From positions 19,197,142-19,261,141 of the forward strand of contig JASSKH010000001.1 in NCBI GenBank assembly GCA_031763025.1: 64,000 nt of DNA, written 5' to 3'. Shown piece after piece: positions 1 to 64,000 of the stretch. Below the pieces are notes generated by a model. That model made no database searches, had not been told where the DNA came from, and worked only from the letters and a program-made list of their open reading frames with translations. Source of the stretch: Macrocystis pyrifera. Its lineage: Eukaryota; Sar; Phaeophyceae; Laminariales; Laminariaceae. The position numbers and the translations under genes were made by a program. Each line of letters opens with the position of its first letter. Position 1 is the first letter of the stretch.

Positions 1-1290
1 TCGGCGCCCGGCATGTCGTTAGGAAGGTCCAGGTATAGTAACATGGCGGCCAATGGGCGGCTGTCCGTCTTGGAGTGTGAAGGCGCGGGGTCGACGGCTA
101 ATATCTTGAATGGACCTGTCCAGTTGAGCGATAGCTTCGCCTTGAGAACTTTGGCGTCGGTGTCAGATTTCGCCCCCTGGCGAATGGTGGCAGCGGTGTT
201 GTAGATCCATACCCAGCTACCGATGGTGTAGGCAGGGCGTTGTTCGAGGGCGTCTGAGAGTGCTGAGTTTCGGCACTAAACGCGAGAGACCAGTTTAGCG
301 TGTTGTTCACCCACCAGCGCATACGCACGCCGTTGGCGGTCGGCGGCGAGGTCGCAGTACTCCAGTTGGTCGCGGGCGAGGCTTTGGTGGCCTCGGGCGT
401 AGTGTTGTTTGAAGATGGTGAGGGGAAGCCCTTCATGTGCACCTCATTGGGGGCCAACCCGGTGGCGGCGCTAACGGAATTGTCGTTGGCAAATTCCACG
501 GGCGGCAAACGGATGTCCCAGTCGTCCTGTCGTTCGTTGCAGACTATCATTAGCTTTTGGGTCATGGTGTGGTTGACTCGCTCGACGCCGCCGTTGTCGT
601 CGGGATGGCAGGTGCTTGTAGCGATTTTGCGCATTCCCAGACGTTTGTACCAGGCATGTGACAGCTTGTAACAGATGTGCAGTCCATTGTCGGAGAGAAG
701 GCTGACCGGACATCCCCAAAGAGGTATGAAATTATTCACTAAGATGTCGGCCGTGCCTTCAGCCGTGAATTCCGCAGCCTAGATGGCGTACATGTCTGCG
801 CGCCGGCTGAACCTATCCGTGAAGTGTAGAATGTAACAGTTGCCCCGAGGTGTGACGGGAAGGAGACCGAAGTAGTGGACGCACACTGCGATACCAGGGC
901 CGGATGGTAACAGAAGGGTAAGAATGGGCCAGCGTACCGTTTTTTGGAAGTCTTGCGCGCCTGTGATTTGATAAAACGACGGATCCACCACCGCGTGCAG
1001 ATGCTCATGCCAATCCACCAATAATAACGTTCGAGCATTGACAGCGTTCGAGCGTCACCAAGGTGGCAGGAGGCGTTAACATGGCAGGCTTGCATAATTC
1101 ACGGACACATAAGCAGAGGGACGTAGATTCGCGTAGACTCGTCGTCCAAAAGACGGGCGGCACGTCCGCCAGGCTTGTTGGGACAAACCAAAGTGGGGGG
1201 CGTCAACTTTCGCACTAGCAGGAGAACACCGTCGTCGTCTATGTAAAGCCGTCCTTTTTCGACTAAGGAGCGCACTTCGGACAACGGTGG
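1..1290 (-). pseudogene. gypsy 1 integrase region with C-terminal GPF-type module
   Basis: The N-terminal zinc-binding part shows CHVNASCHLGD followed by a YYWWIGM motif, as in Ty3/gypsy integrases. The catalytic core shows a first Asp region (VCVHYFGLLPVTPRGN), then LLSDNGL for the second Asp, and GGVERVNHTM for the Glu. Near the window edge LSLNWTGPFKIL is the GPY/F module that follows gypsy integrase cores. The enzyme inserts the cDNA copy into the genome. It is a fossil part of the element and is cut by the window edge. Confidence 0.88.
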
Positions 1291-2459
1291 GCGTTTGTGA
1301 GGCGCCAGGTGTAAAAGGAAAGGGTAGGGGAGGACGGAGGGACTGCCAAGGAGAAGATGCCGAATGGCGGCGTCACAAATCGGTTCAGCGCGTTATTCAC
1401 TCGCCCAGTCAAAATGCGTGTATTGCTCGACAGGTTCAATGAACTCTGCCTCTGCCGGTGAGGGTATCTCTGGAAGGGCGGCTGTAGCGCCGGCACGCCG
1501 AGGAACGTCCGGAGGGAGGGTGCCAAGTAAGGGAGCAGGTGTGACCGCATCGGTGGTGGGTCGAATCGGCACTGTCGGCACAGGATCGATGAAGGGCCGG
1601 GGAGAATCCTCTGAAGGGGACGTAGTCCGAGGCGGGCGCGGCTTGTGCGCCGTGGTGGCTGGTCGTGGGACGGTGGGCCGAGTAGAATGCGAACGAGTGA
1701 ATCCATAGTCCACGGCGGTCGAAGGCTTGTCAGCAGTGACCGCTTGGCGATGGCGGGTCCGAGACGAAATGAGCCCCGTCAGGGGAAGGGACGGCAGAGC
1801 CGTCTGTGAATGTGGAAGCAGCAGAGGCGGAGCCACGGGCATAACCGAGACTTGATCACGGTAAATATGGGCGACACGCGAGGCTGGATGATACACAACA
1901 GAAGGTTCCTAGGGACCTGAATCCGTTGGGTGCTCGACTGAGTCGTGCTGGACAGGCCGAGCAGGAGAAAGGGTTTCCCACACTGCTTTGCCGAGGGTGA
2001 CCGTGAATGAGACGGGGACTGCTATAAGGGTAGAGTACGGCGCGTCACCTTCGGTGGGTGATGGGGAAGGCTCGAACGAAGTGGCGCGTCGGCCGGGGTC
2101 CGTGCCTTCATTAGAGGCGAGCAGAGGTGCAACAGGGACTGCGAACACAGAAGAGGCGAGATATTCGCTGGTATATGTGTTGGTAGGAAGGCCCCAGTTT
2201 GGACCTCGCGAAGTGACGTAAGGAGGAGTACGGGCAACAATTTCTCCAGTTGGGGCATTCAGGTCGTTAATCCTCATTCGGGGCCCGTGTTGGTCAAAAT
2301 CGCGGGTCTCGTGTGTCTCGTGTGGGGACAGCGAGAGCCCACCCAAACCGACACGCACGGCGGAGGGTCCGTCCTCGTGTAGGCCGTGACGGCGGATGAG
2401 AAAGACGCGTTCTTCGTAGGACGGAGTGATACTGCTGGGGCCGTCACGGTCGCGCCTTA

Positions 2460-3700
2460 ATGCAGGTAAGGGCAGGCGGGACAGGAAGTCAGCGTTCCCG
2501 TTGGCACTGCCTTTGCAATATTCCACAATGTAGTTGTATGCATGAGAAATTCTAGCCATCGCTGTACCCGCGGGTTATGTTGTGCGGTCTTGTCGAGGCT
2601 TTCGACCGCCTTGTGATCCGAAACAAATCGGAATTTCGAACCCCAAAGGTAGCCGCGAAGGCGCTCGATACTCCAGACGATGCTGCCTGCTTCCAGATCG
2701 AGCGGAGTCCAGTGGCGTTTAGACTCGATTGTAGCGCGGCTGATGAACACCATGGGACGAATGGTGTGGTCGTCCTGTTCTTGTTCGAGGGTGCCACTGA
2801 ATCTGTCCACACTAGCATCGCAGTAGAGGATGAAAGGGCGGGAGTTATCAGTGACAGCGTCCCAGTTAGGATAGACAAGGACCGGGGGCGTGGTCAACTC
2901 GACCAGGAGCTCCCGCACGATGACTTCTATTTCTGGGGTAAAGACTAACTTGACTTCTTTCAGAAAGGAAGTGATGGGCCGTATGAGCTTGGCCATATTG
3001 CACAGGAATTTCCCGCAGTAGGAAAGTGCGCCCAAAATCGACCGTAGCTGTTTCACGTCTTTCGGCACGGGCGTTTTTTGTCTTTGCTTCCACTTTCTGC
3101 GCGTTTGGCATAACGCCGGCTGGAGAGACGGTGTGACCGAGGAAATCCGCATCCGTGGCGCCGATGGTAACCTTTGAAGGAGACAACTTGAGGTTGTGCT
3201 GTCGCAATCGCAAAAAAATTCCTTCATGTTAGCGACGTGGGGGGAGGGATCGGCGTCGAAGATGATGACGTCGTCGAGGTATGCGGCAACGCGGTCGAAG
3301 CCCTTGATAACCTCTTTGATGACTTTGATCAACCAGCCGGGAGCAGCGCTGCTTCCTTGAGGCATAACCAGCGAATATAAGGCGCGTGGGTGTTCGGAAA
3401 GCCGTGGGGAGGGATGGTGTCTTTGTGCACCGGTATATGATGAAAAGAAGAGACGAGGTCGAAGAGTGAGAATATTCGACCTGGGCGAAGCTTGTCGACA
3501 ACCTCGTACACGAGTGGGATGAGGAGCTGGCCAAGGATGCTGAGTTTATACAGCTTCTTGTAGTTCACCGCGACGCGGATACCGCCGGGTATCGTCGGGG
3601 TGACAACCACTGGGCTCACCCAGAGAGGTGTGGAGTGTTGGATGAGGCCGGCGGCAACGAATTTATCCAGAATCGGGTCCACTTGCTTTGCGGTCGGGGG
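2460..3700 (-). pseudogene. gypsy 1 reverse transcriptase and RNase H region
   Basis: The fingers part has GLIQHSTPLWVSPVVVTP and RVAVNYKKL. The palm has IFSLFDLVSSFHHIPVH (motif A) and VAAYLDDVIIF (the YxDD catalytic motif C), and the connection has an FLGHTVSPAGV stretch. RNase H follows with ILYCDAS, the DLEAGSIVWSIERLRGYLWG block, FRFVSDHKA, and the NADFLSRLP stretch that ends gypsy RNase H. Reverse transcriptase copies the element RNA to DNA; RNase H removes the RNA strand. The region is a decayed copy. Confidence 0.92.
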
Positions 3701-4529
3701 ATTGATGCGGTAGGGCCGAGACGTGACAGGAGAGCTGTTCGGGGGAAACAGTTATCTTGAAGGGGAGCGGAAAGCAGGAGCCGCGATCGGTTGGAGACTT
3801 CGAGAACATGTCCGAGAACTGAGCGAGATTATCGCCCAACTGGGTGATTTACGGTTGGCGTCCAACCGAGACCGCGCAAGTCAAATGCGATTTCGCGCAT
3901 GTGCAACGACAAACGTTCCATACTTTTAAAAAGCTCGTGCGTTGGTCTGTGTTCAATCCTTCGAGCAACGCAGGTGAAGGGGGGTGGTTGACAGGCGGAG
4001 CCGAAGGAGTCGCGAATTCTTCGTGTGTCGGAGCTGTCTCGTGGCGGAGATGGTTTCCGAACGGATATAGGCACTGTGGTTGTGAGGGCTAGTCCGTGCC
4101 CATGGCATGGGGGAGAACTGGCCCTGGGACTGGGAAACCAGAGTTCTGTGGGCGTAAAGATGGAGCCGGGGCGTCGAACAGGACAGTTTTCAGGGGAACG
4201 CGAAATAGCGGCCTGGAGAAGATGCCAAGCAAAGCACCTGGGTCTAGATCCGCGACGCCGGCGAATGGATGAGCTGGCGGTCATTTTCTACAATTTGTTC
4301 TTCCGCAGAAAAATCGGTGGCCGCGTGTAGCATGTTGACCGGATAGCAACCGGCGAGGGCATGGGCACCATTACTGCGAACCAAATCGACTTCGACAAGT
4401 CGATGGTCGTGGGACAAAGTGATGCCTGTGTCACCCGCATACAGCAGGTTGAAGCTTTCAGCATGAGCCAACTAATCATCGAGCAGGGAGACAACGTACG
4501 GTAAGAGCAGTCCTGGAACCGTATCTAGC

Positions 4530-4890
4530 TGTCGCGTCGAAGTATCAAGTCGAGTTGCATCGCTTCAGATGGGACGACGTATGCCCATACCGCAAGTGAT
4601 GCAGTTGGTGTATCGCCGTGGAAGAATTGTACGCTTAAGCGTACTGTAACCGTTGTCTCAAGAGGCGGAGATTTACGAAAGCCGCCCCATGACCTGGGAG
4701 GGGTGTGTCGTTCCCAAGTGGCAGAGGCAGCACCCACGCGTTTCTTCTATCCAACGCGCGGGCGTCAAGGAAGATCTGCGGCGAGCCCGTATCGAAAAGG
4801 GCGACACATCCAAACTGAAGCGCAGCTAGGCCACTGTGGATCTTGATTGTGGTGGTAAAGGAAGAGTCGTCTATAGTTACTACACCAGCA
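4530..4890 (-). pseudogene. gypsy 1 retropepsin-type aspartic protease region
   Basis: VALFDTGSPQIFL at about 4764-4802 is the active-site flap of a retropepsin: DTGS with a hydrophobic strand before it. In gypsy elements this enzyme cuts the Gag-Pol polyprotein. It lies between the NADAR domain upstream and the reverse transcriptase downstream, as expected for a protease at the head of Pol. It belongs to the same decayed element. Confidence 0.8.
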
Positions 4891-5173
4891 ACAAGACAAT
4901 GCCCTGGCACAGCGAGCAAGGGGGGGTGCTGACCAGAGCGGGCGACGGGCATTACTTCGAGAAGGTCACCGCCGTGGTCTGGTGGCACGGTTGTGGGGGA
5001 GTCGGGGTATCCCGACGGGAAGGCGGCTGCAGGTGTGTCCGTTGGGCACAGTTGCTGTCGCGTCGAAGGGTCGTCTTCAAAGATGCAGTCTCTACTAGAG
5101 GGCGAGGTGTTCTGAGGAGACCATTGTTGGGGGCGTGTCGGTGGCGGCGCGCGGTCGCGGACGAGACGTCGCA

Positions 5174-5640
5174 CGTTTTTTGCAAAGTCTTGCCCAGCAA
5201 GTATAAGCCGCGCCACAGGGGCGGCTGGCGTGCAGGAATAGTGTGAACCCTGTATCCGATGCCCCGTATGAGGTCGTAAGGGCTAGCTTCCGCGAGACGT
5301 TTGTCGCCTGTGTCCAAGAGGTGGGTTCGTATGGCCGGGTCCGGAGTGAACTTCGCGTAAGAGCCGACAAACACGATATTTTCTCGCTCGCGTTCCCACA
5401 CGGTGAAATCGAAGTTGCGGACTTCGCGTCCATATTGCTTGTGCAGGCGGGGTTGCTTGTGCAGGCGGGGGTCAGACACGCGCATGATGTGTTGTAGGGT
5501 CTGGTGGTCTCTGAAGAGACGACGTTTTTCGGCAGCGAAGACCTGTTCGCCGCAGGAATGAAAGATGCCTTCGACCGTAAAACGGAAAGACGTCCATTGC
5601 GAGAAAAATGAGAGGGGCTGCCAGAACACGATGTCGCGCG
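5174..5640 (-). pseudogene. NADAR (YbiA/DUF1768-like) domain inside gypsy 1
   Basis: About 155 residues in one open frame match the NADAR fold from end to end. They are IVFWQPLSFFSQW at the N-terminus, FTVEGIFHSCGEQVFAAEK (the family's VEHYFQAQK-like helix), LFRDHQTLQHIM, a GREVRNFD block (family: GR.v..Fd..W...R), VWERERENIVFVGSYAKF (family: W...R..iv..g..aKF), LLDTGDKRLAEASPYD (family: LL.TGd..lvEasp.D), GIGY, and LWRGLYLLGKTLQ (family: W.G.N.LG..L). Known NADAR proteins act on ADP-ribose or riboflavin-pathway N-glycosidic bonds and turn up in NAD metabolism and phage-defence contexts. Here it sits on the same strand as Gag and protease, between them, so it is most simply element cargo. It could instead be a captured host gene. 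No activity can be claimed from a fossil. Confidence 0.88.
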
Positions 5641-6425
5641 TGCAGTACTCGTGGGTAGGGTCGAACGCGACGGTATTCTTCCTCGCGCAAGAAGGAGCGG
5701 GGAGTGTGTCAGACACATCCCCTGAAAAGCACTTGGGGTTCTTTCTCTCTGGGGAACAGGCTCCAACCTTCTTCTTGCCTTGCCAGAGCCTCGTTATCGA
5801 GGCTGGGGTGGGAGGCGTGTTCACCAAGACCGGTCATGTTTGCCGTCCCCGAGATTTTTCGGGGAGGGGCAGGGGGCTCCCGACCCGTCCACCTTCACCG
5901 GGTGGGCGAGACATCTGCCATGTAGGCGGGAGGCATTTGAAGTGCGTCCACAGGAAATGGTGTTGTCAGCACGGCCCGGGCGGCACGCGGAGTCTGTTCT
6001 CTCAGATCACTTCATCGTAACTCGTCGGGGTAAGAAGGGGCGCATTTTAGCGCCAAGGGCGTAGCTTCGTTTACGCCCTGTGGGGGATATGTGTCGTCCT
6101 GTCGGAGGTACGTGTTCTCCACCAGCTCGGTGGCCTACGGCGAAACGCCGTGGCTCAAATAAGAATATTCCTCTACGCTCGGGTCAGGATAAAAATCAAA
6201 GCTGACTACACTCCGATCGTCTTATATCAGGGTGCGTAGAGGGAGATTCCGACTAGTCTTGCGTGAGGACCTCGAGCGGAGCACCCGTGTTGTTCTCGAG
6301 TGGCCTGTGTTCCCGTACCCACACCTGAAGGCCACCCTCACACCCTGGGATTTACTCTTGGACATGGTGACTGCCTTAAAAGCTGAATTCGGGGAAGACT
6401 CACCGGAAACAATTACGACTAGTGT

Positions 6426-6735
6426 CGTTTACGCGGGGACCAGGAGTGCCGAGCACACCTGGTGCTTGCGGTGGGGAGGCTACGGCGGCAATAATACGGC
6501 CGTCTTCGCCAGGACCAAGAGTGACAAGCACGCCTAGTGCCGGCGGGGAAGAGCCTACGGCAGCTGGAAGGCGGCCGTCTTCGCAGAGACCAGGGGCGGT
6601 ACGCATACCTGGTGCCGGCGGAGAGAATATACAGTGCCTACGGTCTCACCCCGAAGGCCGTCTTCGCGCGGAGAACAGGGATGGTGCGCATACCTGGTGC
6701 CGGCGGTGAAGGGGCAACGCTGTCGCTGGGGGGGC
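6426..6735. repeat. 73-83 bp degenerate minisatellite in the gypsy 1 Gag-NADAR linker
   Basis: About four units begin near 6426, 6499, 6574 and 6657. Each starts with a variant of GCCGTCTTCGC and carries a variant of CCTGGTGCCGGCGG. Unit lengths are about 73, 75 and 83 bases. The array lies in the roughly 1.5-kb stretch between the Gag-like region and the NADAR domain, where no recognised domain is seen. Confidence 0.8.
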
Positions 6736-7199
6736 GATCGTCAGTGCCTGGGTCAGACGTGCTTTCCGCGAGTGCTATCGGCGAAATGGGAAGGTCAAAC
6801 GTACCGCCGTTGGGCGGTCAATTGGAGCAGAAGGTCCCTGGTTAACGTTCATTAGGGTTGGAGTCACCAGCGGATCCGTAGAGCATATACCCGGGGCCTG
6901 AGGGACAGAGAAAGGCCCCGGGGGAACGCCGTGCTGGGTTGAAAAACCGTCAGCGAAGTAAGCGATTGGCCACCACTTTCATGGCCTCCAACATTACCTT
7001 GTTGGTTCGCGCCACCGTGACAAGACTGACCAGGGTTGGAGTGCCCGTGGTCGTTAAGACGGTTGTTGCCGTAGCGACGAGACGAGTTTTTGTTGCGATG
7101 CGACGAAAGCGACGAGCGTGTGGTTAGGCCGCCTACGTGGGTATGATGGCGGTATGACTGCATGCGGCGCTGCCAGCGGCGGTAGGTTTCGCCGGTTTC

Positions 7200-9690
7200 A
7201 CCAAGTTGGCCTAGCTGTGGGTTGAGACAGTGGCTAGAGTTGGTGAAGGGGGCAGTGCAGGTCGTGATATCCGTGCCATTGCAGTTGCGACAAAAGCCCT
7301 ATATCTGCCTGAAGACTTGGTGCCTTTATTCGGGAGTGGTAAAGGGCGTCCATAATGGAATGTCGTTTGTTAAGAAAGATTTGGATGCTTGAAGGGCCTC
7401 GTCCCAAGCAGTCAAATTAGCAGGCCATTCGACCGCGGACGACAAAAATGGAGCAGAGGAACGAGATGGCGCTGCGACATTCATCACGATTGGGTTGCGA
7501 TATGATACCGATGAGCCTTTAAAAGGCTGAGGCGCGGCCGATCGGCCTTGGGTGTGACCGCTATCATGCGAATTCAACGAAAGACCCGCGAGGAGTGGAA
7601 GCGTAACATGTTTTTCGCCGTTGATGGCGGCAGTCATATTAGTAGAAAGTCCACTAAACGCCAACCACATGTCGTCGATAGACCCAAAAAGCTTCGACGC
7701 AGTCGCTAAATATCCCGAGTACAAAACCGGCATGAGGATCGAGTACTGCTCGCTAACGCTATTACGAACAACTTCTAGCACAACCTCAACGCCTGGGGCC
7801 AAGCCCTGGTCACTGTCCGTAATGTACGCTATCAAGAAGCAAAAAGACCGAGAATAGTCGGCGAAAGGCGTCTTGGTGGCTACCCCAAACGAATGGAGCT
7901 TCGTCATGGCGGCACATCGGTCGCCATGATCGAGGTGGGAGCTGATGAGGCGGAGTAGCAGCTTGAAGGCGTCCGGGCCGCTGGCTCCTTTCAGAAAACT
8001 CCGTTTCACCTGCCGAAAGAAAACGTCGAAAGTGTCGGTGAGGTCGAAGGTATAAGGTTTGTCAGATGTGATGGCTCTTTGAACGCATTTGCGAAGTAGG
8101 AGTTCACACCTGGGGACCCAAGACTGGGAGTCTACCCCGGCATAGAATTTGTCGTCACATCGTACTAGAATGTCTGCTGCTGCGAGTTTGACACTACGTG
8201 TCAACTGGTGGACTGCGTCGGGTTTGTCGAGAGCTGCGTAAAACGGCATAGGTGTGATACTTTCGATTTTGTGGACGTTGATGTTGGCATAAGCACGCTT
8301 TACGGCAGCATCGTGGGCCGCGTCACTCTCTCCTGAGATGGCTTTGACGGTAGCTTGACGCACGTGCGCTGTCGTCGAAGACAACGGGAGTGCGCGGTCG
8401 TCGGTGGCTGGTTCACCACGTGACAGTCATCGAGAAGGGAAGGAACCACTTGCCTGGGTGTTTGCAGCTGGGTAACGTCCGGGTTGGTGTTGTTGGCGTC
8501 TGCTGTGGCAGGGGTCGAGGGCTGGCGAGGGCCCTTGCCCAAATTGCGAGACATAGGTCCCGATGAGGACGGGGTGCTCCGCGAGGACGGGCTGTGAGAG
8601 GAGGCGCCGCCGATCCGGCAGCGACGACCCTTGGGGTCGACGCCGCGCGGACCGCGTTTGCGGGCCATGGTGGGGTCGGTGGCGGGGAGATCGCCGTCCT
8701 GCCAGGTGCGGGTAGGTACGGAGTGTTGACGGGTCTTGCGTAGGGCCAACAGGAGGTCGCAGGCCCTATTGATTATCGCCGTTGGGAACGAAGCGTCGGG
8801 GTTCGTTAGTACCATGTGCAAGGCCCCCATTGGGAAAACGTCCGTAAAAGCCAGCATTGAGCGAGCGACCCGCGACGTGCACCACCTTAGCGTGCTCCGG
8901 TCGGAAGGCGGTTTGTGTGTGCCTGGCGATGGTTAAATTCAGCAGGTGTACGAAGGCAAAGTCGAAGGCAGTCGGTGTGTAGTTGAAGGGGCAGGCCGGG
9001 ATGCCGGGCGAGGGGAGCGGAAGCGGTGGCGAAGGCTTATTGGAGCGCAGTCGCTCCAGCGCCTCACGGTCGACTAGCGTCTTGGCCTTGCGTGATTTCT
9101 CCCGAGCGTAGATAGCGGTCGCCTGAGCGCGTTCGGCAACGTCGAATTGCTTACGGAGGTGAGAGACCTCGGCCGCGGTGGACTTGACGGCCGATCTGCA
9201 GTCGTCGTCGGTGGACGAGGCGCCTTCAACTTTGGCGCGAAAAACCTTGTAAACGGCCGCTTTTTTGGCGGCAGCGTCCGCGGCATCGGCGGCCTTACAG
9301 GTTAGCCGAGTTGCTGCCTCGCCGGTGACGAATTTGTCCCGCACGTGGGGCGGGAGCTCGGCCCAGATTTCCATGGACATGGAGGCGTTGAAGCTGGTGG
9401 GGTTAGGGGGCAGACCAGACTGATCCCGTACGGCCCCTGCCGTAGTCCTTGACGGAACCGTGGTGTTCCCCGCCGTTGTCCGAGATGGCGTGGAAGGGTT
9501 GTCAGCAGCTGGGACTGGTGCCGATGCGACATCCGGCAGTGACTCGTCCTCTGTGTGCAGGTCGAAGTCCGGCCCCTGACTCGGTTCCGCCAGGGCCGGT
9601 GGTTCGGCGTCCTGAGAGACACAGCAGAGCGGAACCTAACACGCAGCCACAAGAGGTAGGGAAAGGACGAGGTTGTTGCCAGCACCAGCG
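7200..9690 (-). pseudogene. gypsy 1 Gag-like region
   Basis: The right part (about 9380-8940) reads on the minus strand as an alanine/lysine-rich, likely coiled-coil segment (ADAADAAAKKAAVYKVF, then RKAKTLVDREALERL). A serine/proline-rich basic linker follows (MARKRGPRGVDPKGRRC). The left part (8384-7326) is a 350-residue open stretch with helical content typical of retroelement capsids (DTFDVFFRQVKRSFLKGAS, KLLLRLISSHLDHGDRC). A cysteine cluster near 7300-7240 (GFCRNCNGTDITTC) may be a degenerate zinc knuckle. Gag forms the particle. The assignment rests on position upstream of Pol more than on motif matches. Confidence 0.65.
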
Positions 9691-9947
9691 AATTGCGTCG
9701 AAATCATTAAAATATGATAAAAACCGTCCGTATCGCCAACGACGTCCGGAGTAAAATGATGTGCAGCGGCCGCGACGTCGTATAATAACATGCGAGTGGG
9801 AGTAGCAGGGTAGCGAGAATCTGGAGGCACCATTTGGAAGGGCCGTAATAGCACGCTTCCGTTCAAAACAAAATTTGCATCGCGCGAAAAAAAAACAGTG
9901 GGTGAAAGGGGTGACTTATCACTAACAGGAAAAAAAAAATCGCCCAG
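9691..9947. other. Presumed 5' leader/LTR side of gypsy 1; nothing certain
   Basis: No domain or gene is seen. If gypsy 1 is complete on this side, its 5' leader and LTR lie here and further right. A TGG-start stretch on the minus strand (9821-9832) is in a plausible place for a primer-binding site but does not fold back onto a convincing tRNA 3' end. Confidence 0.3.
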
Positions 9948-10112
9948 CGTGAAAAATTACCCAGTAGAAAACCACGCAGTGGAAAATCATCCACGGAAAT
10001 ATCACCCAGTGGAAAATCATCCACGGAAAAATCACCCAGTGAAAAATCATCCACGGAAAAATCGCCCAGTGGAAAATCATCCACGGAAGAATTACCAAGT
10101 GGAAAACCGTCG
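9948..10112. repeat. 30-bp tandem repeat, about five units
   Basis: The unit runs CCCAGTGGAAAATCATCCAC then GGAAAAATCA, 30 bases, repeated about five times with single-base differences. The period is a multiple of three, so frames on both strands stay open and give a 10-residue protein repeat; I see no independent sign that it is coding. It lies just outside the Gag-like region of gypsy 1 and may belong to that element's leader or LTR. Confidence 0.85.
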
Positions 10113-10149
10113 GTAGTGAATCGATGTTTCTCTCGCAAAAGACGACGTG

Positions 10150-10545
10150 GGACGGATTCTGCCGCAGAAAATAAATACCATGGCCAACTAGGGGGGGTAT
10201 AATCATATCGCAAACAGAGGGTGGCCGCAGAAAGGAAGTACCGTGCCCTACTGGAGGGAGTATCTCCAAAAAGCAAACATTAGTTCGCCGCAGAACAAAA
10301 GGCTATTTCGAGCGAGGCAGATTCAAGTCGCACACCATGGTTGATGAGTCGACGTCTCTCTCGAATATTACGAGGTGTAACGGATGCCGTTGCAGAAGAG
10401 GATTACCAAGCTCTTCGGAGCGAGGCATCGGAGCGAGGCAGATTCAAATCGCAAACCGTGGTTTGTCGCAGCGAAGAGAATCACAAAGCTCTTCCCAGCG
10501 AGGCATATTAAAATCGCAAACAGTGGTTGGCAGACCGAAGGCGGA
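10150..10545. repeat. Degenerate 63-76 bp tandem repeats
   Basis: Successive units begin with variants of CCGCAGAA (about 10159, 10224, 10287, 10394, 10466) and end with variants of ATCGCAAACAGTGGTTG. Two neighbouring units share GAGCGAGGCAGATTCAA. Divergence between units is high. No gene is seen in the stretch. Confidence 0.65.
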
Positions 10546-10872
10546 TATGCCGTCTTCGGAAATGTTGCACGCCAGTACTGCTGTGCTCGTAAATACCCGG
10601 CGAGCAGGGAATACGCGAACGACAGTCGGGGGAGCCGGCCGCGCGGCTTGAAAAAAGGGAATACGTGTAGGTGAAACCAACCAATCAGCCCTTGGAAAGT
10701 CGCCGCGCGTCGAATTCGACCTAATGTCACTTGATAAATCTTTGGTCGCAATGGATGACGAAGGCACTTGTGCGGGTGGAAATACTATGGTCGGCAAACT
10801 GGAATTCCTCAGATTGTCGTTATCCCAGTCGAGCAGGGATACGAGGTATGTATATTATTGCCTTTTTTCGCG

Positions 10873-11270
10873 ACATGCCGTGGCATGCCGTGGCACCACC
10901 TGCGGCAAAATCTTCTACGGCATCTTCCACGGCATACCACGGAACCCTCCACGGACCTCCACGGCATGCCATGAGACCCTAACCCTAACCCTAACCCTAA
11001 CCCTAACCCCAACCTCAACCCTAACCATAGGGGTAGGGGGGTTGCCATGACATGCCGTGGGCATAGGGGTGCCGTGGGGGTTGCCATGACATGCCGTGGG
11101 GTTGCCATGAAGGGCCGTGGCAGTAGCCGAGGGGGTTGCCATGGTACTACCCATGGCATGCCACGGCAACCCCCACGGCGTACCATGGAATCCTATGCCA
11201 CGCCATGGGATGCCGTGGTGATGCCATGGTTGCCATGGTCGGTACCATGGCAATGCCACGGCATGCCCAC
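10873..11270. repeat. CCACGGCATGCC/CCATGG satellite with strand switching
   Basis: The stretch is built from variants of CCACGGCATGCC and its reverse complement. Left of the telomere-like tract the forward form is mostly seen (CCACGGCATACCACGG). Just right of it the reverse form dominates (TTGCCATGACATGCCGTGGG, twice), and further right the forward form returns (CCACGGCAACCCCCACGG). The sequence can fold into extended hairpins. No coding capacity is evident. Confidence 0.8.
10977..11024. repeat. Interstitial telomere-like repeat (CCCTAA)n, eight units
   Basis: Five perfect CCCTAA units from 10977 are followed by CCCCAA, CCTCAA and another CCCTAA. On the minus strand this is TTAGGG, a telomere repeat type known in many eukaryotes, including brown algae and diatoms. 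It is embedded in the CCACGGCATGCC satellite rather than at a sequence end, so it is interstitial here. Confidence 0.9.
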
Positions 11271-11414
11271 GACAAGGTCAAATAGTGTAGAACCCTGGTC
11301 GAACGTTCTCGCTGTGCGCAGCTATCGGCACGTAAGACCCGGGCCCGGCGCTAGGCATAAACAAAGCACCCGACCGGTTTATACGCTCCCTTCGACCGCC
11401 GGTAGTAGCAAAAA

Positions 11415-12005
11415 AATCGGTGATCAGTGCAACAAAAAACAATTACTCGGTGCAACACACAAATCGGTACAAAGTGCAACCAAACAATCGGTACTCAGTG
11501 CAACATGAAAATGACTGCACGGCGGGTCGGCAATAAATGCTGAGAGTCCTGCTGCCGCACCAAAAATGTCGCTGTCTCCTGTGGCATAAAAATAATCACT
11601 GCTGTATGACGGCACGTCGGCGGTTTGATGGCCATGTAGTGCAGGAAAACCTGAACTAGAAAACTCGATACCGGGTGCAACATGAAAATGACTGGATGGT
11701 GGGTCAGGAATGAAAGCTGAGAGTCCTGCTGTTGTACCAAAAGTGTTGCTATCCGCTGTGGCATGAAAATATTCACTGCTGCACAACGGCACGCCAGCGG
11801 TTTGATGGACGTGCTGCGTGTCGTGCTGGGGAAACGGCTCTAAACAAATCGATACTTGGTGCAACCTGACAATGACTGCACGGTGAGTCAAGAATGAAAG
11901 CTGGGAGTCCTGCTGCTGTATAAAAAAATCTGCTTTGGCATGAAAATAATCGCTGCTATACGGCGACACAACGCGGTGGCTTGCTGGACGTCTAGAGCAG
12001 GATCA
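11415..12005. repeat. Three tandem units of 177-184 bp with a TGCAAC lead motif
   Basis: Units start near 11498, 11675 and 11859. Each begins GTGCAACATGAAAATGACTG or a close variant and carries AGAGTCCTGCTG and GGCATGAAAATA variants. A 20-base lead of the form AATCGGTACTCAGTGCAAC precedes each unit and recurs in isolation near 11417, 11440, 11461 and 11483. The minus strand is open across two units, but the 184-base step shifts the frame, so I do not call it a protein repeat. Confidence 0.8.
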
Positions 12006-13489
12006 ACAACTCTTTTATTATTACTACTAATAGGCGCAACCGAGATGTCACTATGATACGAGGGCATACTGAATTCAAGTTGTTCTTCAGGCACAACAAC
12101 AACAAAAATAGTAGTAATCGGAGCTTGTGCCGACGCACGAGCTGTGCGTCGGACACGTCGTACATCTCGCGCGGACGAATATGAAAGAGTAAGTCTCGCA
12201 TCAGCTTCACAACGAACGGAACGGTCGATGAGAGACGAGTCAGGCGACAGGCAGTCGCCCGAGGGATGCATGTTGTGTGCCTGCAAAAACGCGGCAGCGC
12301 GTCTTGTCTGAGCGGGTACCAGGGCCAAGCGCGGTTACAGGGGGAACAACTGTGCCTGACTCGGTTGCCATGAGCGGAGGGAGAGGTGAGCACGAGGACC
12401 GAACGTCCTCGGGTCCCACCTCACTAACATATAATCGTGCATCGAAACTATCCGTGTTCATACTAGAAATACAGGGCGCTGCATGAAGGGCGTGGAAGGA
12501 ATGAGGGGTGCCGAGCCGATCACGGAACAAATTACTCGGTGTTTCAGCGTGACGGACATCATACACCCGAGAGAGGCTCGGCCGACATTCCTGCTGCGCC
12601 CAGAACTGAGCCGACTGCCCGGAGTGACGTTCTGGGGCCAGAGCGCTTGTCGCTGTGTCGGGCCTGACAGTGGGCTGCAGAGTCGAATCAGCGGCAAGCA
12701 TGAGAGAAAGGAACGGGGGTCTACCTGTTGCGAGCAGTGACAGAGGGGCTGTGGAACGACCGAAATCAGTAGCAGTGACACAGATGCTGGATGTGCCAGC
12801 AAGAAAAAAACCAGGCAGACCGGGAGAATACGAAAAATCCCCTGCGTCGCGCGGACCAACAGCGCGTGAACCTATAACGGCTGTCGCATCAGTCTCACCG
12901 CCGGAAGCGCTGGGGAAGCGGCAGATATCATACTCTCGAACGCAATCACCAAAAGGAGAAGACAGTAAAAAAAAATAGCAAGAAGTCGAAAAGACAGACT
13001 ACAAGAGCGAAAAAACAGACTGCCGGCGAAAAACTAAAATCAGACCTTGAACAGATGCCGAAAGCGTCTAGTCGACGACGCCAGTGTTAAGTGTTAAGGC
13101 CGTATGGACCTAGGGACCGACTGCTGCTAGAAGGTGGATGCCTTTGGCTCTGTTCTGGTAACTTACACGAGGTGCTTCACGTTGGTAAAAGCTCTTGTAC
13201 TAGTTGCTGTTTGCCTCGCCAGATTCCTTCCGAACGAAGTGGCGAGGCGCTCATCAGAAAACCAGGCGACAACGCCTGCCATGTGTGATGAGGGGACGAT
13301 TGCTACAAACCATAACGCCGCAACAGGGGAGAGGGTATTACGCCAAAAAAGGACAAAAAATGTGCTAAACGTTCCCTTCGGACACAAAAACACACAAGTT
13401 GTCGTTCTGGTGATTCTATATGCCAGGTAATGTAATATATAATAATAGTACGTATATTATTTCTCCCACCATATTAAAATGAATACCGA
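12006..13489. other. No recognised gene
   Basis: Several overlapping open frames of 100-150 codons exist on both strands (minus 12701-12240 and 12859-12458; plus 12655-12978), but none has a recognisable domain. The plus frame ends in a basic, proline-rich tail with a KKPGRPG stretch that resembles an AT-hook. The minus frame from 12859 starts with a hydrophobic segment. They overlap each other, so at most one could be real. I see no splice or promoter pattern that decides. Confidence 0.3.
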
Positions 13490-13871
13490 GGGAGAATGAA
13501 CGGCGATTCTTGCGTGCCCACCCCCGGGACAGATCCGCCTGGAAGACACAAAGTTCTGCGTGTGCGAGCCTGCAGAAGATGATCGCCGCACAGGACAGCA
13601 CGCAGGGCAATCTCGAAGTGTACTTGGCCGAAACCGACCGACTCCTAGCGAATAACGACCAGAGGGGATTCTACAAGCGTCTGTGGGGTATCGTGGGATT
13701 AGAAGGGACTAAAGTCAGGAGCGAGAAATGGATGGCACGCTGTTGCGGGATAAGGTGCGATTTCGTGAACGATATTCGGGGTTTTCCCGCAAACTCTTGG
13801 ATACGACATCGCTGAAATTCGATGGCACGATCATCGACCTCTTGCCACCATCCGATGACACGTTGTGATCT

Positions 13872-14006
13872 GCACGCTCGTACATCAAGACAAAACTACC
13901 TGGAATTATAGTGTCCGCACACTCGTACATCGAGACAAAACTACTTAGAATTATAGTGCCTGCACGCTCGTGCATCAAGACAAAACTACTTGGAATTATA
14001 GTGTAG
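13872..14006. repeat. 45-bp tandem repeat, three units, inside LINE 1
   Basis: Three units of exactly 45 bases run at 13872-13916, 13917-13961 and 13962-14006. Each starts GCACGCTCGTACATCAAGAC with few changes and ends near GGAATTATAGTG. The array begins where the LINE linker reading stops, at the left end of the foreign insert, so it may be part of that insert. Confidence 0.9.
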
Positions 14007-14936
14007 GTACATACCGAAATATATGCACCAGCTGTATTTATTCAGTGGTGGTTCGGTTGTATATTGAAGGTGTGATACTCGTGCGAGGGGAGCCTTCGCC
14101 GGGGCTTTGTACCACACTCCACCAGCGCCAACAGCAGAGTAAGAACACATGGCACCACCGCTACCTCCGCCGGCAGCGCTCGTTTCCCGCACACGGTTCT
14201 AACATGGTGCAGTGAAGTCTCCTAGCAAGCACGTGGCACCAACGCGGGGTACAAAAACAAAGGCCAGGATAAGAAACACACACCTGATTGCGAAAGACGC
14301 GGTAAGTGGGAGGAATCCTCCGACGTTCCGCTGTTTCCAACACGTCGCCGAAGGAGACATCCGCGATCACCGCAGCCAGGCTAACACCGCACAGACCGGG
14401 ATGCGCGCTGGCAGCCGCCTTCCGCTCCTTTGAAGATAGGCCTCCGGGCAATGCAAGAGGTAGTCCTCATGCTCGCAAAATGTCTGGGCTACTGCTGTAG
14501 CAGCGTCAAAAGCGAACTCCCGCGTCCTGGGAGCATAGTGCTCGGCAACCACCTCCAGCTGGTGGTAAATGGCAAGTTCATCGCCGTTTTCGAACGCCTC
14601 GACGGCAACGACGTCGGGGCATGCCGGCTGCGCCATGGTGTCTGGTGCGTGGTACCAGAGGCTCAAGACGTACTGCTGTCGTTTGCTCGTGTGACTAAAA
14701 CCGAGGTTTGGAGGTTTTGGACCCCCGCTTGGCACCCAACCTCCTTCTCCCTATTACAACCTCTACATTCTCCTTTCAATAATGTGGGACAAACTTACTT
14801 GACTGCTTGATGCCAGGGTTTGGCCCACTGTTTTGGTTTAATCGCGTGTGGCCCTCCACGATCCATCGGTTGCACGCGGCCTGAATATTACCCAATGAGG
14901 TTTGTTCATTCCTTTGTTATTTTTTAGTTCGATATT
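14007..14936. other. Foreign insert in LINE 1 with a possible minus-strand coding fragment
   Basis: This stretch separates the linker and RT parts of LINE 1. The minus strand reads as fairly protein-like from about 14634 down to 14330: MAQPACPDVVAVEAFENG, then DELAIYHQLEVVAEHYAP and FAFDAATAVAQTFCEHEDYL. In a shifted frame it continues with PGLCGVSLAAVIADVSFGD, ending near a CAG/GTGTGT junction. I do not recognise the family. It could be a captured host exon pair or part of an unidentified transposon. No clear terminal repeats were found. Confidence 0.35.
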
Positions 14937-14975
14937 TGTTTAGTGATTACTTAGCGGGTTCTATATGGGTTAAGC

Positions 14976-15831
14976 TAACGCTCGGAAATCAACCATCCAT
15001 GGATAAGATTACCGAAGCACTTTTCCATAAGGAGATGCCAAATTGGAAAGCTGCTGCGCCAGATGGTCTCCCGGCCGAACTCCTAAACTTGAAACATCAC
15101 CACCCCGCATTTGCCCGGTGCTGTGACAGCATCCTGATCATGTTTGGGAAACAGATGTCCCTGATCAATGAAAATATGTGTTCGAGTAAAACTAGAGGGC
15201 CGAGCGTGTGGCAACAGCAAACAACTACAGACGGATTTTGATTGTTGACAATTTAGGAAGAGTGTTGCTGGAAATCGTCGCTTCCCGCCTCAGCAACTAC
15301 TACTGCGAGACCGACGGATTACTCCCGGAGGAACAGGAGTGCGGCTTTCCCCCCGTACGCTCAACGATTGATATGGTGTTCGTCGTGCGCCGTTTTCGAG
15401 AGCTCGGACGACAGAGGAAATTCCCCCTGGACGTGTGTTTCATCGATCTGCAGAAAGCGTACGACTCTGTCGACCGATAGCTGCCGTGGGAGGCAGTCAC
15501 ACTCTTTGGCGTACCAACCAAGATGCTGACAACAATCCATATTTTCCACGAAGGCATACGAGCTTACCTAGATACGGATGGCGGACAACACTCGGGATGG
15601 TTTGATGTCACGCTGGGGCTGCGGCAAGGCTGCGTGCCATCACCATTACAGTTCAAAGTGTTCTTCGCTGCTGCGTTACACGTCGTACAATTACGCTTCA
15701 GTCAATACAACCCCATCTGAAGGGATTTGATTCAACTCGGTGATGCTCGAGGAGTCGGAACATCAGAGCAAGAGCGGTTGAGATGTGTCCGAAGGGCGAT
15801 ATGGTGCAAATTTGACGCCAATGACGCAGGA
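14976..15831 (+). pseudogene. LINE 1 reverse transcriptase domain
   Basis: The parts are visible in order. They are PNWKAAAPDGLPAELL before the fingers, NYRRILIVDNLGRVLLEIVA, LPEEQECGFPPVRSTIDM, the motif A block CFIDLQKAYDSVDR near 15437-15478, and motif B as [13 protein letters not shown] near 15618-15656. Motif C would be YADDAG; at 15811-15831 the DNA reads FDANDAG in the surviving frame, so one of the paired catalytic aspartates is Asn. Stops and frameshifts lie between the blocks. These motifs belong to the non-LTR RT group with a C-terminal endonuclease-independent tail. Confidence 0.9.
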
Positions 15832-15999
15832 AATGTCTCCAAGTCGGCTGAGGGGCTCGCGAAAAATGATGACTGCCATCGTGACCGCGTTCGAAACAGT
15901 TAGCTTCACGGTATATCGGAGAATAGTACTGAGACAATGTTCAAAGATTCTCGAACCAGACAACCCTCGTATCACCACTCGTCATCACAGAAGCAGGCC

Positions 16000-16690
16000 A
16001 GAGGTAAACGAACGGCGCGGTTCTTATACCTAGCTAGCTCGGCGGTATTATTCACGAAAATGCTGCTCTCTCGCTCGAAATCGACCGACGGGTCCATTTC
16101 ATGCGAGAATGCCTCAAAAGGTTCGGCCCGGAGTTGTATGCTTGGACGACCGCCCCCTTAGCCTGAAAGTCCGAATGATGAAGGCCGAGGTGATTGAGAC
16201 CATGCTGTACGGGTGTGTGACGTGAACCCTCAGAGCGGAACACTTCGCCAAGCGTCGAACGGCTCCCCAAGTCTTGTTGCGAGTCATTGGCTTCCAGCGC
16301 CGATTTCGTACTGATCATAACACCCTCTCGTACGCGAAGGCGCTCAAGATGACACGTTGCGAGAGCATCGAAACGAACAGTCGTAAACGCCGGGTTTTTG
16401 CGGGGGACGTGGCACGGAAAAGCAAGGACCGATTACCCAGTTCACTGATTTTCGGGACGATGGCTGGTGGAGAGAACCCGAGACCTGACGGACAGGTTTG
16501 GACTTGGCACAGATGCATAGTTACAGCATTAGGCAGTTCCGAGCCACCGGAAGGTCAACGGAATATGTCCCCTTGGCAATCGGAGTTGAGACCGCGATGT
16601 GGTCCACACCAGCAAAAAAGGCGGAGAAGCGGTACCGGGGGATCCTCAGAGCAGCCGAACGGTTCATGGTGAGGTGGAACGAAGATGAGG
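16000..16690 (+). pseudogene. LINE 1 C-terminal region after the RT
   Basis: This part continues after the RT: RFLYL, then an LSLKVRMMKAEVIETMLYGC-like stretch near 16165-16225, LLRVIGFQRRFRTDHNTLSY near 16277, KSKDRLPSSLIFGTMAGG near 16420, and YRGILRAAERFMVRW near 16633-16675. The same order of blocks is found in LINE 2 (ERLRKRELFGELDGGKG, FRRLERAGEQY), which supports a common family. Frameshifts split it into several frames. Confidence 0.85.
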
Positions 16691-16839
16691 CGCAACTGAG
16701 TAGTCAGCGCCTCGCATCCGCTGTGGGTAGTGTCCTAGGAAAAGGGGGGAGCGGGGGCAAGAGGAGCAGTGACTTTAAACTCGATCAACAAAATGGGGGG
16801 AGGGGGGAGAGGCAGGACGAGTAGAAGGGAAACCGCGGT

Positions 16840-17575
16840 GGACGATAGTAGGAGAGAGATGGCAGGCATGGCAGCAAGGAAATTAGCCGACAAGGAGGTA
16901 GAATTTTCCTGTGCCCCTCGTGCCGCCAACTGATGCAGCTTGCTCGAGCGTGGTCTTGCTTGTCTTTTTTTTTTTTTTACGCTTCACTTGTGATTTTCAT
17001 TTCATTTCTTCACTTGTGGTTTTCATTCAATTTCTTTATTTTCCTTTCTTCTAATAATAGGCCTTATGAAAAGAGTCCTGTGGAGTGGGCGGATGATGAG
17101 CCTGCTTTGCTTGTTTCGTGTTGTCTTACGCCGAGGGACGAGGCATAGTTGACCAGCGCTGGACGGAGATTGCAGACATGGTAGCAAGGTACCAGGCACA
17201 TAATAGTGTGGAGAACCTGGCTATACTACTGTTCCTACTTGTACCACAAACTGCTGCGCCTACCTGGAGGATGCTTTGCGCTTCGGGTTGCCTGCTATTC
17301 TCCCTTGGTTCCGAGTCTGCCTCTGTTTATATGTAGTGGTGTTTTTTTCCCTATATTTTTAGCTCGTTCTTTCCAAGGGTCTGCCACATCCCCTGCGGGG
17401 AGGCACATCGGGTTTTTTCTCTTTTTTTTTCCTTCTCTTTTTTCTCTTTTGATTTGTTTTCAGCTGCCAATATACATTTTCCTCATTTTTTCTATTTGTT
17501 TTCGGTGCCCCTCTGTCACAAAATGGGTATCTCGTGCCTGTCATTTCGAGTATAATCACGTATCCTTGTATTGCT
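16840..17575 (+). repeat. LINE 1 3' untranslated tail, with an internal partial duplication
   Basis: T-rich sequence follows the last coding block. The stretch 17150-17575 is matched at 19238-19627, sharing GTACCACAAACTGCTGC, GGAGGATGCTTTG/GGAGGGTGCTTTG and AGTCTGCCACATCC. A shorter third match lies at 16850-16930 (GGCATGGCAGCAAGG then CGTGCCGCCAACTG). The shared 3' end marks the likely end of the LINE near 17575. Confidence 0.75.
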
Positions 17576-17602
17576 TGCTGTTTACTGCATACTTTTCAAT
17601 GA

Positions 17603-18480
17603 GGGCAAATGCCAAAATCAGGTATACCTGATCCGCTTGAGCCAAAGTCAGGTACATTCTAAAACCAAGTAAAAAACGCGCGCCACGAGCGGTGTGATGT
17701 CCATGACAATCCGGAAAAAAAACGAATGCGCCTAAAAGCACAAAGCGTGCCACATTGCTTCTAAAATCTGAATTGTTTTGTGTTCTTCACGGTGTAGGTA
17801 CCACGGACTCCACTTGGACCTGTAGAGAGTAATTATTAATACACTTCGTTTGTTTGGCCACAGCGGGAGCGCCAAGAGTATTTACTCTGGCGCCCCCCCC
17901 CCTCGTTTACAGCTTTAAAGCTTCCAGACCGTCCTCGCGGAACCGCCTGCTCGGCACAAAATTATCTTGCCGTACCAAACCTGAGACCACCTCGACGCGG
18001 GGTGGTGCAGACGAAACGCCGAGTGTCCATGGTGCTGTAAAGATTGCTGTGAACATAGAAAACAACAGAGTACACAACAACAAACCGAAGCACATCGCAC
18101 ACCCCAAAGGAGCAAAAGTGAAACCAGCGTACGCATGTATGCATGTATATACATACGTGCTTTTACGTACGACGTATGAGTACAGAGTTTATACGTCAAT
18201 ACAGAAGAATTTCAACCGAGGGAGGGCAGACGCATACGGAAAGAAAACACAGTGTACGTATGGCCTCTCTGATTGGTTCATAGTTCGATAAAATCAGTTG
18301 AAAGCTAGACAAGGTAGAGGTAGAAAAAACCAGGTGTATCTTGGCCTTTTCGTGCCAAAATCAGTTACAATGTCAGCTTGGCCAATAGCAGGGCTCCTAA
18401 TGTGTGTTTTGTACTGATTTCGGTATATAACTGTTTTTGGCACGAAAGTGGCCAGGTATACCTGATTTTGGCAAAAACCC
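17603..18480. mobile_element. Mutator-like MITE, copy 1, with 9-bp target site duplication
   Basis: The 878-base element starts GGGCAAATGCCAAAATCAGG and ends with the reverse complement of GGGTTTTTGCCAAAATCAGG. The terminal inverted repeats are about 28 bases, differing at positions 4-7. The inner part of each, CAGGTATACCTG, is itself a perfect 12-base palindrome. Flanks TTTCAATGA (17594-17602) and TTTCAATAA (18481-18489) match in 8 of 9 bases: a 9-bp target duplication. TIRs starting GGG with a 9-bp duplication fit Mutator-like elements. No transposase is encoded, so it needed one in trans. Further CAGGT motifs near 18330 form subterminal repeats. It shares its full length with copy 2 at 21774-22662. 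Confidence 0.85.
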
Positions 18481-18494
18481 TTTCAATAATGTAG

Positions 18495-18640
18495 TATCCC
18501 TGTGGCGTAGTTTTGTAACCACATAACTTCTATCTCTGTAGGACTGAATACTCAGCACAGACACTGGTTGTTTCATATGTCGACGGGTAAAAGAACGGTT
18601 CGATGTGAAAAACACACAAGCATCGAGAAGCATTTCAACT
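18495..18640. repeat. Dispersed repeat D, copy 1
   Basis: It matches 20010-20165 in the same orientation, sharing ACTTCTATCTCT, GACACTGGTTGT, CGACGGGTA and AAGAACGGTT. It starts just after MITE copy 1 and its target duplication. The parent element is unknown. Confidence 0.7.
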
Positions 18641-18763
18641 AAAGTCGGTTTTTGTGGCCACAGGCAAGTATCCGAGGAAGTGAGCTAGTAATGTGAGAAC
18701 ATCATCTATATGTACATTATTCAACTACTACAGCAGTACTGTGTACGGCAACCACCATCAACC

Positions 18764-19062
18764 GTCCCGGTGGCTTGGTATGTGGTCCGCGTGCTCGTAC
18801 GGACTTTTTCTTGCATGAAGAAATGATTAGCCCAAAGCGCGAAGAGAGCGTGAGTTTGCTACATTCATTCGATGAAAATCAACGAGCAGTCGGAATGCTG
18901 AACCCTATGCGCGACAAAAAAAAAGGCACGTACCGGGAGGAGAAGGGCTGACACCTGTGACCACGGCTTGTTCAAACGATAATCGCTGAGGTTAAAACCT
19001 CTTACGAGTTCGGCTCGAAAGCAAAAGTGATGATAATAAAGAAAATAAGAAAAATAAAGTCT
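18764..19062 (+). mobile_element. tRNA-derived SINE, copy 1 (box B lost)
   Basis: It aligns to SINE copy 2 over its length: GTCCCGGTGGCTTGGTATG at the head, GGTCCGCGTG, GACTTTTTCTTGCATGAA, CGGAATGCTGAACCCTATGC, CACCTGTGACCACGGC, and an A-rich tail after AAAGTGATGATAATAAAG. About 50 bases of the tRNA-like part, including the B box, are deleted relative to copy 2, so it lost its internal promoter. Confidence 0.75.
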
Positions 19063-19237
19063 AGATTTCTCTTTTTCGTTTTTGTACGTTGCCGTCTTCG
19101 TGACCAAATCGTCGAACAAACCAGCCATTTTGTTTTGACTGCCTGCCCTGTATGTGCGTCCGTGTGTTCCAATTTAAAATTACATTTAGCCTTCGACATC
19201 CACTTCACTTATTATTAGTAGTAGTGTCTGTGCTGTC

Positions 19238-19627
19238 TCCTCATTCTAGAGGACAGAGACGGTTTACAGGGCAGCAAGGTCCCAGGCGGGCTAGTAGGGA
19301 GAACCTGGCCGTGCCACTCGTACCACAAACTGCTGCAACTACATGGAGGGTGCTTTGAGCCTCGGTTTGCATTTATTTATCCTTGGTTCTTAGTATAACT
19401 CTGTTTTTAAGTAGTGGTGTGTTTCTTCTTTTTTCATTTTCATCTATTGTTTCTTCAGCTCGTCGTTAATAAGAGTCTGCCACATCCTCTGCCGAGAGGC
19501 ACGGCAGTTATTTTTTTTTCCTATTTCTCTTTCTATTTGTTTTTTACGTTTTATTTCGTTTTCTCTCTTTCATAGAATATGTGTGTCGTACCTCTCATAT
19601 CCAGTATGATGGACATGTCTTTGCACT
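19238..19627 (+). repeat. 5'-truncated LINE tail, second copy
   Basis: It matches the LINE 1 3' tail (17150-17575) from GCAGCAAGGTCCCAGG through GTACCACAAACTGCTGC and AGAGTCTGCCACATCC to the shared end near GTCTTTGCAC. Only the 3' tail is present, as is usual for LINE insertions that stop early. It lies between two SINE copies in opposite orientation. Confidence 0.75.
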
Positions 19628-19948
19628 TTTTTTTTTTTTTTTCATCACTTTAACTTTCCAGCCCACTCGTAGGAGGTTTTACCCTCGACGATCTTCTGGA
19701 ACGGCCGTGGTCACAGGTGTCGTCCTTTCTTCCGCCCGGCACGTGTCTTTATTATTTATCTCGCATAGGGTTCAGCATTCCCACTGATCGTCGATTTTCA
19801 TCGAAAGTAGCCGACTCACGCTTTAGCGCTTGCCGCTCATCAATTTTTTATGCACGAAAAAGTCCCTATGAGCATACACTCCGTGAGACTTGAACCCACG
19901 AAATTGATCTTGACAGGCACGCGGACCACCTACCACGCCACCGGGGAC
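19628..19948 (-). mobile_element. tRNA-derived SINE, copy 2, with A and B boxes
   Basis: On the minus strand the element starts GTCCCCGGTGGCGTGGTAGG. The A box is TGGCGTGGTAGG (19940-19929) and the B box GGTTCAAGTCTC (19896-19885), 32 bases apart, as in RNA polymerase III promoters. The B box sits in a T-arm-like stem, GTGGG paired with CTCAC around a 7-base loop. A tRNA-unrelated body follows, ending in a run of about 18 A. The length is about 320 bases. Pol III would make the RNA and a LINE would copy it. I cannot name the source tRNA. Confidence 0.8.
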
Positions 19949-20009
19949 GCCGGCTGGACTGTCTACTATACTGGTGTCCTTGCCGCATGCCTAACAATGA
20001 TTAGCGATA

Positions 20010-20165
20010 TCTCTGATGTGGTGTAGTTTAGTGGCGACAGAACTTCTATCTCTTGATGATATGATTTGAAGAATCGACACGGACACTGGTTGTGCTGATA
20101 AACGACGGGTAGAAAGAACGGTTTATTGTGAAGAACACACACGGAGAGACCTCAAAGAAGATTTA
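20010..20165. repeat. Dispersed repeat D, copy 2
   Basis: See copy 1 at 18495-18640: same orientation, high similarity at both ends, more divergence in the middle. The two copies flank the SINE/LINE-tail/SINE block. Confidence 0.7.
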
Positions 20166-20297
20166 TGGTCACTCAAGCACAACGTACAAATATGTTAAAA
20201 TGTACTATTAATAGCTAGACGAAACAATTCAATGCAATGTCGTCGTACCGGATACGGCAGGCACGACATATGTATATATGCTAGCAATCAAATGCTA

Positions 20298-20370
20298 GGA
20301 CGGCAGCCCCGTTTAAGAAACAAAGTAGTTGGAATTTTGAGTAGTTTTTCTCCAAAACGGGGCTGAAGAC
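20298..20370. mobile_element. Small foldback MITE, copy A
   Basis: The 73-base palindromic element starts GGACGGCAGCCCCGTTT and ends AAACGGGGCTGAAGAC. It is preceded by TA and followed by TTA. It shares its terminal design with copies at 23500-23577 and 60400-60474. Confidence 0.7.
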
Positions 20371-21764
20371 TTAAAACCTGGCCACAGCAAACGACATTAA
20401 TTGCTCCATGTGTTTGTTTTTTGCGTCGAAGAATTCCATCTCACCGTCGATACCGAGCACAACCAGTGTGTGTCGCTTGAAACCATGAACCCAACGTGAT
20501 TAAGACGATATGAAAACACGAAAAGAAAGACCGATTAAACATCGAACATCTGACATTGATGAATTATGTTGTGGAAGCATTTTTTCGGACCGTAGCGTGT
20601 GCTTGTCCCAACTTTACACATTACATACATACTACCTTACTGCTGGAAGTAAGTGCATCCGTCGGTAAATAGGACGATGGCTTCATCACCCGCCCTCCCA
20701 CTCTTACACTCGTCTATACCTTCACTCTCGACGGCCGACCCTGTCACCAGCCACTACCACCCACTGTCACCTCTAGGGAAGACCGGTAAGTCCGCGTGCA
20801 ACGTCGGCCGGCGCATGATGCACGTAGTTCACGGCTATGCGAGGTCTTCTTGTACAATATTTCGACGTGGATAGGCTTGATGCTCTGAATGCACCTGCGT
20901 GTGGGGAAATAATGTCGCTGGACGGCAGTGTAAAGTCTTTCCCTGGTACGAGGTACGAGGCTTATCGTGACAACATAATATAGAAAATCTGCTCCGTACG
21001 GAACTGCTGTGTTTTGATTTGTAGGTAGGCCTAAAAATTACGTACATACTTTAATAGTACGGCCGCAACATAGCCGAAATGGCATCAACCCACATGGTGT
21101 ATCGCAGACCGTGCAATTCAAATGTCTAGGTGCTAACGACGTGTGTACAATAGAGGTGATGCCCACCCGGTCCGCATTCCGAACGAGTATCCGCAATCTC
21201 TGGAAGTCGGACTCAGGATCGTGACAGTGTAACCTGTGTTTTTCAGGTGACCGGAACCAGGTTCACAGGAGACCCGTGTCCCCGCTACCCGGTCAACTTG
21301 TCATATCGTATACAATCCTCGTACGGGGCTGACAAGTGGGGAGTAGGGTGCACCATGATGACATGTCGCGGAGAACTTCAATAGTCGTTCAACGACAACA
21401 GACATTGCATGCTAACACAAGATCCGTCCTGATTAGGTTTCAATGGGCGATACTACTCGAATACTTTCCTCGGGGTGTCGACCCTAAACAGGCAGGTTCA
21501 CGCTGTAACATATCATGCGAGCACATGATATAACATTTAATATATACACTGTAGGAGTAAGTGAGATGTGTTTTTAATGTTCGTGATCTTCGTAATTGCC
21601 AGATAAGATTCTGTGGTCGCAGGATTGGAGCATAAATATACCCCGGAAAAAAGAAAATCGCAAATGCTGATGAGATACTTATAATTCTAGAGTGTTCCTC
21701 GGGCTTCTTCGCTGAAATTGCAAACAAATATGGTTTCAGGCGCTTGAATTTTAGTTTGTGGGCA
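20371..21764. other. No recognised gene
   Basis: Only short open frames are seen. A serine/proline-rich plus-strand stretch from an ATG at 20680 to a GTAAGT at about 20786 could be a first exon, but no partner exon is recognised. Confidence 0.3.
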
Positions 21765-21773
21765 TTGTTTTTT

Positions 21774-22662
21774 GGACGAATGCCTAAATCTGGTATACCT
21801 GATCCATTTGAGATAAAATCATATGCATACTAAAACCAAGTAAAAAATGCGCGTCACGAGCGGTGTTATGTCCATGGACATTCGGTAAAAAAAGAACGCG
21901 CCTAAAGCTTTAAGCGTGCCGCATGGCCTCCGAAATCTGTATGGTTTTGTTTTTTTTTAAGGTGTACGTACCACGGGCTGCACTTGGACCTGTCGAGAAT
22001 CTCTATTAATGTGCTTCGTTTGTTTCGCCACGGCTTGAGCGACAAGAGCATTTACTCTGGCGCCTCCCCCCCGCCGTTGACAGCTTTCAAGCTTCAAGAC
22101 CGTCCTCGCGGAACCGCCCGCCAGGCACGAGAATATATTGCCGTACCTAAGGTGAACCTCGACCCGGGGTGGTGCAGACGAAATGCACTGCTGTGACCTT
22201 GGTGCTGTACAGATAGTTGTGACCATAATAAAAAATAACAGAGTACACATCACTACTGTAACTGAAGCACATCGCACACCGCAAAGAAGAAAAAGTGAAA
22301 CCAGCGTACGCATGTTGTATGCATGTATAAATTGTACCTTTAGGTACGACGTACGAGTATAGAGGTTATACGTCAATACACAGTCGAATACCAACCCACA
22401 GGGGAGGGCAGATCCATACGGAGAGAAAAAACAGCAGTGTACGAATGGCCTCTCTGATTGGTTTCAAAGTCGGCCAAAATCAGTTCGAAGCTAGACAGAG
22501 CAATAAAGGTCAGGTATACCTTGGCCTTTCCGAGTAAATCAGGTACGATGTCAACGTGGTCAAAAGCAGGGCTCCTGGCGTGTCTTTTGTACTTGCGTTT
22601 AAGTATCTGATTTTGGCCGAAAAGTGGGCACATATTATTATACCTGATCTGGCTAAAACCCT
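21774..22662. mobile_element. Mutator-like MITE, copy 2, with 9-bp target site duplication
   Basis: This 889-base copy matches copy 1 (17603-18480) along its length in the same orientation, for example AGACCGTCCTCGCGGAACCG and GTGAAACCAGCGTACGCATG. The left end reads GGACGAATGCCTAAATCTGG; the right end is the reverse complement of GGGTTTTAGCCAGATCAGG. Flanks TTGTTTTTT (21765-21773) and TTGTCTTTT (22663-22671) match in 8 of 9 bases. The two copies have drifted at many sites, so the insertions are not recent. Confidence 0.85.
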
Positions 22663-22671
22663 TGTCTTTTT

Positions 22672-25600
22672 TCCGAGCGTCGTCGTAAGGGAAAGAAATG
22701 CAGGAAGTATTCGAAATGACTACGAGTACAAGTAATAATCGCAATGCAGCTTCTATTGTACAGGAAACTTACGGCTGGCTGTGTTGTCGTATCCCTCCTC
22801 CTTATTATACTAATAAATTAGGGAGCTGTTGAATGATTCAATAGTGGCTTGATTAAAGGCATTAAAGCCCACTCCTGTGCTCTCTCTTAATTAATTAAAT
22901 CGCTGGAGAGGTACAGACACGTGTCCGAAAAACTTCCCTTCGGCACATGTCTACTCTTATCCTACGAGGTATTGGGTATCATAGCCATTGTGCTGCAAGA
23001 TAGACGTCAGGGCCTCGGGAATACTCACACCTGGTAGGGTATTTAGGTCATTGATACCAAGGCCTATTTTGTATCCTCTTCTAACGTCCGTCCAATATTA
23101 TTTTCAGACATATTGAAAGTTCGGTTACCGAGATGTGCTGAGTGACGTGCCCTTAGATTCCATGACATATACTATCAAAAGCTCTTGCTTCAGGCGAGAT
23201 GTACAGATGCTTCTTGTTTGTATTTATGGGGGTTCAAGAAACAGCGATTGCGTGAATAATCGTGAAAAAAAAAAAATTGCTCATATTTTACGATGTTAAA
23301 TGGGAGGTCTTTCTTATCTATTTTCAACACTGCACAAGGTTTCAAAAGTTCTCTGCTCCACCAGGTTTATACGGGTACACATGACATGTAAATGTTTAAC
23401 GCTGACACCCAAGCCTCCCCAGGGCCCCCGGTTACCGGTCACTCTCATCTCTAAATGTTTTATCGGAACGAAACAAGCATCACTGTCTTAACCCCGTTAG
23501 GATCGCAGTCCCGTTCTGGGGACAACGCACTATGATTCTATCTAGCGTAACTTGTCCCCCAAACCGGACTGCGGTCCTTAAAGTGTGCTGCGTTTATAAC
23601 GCAAGCTGGTTCATGTTTACCGGAGAGCGACGGCTACATGTGAACGGTTCATTACAGTCAGCTTGCGTGTCTCTGGAGATTGATGCCCCGAAGGTTCTCA
23701 ACAGAGGCCTACACCTCGACTAAGAGGTGATGCAGTGGTCGAAACTTGTCGAACCTTTCGGGTGCACAAAAAGAGCCAGAAAACAACTCCCAATTTAACG
23801 TTTGCACCTCTCTTAGGGGCGGCTACGTACAGCTTTTTTTCGCAGGACAGTAGTAGCCGGCGAAACTGAGGGCTGGTCATGATGGGGTCCGAGCGCCGGG
23901 TGCGCCAGACGGCAGTCGTAGGCACCGAGAACTGCACACGAGGTGTTGTCGTGTACTCGAAGTTTCTAGCGAGCAGCATAAAATTAATGCTAGCAAAAAC
24001 GCTAAAAAAACAATTTATCGCAAGTGAGCTTAGCAGAGTGGCTACATCACCCATGAAGAAATGGCCTTCACTAGAAGATTACTGCTCTCCAGGCGGATGG
24101 CATATATTTTAGGGATTCGTGGGCGAAGATGCTTCGGGGCACGAACCTACGATCGTATGTGTGATGAGTAGCGAGTCGGGCCAAAGAAAAGTGCAACAAC
24201 GGGCTAAAATGCTCAAGAGTCTCGTACATTTGCGTCAACCATTCCACAACCACGCAATACGGATCTTGGTTGCAAAATCTTTAATTGTTTTTCTTTGTCG
24301 TGCGTACAGGTTGCCGAAACGCCTACGACGCTTGACGACGCATTATCGAGCGCACCTTAGTGTGTCTAAAGGACTAAACTGAAAAAACCAATGATGCCGA
24401 GGTGTTTGCTCTTATAGTTTTACCGAGAAAATGTGCGGGAAGACGGCCCAGTTGCATACCCAACAGATTAGAGAATTTAACCAATAATGCGTGGGGCCAT
24501 GGTTTGCCCGTCTTGTTGGATTTGTATTTTCAGGGAGAAATGGCGTCCGACACATGGGTTATCTCGCGGACACACCCACGGCACAACTACATTACACCAG
24601 ACAGAACGCAACCCACAACACAGGTACATATCTAATTGTTTTAGCACAGGAACGACACTTGTGGAGTAACTGACTTGATGAGGGGTACTGGCGGTAAATG
24701 TATGTCATTCAAATTATTTTGTCGCTGTTTGCGGATACGTTGGACAGCAGTTATTAATAGTATTTACGCGTAAATGACGATGATCTCCGATTTGAAATTC
24801 GAGGCCAGGTTTGCGTTTCTCTCTGGACGAGCCCAGTTCATCCCAACTTTGTTTCACCTGTGAACTCTTAAAATTGCGCCAGATATTGTGGATAGCGAGT
24901 ACGTAGGGTGGCAGTTTCATCGCACGGACCATACATGCATACGTTTTACGATCTAAGAACGGAATAACGGCGACAACAGTATAAAAACGAAAAGGGACAA
25001 AGCGAGCTATAGACATGGAAGAAATGCAATAATGGAGAACGTAAAATATTTCAATATAGTATAACAAAAGCACCGAGTTTTGACAATGGAAGAAGTATTC
25101 CACCCAAATAATGTCTGGTTTCGGGTTTGAAACGGATATTCGGCACAATACTTGTCTGGTTGTTGGGGTTAATCTCTAAACGATAGTATACATTACCAAC
25201 ATACTGCCGCCAAAATACTCTCGTGTCGTTGTTGGTGTTGTTTTTATGCTATTTTGCTTATCTGTCGTGTTATTAATCTACTGCTGTATGTGCCTAACGA
25301 CATCTGTACAACCAGTGCCCGTCCGAGTTCGTTGTTCTAGAGGAATAGAAGCTGAGCCTTTTCTGCGATCCAAAGGTTACAAAGACATCGCAAGTACGTA
25401 GGGCAAGGTAAACAAATTCAAAGGCCAGTATGCTGTCGACGCTACGGAAAAGCGAAAAATATGCCTATCGAGATACAACGAGCATGGAGTACCGGGTAAC
25501 AGGTACCATATAAAAAGTATCTGGTGTCAGATACCAGGGTATCTAGGTAATGCTTCAATTGCATACTTAGTAAATTCTGTGTCACTACTGTTTGGCAGGA

Positions 25601-26555
25601 GTCCAGTCGATGTTAAACCTGTTTGTCTTCGACAAAATGCGCATCCCAGATGTCAGCCCATCGTATCATAAAGAGAAATACCGCACACGTTATCACAGCA
25701 CTAACAACGAAACTGTCAGCGATCCCTGCATTCGTCCCGAGTACAGACACTATAACAGACGACACCAGTACCTCCTGGTTCATACGATACGCCCTAGTCA
25801 CGGGTGTGCACCCCATAACCTCACATTGCACCCTTGCCGTACCTCCTGGACGGGGAATTGTTTATTTTACGTACTGGAAGTGGACAGTCTCACATTTGTA
25901 AGTGCGGTACTGCTGTAGATGTCCTCCGCATACCTTCTGCTCTTCTAGCAGTATATCCGCTACCTATTGCAACTTCTACTGTATACGTCAGAGTACAGTT
26001 TCACCTCCGAGGCATGCAATTTCGAAAGCGCTGGCTGGGCCAACATGTCGAAGTATGCTACGCCCACAATCGTGGGTGCGTTCCAGTAGTACATCACGAT
26101 AAGCCGTTCCTAAGGCACTGGTACTGCACTAGTACTATCGGTACTATTGTGACGGCCTTTTCATGCATTCATAAATGCGTATAATTGCGGGGCGATTTTC
26201 AGAGGTTTCGCTTGGAGAACGGCGCTGTTGACTAGCTGTCCACCGCTTTGCATGCCGACACTTTCCCCGACAAATAACACCTGTTTTAGATATTAATAGT
26301 ATGATAAGACATACCATTCCACAACTTGACAGCGTACGACGGGTATAGATCAGAGCATGGCCGGAGATGAACCCCAGGCTTTAGGGGGTTGTGATGTAGA
26401 GGCGGAAATAGGGTTATTGGTCTGCGCGATTACCAGCTGGCAAACGTTTGCCAATCATATTCCAAACGATTGCACAAAAATCCACCAGAATTGTCAGATG
26501 TCTACCGCAAGCCTTACGGTTCGGGGCCCGCTTGCTCCTCGCTCCAGCAGGAACC
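22672..26555. other. Long stretch with no recognised gene
   Basis: Apart from the small foldback MITE at 23500-23577, I see only short open frames. A minus-strand frame at 25831-25613 has a hydrophobic core (VLVSSVIVSVLG, VVSAVITCAVFLFMI) that could be one or two membrane segments, but no flanking exon supports it. The right end is the upstream flank of the metallopeptidase gene. No core promoter motif stands out. Confidence 0.35.
23500..23577. mobile_element. Small foldback MITE, copy B
   Basis: The 78-base element starts GGATCGCAGTCCCGTTCTGG and ends with CGGACTGCGGTCC; the arms pair over about 24 bases. It is preceded by TA and followed by TTA. TA flanks would suit a Tc1/mariner-type or related source, but with so short an element that is a guess. 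Confidence 0.75.
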
Positions 26556-29500
26556 ATGAGGATGTCAAGTACGGCGCAATCATCGCTCCTGCTCGGGGTA
26601 ATAGCAGGATGCTTTGTGACAGAGGCAGCGAGAAACAGGATAACGGTCAAAAAGTACAAGACGAACCACAGGATCGACTGGTGGGATGACGGTCGCGATG
26701 AGCCTTACCGAGTGACGTTCTGGAAGTTCGGCTTAAAGTCGGTCTACCTTTTCGGGGCATCGGGAAATTTGAAAAGCCTCACGGCCCGAGATAGGGAGTT
26801 CACCTTTTCCTCCGACATCGGGTCGAGGATGCTTCTCTCGACTGACGAAAATGAGATCGTACAAGGTGTTCACTCCAGCCGTCGCCGTCTCTTTCCCTGC
26901 ACCGACTGTGCGGAGACATGGGACACGTTGTGCGACGTAGGCCTAGCGAACGTGTGCTTCTTTCACGAGTTTCCGCTGGAAGATTTCAACAGTGATGCCA
27001 ACGATTCGTTGAGGAGGATGTGCAATGCGTTTGGAGCAGCGTGCGAAACGTCCGCGTTCGACACATGTCAAGGGCAGTGCATTGCAGGTGAGTTACACGC
27101 GTATAATGCGACGCCTCGCTTGATAGATCGACCATGGATGGCGTTTCCCGCACACAATGGTTACGTGTTTAGAACTGTCCCTTATGCGTTGCGGACTTCC
27201 TCCGAAACAACAATTCCCTAACTCCTGTACGGGCACCCGTCTTCCATACCGTGCCGTACTCTGCTCTTCGACCACCTGAAACGTGTTATTCAAGGGCCTA
27301 CATCCGAGCCGACACCAGCTCCGACCCCCGAACGAACTCCAAATCCTACAGTTGAGCAAGAAGGTGAATGATGGTACAGTTGGGTAAAGATGCAGAATTT
27401 TCCCGCATTTGTTTTCTGGTTTGAGTTGATGTCCCTCCTTCACTCCCGAGGGTGGGCGCCCATGGAAAACACTTGTATACAAAGAAAATCAAGGCGACCA
27501 GAAGTTCAACCGCGACTTTCAATTTTGTCTGTCATCACCGAAAATTGTAACTCTGGAGCAACAATGTGTATGGTGCACGTGAGGCCCCCGTCACCGTCCC
27601 ACACCCACTAAGAACCTTGGTTTTATACCCGCAGGCGCATGCAACCCCAACCCTTGCGAGAATGGAGGTTCCTGCACCATTGACCCTGCTGGGGGGCATG
27701 TGTGCTCCTGCGCTTCTAACTATGGAGGTCTGGCCTGCCAAACGGAAACATCATGTGAGGGCCACCGGTATTGATGATGCAGCAGACACTGTATTTGAGA
27801 GTAGAATCGGGGAGAAATTGGCGGTTTCTTCACAAAACCGATGTAGCTGTGCCTTTCACGCCAGGCCAGTACCACCCCATGATCAACAAACGTAACGAAA
27901 TTACAAACACCCTGAACTAATCTTTCATGTTTGCTCATGAACGCGTGAAACGTTTATCCGCCCACGTCACAGCGTTGGACCCTTTTTACATCGAGATCGA
28001 CTTTGTTGGGACTTGGACGGATGAGCGCAGGGCCGTTTTCCAATCTGCTGCTGGCAGGTAATTGCTGTTTAAATTCAAATGTATAGGGTCAATGACTGCC
28101 TTAAACCCAATTCCACTGAAGTGATCTTGCGCTACAGCAGCCCCAAGTGTGTCGTGAGCACAACCGTTTGTGAAGTTCCAAAAGGAATGACCAGGGCCAT
28201 GTGCACCTTGCGCCACCAGCGACTTAAATCTCTTGTTGTGACTGGTAAGTCTTCACAATCTAAGGGATTGTATCGCATTGGTGTATCTTCGTTGGTCCAC
28301 TGTCCGAACCGCATGTTGTTGGGTGGGCGTTTCACAACACCATGTCGTGTGTCACCTGCTACAATCACTTGCATTGGTTGCCCGAGCGGTACTAATGTGA
28401 AACACCGCAGGCCCAAATCATCCGTACGTGCAGCGTCGAGTCCATCATAGGAGGGTTGATCTACGGTACCAGGTAGATATTTCGTGTAGCTGGAGCGTAC
28501 ATTTATCCCGTCCAACATTTTCGGCATTCTACAGTACGGAGCCGTTTCGCCCCTATCGAAAAACCATTCCCTACACTGCTCGACCAGGTGGTCCGAGGTT
28601 ATCACCCATGTGCCTTGTGGAGGAAGCGCCGACTTCCCGGCTGGACGTCTCCTTATCAGCTCTACGCTCGAGGGTATCGACGGTGTCGGTGGAACTCTTG
28701 GCTCCGCTGGTCCCTCGCAGATTTGGAGCGCATGCCCAACAATCAGCGTTCTAGGGGACATGCGCTTTGACATCGACGACGTTTCCCGCTTGGAGGCAGA
28801 CAACTTGTTCGAAGGGGTTATTTTGCACGAAATGGGACACGTCATCGGTGTCGGGTACGTAAAGTGGTCGTTTTACGCAATAATACAGCGAGCATGATCG
28901 ATCTATCAAATATACACTTGGCATATCAAACAAATGCAACCAGCCGGAATATAAATGAAATAATAGGGCCTTAGTCTCGAAATCTGAATGTGCCTCATGG
29001 ACGATACACCCATGAACGATAATGGTAACTCTGGTGATGATAACACCCCGTTTGATACACTGCTACTCTCGGAGCCGGGAAACATCGACGCTGCCGATGT
29101 GTCACAGAACTGGTGCACAAGCCGCAGAACCTTGCAGGAAACTCCCGTGTATATGAAATCTGCCGATCTATAGTGCAATACACTGCTGTATCGATTTTGT
29201 GCCATGTATACAGCCGGACACAACTCATTCTGGAAACGCCAGGGCAAAGTCCCCGTATGGACACTTTAACGACGACGCATTAACAAATGTGCATCTCTAG
29301 ATATCAATAGTGGCCGTTTGGCATCGATGTATGACTTTCTGCAAGATGTACGAGGACTTGTCAACTCCATGTGTGGAACATAGTTGCGACAAGCACACGG
29401 GGTTTCATTTGTTTATCAATGATGATACTTTGTACATAATTCATGCTTTATTTATCCGGATCCGGGGAGAAAAAAAACACACATGGTTTCTGGCGCATGC

Positions 29501-31436
29501 TGATTACATGACCCAGCGGTGCGGAATATATATGGTCACCTTGTGGACATATCGTGTTTTCACCGTGCTCGTGTCCAGAACGCTTTGGGGACCCGGTTTC
29601 GGCGAGTGCACAACTTGCCGCCAAAACGGAGACCCTTCTTGGACGTGTCCCGCCGTCGCAAGCACCTATGCCGATATCGGCGGGTCAGGCACGGACATAG
29701 TGGAATTGGACGGGTCGGTCGGTAAGCGAAACATATTACACTACACCAGATCACGAGGCGACCAGGACGTACCGGCGCAGTTGAGGCCGCTGTAAGCCTA
29801 AGTATCCCTCTCGGCGAAATGTGGAGAACTATTGTTTCGTATTCAGATGTGATCAGCGTAGACAGCGCTTGTTGACAGCTCATGAGAGTATCACCAAAAT
29901 GGTAGGGGCTGAATTGTCGTGATGACACTTTATCATTCGATTGAAGTGAACCTTGTACCCGACTGTATCATCGACCGCGGCTGATTTGTTTCCCCCCTCG
30001 TAGGTACGAGCTGCGGACATCTGGACGAAACGCTTTTCGACGATGAGTTGATGACCGGGTTCGTCGATAATGTAAGAGGGTGCTGCCGCTTGACAACCCA
30101 TTTACGTTCAAACCCTTGAATGCGCACCCGTCCTCTGGCGTTACGGTCCAACGGGATTTGCGTGCTAAATGGTAGACAAAAGTGTTGGATGTATCAAATT
30201 ATTCCTCCAACTGCTGACTTGGGTACCACACTTGCCAGGGGGCACACTGTATTCTCGTGTCCTTCTAGTTTTATCTCTCTCGTGCGTAGTCTGTTGTGGT
30301 AGTGAACGGGTCCACATAACCGTGTCTCGTCCCCTCGTTTACCACCTATATGTTGTAGGAAATGTTGCTGTCGAAGATGACAGCGGCTATTCTCGACGAT
30401 CTCGACTACATTGTCGACGCAAGCGCGGTAAGCTTAAGAGATTGTGTAGGAATCCGGCGAGCTTTGGTGTATACGACGACCAACGATTACTGTCTCAAAC
30501 CTATCTATCGAGGCCACTCGGACTGATTTAGTATCGAGCCACGTCTTCCACGCTAGATTATAAAGAGATGACTAGCTGCAGCAGGTGACGGATTCTAGCG
30601 AACGTTGATTAGTGCGCACTAGAATGTGGTTCTTTCAGAAATGCTGGGAACTATGGCTTTTATCTTCAAAATTAGCTTGGCGACAATTCCCGCGAGAAAC
30701 ATGTTCGCTCTGTCAAGCTAAAGCAGCACTCGGCCTCTGGCCTCGTCGTTGACTTATTTGTACATTTCCGTGATCACCACGTACGCCCCCGTTCGCTTTG
30801 CTTCCAAATGTTTGAGCTCAGGTGGATTCGTACACCCTACCTTCCCAGCGTGGTAAGTTGCGACTGAGCGAATATATCTGGGACACGTTTACTCCATACC
30901 GGGATTCATGGCGTGTGTGATTTGAACGGTTTTACCAAGGACACGGGGTATGATTCACACTGTTACTCGCAAATATTGATTTTCATTGCTTTGCCTGGTG
31001 AGGATTCTCCCGTGGCACTTACTGCCACCGCAGCCTTATGGAGTCCTTGCTGCCCGACGTTGTGCGGCCTAAATCTGTGACGACCGTGACAATCAGATTG
31101 TAAATTGGGAAAACGACCTTGACAACTAATTTTATCCGTTTAACCTGCGCTACTTAAAAGCGTGCTTCAATCTAGCGGACGCGGCTTCCCCGCCACGGCC
31201 GCCATCGCTCAGTGTTGTCCACACCCAAACACCTTGACATGTGGATGAACCTATTATGCATCGTTCGAACTCGCATCCCTTTTGTCCTCCTCGTTTACTG
31301 GCCTCGCAATCAAGGCGCTTCTCTGCGGAGGAAGTCTCTGTCGATAAATGACACTGTCGTGGACACGGTCATCCTTGCTATCGATTACGATGGCATCGTT
31401 GTAGAGGAAAAAATCGGCGTCAACATGGAATTTTGA
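26556..31436 (+). CDS. Secreted leishmanolysin-like (metzincin, M8-type) metallopeptidase with EGF-like module, ten exons
   Basis: Proposed exons: 26556-27087, 27295-27363, 27635-27754, 27973-28057, 28588-28854, 29579-29721, 30004-30071, 30359-30427, 30822-30852, 31315-31436. All nine introns are GT-AG, phases agree, and the model stays open for 501 codons to a TGA. Residues 1-22 form a signal peptide (LLLGVIAGCF core). A cysteine-rich region (about 110-177) and a Pro/Thr linker (178-200) follow, then a six-Cys EGF-like module (about 203-235). The peptidase begins at FYIEIDFVGTWTDERRAVF. The zinc site is HEMGHVIGVGTLW with HExxH at 349-353. The third ligand is probably His411 in TSCGH, and Met422 in DDELMTG is the Met-turn, as in leishmanolysins. 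The product is likely a secreted or cell-surface zinc protease. Reading through the exon 8 donor gives an alternative stop at 30524-30526. The start is the first ATG giving a signal peptide. Confidence 0.85.
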
Positions 31437-33899
31437 ACGGCATGCGCTAAAACTAAGCAATGTCATCAACCTGCGAAACGTGCGTGGGCCTAGACACTGG
31501 AAGTGTACCGCAGTAATGAGATCGCCATGTGGGTGATATTGTGGTAAAGCCGTTGGCAGTGCTGGTTGTGGACACTGGAGGCTGCACACACAAAAATAAT
31601 CACCTCTGCGTTTTGTATATTTCCTGACCAAACCATGTGATTCATGGAACATCTGTTGTTGCTGCGATGGCACATGCCATGACGTTTCGGCATGTCAATT
31701 GAATCATCTCACGTAGAGCCTGCGACCAAGAAAGGGAGGTTAACAGGCGTTCCACCATCTTTACAGGGGTCGTTCACGGACGGCTTGGTGATAGTCTCGA
31801 TGCGCCGATGGCATTATCATCACGTCGGCTGATATTGTTGATATTTGCGTTTGTCTGCTCTACGAGTTATCCAATTGTGACAAATTTCGAACATATACTG
31901 CAGGAACGTGAAAAGATTGAGCGGTTACTGGAAATGTGGACGTGGAGCCAACTGTCTGTATTTAGGGGCATGTAGACGTGGTCAGACAGACACAATGGTT
32001 GCTTTCCTGTGTGGAACGACCTGGATTCAACTCGTCGGCCTCGAATTTAATGAAAGCCGTCAACTCCGTGGTATTATTTGAAACTGTAGTGGAGACTAGG
32101 ACTTAGTACGGTTGACCCTTGGCTTGCCTCCAGGCTTGTCGGCGGTATTCTAAACGTATTTTAGGATATTTTTGACGGCTCAGGTTTTAATGAAATGAGG
32201 GTCGCCAGTCGGGGTTCGATATACCAGATGAGGTCCATTTGCCTTAGGGACCACTCCGGGCTACCTACAAACCTAGCTTCACGTTCAGACTGACCCGAGT
32301 CGCTTCGCAATTTTTTACCAAGAAAAGGGGGCAATGTGCGCCTCCTCGCCTTCGCTTGGCAACGGATACCAAAATATCTTTGAAGTTAAAAACAATAAGC
32401 AAACGTCGGAAGAAATCGAACAATGAGCTGTTTACAACTTCCTGTAAATTTTGTTGCGCCAGCGAAGACATTAATTCATTGCGTGCCCGCGAATTCTGCG
32501 GTCACGTGGCGTCGCATCACGTGACAGTATGATAGTCCATTTAAGGTCACATCACATTTAAGAACTAGGTTACTTTACATCTTCGAAACGGCCCGTGATA
32601 TATTCGGGCTGCTAAGCAATGACGCCGTTAAGTACATGAAGTCGCTTTGAGGGTGCGCCGAAGTAGTCAAAACTGGGGCTGTGTAGTCAAGTGGGAGAAA
32701 ACCGTCCACTTGGCGTGGTGCATAAATATTTGATTTACTTTACCCTCGAACTTGTGGTCAATAGAGGTGATGCGTTCAGCCTGTTTTGCGCCATGGTACT
32801 GTTGGGCCCGAGCACGTGGCCCAAAAAACAAAACCGAATGTTTGCATGGTAGGCAAGTGCTTGTGTTGCGTGCACCCTAACATTGCCGGAACCCCCCTTT
32901 GAACTAATTCTCGTTATCAAAACTCGTACGAGTACGTACATCGTTTAACTTCCATAAAATGAAGGCCCTGTTGATGTGGTCATGATTATAGAACTTAGTA
33001 GCAGCATATATCGATTAATCGTGCTTGTTTGTTGATTCCCGATGCTAGGCGTGTAACGTGTGTCCGAGATGTTTAGCTGTTTCGCTTTGCTTTCCGGTTG
33101 CGAATGCTTTGCGCGCGCGTGCATAGCTCTCTTTTCCTTGAGGTTTGATTTGACCTCATTTGCTTCCAGTTGCTGTGTTTCGTTTGATATCATTTCACGT
33201 TGATGATCTCACATTAAGTTTTCCCTAGGGTCCTATCTGTGGTCACCAAACAGGCTGTAACAAAAATCATCTCGGGGGGCGAAAACAAACATGTACGGAA
33301 TAGTGCGCAGTATCATACCAGTCCGTAAGGGAGAACGGTAACAAAGACGTGTGGTATACCATCTCATACGACTTGCGGCGAACTAACTATAAGAAAATAC
33401 CATGTATCCATGATACTACATGTACACTCGAATTAATGAAAGAGAATACGAAGGAAATTGACTCAAAACCGAAAGAAGTGAAAAATGAAAGAAAATAAAA
33501 CGAAGCAAACATGCGCTGAGGGTGCAGGCCGAGTCTCGAAGCCAAGGTTGCTGTTCGCTGGTGCAATAAGTCCTATAAATTAACTGGCTGATGGACCATA
33601 CACATGGACGTCACAAGAAGATCAGACAGTAGGCAAGAAAACAAGAAGAGTATAGAAACCAAGAGCTAACGAAAGAAAAAACGAGCAATCGTACGTGTAG
33701 TTGTTGAGTCAAAGACGAAGCAACCGACACAAACGTCGCACGTGTATAGCAAAAGGATGACGCAGCGGACGCAGAATGGGAGGGTACGGGCGTGGAGGGG
33801 GGTATCATCGACTCAGCAGGGAGTAGGGCATCTCAAGGAAAGACGTACAATCAAATGCAACAAGAATTGTACCACAGCATTAGGTAATAGTCACTGAGC
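31437..33899. other. Downstream flank of the metallopeptidase gene; no gene
   Basis: Only short open frames. A stretch near 31705-31755 (ACGTAGAGCC then AAGGGAGGTT) is matched near 50455-50490 beyond the third metallopeptidase fragment, so the family's 3' flank was duplicated as well. Nothing else is recognised. Confidence 0.4.
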
Positions 33900-33934
33900 G
33901 TTCCAACTAGGAACACAGCCGGGGCCGAGTTGTG

Positions 33935-34460
33935 TCAAGTGCTTTCACAGTCCCAATCAGCGCAGACGATGTTGCTAGCCTTTGTTAAAACGCCTCTCCC
34001 GCCACCCCCTACCTTCACCGTAGCCTTGGCCCAAACGTCGTCTTGAATAGGTTCGCGGCTTTTGTTACCCAACCACCCGAGTCCTTTTAGAACAATATCC
34101 TTATCCTGGACGAAGCCGCGCTTCGTGTACTGCTCTCCCGCTCTTTCCAAACGTCTGAACAACGTGCTGCATCTCTCTGCTACCAGAGCTTATTGTTTCA
34201 CTTCTCTGAGCAAGTAAAACAAAATTGGGCGCATACGAGACAACCCGTCGAGTCCTGCTCTTACCATCGCACCCACCCTTTCCTCCGTCCAGCTCCCCAA
34301 ACAACTCTCGTTTGCGTAGTCTCTCGTTAGCAACATGAGACACGAATCCCACCAAAAGTATCCTCAGCTTTTGCACCGTCATCTCGAAAGTGCTCAATGC
34401 CAGGCTTGACCAGCGCGTGAGAGCATGTAGTGGACGCGCTCTACGATAGAGGTAGCACAT
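33935..34460 (-). pseudogene. LINE 2 C-terminal region
   Basis: FEMTVQKLRILLVGFVSHVA, then NERLRKRELFGELDGGKGG, and in a second frame MFRRLERAGEQYTKRGFVQD. LINE 1 has the same blocks near 16370-16675. One frameshift lies near 34160 between the last two blocks. The minus frame ends at 33935. Confidence 0.8.
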
Positions 34461-34469
34461 GCTATCTAA

Positions 34470-35500
34470 AAATATTTTTCAGAATGATGCGGCTCCTAAA
34501 CCCAAAACCAATGGAATGCCGATCTCGTGTCGAGAAATGAGGTTTTGGTTTTTGGGCCACGGGACCATTCATCGAGGTGCATTTTATTTTCTGCTGAAGT
34601 CAGTTGTGGGGTGACGTGTGGAGCCCCTCGATTGAGGAGCCTCAGAAAGTATGGGGTGAACCTGTATCGACGCGTTCAACGATAAAATGATCATATTTCC
34701 GCTAAAATATTTTCTGAGTGACGGGGGTCCGTAACATGAAATCGTCGGACCGTAATCGTTTTCCGAACAATGTTTGACGTTTTTGTATAGATAGGCCATG
34801 AGATTTTCATCGGGGTGCAATTGGTTTTCTCTCTGATGTCAGTGTTTGGGTGAGGTGTGGAGCTCCTCAATTGAGGAGCCGCGGAAACATTAGGGTGAGC
34901 CTCTGTCGTAGAACGCCTCTAATCGTCGAACGCTTCGGTAACCGTCGTGACGTTTTTGCTTCCACCCGAAGCAGCGGAGGAGCAATCCGTGATGCGTTGG
35001 TATTAGCGTATGGACGTTGAGATCCGTACGTGTCTATTTTTATTTGTGATGTGCGGTCACTACGCCCTGATAGGTCAGAATACAAGTATTTTAATTAGAG
35101 TATACTATTAAATACAATACGCAGATATATTACAAACCTGCCTTACTCGTAGTACATTATATTCTATATGTTGGGCATCACCAGAAATTACGATGCTGAG
35201 GGCGTTGTGAGAACGTTCCTAAATCGGAGTTGAATTGATTGCAGCTACGGTAGATGTCATCTGGCCGATGCATGGGCGTTATCCCGGATGATCTGGCAAA
35301 GGTCCAGCTCTACCTCGATCACTCTACTCGATTTCACTCCTCTCCACCCCTCTTGTTATACATTCACTCGTCTCCTCTTTTCGATGTCTGACATCATTCT
35401 GTCCAATGTGGTCACATAAGCTTCATTTACAATTTCTCTCCTCTTTCTCTTCACAAGTTCTCGTTACAGACACTCCGGTGCTACCTCTGGTAAATGTTTT
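34470..35500. repeat. Insert in LINE 2 with a 235-bp duplication and central palindromes
   Basis: Two diverged copies about 237 bases apart (about 34548-34700 and 34785-34935) share CATCGAGGTGCA/CATCGGGGTGCA, GAAGTCAGT/GATGTCAGT and GTGAGGTGTGGAGC-type sequence. Each has a palindrome at its centre: GAGCCCCTCGATTGAGGAGC (34621-34640, imperfect) and GCTCCTCAATTGAGGAGC (34862-34879, perfect 18-mer). The stretch breaks the LINE reading between its post-RT and C-terminal parts and holds no recognised gene. Confidence 0.7.
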
Positions 35501-35527
35501 TACAGGGGCAGAGCCTCGACACATGCG

Positions 35528-36960
35528 TCATACTGTAATAGTGAGCATCCGTGCTTTAAGCCGAAGCGGTGCGGTGGGCTGGTCCTGCAGTGGTAAAATA
35601 TACCCTCTGAAACGTAGATTGGCCAGCAGCACCCGCCGGTCGATTTGAGCAGTAATGTCAGCGTTCTCGCACAACATTTTCCATCGGGTACACAACGTTC
35701 GTCGTTGGTTTGTACGCATGGTCGCCTGCATCAATATCAAACGTTACCCTGTCCACACGTTTAGTCATCAGGCACATGGTCTCCGTCTTGGCATCCGTGC
35801 TCACAATTCGAACGAACCACACACTGCAATAATGTTTTCTGTCATATTTTCACGACTGTTCCTCGATTAGGAAACGATGCCGGCGTCGTACTCATGCAAC
35901 ATTCCCCAGATAGGTTGCGACTCCGACGCCGTCTTCTGGGCTTACCTGGCCCTCTCTGCAGTTCCCTCGCTTCCCCCCCTCCTTCGCATTTAAATATTTA
36001 GTGCACACCATACCCGTCACCTCATCTGCTTTGGCGCTAACCCGGTCCACTGCCACACGCAGTACGGCAGTAACGAACGTGATGAACAACAATTGTGCGA
36101 GCACTCATCCTTGCCGAAAGCCCTGCTCCACGCCGACTAGTCTGAATATTCCCTATCGTCAGTTCCGATGCGTGCACGCATTCCACTGCGAAAGTGGCGA
36201 AATATTGCTAGCATGCTTCGTGGCAAGACGACCAATCCAGCACCGCCCACAAGAGAGTCGGGTCGACTGAATCATTTGCATTGATGAGGTCCAAGAATAA
36301 AGAGGGGTGTTATTCTTCCGTGGTAATTGGTGAAGTCGTCGAACTACGAAGATCACTTGAATAGTCGACCGTTACGACCTGAAACGGCACTGCTCTTCGG
36401 GTAGTAGAATATCCTTCCGTTTGCAGTATATTCTGAGGCGATTGGCGATGACCTTGAGGCGAACATCGCAAACGTGTGCCACGAGCGAGATGCCTCGATA
36501 GTTACCGCACTCAGTCAGGTGCCTATTTGTTGCAGGACAATGATATCGTGAGACCTTTCATCTCCTGCAATACGCCCCCGCCCTGCATTTTATCGATCAC
36601 AATGGCATGAACATGTTCTGGTATACCGCGGTTACCTTCGCGATCTCCATCTCAAAAGAGATTGAGCAGCATAGCGGAGAGCTTATCGAGTCCAAAAACG
36701 TTTTCGTTTGGCATGCTCTTGATGGTTTCCTCCACCTCAAACATCGAAGGTATATCATCGAGTGGTGTAAACAGGGGCTATACCTTGAGCTCTTCGACGA
36801 TATTCTTGTCGACAGTTGGCCGTTTCGTCTTGAGCAAATACCTGAACCACGGTACCCACCGATCGCGAAAGCGCCCCACGTCATGAAACAAGCTGCCCTC
36901 TGCGTTCTTGCTGTACTGAGAGCTGCGCGGTTTCTCCCACTCGAACTCTAGCGCCATAGG
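35528..36960 (-). pseudogene. LINE 2 reverse transcriptase and post-RT region
   Basis: Blocks on the minus strand: [14 protein letters not shown] near 36510 (RT motif 1-2 region), LLPEEQC near 36410, MIFVVRRLHQLPRKN near 36350, the LLFITFVTAVLRVAVDR block near 36090 after motif B, and ENADITAQIDRRVLLANLRF with LRLKARML after the RT (35660-35540). The same blocks occur in LINE 1 in the same order. The catalytic YADD region near 35880 is degraded. Confidence 0.82.
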
Positions 36961-37159
36961 GTGCTTGCAGACACAAACTGGTCGCCACTTTTAATGCGAA
37001 CCTTACGTTAACTGGCAGTTTCCACAAAGAATCTCCGCACAGCCTCAATCGTCACGCACGTTGAGCTTGTCTCAGCTGGTTTCGAGAACGTCCTGACGTT
37101 GCTGTTGCTTGAATACCTCTCTGGTATTGTTTTTCTTGCCATGCCGCAAGCATCTCCGC

Positions 37160-38228
37160 CTTCGTGACTTCTCTAGCACAAAATCCCGCCGGTCTTGGAC
37201 TGCGCTTCGGACGTAGCGCGATGTTAGCGGAACTCGACAGCATCGCTTCAGCGAACACCGTAGACATACCACCCACATCCATTCCTGGGGGTAGCAGTGT
37301 GAATCTCTCTGTGAAGGCTCATCTCGCTTGGGGTTTCGCCTTCAGCTGTTGGAAGCAGGAATTCCAGTCTGCCTTTCACCTGTCGCTTGCGGCGGCTAAG
37401 GGCAAAGCGTCCAAACATTCGGATTTCTGCTGTGACCAGGTTTTGATATTATTCAGGTTTTACTATATGAGGTCGACGCACAGTGGCATTCCGTACAAGT
37501 CGGCCGTCTGGCTGCCGCGTGAGGATCGAATCCAGGTGATACCCACCGTTTTCACGATTAGGATATTTGATGGTGTACGAGGTACCACGCTTGGGTGCCT
37601 GAAAAACCTATTAACAAGAGCAAGTCCGTTGTCTGCTGAAAGTTCCAGCAGACGCCGTCCCTTGTTATTCCGCGTATTCCGCCTGTATACACTCAGCATC
37701 TTGTCATCGACGCATTCTTCCGGTGCAAGCGTTGGGATCGATCATGACGAAAAAGGTGTTCTGTTTTGGATCTCCAGCAACTGTATGTCTGTTGTGGCCC
37801 ACAAACCTCTTGTGTCTCGGATTTGTTTGGCACTATCAGTCGGAGCATACGCAACCACAAAGAAACTCCCGTTCGATTGCCCTTTCTTGGATAGTCTCAG
37901 TTTCATGAGTCAAGCACTACATACTCCACAGCCAATCCACTTTCTCGACATCCTTCCAGATCGACTCCGTGACCGGTATCCGTACTCCGTGTTGACCCTT
38001 GGTCGCTGTACCACCTCATGTAGCTCGACTGCCGTACGCACTGAAACCTGTTGCTGTGTACCCATCCTGTTTACCCCGTCTCGTCTCCTGCATCCCAACG
38101 ACACCACACTGGTTTTTCCTGCAGACCTCTATGATATATTCTTCATGACCAATACCGTTCATGCCGTGGACGGCCAGAGTACGAACAATGATTGTGCTTA
38201 TGGTCAATTCGGGCTCTAGAGTCTTCAA
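37160..38228 (-). pseudogene. LINE 2 AP-type endonuclease region
   Basis: GMNGIGHEEYIIEVCRKNQC leads to GVVGMQETRRG; the Glu of QET (codon near 38087) is the metal-binding residue of AP-like endonucleases. Further left, GRRLLELSADNGLALVNRFF (about 37660-37600) is the block with the catalytic Asp-Asn pair. This nuclease nicks the target to prime cDNA synthesis. Frameshifts divide the domain. The long plus-strand frame across it is its shadow. Confidence 0.85.
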
Positions 38229-38300
38229 TCAAGCGGCCCTTCGTGCCGTTCGATTGGCTCGCGGCGTTTTCCCGCGTCGCCTTCTATTTCACCGAGCAGA

Positions 38301-39087
38301 GTTTAACCGTTTAACGTTTTCCTTCCCAACGCGTCGACTGTGTCACACTCCCATACCGCCACACCCGCCCCCATCCGGTTCTTTATGTTACATACTATGT
38401 TGGATCTAGCGTGTTATCAGTGCTCTCATTTTTGGGGACTCCACATTGCCCGCAGGGCCGCGAGAAACCTGATCCACGGATTTTGAGGTGAGATCTCTGA
38501 CCACGACATCGTACCACGAGCAGGCAGTACCCAGACGACGTCAGCGCATCGCATATGCCAGCTACCGGTACCAGGTACGAGGTACCAGTCAGTTTACTCC
38601 ACTGCGACGTAGATTGTTTTTCATTTCGATTTGTTTGTCGTATGCCGCCACGTTAGATTATTTTGCACGTATCTCTAAACATCTATCTGACTGAGGACTG
38701 TTGTCCTGAGCAATATTATGATCTCCGACTAACTCCTGATCCTTCGTCAGATACCGCTTTGGAGCCGTTGTACAATTGTTGACTCAGGCCATGTAGATCT
38801 TCCTGCGCCTACCACTTTCATCTCTCGTTGGGCGTGTTTTTCTCCGAACAATTGACCGAGGTCACGTACGTCTTGTTTCTACAGTCGTAAATTCCACAAG
38901 CCTTAATGTCGAAGACAGGTGTTTACCACGGGTTGTGCTCGGTCGCCTGCTGCAATGGCTGTAAATTTACCGAGTACCACGCCATCGAAACGTGTACTGG
39001 TGTTAGGGCTATATCAAGCGTCCGATCGATCATTGATCAATTTATTTTATGTATTGACCGCCCCAACTCTCAATTGCTTGGGCACGA
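38301..39087. other. No recognised gene
   Basis: This lies between the 5' end of LINE 2 and the decayed metallopeptidase copy. The right part should correspond to the intron before exon 5 of the intact gene, but exons 1-4 are not found in it. Confidence 0.4.
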
Positions 39088-41348
39088 GGTCTGAGGTTGT
39101 TACTTGTGATGAGAAAACTCGGATTTCCAGGCTGAACCTCACCTTATCAGCGCTACGCTCGAGGGCATCGACGGGGCTAGAGGAGTTTTAGGCTACCCCG
39201 GTCCATCCCAAGATTAAAGCTCATGTCGAACTATGAGCCCCTAGGGAGTATGCGGGTTGGCATCGATGACATCGCGAACGTGGAAGCGAACGACACGTTT
39301 ACGGGAGTAATCCTGCACGAAATGGGACACGTCATTCGTGTCGGGTACATTTCCCGAAATAATTACGGACAGAACTCAGAGGGCGAGCTTCATCAACCAA
39401 GTCTTAACCTTGGACGTAGGTTGACTACACTATGTGTAAAATAATGTAGACCCAGGCAAGATTGACACATATTTCCTAAGCTATAACGGTACGAACGGTG
39501 TAGGTTAAACCACGTACCATACACCATTGTTCAGGACTCGTTCATGAGAACAATGCTTCAGAGCGGGGACACAGAGGCGCGTGGTTTGACATACCCAAAT
39601 ACTATGTGTAAGTTACAAGCCACAGAAGCGATGATGTGTACGTTACAAGCCACAGAAGCGATGACATTCAAGAAAGGCAGCGCGAAGCAGCTCGCTCTAG
39701 AAACACCAGCTGAAATGTCAGCGTTGAAGCAGGGTTCCTGTTTTGACCCTTAAACGTGGATGCTGAAAATGTTACACACTTATAACGGTCATATCAAGGT
39801 GACCGGCTGTATGTTGCACAAAGTGCGCGAAAAACGTTGCGTGTTTGCTCGAAACACTATGCGCATGCGAACGGGCTCTCTCATACTTGTCTCCTGTATT
39901 TCGCTCAGACTAGTACGTTTATGCGGGAGCTACATGGCACCGCTTCTATGGCATCCTCGCTACGCCACTGAACAACACTACGGAATATTGCACATAGCTT
40001 TTATTGTGCATATATCGTGTGCCTTCATCGGGGAAACAACTTAGGCGAGTGAACAACTTTCCACGACAACGCAGACCCTTCCTCGGCGTGTCCCGCTGCC
40101 GTGAGCGCCTACAACGATGTTGGCGGCTCTAGTACTGAGGTCGACGAGTTGACCGTATCAGCCGGTATGCGACACAGCTTGTCTACACAGCAGATAAGCG
40201 CCAATGATGCACTTGAATCATTGGAACTGGGCACAAGTCTACTTTGTGTTTAACTCTCGACAGTGGTCTTTTGATATCCAGGTGTAGTTGACTGAAATGG
40301 CATAATTTGACAGCCTACTAGGGCACCAACATATGATGGAGGCGGACTTGGCATCATAAACACCTTGAGATTCGCTTGAGGTCAGCAATTTTGACCAATA
40401 CCCCCATTGTGGCACGGAACGCAATTTCTGCTGTGTTGCATAAGTCGTAATCACCAGCTGGGACCACCTGGACGAAACCCTTTTAGCTGATGACCAGATA
40501 CTTCAACACTGTAAGTGGGTGTTGCTAACCGATTTCTTATTTCGGCTCGAAAATTCCACTGTGCGCCCCTGGCATTGCTTCGCTAACCAGAGATGTGTGT
40601 CGGGATAAAGGACTAACGTGAAACCCGTGTGAAATTATTAACATAGTTTTTAATGCGTCTACTAATCCGCTATCTGTTGACTTCGGTACGTATCAACACT
40701 TGAATTGAGGGGCATACTATAGTCGTGTCTTCGAAGTTTCTTCTCTCTCTTGCATGTTGCGTATTTCAGAGGCAAACGGGTCGAGGTAACAATACGTCGT
40801 TCGCTGTTTTGACTCTAATCTATTGCAGGTGGTGACCCTGTTAAGAATGACAGCAGCCATTCCAAACGATGTCGAATACATCGACAACGCAAGCGCGGCA
40901 AGTTCAGGAATTGTGTACAAAGCCGGCGAGATTTGTTATGTCCCGGGACTCTCACCATTTACTGTCGCATGCATATATATATATATATCACTCGAGGCCA
41001 TGCACACCCGTGTAACATCACGCCGTGTCATCAACGCGAAACATCACGAAGTAAACTATTGACAGCTGTCTGGAGCTAAATTCCTCAGTGGACATGTAAC
41101 AAAACTGGACGAGGAATGCGCATTGTAACAAAAGGCCGGTTTCTGCAGCCTCTATCTGCCGGGGCTGTGGCGCACATTCCACCGATGGTATATATGTTCT
41201 TTCCCAATGTCGAAGCGACGACCATACTCGCCCTCGAACCCAGTCCTAAACTGTTCGCAGCCTTTGTTATCCGCGACGCACGGCGTCACTTGCTTCGTCT
41301 TCTTCGTATTTCCCCAGGTGGGCACACGCGCTGTGTCTTCTGAGCGTG
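39088..41348 (+). pseudogene. Decayed second copy of the metallopeptidase gene (exons 5-9)
   Basis: Matches to the intact gene at 26.6-31.4 kb: exon 5 at 39088-39344 (EANDTFTGVILHEMGHVIRV), exon 6 at about 40041-40164 (CPAAVSAYNDVGGSSTEVDE), exon 7 at about 40449-40512, exon 8 at 40829 onward (RMTAAIPNDVEYID), and the 31-base exon 9 at 41318-41348 with both splice sites kept. Signs of decay: a frameshift near 39147 and an in-frame stop before the zinc motif, a TGA where exon 6 has a Cys codon, and loss of the AG acceptor before exon 7. HExxH survives, but the family's G-V-G after it reads R-V-G. Exons 1-4 are absent. The last exon may be the fragment at 49.97 kb. Confidence 0.85.
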
Positions 41349-41736
41349 GTAAGTCTTGGCTGAGAGCGTGCACATGTGTGGTTGATTTACTACGACCTTG
41401 ACGGGGACTCGAACGTCTGTGTTGATCCCACTCGAATATTATACGTAGCACATGGTTCCCCTTTGGAGTGGGTTACGTAAAATCCCGGTGTGTCGCAAGG
41501 CGAAAAGTGATCTACAGGTAACACACGTATAACTGTTCTTGAACGGGAACGTGAGCCATCGGTGAGCGTATTGCTCGAAGGAAAGAGCAGTAGTCAGCAG
41601 GAACTGAGTACTACTCTTTCTTCGGCACAGTGCACTAGCTCATATCGCACGTTTCCTCAACAGCAGCTGGTGCTAGGCAACAGCAGTCGAACTCAACCAT
41701 GACTACCATCAGCCATCAACTCCGCTGAATTATTAA

Positions 41737-41809
41737 TGCACAGGTATACTAACGGTTGAGAGCATCATGTTAAAATCATCTGACATTACCATGAAATGTT
41801 TCTCCCTAC
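41737..41809 (+). repeat. Dispersed repeat R, copy 1 left part (split by gypsy 2)
   Basis: It starts ATGCACAGGTATACTAACGG and continues after gypsy 2 at 47205-47270. It matches copies at 48215 and 48392-48520. The split is exactly at gypsy 2. Confidence 0.8.
41806..41809. repeat. gypsy 2 target site duplication, left (CTAC)
   Basis: CTAC precedes the left LTR and is repeated at 47205-47208. The unoccupied paralogous repeat near 48450 has one copy of the corresponding four bases (CGAC) at the same place, which supports a 4-bp duplication. Confidence 0.8.
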
Positions 41810-42040
41810 TGTAGCCAAAAGATACCAAGCCGTGGAGGTTTCAGTGTAATCGCATGTGTGAGTGGAGCAGTGGCCGGGGATCCTGTGTGATGTCCCCTAG
41901 CCACCTGGCTCGTGGTCCGTGAGGATCACTCCGTGATAATACAAGCTCTAAGAACAAGACTTACTGAGTGCGAGGCCAGCGAGACTGGTGGAGTCCCTCG
42001 CTGGAAGCCCTCTTGCTGATATCATCTGGCAGAGGCCATA
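41810..42040 (+). repeat. gypsy 2 left LTR
   Basis: It starts TGTAGCCAAAAGATACCAAG and ends GGCAGAGGCCATA, 231 bases. Its ends are only partly inverted (TGTAGCC against TATGGCC). It would hold the promoter and the RNA start. It differs from the right LTR by one indel. Confidence 0.93.
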
Positions 42041-42247
42041 ATATCTAGATAATCGCGGAACTTCTGTTGGAGGAGTTTTCGGCTGCGGAGTATTGGGTCA
42101 CAGCTGGGAAGGCAGTTGGCCCGTTGGACGGATCGAAACGGCTTGAAGCGCACAGCAGGGGAGGACGCTCCGGGAGCTGGAGGACGCACAGGTCAGGCGG
42201 CAGTTTCTCCGTTATTACAGTAGAGTCCAGGTGGACTGCTGTGGATT

Positions 42248-43080
42248 ATGGCGCACACGGCAAGCACGCCGCTGGTGGTAGGGGAGTCTCTGACTCCACC
42301 GAAATACGGAGAGGTGTGGACCGAGCAGGCCTCTCGTGTTTTTTTTTACGCAGCGTACCTCGATTATGAGGAACGGCTGCAGCTCGCCAACGCTCAGGGG
42401 GTGGTTCAGCACTCCAAAGTGAGCATGGGCCAGCTTATCCCCAATTACATTCATCGGTGTTTTGAGGGATTTTACAAGCATCAGACTACGATGACCGCCT
42501 CGGAGTTGTTGGACGCTGTTAGGCAGCACGCCGGTTACACAACCACCAGCAACAGATTTGACACCTCGCGGGCGGCAGCGGACTTGCGTCGCGTTCTCTC
42601 AATGAGGCGCGATGAAAAGCAGGGCGGTGAAACATCCGTCAAAGACCGCGCGATGATGGTAAACTCCGCTATGGAAAAGTATTTTGCGGAGAATCACGCG
42701 GTGCATGCCATGTACCGCGCGCAGGACCGTTCGTGGTTGCCCGGACCGGCGGAATTTGTGAGCATGACGTTGGTGGATGGCTTATGGCCGTCCGAGTTCA
42801 AAAAGTACGTAAAAGGTCAGCTCACGTACGCTGCAGGGTGGAAGAAGGACCCGGCATTGGTCATGGACCAAATTTTTTCTGCTGCAGAACAGTGGAAATT
42901 CATCGAGGCGTATGGTCGGAAAGATGCTGCAGGGGCAGCTGAACCGCGACGCCAACAGCAGCAGAAACCGAAACAGCAGCAGTCCGCGAAAAAGTCGTTT
43001 GTTCGCGTCTGTTTCGAGTGTGGTGATCCCAACCATTATGTTTCTGATTGCCCAAAAGCTCGCGGTGGCGGCACAGCTCC
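42248..43080 (+). CDS. gypsy 2 Gag region with zinc knuckle
   Basis: The start at 42248 gives MAHTASTPLVVGES. The capsid-like part (about residues 20-230) is helical with tryptophans (DRSWLPGPAEFVSMTLVDGL). The nucleocapsid part has the zinc knuckle CFECGDPNHYVSDC (CX2CX4HX4C, 43010-43051), followed by a Gly/Arg-rich RNA-binding tail. Gag packages the element RNA. It is fused in frame to the protease. Confidence 0.9.
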
Positions 43081-43589
43081 CAGCAGTGGTGGGCGCGGGT
43101 CGTCAGGGTATCGCGGGGGCCGCAATGGCGGCCGGGGCAGATTCAACCATGGACGCGGGCGCGGTGGCCGTGGTGGCAATCAATTGACAGCGGGCGGTGG
43201 AACTTCTGCTGTTGCTTCTTCAACTTCTGGTGCGCCAGCGGCAGGAGCCGCTGGGTCGGGATCTGGTTCGTCTGTTGCCGGCCGAGCTGTATACGTTGGA
43301 GGAGCTGGAACATCGGTGGGTGCTGCTGGAGCGAGAACTTCGCCATCCACCGAGCGGGCGGAGTCAGTGTCTGGTGCTGCTGCAGGGGCGGTAGCGCCGG
43401 AACCGTCTGTATATTCGACGTCTTGGTCGGGGTGGACCGCCGATTCTATTTCTTCGGCGCCGGCTGTAGGAGGGCAGCCATGGCGTCAGGTGACTCTTGG
43501 TACCGACCAGAGTTCAACGGCAGGTGAAGTGCCTGTCGATCGCAGCGCTGAGTGTTTACGCGCTGATCTCTCTTTGCCAGGGTCGGTTG

Positions 43590-43910
43590 GTTCGCTGATG
43601 GCGCGTGTGATCCTTGATTCGGGGTCGGCGCTCACGTCCATCGGTGTCGGCTTACTTCAGCAGCTGTCTTCGCATTTCGGCGGCGCCGATCTGCAAATTC
43701 CGTTCGAAAATGGCCCGCAGCAGGCGAAAACCGCTACGGGTGTTTCAGTGATGGTCACGCACAAAACGGTGCCGATTGCCGTGAGTGTACGGACGCCGTG
43801 GGGAGCGGTGAAATTGGAGCCCATCACTTTCGCGGTCATGCCTGGTACAGATAACGTCGTTCTGTTTGGCATGGCTACCATGAAAGCTCTTGGCATCGAC
43901 GTCTACCGTG
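43590..43910 (+). CDS. gypsy 2 aspartic protease region
   Basis: ARVILDSGSALTSIG near 43600-43644 is the retropepsin active site (DSGS). A hydrophobic-hydrophobic-Gly stretch (NVVLFGMATMKALGIDVY near 43855-43908) fits the C-terminal part. It lies between Gag and RT on the same strand. Confidence 0.85.
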
Positions 43911-44409
43911 AAGCTCTGGAGAAGCTTCGCCCTCGCGCAGTGCCGGTATCGACCGGTGTGGAGACTCCGAGTTACCTTGCGGCGCGCAGAGTGACGGTTT
44001 CCGTGCGTGCTTTTCAGACCGAGGCTACGGTGGATGCTCCGGAGGACAAGGCGGTGGAACATTTGGTCGACCGGGGGCCAGACATGTTCATGGATCCGGA
44101 GGAGGAGCGGACGGCCCGAGAACGGGCGTTGGAGGACAGCGTGCAGCAGGCAGAGCAGAGTGGATTAAGCGTCGGCGGAGCAACCCGTTTGCGCGAAATT
44201 TTGGCTCGTCGCGTGGGTGCTTTTCGCCGTGCGCTGTGTGGTGATCCGCCAGCGCAAGTGGAGCCGATGCGAGTGCAGCTGAAGCAACAGGCGAAGCCTG
44301 TCAAGGCAACGCCACGTCGGTACGAACCGACAAAAAGGGACTGGCTCTCGAAGTGCATTGCTGCTTTGGTGTTTTTTTGGCTTTGTCTACCACAACATCC
44401 AGGCGGTGT

Positions 44410-45640
44410 GGGCGAGTCCGGCGATGGCGGTGCCCAAGAAGGACTCTTTCCGTTTGGTGAGCGACTACTCGGCGGTGAACGCACAGGTGGAGAAGTCCCC
44501 GGGCGTCATGCCCAACCATGAAGACATGGGAGATCTGCTGGGGGCGCGTTTCTTCGGCAAGCTGGACCTACTTCAAGGGTACTGGCAGATGCCTTTGGCT
44601 CCGGAGGCGCAAGACGTCTTCACCATGGCGACAAGCGACGGTTTGTTCACGCCTACCCGTGTTCCCCAAGGTGTTTTGAATGCGACTTCTTATTTCCAAG
44701 GTGTCATGACTGAAGTGTTGCGTGGTTTGGATTGCAAAGTTTGGGTCGATGACGTTTTCTTTTTCGCAGACACCGAAGAAGCTCTTCTGCAGCTGCTTGA
44801 TGACATTCTTGAACGCCTGGAGAATGTTGGACTGTTTGTCGCCGCCCACAAGTGTACCTTCTTCTCTCGTGAACTGGTCTGGTGTGGTAAGGTGTATTCC
44901 AATGGTGTCGTGTCCCATGACCCCGCTCGAGTGCAAGGTTTAAGTGAAATGCGTCGTCCCGAAAACGCTGGAGAACTAATGCAATTCTTGCAGGCTGTCA
45001 ACTGGTTGCGTACATCGTTACCACGTTTAGCGGAAACGGTAGCACCGTTACGTGATTTTTTGGAGGAGCTCCTTGTTGGGGCTACACGTCGGACTAAGCG
45101 AGTGGCGCGCAATCGTGTCATCAAGGATACCGCGTGGACGGAGGATCGGGTGCGGGCGTGGAATGCCGCACGGGGTTTGGTGGCGCAAGCAGTGCCGCTT
45201 CATCATCCTCGTCCCGGGTGCGTTGTTTTGATGTTTCCTGACGCTTCTGATTTCCATTGGGGTAGTTTTCTCACCCAAGTGCCTGAACACGAATTTCGCA
45301 GTGGATTGGCGTTGGAAAGCATGTCTCACGAGCCTCTCGGATTTCTGAGTGGTTCGTTCACAGGTTCGCAGTTGCGCTGGGCGACTGTCGACAAAGAAGG
45401 TTTTGCGATCGTTAATACGTTCCGGAGGCTCGAATACCTGCTTTGGGGTGGTGTTCATATCTTTACTGATCATCGAAACTTGCAGTACATTTTCAATCCG
45501 GAGAAGTGTGTCACGACGGTCACAAAGACCATGGCACAACGCCTAGAGAATTGGAAGGGTGTTTTAGGACAATACCGCTATGCAATCGAACACATCCCTG
45601 GCGATCGAAACTGTTGGGGGGATCTGTTGTCTCGTTGGGT
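44410..45640 (+). CDS. gypsy 2 reverse transcriptase and RNase H region
   Basis: RT blocks: MAVPKKDSFRLVSDYSAVN, FFGKLDLLQGYWQMPL (motif A), FTPTRVPQGVLNATSYFQGV (motif B) and CKVWVDDVFFFAD (motif C, VDD). RNase H blocks: VLMFPDASDFHWGS (first Asp), WATVDKEGFAIVNTFRRLEY (Glu) and HIFTDHRNLQYIF (second Asp), ending with NCWGDLLSRW. All catalytic acidic residues are present. Confidence 0.93.
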
Positions 45641-45879
45641 CAAAGTTCCTACGGTGCCTGTTCGTTCGGTTGCCGTGCACAGCCCATGTAATGCTGACGA
45701 TTCGCTTCCCGCATTGGATGTGATTCGTGCCTCGCAACAAAGGTCTGTCGCTCGTATCGGCGTTGGTGTTCATGAATTTTCGACAACCTTCGGTCAAGCT
45801 ACCTTGGCCGATGATGGTTTGTTTCGTGTGCGTGTTGGGGTGCGTGACGTCTTGTGGATTCCGCCGGATGATCTTGCTC

Positions 45880-46955
45880 TTCAAACTCGTTTGATGGTGT
45901 GCGCGCACATGCGCTCGGCTGGTCACCGTGGTGTGGCGCCGACTTTGTTTCGCCTGAAGGAATATTGTGTTTGGCCTCACATGGATTCTCAGGTTCGCGA
46001 ATTCGTTCGCCAGTGTTTGCACTGTGTAGACACGCGTGCAGGTGCACTCATTCCTCGTCCCTACGGAGACACGGTGCATGGTACCGCTCCGGGAGAAGTG
46101 GTGCACTTTGATTTTTTGTATGTTGGCCACAGCGGGCCCGAAGGTAGCGATGGCCTGCCTGATGAGGATGGTTTCCGATATGTTTTGGTCATCATGGATG
46201 ATTTGTCCAACTACGTGGCGTTGGAACCGGCCGAGGCTTGTACAGCCGAGGTCACAGCGAAGCATTTGCTAGCCTGGTGTAAGACTTTGGGGGTGCCGCG
46301 TGTGTGGGTGAGTGATACCGTCACGCATTTCAAGAACAGGGTGCTTGCTTTGTTGAGCGACGCGTTGCACATCGAACATCGTTTTGCTGTCGCTTACACG
46401 CCGTGGTCGAACGGTACGTGTGAACGCATGGTAAAAGAGGTGGTACGTGCTCTGCGTTCCATTCTGTCAGAACAGCGTCGTCAGGTTTCGGAGTGGGTTG
46501 ATGTTTTGCCGGCCGCTCAGTGGGCCTTGAACACTTCGTTTCGTGAACGTTACCGAAGCACTCCGTACAGCGTGATGTTTGGGCGTGCTCCGCGTACCGA
46601 TTTCTCGGCGCTCGTTTCTGAGTCTGATGGCAGGTGGAATGTTGACGTGATGAATGCTGACTTGTTGCGTGCGAACGTCCGTGAAGTCGTTGCAGAGCAG
46701 GAGAGATTTTGCGCCGATATTCGCGCAGCTGTTGCCGTGTCTCGCGACAACAAACGTAAACAGGCTCAGGGCCAGGTGGTGTTGCCAAAATTTGCGGTTG
46801 GTGATTTCGTGTTGTATGCTCGTGTTCGTCGGCAGGGTGTCACACCGAAATTGTTGTCCACATGGACTGGTCCGTGGCGTGTGGTAGCAGCTGATCATGA
46901 TCATGTGTACTCAGTTCAGAACATCGTTTCTGGGAAGGTGCATCGTGTCGAGTGA
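45880..46955 (+). CDS. gypsy 2 integrase region
   Basis: The N-terminal zinc-binding part shows a histidine pair (HMRSAGHRGVAP) and CLHC. The catalytic triad is visible as VVHFDFLYVG (Asp), VWVSDTVTHFKN (Asp) and NGTCERMVKEVVRAL (Glu). A GPW-type module (STWTGPWRVVAADHDH) close to the C-terminus matches the GPY/F module. The frame ends at 46955, just before the right LTR. Confidence 0.92.
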
Positions 46956-46972
46956 ACTCGCTTTGGGGGTGC

Positions 46973-47204
46973 TGTAGCCAAAAGATACCAAGCCGTGGAG
47001 GTTTCAGTGTAATCGCATGTGTGAGTGGAGCAGTGGCCGGGGATCCTGTGTGATGTCCCCTAGCCACCTGGCTCGTGGTCCGGTGAGGATCACTCCGTGA
47101 TAATACAAGCTCTAAGAACAAGACTTACTGAGTGCGAGGCCAGCGAGACTGGTGGAGTCCCTCGCTGGAAGCCCTCTTGCTGATATCATCTGGCAGAGGC
47201 CATA
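46973..47204 (+). repeat. gypsy 2 right LTR
   Basis: It is 232 bases and identical to the left LTR except for one inserted G in the GGTCCGGTGAGG stretch. It is followed by the CTAC duplication (47205-47208) and by the rest of repeat R. Confidence 0.93.
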
Positions 47205-47270
47205 CTACGTATGAATTAATGACTGTGGAAAATTTTACACTCACAGTTACAGCAGCAGACTCGTGGCAAC
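47205..47270 (+). repeat. Dispersed repeat R, copy 1 right part
   Basis: It continues the repeat interrupted at 41809. It shares TTACAGCAGCAGACTCGTGG with copy 3 (48499-48518). Confidence 0.8.
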
Positions 47271-48212
47271 AGGAGCACTATACTACTACCTACTTTCTAC
47301 TACTACTACAGCTACTACTACTACTACTACTACTACGACTACGACTACGACTCAAAGGTCATTTGACGACAATGGATGCATGGGCGCGGAACCTTGGGTT
47401 CTGGCATCACTACAAACCTGAGATTTTACACCACTACAGTTATTACTAGAGATACAGTATATGTTGAAGCGGCATGACTAAATACTTCACTATTAATACT
47501 ACACGCGCGCGGCACCATGGGTTGACCACTACACTCTTATTATGTACCACTATCAATACCACTCCTGCGCAGATGTAGTGCGTGTAGAGGAAGCCTGCAC
47601 TCTACAAAATGCTAGACTACTAATACGACTACAGAACATACAATTCCCACTATACGTACTACTACTGTGACCAAACGCTCATACAGTACATAAAACCTCA
47701 TGGTAAAGAGAGAGGTCAAACAACCCGGCGGTACCATGGGTTGGCGGCCTGGTTACGCAGATAGGTCTTGCAGTAAATGTGCAGGGAGCATGCACTCTAC
47801 ACAATCCAAAACTATTACTCGTACGACGACTACTCTTGAGTGATTTGGTAAACTCACAGGCTATATATTTTTTACGGTTGGGAGAATCTACTCAATGTTA
47901 TTGGCCAGGTAGAAGCAGCATGCCAACGGCAACAGCGGTAACGGACACCCCAACGGCTTTACCATTGCTACTGTATGTAGTGCAGCTCGTACTGCTATTG
48001 AGTAGTCATTTATAGGAACCACATGAACTCGGTACCATGGCACAGGCACAAACATTACTCTTTCCTCTATGCATACTACAACTAGTAAAAACTGCTATAT
48101 CTGCGTGTAACAAACAGCGTTAATAATACAGATAACCTCGTGGTATACAAAAAGGCCAAATAACCTGAAACATCACCATGAAAAAGAAAATAGCTTCTAG
48201 GGTAATTTTTCA
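47271..48212. repeat. Low-complexity region: (CTA)n microsatellite and degenerate GGTACCATGGGTT repeats
   Basis: 47283-47352 is a CTA/CGA trinucleotide tract. Degenerate units with GCACCATGGGTTG (near 47512), GTACCATGGGTTG (near 47733) and GGTACCATGGCAC (near 48033) follow. They are preceded by AGGTCA-type stretches and contain many CTACTA runs. No gene is seen. Confidence 0.6.
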
Positions 48213-48214
48213 TT

Positions 48215-48520
48215 CATGTACAGGTATACTTACGGTTGGGGCATAATGAAAATCTTATCTACTTTTTTCAAGACAAGTTTCTAATGACTGCCAAATACAG
48301 TGTTCACCGCAACAGTGGCTGGCTCGTAGGCATCAGCCGCAGCTGCACTCTAACATCGCTGTCAATATAAAGCAACTCGGCTGTAGTTTTTCATGTACAG
48401 GTACACATAAGGTTGAGCCGATCATGGAGAAGTTGTCTGTTTTTGTCATGTTTCTCCCGACGTATGTATTCATGGCTGTCAAAACAGTGTACTCATGGTT
48501 ACAGCAGCAGACTCGTGGCG
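48215..48520 (+). repeat. Dispersed repeat R, copies 2 and 3 in tandem
   Basis: Copy 2 starts at 48215 (CATGTACAGGTATACTTACG) and copy 3 at 48392 (CATGTACAGGTACACATAAG), a spacing of 177 bases. Copy 3 contains TTTCTCCCGACGTATGTATT, which spans the site where gypsy 2 entered copy 1. Confidence 0.75.
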
Positions 48521-49859
48521 GCGACTGTTGATATTTGTCTGGTGGCCTTTGGTTCGATTGCTCTTTTTTTCACACCATGTATGCGAGTGGGGGCTCTGAC
48601 AGCACCCCAGACAGCAGGCGCGTCCTCTGTGGTCTCGACTATCGTGCGTTTCGTGCGGTGCGGGCAGCACGCCAGACAGCAACCTCTGTCGTCAGTAGGG
48701 TCGAGTTGGATAGTTGTCGGCACGGGGAGGACTCTAGGCTGTAGTTGAGTGCATACCCGCGGCCGTCTTAGTTCAGTTCGCAAATTGATTAAATTTTACG
48801 TTCGTCTTCTTCGTCTCGTGTATTTTTAAGTGAGAAGTGCCGTGCTTCTCAGGCGAAGTTTGATTTTTCATTGTTTTTCAGATCTTCTGGGGCTCCAACA
48901 CCCTTTTGTGTGACCACGAACTCCTTTATTTTTTAGTTACATGGTTAATGTGGGATCAACGACAACAACAGCCCACAACAACAACAAATACCTAATATTC
49001 TTAATGCTACTACAACAACTACTGCGCTAAAAATTCATACAACGGCAGCATTCGTAGAGGCAGTTTTGTGGTCACGTACGTGCTCGGTGTGAGGTGTGTG
49101 TTGTACGTGGAAGGGCTAGGTGAAACACATATGACCCTCGATGATGTGAACTACTGCTGCTGTGTTTGCTGCTCTTCCTGCTGAGATTGATCAAAAACCG
49201 AAATTGGACAGGTAAAAAATATGAGGGCGATAATGAAATTGTTGGGATTTTCAACGCAGATAGAAATCTCCGTTTTTGAAAGTGCACACAGCTCGCCGTA
49301 TCAAGCGAATAGGATCTCGGTCAGACAGTGGGGCAGTGTGTCCCGTGCCCGGTGCCAAACCGAGAAGGGAGACAGTACAGCGAGACGGGAGGCAGTTAGG
49401 GCTCAGCGGCATTTAATGCCCCGAGCACCGCCACGGAAGTCGGCCGGAATACAGACCAGCGTTGTCATGTTCCCACGGCCTTCTTGCTTGCCCCGTAGCC
49501 AACAGTGGGAGAATATCCGTCGGCCGCCGTCGAGCAGAATTAAAAAAAAACGTGTTTTACGAATACATATATCCGGTTTCAGTCCATGTCTTTAGGCCTT
49601 CCCGTGCTTACTTTAGCAGCCTCTATATTTTGCTCCTGACATGTGTCGTGAGAAACATCATTTCGTACACGGCACCAAGGTAGCCATATATGGCGAACAA
49701 AAATTTTCATAAGCACCGTAGCCTACACCCACGACCAACGTTACATCGGGGTGGTAGCTCATGACGAACAGAGTGCTGACTTTTCGTGTGTCTCATCTAT
49801 GTCCCGAGAGTGTTTGTACCCTATACTTAAAAGGAAGTTCCCACCTTGGGCCGCCACCG
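48521..49859. other. No recognised gene
   Basis: A plus-strand frame of 124 codons (49221-49595) is basic and has no recognisable domain. CAA-rich simple sequence lies near 48960-49020. No other structure is seen. Confidence 0.35.
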
Positions 49860-50290
49860 TGGAAGTTTGTCGATTCCAGCTTCCCTTGCGGACATATTAA
49901 AGATACCAGGTGAGTGACATTTTCACAACGCACATCCCTTCTGCCGTTCGTGTTGTGTTGCGTCGTATTTCAGGTGGTTCGCTCAGGGCGGAGTCGTGGC
50001 CGCTCGTGTCGATCAACGACACCACCATGGACACGATCATTCTCGCTATCGACGAAGATGGAAGCTTTGCTTTTTGGAAAACTCGGCGTCAACATGGAGG
50101 TTCGAGCGGCAAGCGTGACACCACTCAAAATGCTACCAACACAACACATCCTGCGTGCATTTATGCGAGGTGTTTTAGCCCGTCAATGTGTTGCACTAAC
50201 ACCGGGCTGTTGTTTGCTGTTGCTGGGAACAGTGTGGCTAAGCCAAACCTGTCATCGGGTGTGGTGAAGACGTCCCGGGAAGTTAGATAG
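49860..50290 (+). pseudogene. Third metallopeptidase-family fragment (terminal exon)
   Basis: After a CAG acceptor ending at 49971, GGSLRAESWPLVSINDTTMD then TIILAIDEDG matches the last exon of the intact gene (SLSINDTVVDTVILAIDYDG). The match continues at DNA level through CGGCGTCAACATGGA, but in another frame, so this copy lost the original C-terminus. A GTGAGT donor at 49910 upstream could close a preceding exon. It may be the last exon of the decayed copy at 39-41 kb, pushed away by the gypsy 2 insertion and repeats, or an independent fragment. Confidence 0.7.
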
Positions 50291-51141
50291 GGAGAATGGT
50301 GTGTTTTAAAGGGGTTATATTGAGATGAACACGTATGCTTTCTGTCGGTTTGTTCGAAATACGAGGTCAAATGGCATAATGAGTGTATCAAAAATGTGGA
50401 GCGGCGATGGCAAGCAAGTCTTAACAGCTCATTTCGTCATGCAGGTGAACACAGTACGTAGAGCCCTCGACTAGGCAAGGGAGGTTGGTAGGTGTCAACC
50501 TATTTTTGAATATAGAACTGCCCTCGCAGGGTTGCTTGATGCTAATCTGGATCATTTCATCATGTTCAACTCTGCAGATCGTTGTGTCGCGTTTCTCGCT
50601 TGTACGGGTAAGTTCGGCGAGTTTGCCAAACCGAAACAGTTCCAATAACATCTGAACGCACGAGGTTGAAACACGAATTGTAGTATCTAGAGGAGACGAA
50701 ATCAGTACCGGTAATTGTTTCGTGGACGTTTTCCAACGGGTAACGTGAGTTCAGCTGGGTGTTTCGGTGTGGGTTCTGTCCGTCGGGTACGATACTCCTA
50801 AGATGGTTCAATTCCCTGTACCGAGTATGATTATGGTTGGGGCTGGCACTTCTGTACTTCGTCACCGGCGAATCGCTTCTACGTCTCAGCCTTGCCGGTG
50901 ACAACGTATACGTAGGGCCCGTTTTGACGGCTTAGTTTCTAGTGGAATCAGAATTTCAAGTCGGTGCGCGAGAAACTGAACACCTCCATGTCTGGTAGCG
51001 TCAGGAAACATCCCGGTGTATGCTCAGGCCTGTTTATCGGTAAGTATGCATGGTGCTATTTTGTGGACTTTAACATGCAACGGACCAACGTGACTTGGAA
51101 CGACGCTCAGCTTGGCTTGTCTAGTACATGTTATCATGATA
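50291..51141. other. No recognised gene
   Basis: The left part (near 50450-50500) resembles the 3' flank of the intact metallopeptidase gene (31705-31755). A minus-strand frame at 50904-50566 is Arg/Asn/Ser-rich without a recognisable domain. Confidence 0.35.
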
Positions 51142-51146
51142 CCATT
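51142..51146. repeat. copia target site duplication, left (CCATT)
   Basis: CCATT precedes the left LTR and is repeated exactly at 59372-59376. Confidence 0.95.
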
Positions 51147-51425
51147 TGTTCGGAGTGCTCACGTACTTGGTGTATGGATTCATGTGTAACGGTATTTGGG
51201 AGTTCCACACAGGAAATATGCGTGTTTCTGTGTGGAACGGTCAGCGGGTTGGGACGTATCTTATCCGCCGCTTTCTCCCTTCTTCTTCTTGTTGTGTGTG
51301 TACTTCATGTTCTCACCCTTTCTTCCTTGTCTTGTGTGTTCTAAGCGATATTATATATATACCCTGGAGGGGCTTCTACGAACTGACTCAGGCTTGGCCT
51401 ATCATATCAGTGAGTGCATCGAACA
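51147..51425 (+). repeat. copia left LTR
   Basis: It starts TGTTCGGAGTGCTCACGTAC and ends GTGCATCGAACA: TG...CA ends as usual. 279 bases. A TATATATATA stretch near 51352-51362 could be a TATA element. Confidence 0.95.
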
Positions 51426-51443
51426 CGCTAGCGACTGTTCCAA

Positions 51444-53165
51444 TTGGACGCACTTGCTGGTCGGGGCTACGCCGGGAGAGCAACTCCCCGTTCGAGGACG
51501 AGCGAGAGATTTTCAGTTTTTCGGATGCAGAGGCCAGAGGGTCCTCAACCGAGCAGAGGCACTGGCGACAACGAGGTCGACAGAGCCAGGAGAGCTACAG
51601 GAGTGGCGATAACAGCGGCAGTAGAGGCAGTCAGCAACGCCGCGGCAGAGGCCGCGGAAATGGCTAGTAGCGCAGGAGCGCGAAACCCTGTTCCGCCAGA
51701 GGGCGGAACTGCTCCGCCAGAGCGCGGAGCAGAAACGAGTAGAAGGAACGAGGCTTCGCGGGAGGACGGAGCCGCAGGCCGCGATGATGAGATCGCCCGC
51801 CTGAAACGAGAGATGGCCGAGATGTCGCTCCGGCTGGAGATCAGAGAGGAGGAACGAACGAGGATGGAGAGGCTACAGCAGGGGGCTGGAGGAGGAATGC
51901 GCCCACCGGAGCCACATGGTCAGCCAGGCACGTTTCTAGTTGGTTTTGGTAAGCCTTCACCGAAACTTGACGGTAGTAAGGAGGGAAATTATTTTAAATG
52001 GTCGAAGCAATTTCTATCATGGGCTGTTACTAACACCTGCGACGATGTTTTGAAGGAAACTAGCGACCCGATAGTCTTGCAGGACCCAAATAGAAGGAGT
52101 CAACAAGACCTCGATTACCGTTTCGGAACGGCAAGGGTAGCCGCTGCTCGCAGGGCATACGAGGGTATCACCAACGCACCGACTAATTCGTCTCTGTTAT
52201 ACAAGATCTATGACATAGGCAGCCCTAGTCTTGCGATGGCCGAGGTACGTCGGCACTACGTCCCCAGCGACGACCTCGACAAGCAGGCATACCAGAGAGA
52301 ATACATCAATGCTCATATGAAATAGGGGGAGGACCCCACCCTTTATTTCGAGAGGATGAGCATCATCCGAGAAAAGCTCTCCGAAGTAGGGATCCCACAA
52401 ACGGATCAGGAAGCCAACCTCCATCTACTGCAATGCCTGACGTCCGAATACGAGGTGGACAAGAAAATCCCGCAATACGCCCAGAACTTGACCCTCAACA
52501 TGATCGAGGACCGGGTTCGCATAACGTACCGGGAGTTGGAAGCGAGTAAGAGGAAAATGATCGATGGCTCAGCACAGGTCTTGATAGCCACAGGCGGAGG
52601 TGGAGCAGGTGGACAGGGGAGTTTCCCCGGTCCCAGCCCTGGCCACTACACGGGCGGCAGAGGTGGCACGGCGAGTGGTGGCGCCACTGGGCACTGGGGG
52701 CAGCAACAGCAGCAACAGCAGCAGCAGCAGCAACAGCAGCAACAGCAGCAACCACACTATCAACATCTGCCACCGCGTCAACACCAACAGCAACACCAGC
52801 ATGGTCAAGGCTGGGCAGGCCAGGACTGGGGAGGGGCATGTTCGGGGAACAAGAACGGGAAGCCGAAACAAAATCGGCAGAGGCAGGATTCGCACGCCAG
52901 CGGCGGCGGCGGACATCAACCATGGCCGCCATACGCCGGCCGCGGCGGAGGTGGGAACCAGTCGTGGCCGCAGGTACGCGACGCACGTTTCATCGGGCCC
53001 GGAGGACACCCACCAGGTACCGACCGAATGTACGACGCCGTCCGGTACCCCCCTAACCTACATCGGCCACAAGGCACCGAGCCGGGAATCCACGCCGCTG
53101 ACCCCCGCCCAAGATGTTACAGGTGCGGCCGGATAGGCCATTCGTTTGCGAACTGCCGCGCTATC
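51444..53165 (+). pseudogene. copia Gag region with zinc knuckle and poly-Gln
   Basis: An Ala/Glu/Arg-rich N-terminus with a likely coiled coil (RLKREMAEMSLRLEIREEER) precedes a copia Gag part (PSPKLDGSKEGNYFKWSKQF). Glycine- and glutamine-rich low complexity follows (a CAG/CAA run near 52703-52752), and then the zinc knuckle CYRCGRIGHSFANC (CX2CX4HX4C, 53114-53155). Gag forms the particle and binds the RNA. Confidence 0.88.
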
Positions 53166-53289
53166 GTGACGTTGGTAGATGACCCGAATCCACCTCGTGA
53201 AGTTTACCAGAGCCATTTCGCGGCGAATACCGCGAATACCGCCCAGTCTACAACACCGCTCCTCCCCACCCCCAGACCCCATTCCGCAG

Positions 53290-53606
53290 CAGCCGCAGTA
53301 CCAACAGCAGCAACAGCAACAGTCCCACCATCAATCACAGTACCAAGCACAGTGTCAACAGCAGCAGCTCCAACAGCAGTCACAGTACCACGAGCCTCAA
53401 CAGCAGCCACATCTTCAGCAACCACCGCAGTACCAACGTGAGCAACAGCAGTACTACCAACGTGAGCAGCAGCAGTACTACCAACATTCACAGCAGCAGG
53501 CTCAACAGGCGCAGCAGGCCCAGCAGGCGCAACAGGCGCAGCAGGCACAGCAGGCGCAGCGGGCACAGCAGGCGCAGCAGGCGCAGCAGCAAGCACAGCA
53601 GCACTA
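53290..53606 (+). repeat. Gln/Ala codon repeats in the copia element
   Basis: CAG/CAA-rich sequence passes into a run of CAGGCGCAG-type units (53500-53600), read as Gln-Gln-Ala repeats before the protease part. Confidence 0.85.
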
Positions 53607-53689
53607 CATGGCTCCTGAAGAGCCATCACATCTACTCACAGCACAGTCTGCTTTGGTCGGTCAGTACGATGTTTTGGGAAGGGGGATAG

Positions 53690-53990
53690 AGAGTTGGATT
53701 GCGGACAACGGGGCGACAACGCACATGACCCCGAACCCGGACCACTTGTATAACAAGCGCCCCCCCTCCCCTGAGAACGCCAAAATATTTATCGGTGACG
53801 GAACAGAATTAGCAGTGGAGTACGTAGGCAGCGTGGATTTAATTTTTCACAGCACGGAAGACGTACGCGTAACCTTAGAGAGTGTTTCATTTATCCCTAG
53901 CCTAAAGGTAAACTTGCTGTCGCTGCACACTGTCCAGGCCAAAGAGGCGATCACTCTAGATGCTGCTGGTGTCCACCTAATGGGTGGCCG
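53690..53990 (+). pseudogene. copia protease region
   Basis: SWIADNGATTHMTPN (from 53692) is the copia-type protease active site, where most copies have D-S-G-A. NAKIFIGDGTELAVEYVGSV and NLLSLHTV are the usual downstream strands of copia proteases. Confidence 0.85.
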
Positions 53991-54099
53991 CTTATTTTTC
54001 CCCAAAGACAGAGCCGGATCAAGGCTGAACGCCACGCGTCGCCGCCCCCCCCCCCCCCCCCCCCCGTACAGGGTACACCAGCTTTGATGGCCTTGTTGC

Positions 54100-54815
54100 A
54101 CCCCCCCCCCCCCCCCCCCCCCTCCCCCCCATGCGCCGGTGCCTGTGACGTTACAACCGGTGAGGACGCCGGGAGTATCTGCTATGCCGCTGTCGCCGGG
54201 GGTGATGGTAGCGGTAGACCCGCCGGTAGCGATGGATGGTACAACGGTTTTGCAACCCCCCCCCCTTCCCCCCCATGCGCCGGTGCCTGTGACGTTACAA
54301 CCGGTGAGGACGCCGGGAGTATCTGCTATGCCGCTGTCGCCGGGGGTGATGGTAGCGGTAGACCCGCCGGTAGCGATGGAAGGTACAACGGTTTTGCAAC
54401 CCCCCCCCCCTCCCCCCCCCCATGCGCCGGTGCCTGTGACGTTACAACCGGTGAGGACGCCGGGAGTATCTGCTATGCCGCTGTCGCCGGGGGTGATGGT
54501 AGCGGTAGACCCGCCGGTAGCGATGGATGGTACAACGGTTTTGCAACCCCCCCCCCCCCCCCCCCCCCATGCGCTGGTGCCTGTGACGTTACAACCGGTG
54601 AGGACGCCGGGAGTATCTGCTATGCCGCTGTCGCCGGGGGTGATGGTAGCGGTAGACCCGCCGGTAGCGATGGATGGTACAACGGTTTTGCAACCCCCCC
54701 CCCCTCCCCCCCATGCGCCGGTGCCTGTGACGTTACAACCGGTGAGGACGCCGGGAGTATCTGCTATGCCGCTGTCGCCGGGGGTGATGGTAGTGGTAGA
54801 CCCCCCGGTAGCGAT
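54100..54815 (+). repeat. 144/147-bp coding minisatellite with poly-C, five units
   Basis: Units start at ATGCGCCGGTGCC or its variant at 54131, 54275, 54422, 54569 and 54713, so the steps are 144, 147, 147 and 144 bases. Units are almost identical; differences are mainly in the poly-C tract joining them, whose length changes by three bases. In the integrase-side frame each unit encodes 48-49 residues (VTLQPVRTPGVSAMPLSPGV, then VAVDPPVAMDG and a poly-Pro run). A second frame is open as well. The array lies between protease and integrase. Confidence 0.92.
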
Positions 54816-54959
54816 AGAACCAATGACAGCGGTAGCAACCCCTCACACACAACCTGCGACAGTCCCGGAACGTAGTGAGCCAGCGCCATCGTCAGCTAAT
54901 CCCCCGGAAGAATGCCTTCCCCCGCTCCCCCCCGCGTTCCGCCCGGCGATTGCTGCTGC

Positions 54960-55900
54960 CGTACTCGTCCCCGGCATTAGACGTTTCAAGGAGGTGGATA
55001 TCAACGTCTTTCACGTGTGCAACGCCCACGCCCACGAGGGCCTTTTGCGCGAGACGGCCAAGCAGCAAGGCGTCAAGCTCACTGGTACTCTGGTCACTTG
55101 CAGTGGATGTGTGCAGGCGAAAGGCAGGCGTGCGTCTATACCTACGACTACATCGTCTCGGAAGACACTCCCCCTGCAGCGCGTTTTTGTTGACCTTGCC
55201 GGCCCCAGGAAAATCGCGTCTGCTGGGGGGGCTCTGTACCTGATCCTGTTCAAGGATGACGCGACACGCATGGGATGGCTATACCCCCTCAAGAGCAAGA
55301 GCGCCGCCGACGTGACCGCGGCGACCCGAAAATTCCTGGCTGACGCCGGTGGAGACGTCGAGTGTTTCCGGACGGACAACGGCACAGAGTTCGTGAACGC
55401 ACTCTTCGCAAACTTATGCGCCAATGAGAAAATCTGAGCACACCGGGGTCGACGGACCGAAACACAACGGTGTGGTTGAACGTGGACTCGGTCTCATCCA
55501 GGAAGGCGGTATGGCCGCTTGCCTTGAGCCCCCCCGGCTGTTCCCCGGGCAGCTCCCGAACCTGGACCGTTACTGGGTGGAAGCAGCCATCTACATGAAC
55601 GACTGCCTGAACACCACGGCGACGTCGGCGAACGCCCATTTCAAGTCGCCGCACGAGGCATTTTTTGGGACACTGCCACCGCCCAACACACTCGCCTTCA
55701 TGCAGCCCGGATTCCACCGTATCCACCGCACCCACAAGTCTGACCCCAAGGCCGAACGGTGTTTTTACCTCAACAGGGGGAGAAACCATCCGCGCGACTG
55801 CGTCAAGGTGGTCACGGCATGCGGGCGTACGAGCAACTCGCGGGACGTCACCTGGGAGGTGGAGCGCAAGCCGATCATCGAGGCTGCGCCTCAGGTGAGG
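54960..55900 (+). pseudogene. copia integrase region
   Basis: The pre-integrase zinc part has FHVCNAHAHEGLLRE and CSGCVQAKG. The core has RVFVDLAGP (Asp), LFKDDATRMGWLYPLKSKSA, VECFRTDNGTEFVN (Asp) and NGVVERGLGLIQEGG (Glu). It is followed by WVEAAIYMNDCLNT and SPHEAFFGTLP, conserved at the end of copia integrases. Confidence 0.9.
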
Positions 55901-56089
55901 AAGGACTCGGTGGCGGAGCCGTGGGAGGCCGATCTGCACATCAGGTATTTACCACCGGAGCTGGCGACTGTGTCACCGGGGATACCACCGATGATGTCAC
56001 CGGCACCACCGGCGGTACCCGACGCCGGCGATGACGCCAGCACCAACGGAGGTGCCGCCACCACCGACGCCGACGCCGGGGGTGTCGCC

Positions 56090-56405
56090 GCCGACGCCGG
56101 GGGTGACGTCACCGTCATCCCCACCGGGGGCCGAGAACCATCACGTCGAGGACGACGAGGGCCCCCGGGATAACGAGCTCTTCCGACTGGGGCGGACGCG
56201 CGCTAGGACACGGCCGATGACGAAGGCGCCGCTTCAAGTGGGGATGCCACCGGTGATGACGCCGGCGCCACCGGAGATGCCGCCGACGCCGGGGGTGATG
56301 TCACCGTCATCCCCACCGGGGGCCGAGAACCCTCAGATCGAGGACGACGAGGGTCCCCCGGACAACGAGCTTCTCCAACCGGGGCGGACGCGCGCGAGGA
56401 CGAAG
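56090..56405 (+). repeat. Two-unit repeat of about 190 bp between copia integrase and RT
   Basis: GTCACCGTCATCCCCACCGG through GGGGCGGACGCGCGC occurs at about 56106-56203 and again at about 56298-56393. The units encode an acidic Pro-rich linker. The region between integrase and RT is often variable in copia elements. Confidence 0.85.
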
Positions 56406-56659
56406 GCGTACCACCAGGCGTCTACTGGTACATCGCAGCCAGCTGACCACGCACGTTTCAACCAGCGCCCGCCCAACCAACCCGCCCCTGCTCTGCCAAC
56501 ATGTGACGCGGGACAACTCTCGGAACCCGCGACCTACCAGGAGGCGATGCTCTCGCAATACCATGCGAACTGGTCCCATGCAATGGAGACGGAGATTGCC
56601 GGACTCGAGGGAGCTGGGACTTTCGGGGATGCTTAGCAGCAAAAGGGAGGGAACGCGGT

Positions 56660-58040
56660 ATCGGCCAAATGGGTGTTCACTTGGAAGGCAGATGAGCATG
56701 GTAAGGTAGTGAAGGCGAAAGCGCGACTAGTGGCGAGAGGATTTAGCCAACGCCCCGGAGTTGATTACTACGAGACTTTTGCCCCCACCCCCGCCGCGTC
56801 ATGTATCCGTATGATGGCTGCGATAGCCTGCGAGTTACAGTTAGATTTATGCCATTTCGATGTACAACAAGCGTTTGTCCAGGCCGAACTACAGGAACTC
56901 GTTTTGATGCGAATGCCACAGGGCTGTGGTGATCTGAGCGGCAAAGTAATGCGCTTGAATCGTAGCCTATACGGCTTGAAACAGGCGTCGAGATCCTGGC
57001 ATAGACACTTGGTCACCCGCCTGAAGAGTCTTAGTTTTGAACAGAGCCTCGCAGATCCGTGTGTTTTTCGATTAATCGAGGCGGGGTCTGTTTCCATCAT
57101 TGCTGTGGTTCACGTCGACGACATTTTTGCGGTAGGCCGTAAGGAGAGATGTGACCGTTTCTGCGAGGACCTGAACCGCGTAGTCCCCATTAATAACCTT
57201 GGTGAGCTGCGATGGTATGCCGGTTGCCACTATTCCAGAGACAAGGTCGCGGGTCTAGTGACAATTTCGCAAAAATCTTTCGCGGAGAAGACGGTCAAGC
57301 AATTTGGCGTGACCACTGGTAGGAACACCCCACGTTCCCCTGATCTTTTCCTCGAGGTGTTTGACGAGGAGGAGCCCACTGGTGACTGGCCGTGTCGTGA
57401 ACTAGTAGGCAGTTTGCTGTGGCTTTCTAACCAGGCGAGACCTGATATCTCAAATGCCGTAAGGGCGGTCGCGAGGTATATGCATGCCCCCAAACTCAAA
57501 CACTGGTTGGCTGCGAGAGGTATCTGAAGGTGACGAGTAGCTACGGTATTACTTTCCAGAGGGGCAGTGGATTAGAGTTGGTGGTTTATGCAGACGCAGC
57601 CTATGCCCCCCGAGACACTAGGAGGAAGTCTGTCTCGGGTGCAGCCGTGATGTGTGGGGGTGCAGCGATTCAATGGATTTCTAGGACGCAGAAGACTTCC
57701 ACACTCTCCACGAGTGAAGCAGAGTACGTTGCGATGGCAGAGGGTTTGAAGGAGGCTCTTTTTCTAAGGTCAGTGTGGCGTTTCCTGTTGCCTGATTTTG
57801 GGGATCCGTGCATCCAGGTTTTTGAGGACAACAAGGGTGCGATCCAAATAGCGGTCAACCCTGTGACGAACTCTAACTCGAAGCACATAGATGTCCGCCA
57901 CCACTTCCTGCGAGAACTTGTCGAAAAGGGAGAGTTTGAACTCACGCATGTGAGGTCGGAATACGAACATGCGGACTTCTTGACGAAACCCCTTCCGAAA
58001 GACGCTTTCCGTTTCCACAGGAACTTCATCATGAACATGA
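56660..58040 (+). pseudogene. copia reverse transcriptase and RNase H region
   Basis: RT blocks: KARLVARGFSQRPGVDYYET, LDLCHFDVQQAFVQAEL (motif A), LNRSLYGLKQASRSWH (motif B) and VHVDDIFAVG (motif C, near 57108-57137). RNase H blocks: LVVYADAAYAPRDTRRKSVS, STSEAEYVAMAEGLKEALFL, VFEDNKGAIQIAVNP and SKHIDVRHHFLRELV, ending with HADFLTKPLP. The order RT then RNase H after integrase is diagnostic of Ty1/copia. Confidence 0.93.
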
Positions 58041-58079
58041 GTCAATTTGTTTGTTTTGTTTTGTTTTGTTTTTGAGTCA

Positions 58080-59077
58080 ATTTTTTATGTTTGACGAGGC
58101 CAATTTTTGTATCTTTCTGTGATTTGAGGGAATTCGAGGAAGCTATCACAAATCTCATGAGATTTCAGAAGATAGTTTATGGATTTTGTTGAGCTTGGAG
58201 GTCATGATATTTTATTGCTGAGATCTGAAGAGTTATTTTTTTGGGCGATTTGACTTCATGCGGTCCTATGATTTGTGATTTAATTTTTTTTTGGGGGGGG
58301 ACGAGGGAGTGAATCCGACATGCCACTAAGTACCATTCTGGTTTGAGTTGAGGAGTCGATCGTGATTCATGAGTGGTGCTTTTTATCCCGTTCCGTTGGG
58401 GCTGGAAGACAGCTGTACGTAGCAGGAAAGCTGAAATATTTGGAACTACTGTATAACATTATTATACTGAATACGTATCTACGTACGTAACGCGAAATTG
58501 AAATCTGTAGTATACTACGGCGACCGCACTAAACTGGGGCGTTATTTCAGAGACGAAATTCTAGGTTTTTGTTGCCATTTGACTGGATTTAGTGTGTCCC
58601 CTGTAGAGAGGCTATATCGGATTGGTGTTTGATTCAGATGGAAAGGGAGGACTGCAGTACTATATAAATGATGCAAGGATTCGATTGATTGTTTTCTGAG
58701 ATTGATTGTTTTCTGAGATTTTGAGGAGTTGCTTTGTGGGCTTTTCTGGGCTTGGCGGGCTTGATATTTCTGTACAGTCGAGATTTGAGGAGTTGATTTC
58801 TGTTTTTTCTCCGATTTATTATTTTTCGGGTTTTGAACAGCTGTTCTTGTGGTACTATTTTCTGAGATATGAAGATCAAGTTTGTTTCTTTGTGAGATTT
58901 GAGACTTTGATATTTGTATTTGTGATATTCTGATTGGAGGCATTGGTGGTCTTGACATATACTTATCTTTGAGTACAATGCCTTGGATTTGGATTTTGGG
59001 TGATCGTGGTCTATCATCATGGCATGGTACTTTATCATGAGCGATGTGTGGTGATCCCATTCACCAAGCAGCCAAGT
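58080..59077. other. copia 3' non-coding region
   Basis: About 1 kb between RNase H and the polypurine tract is rich in G, T and GAGATTTGAGGAG-like motifs (58670-58800, with TTGATTGTTTTCTGAGA repeated in tandem at 58685). A minus-strand frame of 172 codons (59060-58542), rich in Ser, Gln and Lys, is open here. It has no recognisable domain and may simply reflect the skewed composition. Confidence 0.6.
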
Positions 59078-59092
59078 AGAGAGCAGAGGGGC

Positions 59093-59371
59093 TGTTCGGA
59101 GTGCTCACGTACTTGGTGTATGGATTCATGTGTAACGGTATTTGGGAGTTCCACACAGGAAATATGCGTGTTTCTGTGTGGAACGGTCAGCGGGTTGGGA
59201 CGTATCTTATCCGCCGCTTTCTCCCTTCTTCTTCTTGTTGTGTGTGTACTTCATGTTCTCACCCTTTCTTCCTTGTCTTGTGTATTCTAAGCGATAATAT
59301 ATATATACCCTGGAGGGGCTTCTACGAACTGACTCAGGCTTGGCCTATCATATCAGTGAGTGCATCGAACA
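59093..59371 (+). repeat. copia right LTR
   Basis: 279 bases, matching the left LTR except at two positions (in the CTTGTGTATTCTAAGCGATA stretch and its TA run). It is followed by the CCATT duplication. Confidence 0.95.
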
Positions 59372-59376
59372 CCATT

Positions 59377-60399
59377 AATAGTGATGTTGTTCGCTTTAAA
59401 CACGTGCTCCTAAATGCCCACAGCAAATATTCAGCAGGGTATACTGCGGTGCTTACACCGGCCTCCTTCTTAGTTCAGAAGTGTATGTGTCGGTCAGTCC
59501 GTTTGGTGGCCATCTGAATTGGTATAGGCTGTGTTCGTTTCTTCCGAAGGATACCGAATGATACTGGCTGATGAAATATAGATGTCTCGGAAAAATCTTA
59601 GCCAGAATATTTGTACACCGAGGATTACGTTGCATTTATAGAATATCTTCTTCTTCGCGAGCTACAACTTTGTGTGAAAAGTACATCCTCAACGGAAAGA
59701 CAAGCATGCCAGTTCTGGTCACGGAAAGTCATCCTCTAACGAGTTGTCACTCACACTGCTTTAATCGTGTCAACAAAAACGGGCAAACCGTAGAGCCGTA
59801 GTCGTTTTTCTATTTACGCTTCGTACCTGGCAAGGGTATAATGTAAGCCTCTATTCTGGAACACACGTTGGGTGCCCTCGGCTACACAAGGCACGCGAAT
59901 ACGATTGATACTCGCAGAGCTCCGTGATCTGTACTACACCCAGGCTACCACACCTCGCGCGAATGTGCATCTCTGTATTTTCCAAAGCCGTTGAGCTGGC
60001 TTGAGTCGCAGTCTCTCAATTTAGTGCGCTCCGGCCTCACCTTGGGAGTCTTGTCCGTAGCGCGCTGAGTATGGCCGAGAATGCATAACCAGCAACAGCC
60101 AACTGTAATACAGCGGGATTAGTTTGTACGTAAGAGCAGCAGCTGTCTGTCTGTCTGTCTGTCGGTCTGCCTGTCTGCAACAGGGTTGCGCGATCCAAAG
60201 TGAGTCAGCCCCGCCTGGCCCCATTGGCACGAGGCTGAGTGCCACAACGTGTGGAGCTCTAGGTCTCGCGCTATGTCGCGCTGCGCCAAGTTGTGGATGT
60301 AGCTTTGAGCTTCCCACAATCTATGGCCTTTAGCCGAACAGGTCCCCTAGGTGCGAATCGCTGAATTCGGTGTTATTTCCTTGAAAATGAAGACGTTTA
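59377..60399. other. No gene; one TGTC microsatellite
   Basis: Only short open frames. 60143-60178 is a (CTGT)n tract with a few changes. No domain or element end is recognised. Confidence 0.5.
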
Positions 60400-60474
60400 G
60401 GACCGCAGTACTGATTTGGCGACAAGCCGGTCAGATTCCAAGTAGTTGGTCCCCTTATCGGGACTGCAGTGGTG
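60400..60474. mobile_element. Small foldback MITE, copy C
   Basis: It starts GGACCGCAGTACTGATTTGG and has the opposing arm GGTCCCCTTATCGGGACTGC; it is preceded by TA. It shares its terminal design with copies at 20298-20370 and 23500-23577, but its right end is more diverged. Confidence 0.65.
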
Positions 60475-60560
60475 AAAGGGTCCCGAAGCAAGCATCTCGT
60501 GTTAGAAATGTTTATCGAGACAACGTTGAGTTTCAAAACAACAAACAAACAAAACAAAAT

Positions 60561-60706
60561 CGCTCAGGGTCAGGGTTTGTACAAGTCTCACCGCATGAAC
60601 ACGTTGACGGCTATTTTTTTCCCTGAGCGGATTCTTTTTTTTCCAGATGCTCAGGGTTACGGGATGCAAAACACGGTTTTGCCCTGAGCAAAGAAGCTGT
60701 TCAGGG
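60561..60706. repeat. Alternating CTCAGGG/CCCTGAG motifs
   Basis: CGCTCAGGGT (60561), CCCTGAGCGG (60621), GCTCAGGG (60649), GCCCTGAGCA (60681) and GTTCAGGG (60699) alternate in orientation. The first two and the next two pairs can form hairpins. No gene overlaps them convincingly. Confidence 0.5.
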
Positions 60707-62034
60707 TAATGGTTGTGGCACAGAGCACAGGTATTACAGGATGCCCGTACCGTCACACAAGCAGGCCTGGACTGACATCGACTCGCCGCCATAGCTCAAG
60801 GCGATAAGGCTCGTCATCTCCTCGAACCAGTCGTCGTTTGGATCGTGATTCTTTGTCGGCGAGGAAGTCCAAAGTAGCTTCGGCAAACTCCGCAGGCAAG
60901 GAGGTGGAGCATGCATATAATCATCCATCCTTAGAAACAAAAAGACAAGCGACCCAGCAACCTCACGCCGCTTGACGGTGAGGAGGACGGTGATGGCGTA
61001 AAAGGTACGGGAGGCGGACGACCACTCGCGAAAGCGTTGGGGCAACCGGGTGCACCACCTCCTCTACCGGTAGGCGTTTGGTTGCGATGGGGCTACAAAT
61101 ACTCCTAGGGTAATCGCAGCAGGCGAGGCGACGTGAGCAGGAGCAGCTCGAAAAAAAGAAGCACATCACGCTGCACACGAAAACAAAGACACGCAACCTC
61201 GAGCTGGGTGGCGGCTTAGAGGACAGCGACGGTGGAAATCGTGTTATAGTGAAATGGAGGAGCGGGAGGGGCAGGTCAGGGCGAAAGGTGGTGGAACACT
61301 CGGCGGTCGACTACACGATGCTTGAAGCTTGCTGTGACGTATCGGGGAGCTTGAATGCAGGTTCACGTCTTTTTGATTCCTCCTCCCGCCCTGAGCATTT
61401 TGGTTCTAGATACAGTTGCTGCTACAAATTTATGGGAGCACCAACCATGAACACTCACCCAGAGCACTTCGTTGTTTTTTTTTTTTCCCGGAAACGCTCC
61501 ATGGAAGCCAGCGCCGGTTTTAGCCATATTTCGGTCCGGATATTACGCGTGCATTGTACTGGCCGAATGCAAAAATACGATATACCATGATTTCGAATCC
61601 ATCGTCGCACAGCATCCGCAACTTCACTACATCAGCAACCACGACAGCACCAGGAGGAGCACCGGCGCTTGCTCTATCCAGCATCGGCAGCCCTAGCAGA
61701 GCCAGTAGCACCCGCAGCAGCACCATAATCAGAGAACAGCAGTAGCGGTAAAACATCTGTTATCATGCTGCGTCCAATAGTGGCTGTGGCACAATCCCGA
61801 GGCAGTTCATCCAGATGGCTATTCATAGCCATCGTTCTTCGGTTTTACAACTTGGCACCTGGCTGATTGGCGAAGTACATGCTGAAGGCCTCGGGCAGTT
61901 CCAGAAGATTGGTTCTGAATAGAGCAATCGAAGTTCCGCCACGTCCGTAGAAGATTAGGTTTCATCCATTGATATCCAATATCTCCCAATATCACAAAAT
62001 CGTCGATGACCAAGGTCGACATCGCCCCCCACTG
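60707..62034. other. No recognised gene
   Basis: Open frames of 100-113 codons exist (plus 61249-61590, minus 61045-60734) but lack domains and good start contexts. A minus-strand frame at 62022-61819 (MSTLVIDDFVILGDIGYQWM) is fairly protein-like, yet nothing flanking supports it. Confidence 0.3.
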
Positions 62035-62885
62035 TGTGAAAACCCAAACCCCCTTGGTTGCTCAGTGATTGGTTGACGCGCATGGAGCCAGCGCCACCCG
62101 CGGACGATAAGGTCCCATCGCGGGATCTGAAATCGCTCGAAACATCTACACAGCAAACTACCCGATGGAAGAAGAAACAGACGTCGCACGGGTCGACCAT
62201 CCCCCCTTCGATCTGGAAACATTATCTCCCCGGGCGTGTTTAGATAGTTGAAGGCACATGGGGTCAACGAGAGGCGAGAAATCCCTCCCGGAAAAAAAAA
62301 ACGCCATGTCCAGGTGGACCCAGGGACGATAAACGCGCATCACCGAATCATTAATCCTTCCATACACTCCCGCGAGGGGTGGAAGCCCGAACCCATCAGC
62401 TGATTTTATACTGGCTAGCGCTCATGGAGCCACCGCGCGGCGAGAGTTGCTCTACCGGACGAATATGAGATCTCGCCACACCTGGGGGCGATGAGGTCTT
62501 GAGCCCTCGGAACAAAGTCTGGTTTGTATCTACAACTTAAACAAATATCAGGACTTTTGCGCTCTTTCCCCCTGTTGATACAGCCTCGCAACGTGTGGAA
62601 ACCTCAACCCAACGTGCTGCTTTCAAACTGGCCGGGCTTATGGGTCCAGCTCGCGTAAAGATTTCGCTGTCGGGACATCGGCGAGGTCCCGCTGCACCCA
62701 GGGACGACAAGTTCACATCACCGGGTAATAAGTTCTTCCATACATCTACAAATCTATCTACTCAGGGACGGCAACAGACGAACGCCGGGTCGATACTGCT
62801 GCGTGAGGTTTCGATCAAACCTCAACCCGCGTGCTTGCGTTTAGGTTTGGCCAGGGGTCATGATCGAGGCCCGCCGCGCGAGAAA
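62035..62885. repeat. Degenerate satellite, about four units of 215-340 bp
   Basis: Unit starts near 62041, 62383, 62599 and 62816 share an AAACCTCAACCC-type lead, then GGCTNGCGCTCATGGAGCC-type sequence. Two units also share ACCCAGGGACGAT/CAA and AATAAGTTCTTCCATACATC or AATCCTTCCATACACTC. Divergence is high. No gene is seen. Confidence 0.6.
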
Positions 62886-64000
62886 TGAAGAGATACTACC
62901 TCGGGATCAGAAACGTTTGCATGCACATGTTCAACTTGAACAACACTGAAACTAAAACCGACATTCCGCCGGATCCACATAGACCGGCACGGTGGTTCAT
63001 CGAGATCTGTTCAGAATGGTACAGCACAGGACATTACTAGTATACAACCATGTCAGATACTTACATACTACTATGGGCAACGTAGAGGTAACATGCCAGT
63101 TCAAGTGGTCTATTGTAAAACTTACACGATCGTTTTTTTATGAGTGACTAGATGTCACGGGCGTGTCGAGTGTTACGATAACAAACCGTGTTTTATTATC
63201 TAGTCCCTGATGCCTCAGTGGTTTCAGCCTATATTGCGGTGCATAGCCTTGCTGCTGGTAAGTGATTTGCTTTCGTTCGATCTCGCAGCTGTTCGGACGA
63301 AGGCGAACATCAAAACATCTGCGGAGAAACGTTTCGACTCAACCTGCCGCATGGAGTATAGTGGCTTAATGGAGGTGAGGTGGGTCGATCTCATGTTTGA
63401 TCGCGTCTCTCCCAGATAGAACCGCGTGTGAGGAAATTTGTCATTGCGGGTATAATTATACATACAAATATCAGGCGTTCATTTAAACAATCTGAGATCA
63501 CGGATGGGTTAGCCCCTAGCCACAAAATTGCGTTTATCTGCACACATGACAAAATCACCAGCTGCCAAATAGCGCGAGTCCCATCATGGTGACGTGTTGT
63601 TCGCATGTGGTGTGTCAGAGCCCCGATAATGTTGGACATTTAACTGCGCTTCCTTGTATATACGGTGTTTGCTAATATATGTCGCGCGGACGAGGCGGGG
63701 GCGTCACTGCATAGGACGAGTAATTGATACAGCACCAGTGTGACGTATGCTACACTATTTCCGGCGAAACCCATTGGTAGCTCGGTGGCTGTACCTATAT
63801 TCAACACGTGGACGCTGCCGGCATATACATACTCGTACTGCCGTTCCAGTTGTTGTTGTTGTCTTCACATTGAATCGTCATTTCCACCCAGCTCCATCAG
63901 TACACCCAGTGCCTGTTCTTATTCCTCATGTTACAAAGATACTGATTCCGTGGTCACAGACTGTGAGACAGAGGAAGACCAAAAAATAAAAATACGAAAA
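62886..64000. other. No recognised gene
   Basis: Only short open frames to the right edge and no recognised repeat except a short GTT tract near 63850. Confidence 0.4.

Follow-up and report, generated by a model that had tools for sequence, protein, structure and literature searches.

A dead copy of a probable Ty3/gypsy lineage with a NADAR domain at the start of Pol in the brown alga Macrocystis pyrifera

The window, i.e. the whole stretch of 64,000 nucleotides of Macrocystis pyrifera DNA that was analysed, carries on its minus strand a NADAR domain of the YbiA type at positions 5177–5626. Pfam PF08719 matched there with E = 7.8e-31 and 108 bits against a gathering cut-off of 35.1, over residues 70–219 of a 293-codon open frame (4952–5833, minus strand). 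The closest solved NADAR structure by sequence was 8bau, which has ADP-ribose bound (E = 3.2e-12), YbiA (2b3w) reaching E = 0.081 only, and the predicted model of the domain (pLDDT 88.5) was matched in fold by 8bau with E = 4e-9 and TM 0.77 and by 2b3w with E = 8.8e-5. An earlier note, made from the letters of the DNA, had placed a NADAR domain on this strand; the profile search that it proposed was significant, the sequence and fold matches to 8bau bore the claim out, and all the motif blocks that it named are present in the translation. Its description of the domain as lying in one open frame held for the 293-codon frame, but a 2-nt insertion at 5181–5182 (approximate), recognised against another copy with an open frame, disrupts the Pol frame at the very end of the domain. 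The part from 5833 to 5182 is mostly Pol frame, with a 1-nt gap near 5808, and the final 75 or so residues are out-of-frame sequence. Inside the domain, translation and alignment revealed an in-frame 18-nt tandem duplication (5453–5470, approximate, minus strand), whose added residues are absent from 13 of 13 other rows of the NADAR alignment, and a 3-nt deletion near 5626.

The domain lies near the start of a Pol region, upstream of a retropepsin-type motif (FDTGSPQ), reverse transcriptase (RT) and RNase H, and an integrase region, all on the same strand. The protease region (4462–5093, broken frame) was delimited by tblastn with another copy (78–79% identity) and is assigned by its motif in the translation, since Pfam gave no protease match in the window. 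The broken RT core (3137–3601, approximate limits) was mapped from the RVT_1 match of L033, a copy with an open frame, and RNase H (2541–2849) was matched by RT_RNaseH with E = 1.3e-25 at residues 233–335 of the frame 2457–3545. The integrase region (36–1120, upper limit approximate), likewise broken and extending towards the window edge, was identified by homology to the integrase pieces of L033. Upstream of Pol, the stretch 6821–9635 is 77% identical by tblastn to another copy at 6909–7736, and its DNA is 83% identical to L033 over 6501–9445. No Pfam Gag family matched, and "Gag-like" therefore denotes position and homology to the regions upstream of Pol in other copies. Of the arrangement suggested earlier, with NADAR between Gag and protease, the protease side is carried by the downstream motif and the Gag side by this position and homology.

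Most of a 5' long terminal repeat (LTR) was found at 13084–13338 on the minus strand; its 3' partner lies outside the window, roughly 2 kb to the left, at C189:19194850–19195104. The pair is 86.7% identical over 255 bp, with 34 differing sites and a K2P distance of 0.148. Directly after the 5' LTR stands a TGG primer-binding-site-like stretch, TGGCGTCGT (13075–13083, minus strand), which is common to L036, L038 and L060. Stretches resembling the LTR also adjoin five other copies, for which reason the call was doubted; it was accepted because the TGG primer-site-like stretch is common to other copies. No target-site duplication was seen in the LTR flanks inspected, and Rfam gave no match within the window at gathering thresholds. 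A compact family of the form LTR-NADAR-LTR was also considered and rejected, as L011, L022, L036 and L038 are mutually unlike and L061 and L062 yielded no 5' LTR. The order protease, RT, RNase H, integrase that marks Ty3/gypsy elements emerges from several copies in combination, namely the protease motif, RT, RNase H and integrase homology of the window, RT followed by integrase in L032 and L033, and RT followed by RNase H in L034; no single copy yields Pfam matches for every Pol part. With the two LTRs and the primer-binding-like site, the window element is a Ty3/gypsy copy whose Pol starts with NADAR, of a lineage probably belonging to brown algae.

Other repeats share the window. A young Ty3/gypsy element at 41809–47207 (plus strand), with 236-bp terminal repeats 99.2% identical, has no NADAR match and contains overlapping open frames for a zinc knuckle (765 codons) and for RT-RNase H-integrase (890 codons). 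A young Ty1/copia element at 51147–59372 (plus strand) has terminal repeats of 280 bp that are 99.3% identical, together with RVT_2 and an integrase core, and its proline-rich frames include a tandem repeat at 54109–54819. The frame 28490–28897 (plus strand) holds a metallopeptidase-like motif, HEMGHVIG, with a weak Peptidase_M10 match below the cut-off (E = 0.0072) and a diverged DNA copy at 39103–39348, and 17608–18482 and 21779–22663 form a direct repeat of about 0.9 kb, 78% identical.

The 537,376,219-base assembly containing the window was searched with the NADAR protein of the window, and at least 137 matches were found (134 of 1455 candidates scored). By score and by identity to the window protein within the matched stretch, without a tree, the copies were split into family a (about 47–83%) and family b (43–51%), a few rows fitting neither clearly. 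Long Pol frames of family a, L032 (at least 2165 codons) and L033 (2016 codons, NADAR at residues 129–277), run from NADAR through RT to integrase. In family b, the 1696-codon frame of L034 holds NADAR, DTGSPQTF, RT and RNase H, with integrase unmatched in that frame. The frames of L032 and L033 need not be complete, because RNase H has no Pfam match in either and L033 aligns to just 33 residues of the L034 RNase H. Between the families NADAR is less similar than RT (55% against 72% identity for L033 and L034). An additional copy of the protease-region stretch (window 4791–5070) was observed in L060 at 550–829, upstream of the Gag-like region beside the open L033.

To count retention, the first 51 of 150 listed protease places, which are family-a-like, were used. 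A NADAR match stood upstream on the same strand at 45 of them, with a median gap of 229 nt; among the other six, four hold a NADAR stretch whose frame is apparently broken, one is without the first part and one lost the domain by deletion. The domain is thus retained at 49 of 51 places, with two partial or whole losses by deletion, and it recurs in the diverged family b. The search for other gypsy copies with NADAR at the same place, called for by the earlier note, hence succeeded, and a one-off insertion is ruled out by the recurrence. No stand-alone host NADAR gene was separable among the 150 places scored out of 1225 candidates, many of these places coinciding with element copies.

The window copy itself is dead and old. 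Against L033 (88.3% identity over 5922 aligned bases) its Pol shows 19 frame-shifting gaps and 9 stops, of which 18 and 8 were counted, leaving out a gap at the extreme end and the natural stop; about 26 lesions give a density of about 4.4 per kb. One lesion fell in the 467 bp of NADAR against about two expected (probability of one or fewer, 0.39), and the changes private to this copy (17 non-synonymous, 7 synonymous) have a normalised ratio of 0.74, near neutral. The window copy has Arg at the phosphate contact W133, where 27 of the 31 copies of family a have Trp. Nothing in lesions or substitutions suggests that the copy was preserved for its NADAR; the idea that the frame stayed open amid decay was not sustained, and special preservation was rejected on a lesion count in line with chance.

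Selection and pocket residues were examined in 54 of 58 loci (31 of family a, 23 of family b), three duplicates and L031, without a NADAR match, having been dropped. Pooled over family b, pN/pS came to 0.444 in NADAR, 0.438 in RT, 0.471 in RNase H and 0.674 in protease plus linker, the usable copies numbering 23, 21, 18 and 16 of 23 respectively. For the NADAR of family a (31 copies), variants found in at least two copies gave 0.324 against 0.905 for singletons, as expected if selection acts in element replication and ceases after insertion; family b did not display that contrast, with 0.533 for shared variants (22 changes, 14 non-synonymous and 8 synonymous) and 0.406 for singletons (98 changes). 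Median pairwise dN/dS of the domain, a check that had been proposed, was 0.40 in family a and 0.44 in family b (442 of 465 and 247 of 253 pairs, respectively); for pairs across the two families (649 of 713) dN was 0.38, and dS, at about 2.4, was saturated. Judged from these sequence comparisons, the NADAR of the lineage is under purifying selection, and its RT-like constraint argues for its importance to the element. The proposal of NADAR as an accessory domain of the element is accordingly upheld, by its place in other copies and by the selection upon it.

The residues of the ADP-ribose pocket, as given in part of PMC11543638, were mapped through a sequence alignment to 8bau. Counted over 54 copies, E43 is kept in 52, K50 in 51, K75 in all 54, R79 in 51, W89 in 52, R93 in 53, E125 in 53, D130 in 53 and W133 in 50, the misses being substitutions, stops or gaps. 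The E125 position (E182 in the window) is Glu in 53 copies and a gap in the remaining one; Glu rather than Asp or His in the last strand is the mark of the YbiA subfamily. The Y84 position is Phe in 53 of 54 copies, and the D86 position is not conserved (Leu, Cys and others), so that adenosine binding may differ. The pocket is thus mostly conserved in the lineage. An open frame does not imply function, because the open L033 has Asn at the K50 position and matches just 33 RNase H residues.

A Gypsy lineage of Ectocarpus, e.g. Gypsy-12_Ec32, has NADAR at the start of Pol according to passages of a 2025 paper (PMC12477816). Four proteins of Ectocarpus sp. CCAP 1310/34 (P0040, P0046, P0049, P0050) combine NADAR with RT, three of them also with RNase H-like domains, and the NADAR of L032 is 64% identical to that of P0049. 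In a NADAR tree of 45 rows, 25 element-labelled rows were separated from the remaining rows by a single branch (support 81/85, not starred), Ectocarpus within them. These rows comprise 10 copies from the assembly, the 4 Ectocarpus proteins and 11 metagenome rows; the protease motif LLDTGSP is present in 4 of the 11 (P0001, P0022, P0039, P0044), the others being labelled as elements by similarity alone. In the RT tree, family a, family b and Ectocarpus form three groups in one lineage, with RT identities of 54–74% to the NADAR-RT proteins of CCAP 1310/34 and 25% to another gypsy, Gypsy-12_Ec32 itself lying outside this comparison. The trees fit, without proving, a single acquisition of NADAR before these lineages split, perhaps from bacteria.

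We consider the likely explanation to be that the window holds a dead copy of a Ty3/gypsy lineage whose Pol starts with NADAR, and that this domain acts as an ADP-ribosyl hydrolase for the element. NADAR is quite likely to function as an enzyme in copies that are still live; the more specific idea that it acts on nucleic acid of the element itself can be put forward only tentatively. Past conservation, all steps are ones that we infer: NADAR would be made as part of Pol, might be released from it by the element protease, would work as an ADP-ribosyl hydrolase in the particle or cytoplasm, and would strip ADP-ribose placed by host transferases on element RNA, cDNA or proteins. An eraser of ADP-ribose is favoured because NADARs, one of the YbiA type included, take ADP-ribose off guanines of DNA in vitro (parts of PMC11543638 and PMC11125620) and because an orchid Gypsy with an m6A demethylase offers a precedent. 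The failure of YbiA and phage NADARs to rescue E. coli from DarT1, described in part of PMC11125620, counts against the hydrolase, as do the Asn at K50 in the open L033, the altered Y84 and D86 contacts, the missing contrast between shared and singleton variants in family b and the greater divergence of NADAR than of RT between the families. That the domain strips host-added ADP-ribose from guanines of element RNA or cDNA in particular is possible though doubtful; if true, it would mean that brown algae defend themselves against retroelements by ADP-ribosylation.

The kept phosphate and distal-ribose residues would also suit a domain that binds, docking on ADP-ribosylated chromatin, damaged DNA or nucleic acid and aiding packaging or target choice, and chromatin-reader domains occur in all four Ectocarpus Gypsy lineages (passages of PMC12477816). 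Binding alone, however, need not demand glutamates, and with E43 and E125 retained in 52 and 53 of 54 copies such a module seems unlikely. The domain could instead act on host NAD or riboflavin-type metabolites and shift host metabolism or stress signalling rather than element molecules. A stress-induced Ectocarpus NADAR protein did raise Arabidopsis stress tolerance (part of PMC7922944), but the location inside Pol suggests delivery alongside replication enzymes, and we regard this as quite unlikely. The gene in question, Esi0017_0056, has NADAR at residues 132–291 of 391 (same source) and, given the similar position in the long Pol frame of L033, may be a domesticated Pol start. As for a neutral passenger or one-off insertion, the decayed window copy with its near-neutral private changes speaks for it, but the recurrence in 49 of 51 copies, in two families and in Ectocarpus, with a constraint like that of RT, refutes it for the lineage and makes it exceedingly improbable.

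The fixation of additional domains in LTR elements is regarded as uncommon (part of PMC9289625), and such domains are a sign of element–host conflicts that have escaped notice. With the copies in this genome one can ask directly whether ADP-ribosylation serves against retroelements.

Overall, NADAR-Gypsy as such is already known from Ectocarpus (passages of PMC12477816), and the window element belongs to that kind; a limited literature search found no further report of NADAR in LTR elements. What is added here is a further genome, the retention count, the pocket, and the comparison of selection on NADAR with that on RT; no NADAR constraint comparable to that of RT is described in passages of PMC12477816, part 1 of section 5 included. 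As in Ectocarpus, NADAR stands in the N-terminal region of Pol (L033). Unlike there, the assembly measures 537 Mb against 200.2 Mb (passages of PMC12477816) and holds at least two families, and where that source gives a putative C-terminal chromodomain, Pfam had no match in the 216 residues that end one open Pol. With the NADAR of P. nicotianae (8bau) and E. coli YbiA (2b3w) the domain shares the fold and most ADP-ribose contacts named for 8bau; it differs from them in lying within Pol, in the Y84 and D86 contacts and, in the window copy, in the Arg at W133. The Phalaenopsis Gypsy with an AlkB m6A demethylase, as described in part of PMC9289625, is likewise a Ty3/gypsy element with a fixed domain that erases a nucleic-acid modification, whereas its enzyme is a different one, sits in an additional open reading frame and has activity shown in vitro. 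The Tx1 element of Crassostrea gigas also carries NADAR, in ORF1, and is thus a retroelement with the same domain (passages of PMC12477816), although it is a LINE, not an LTR element, and its NADAR is reported there as divergent.
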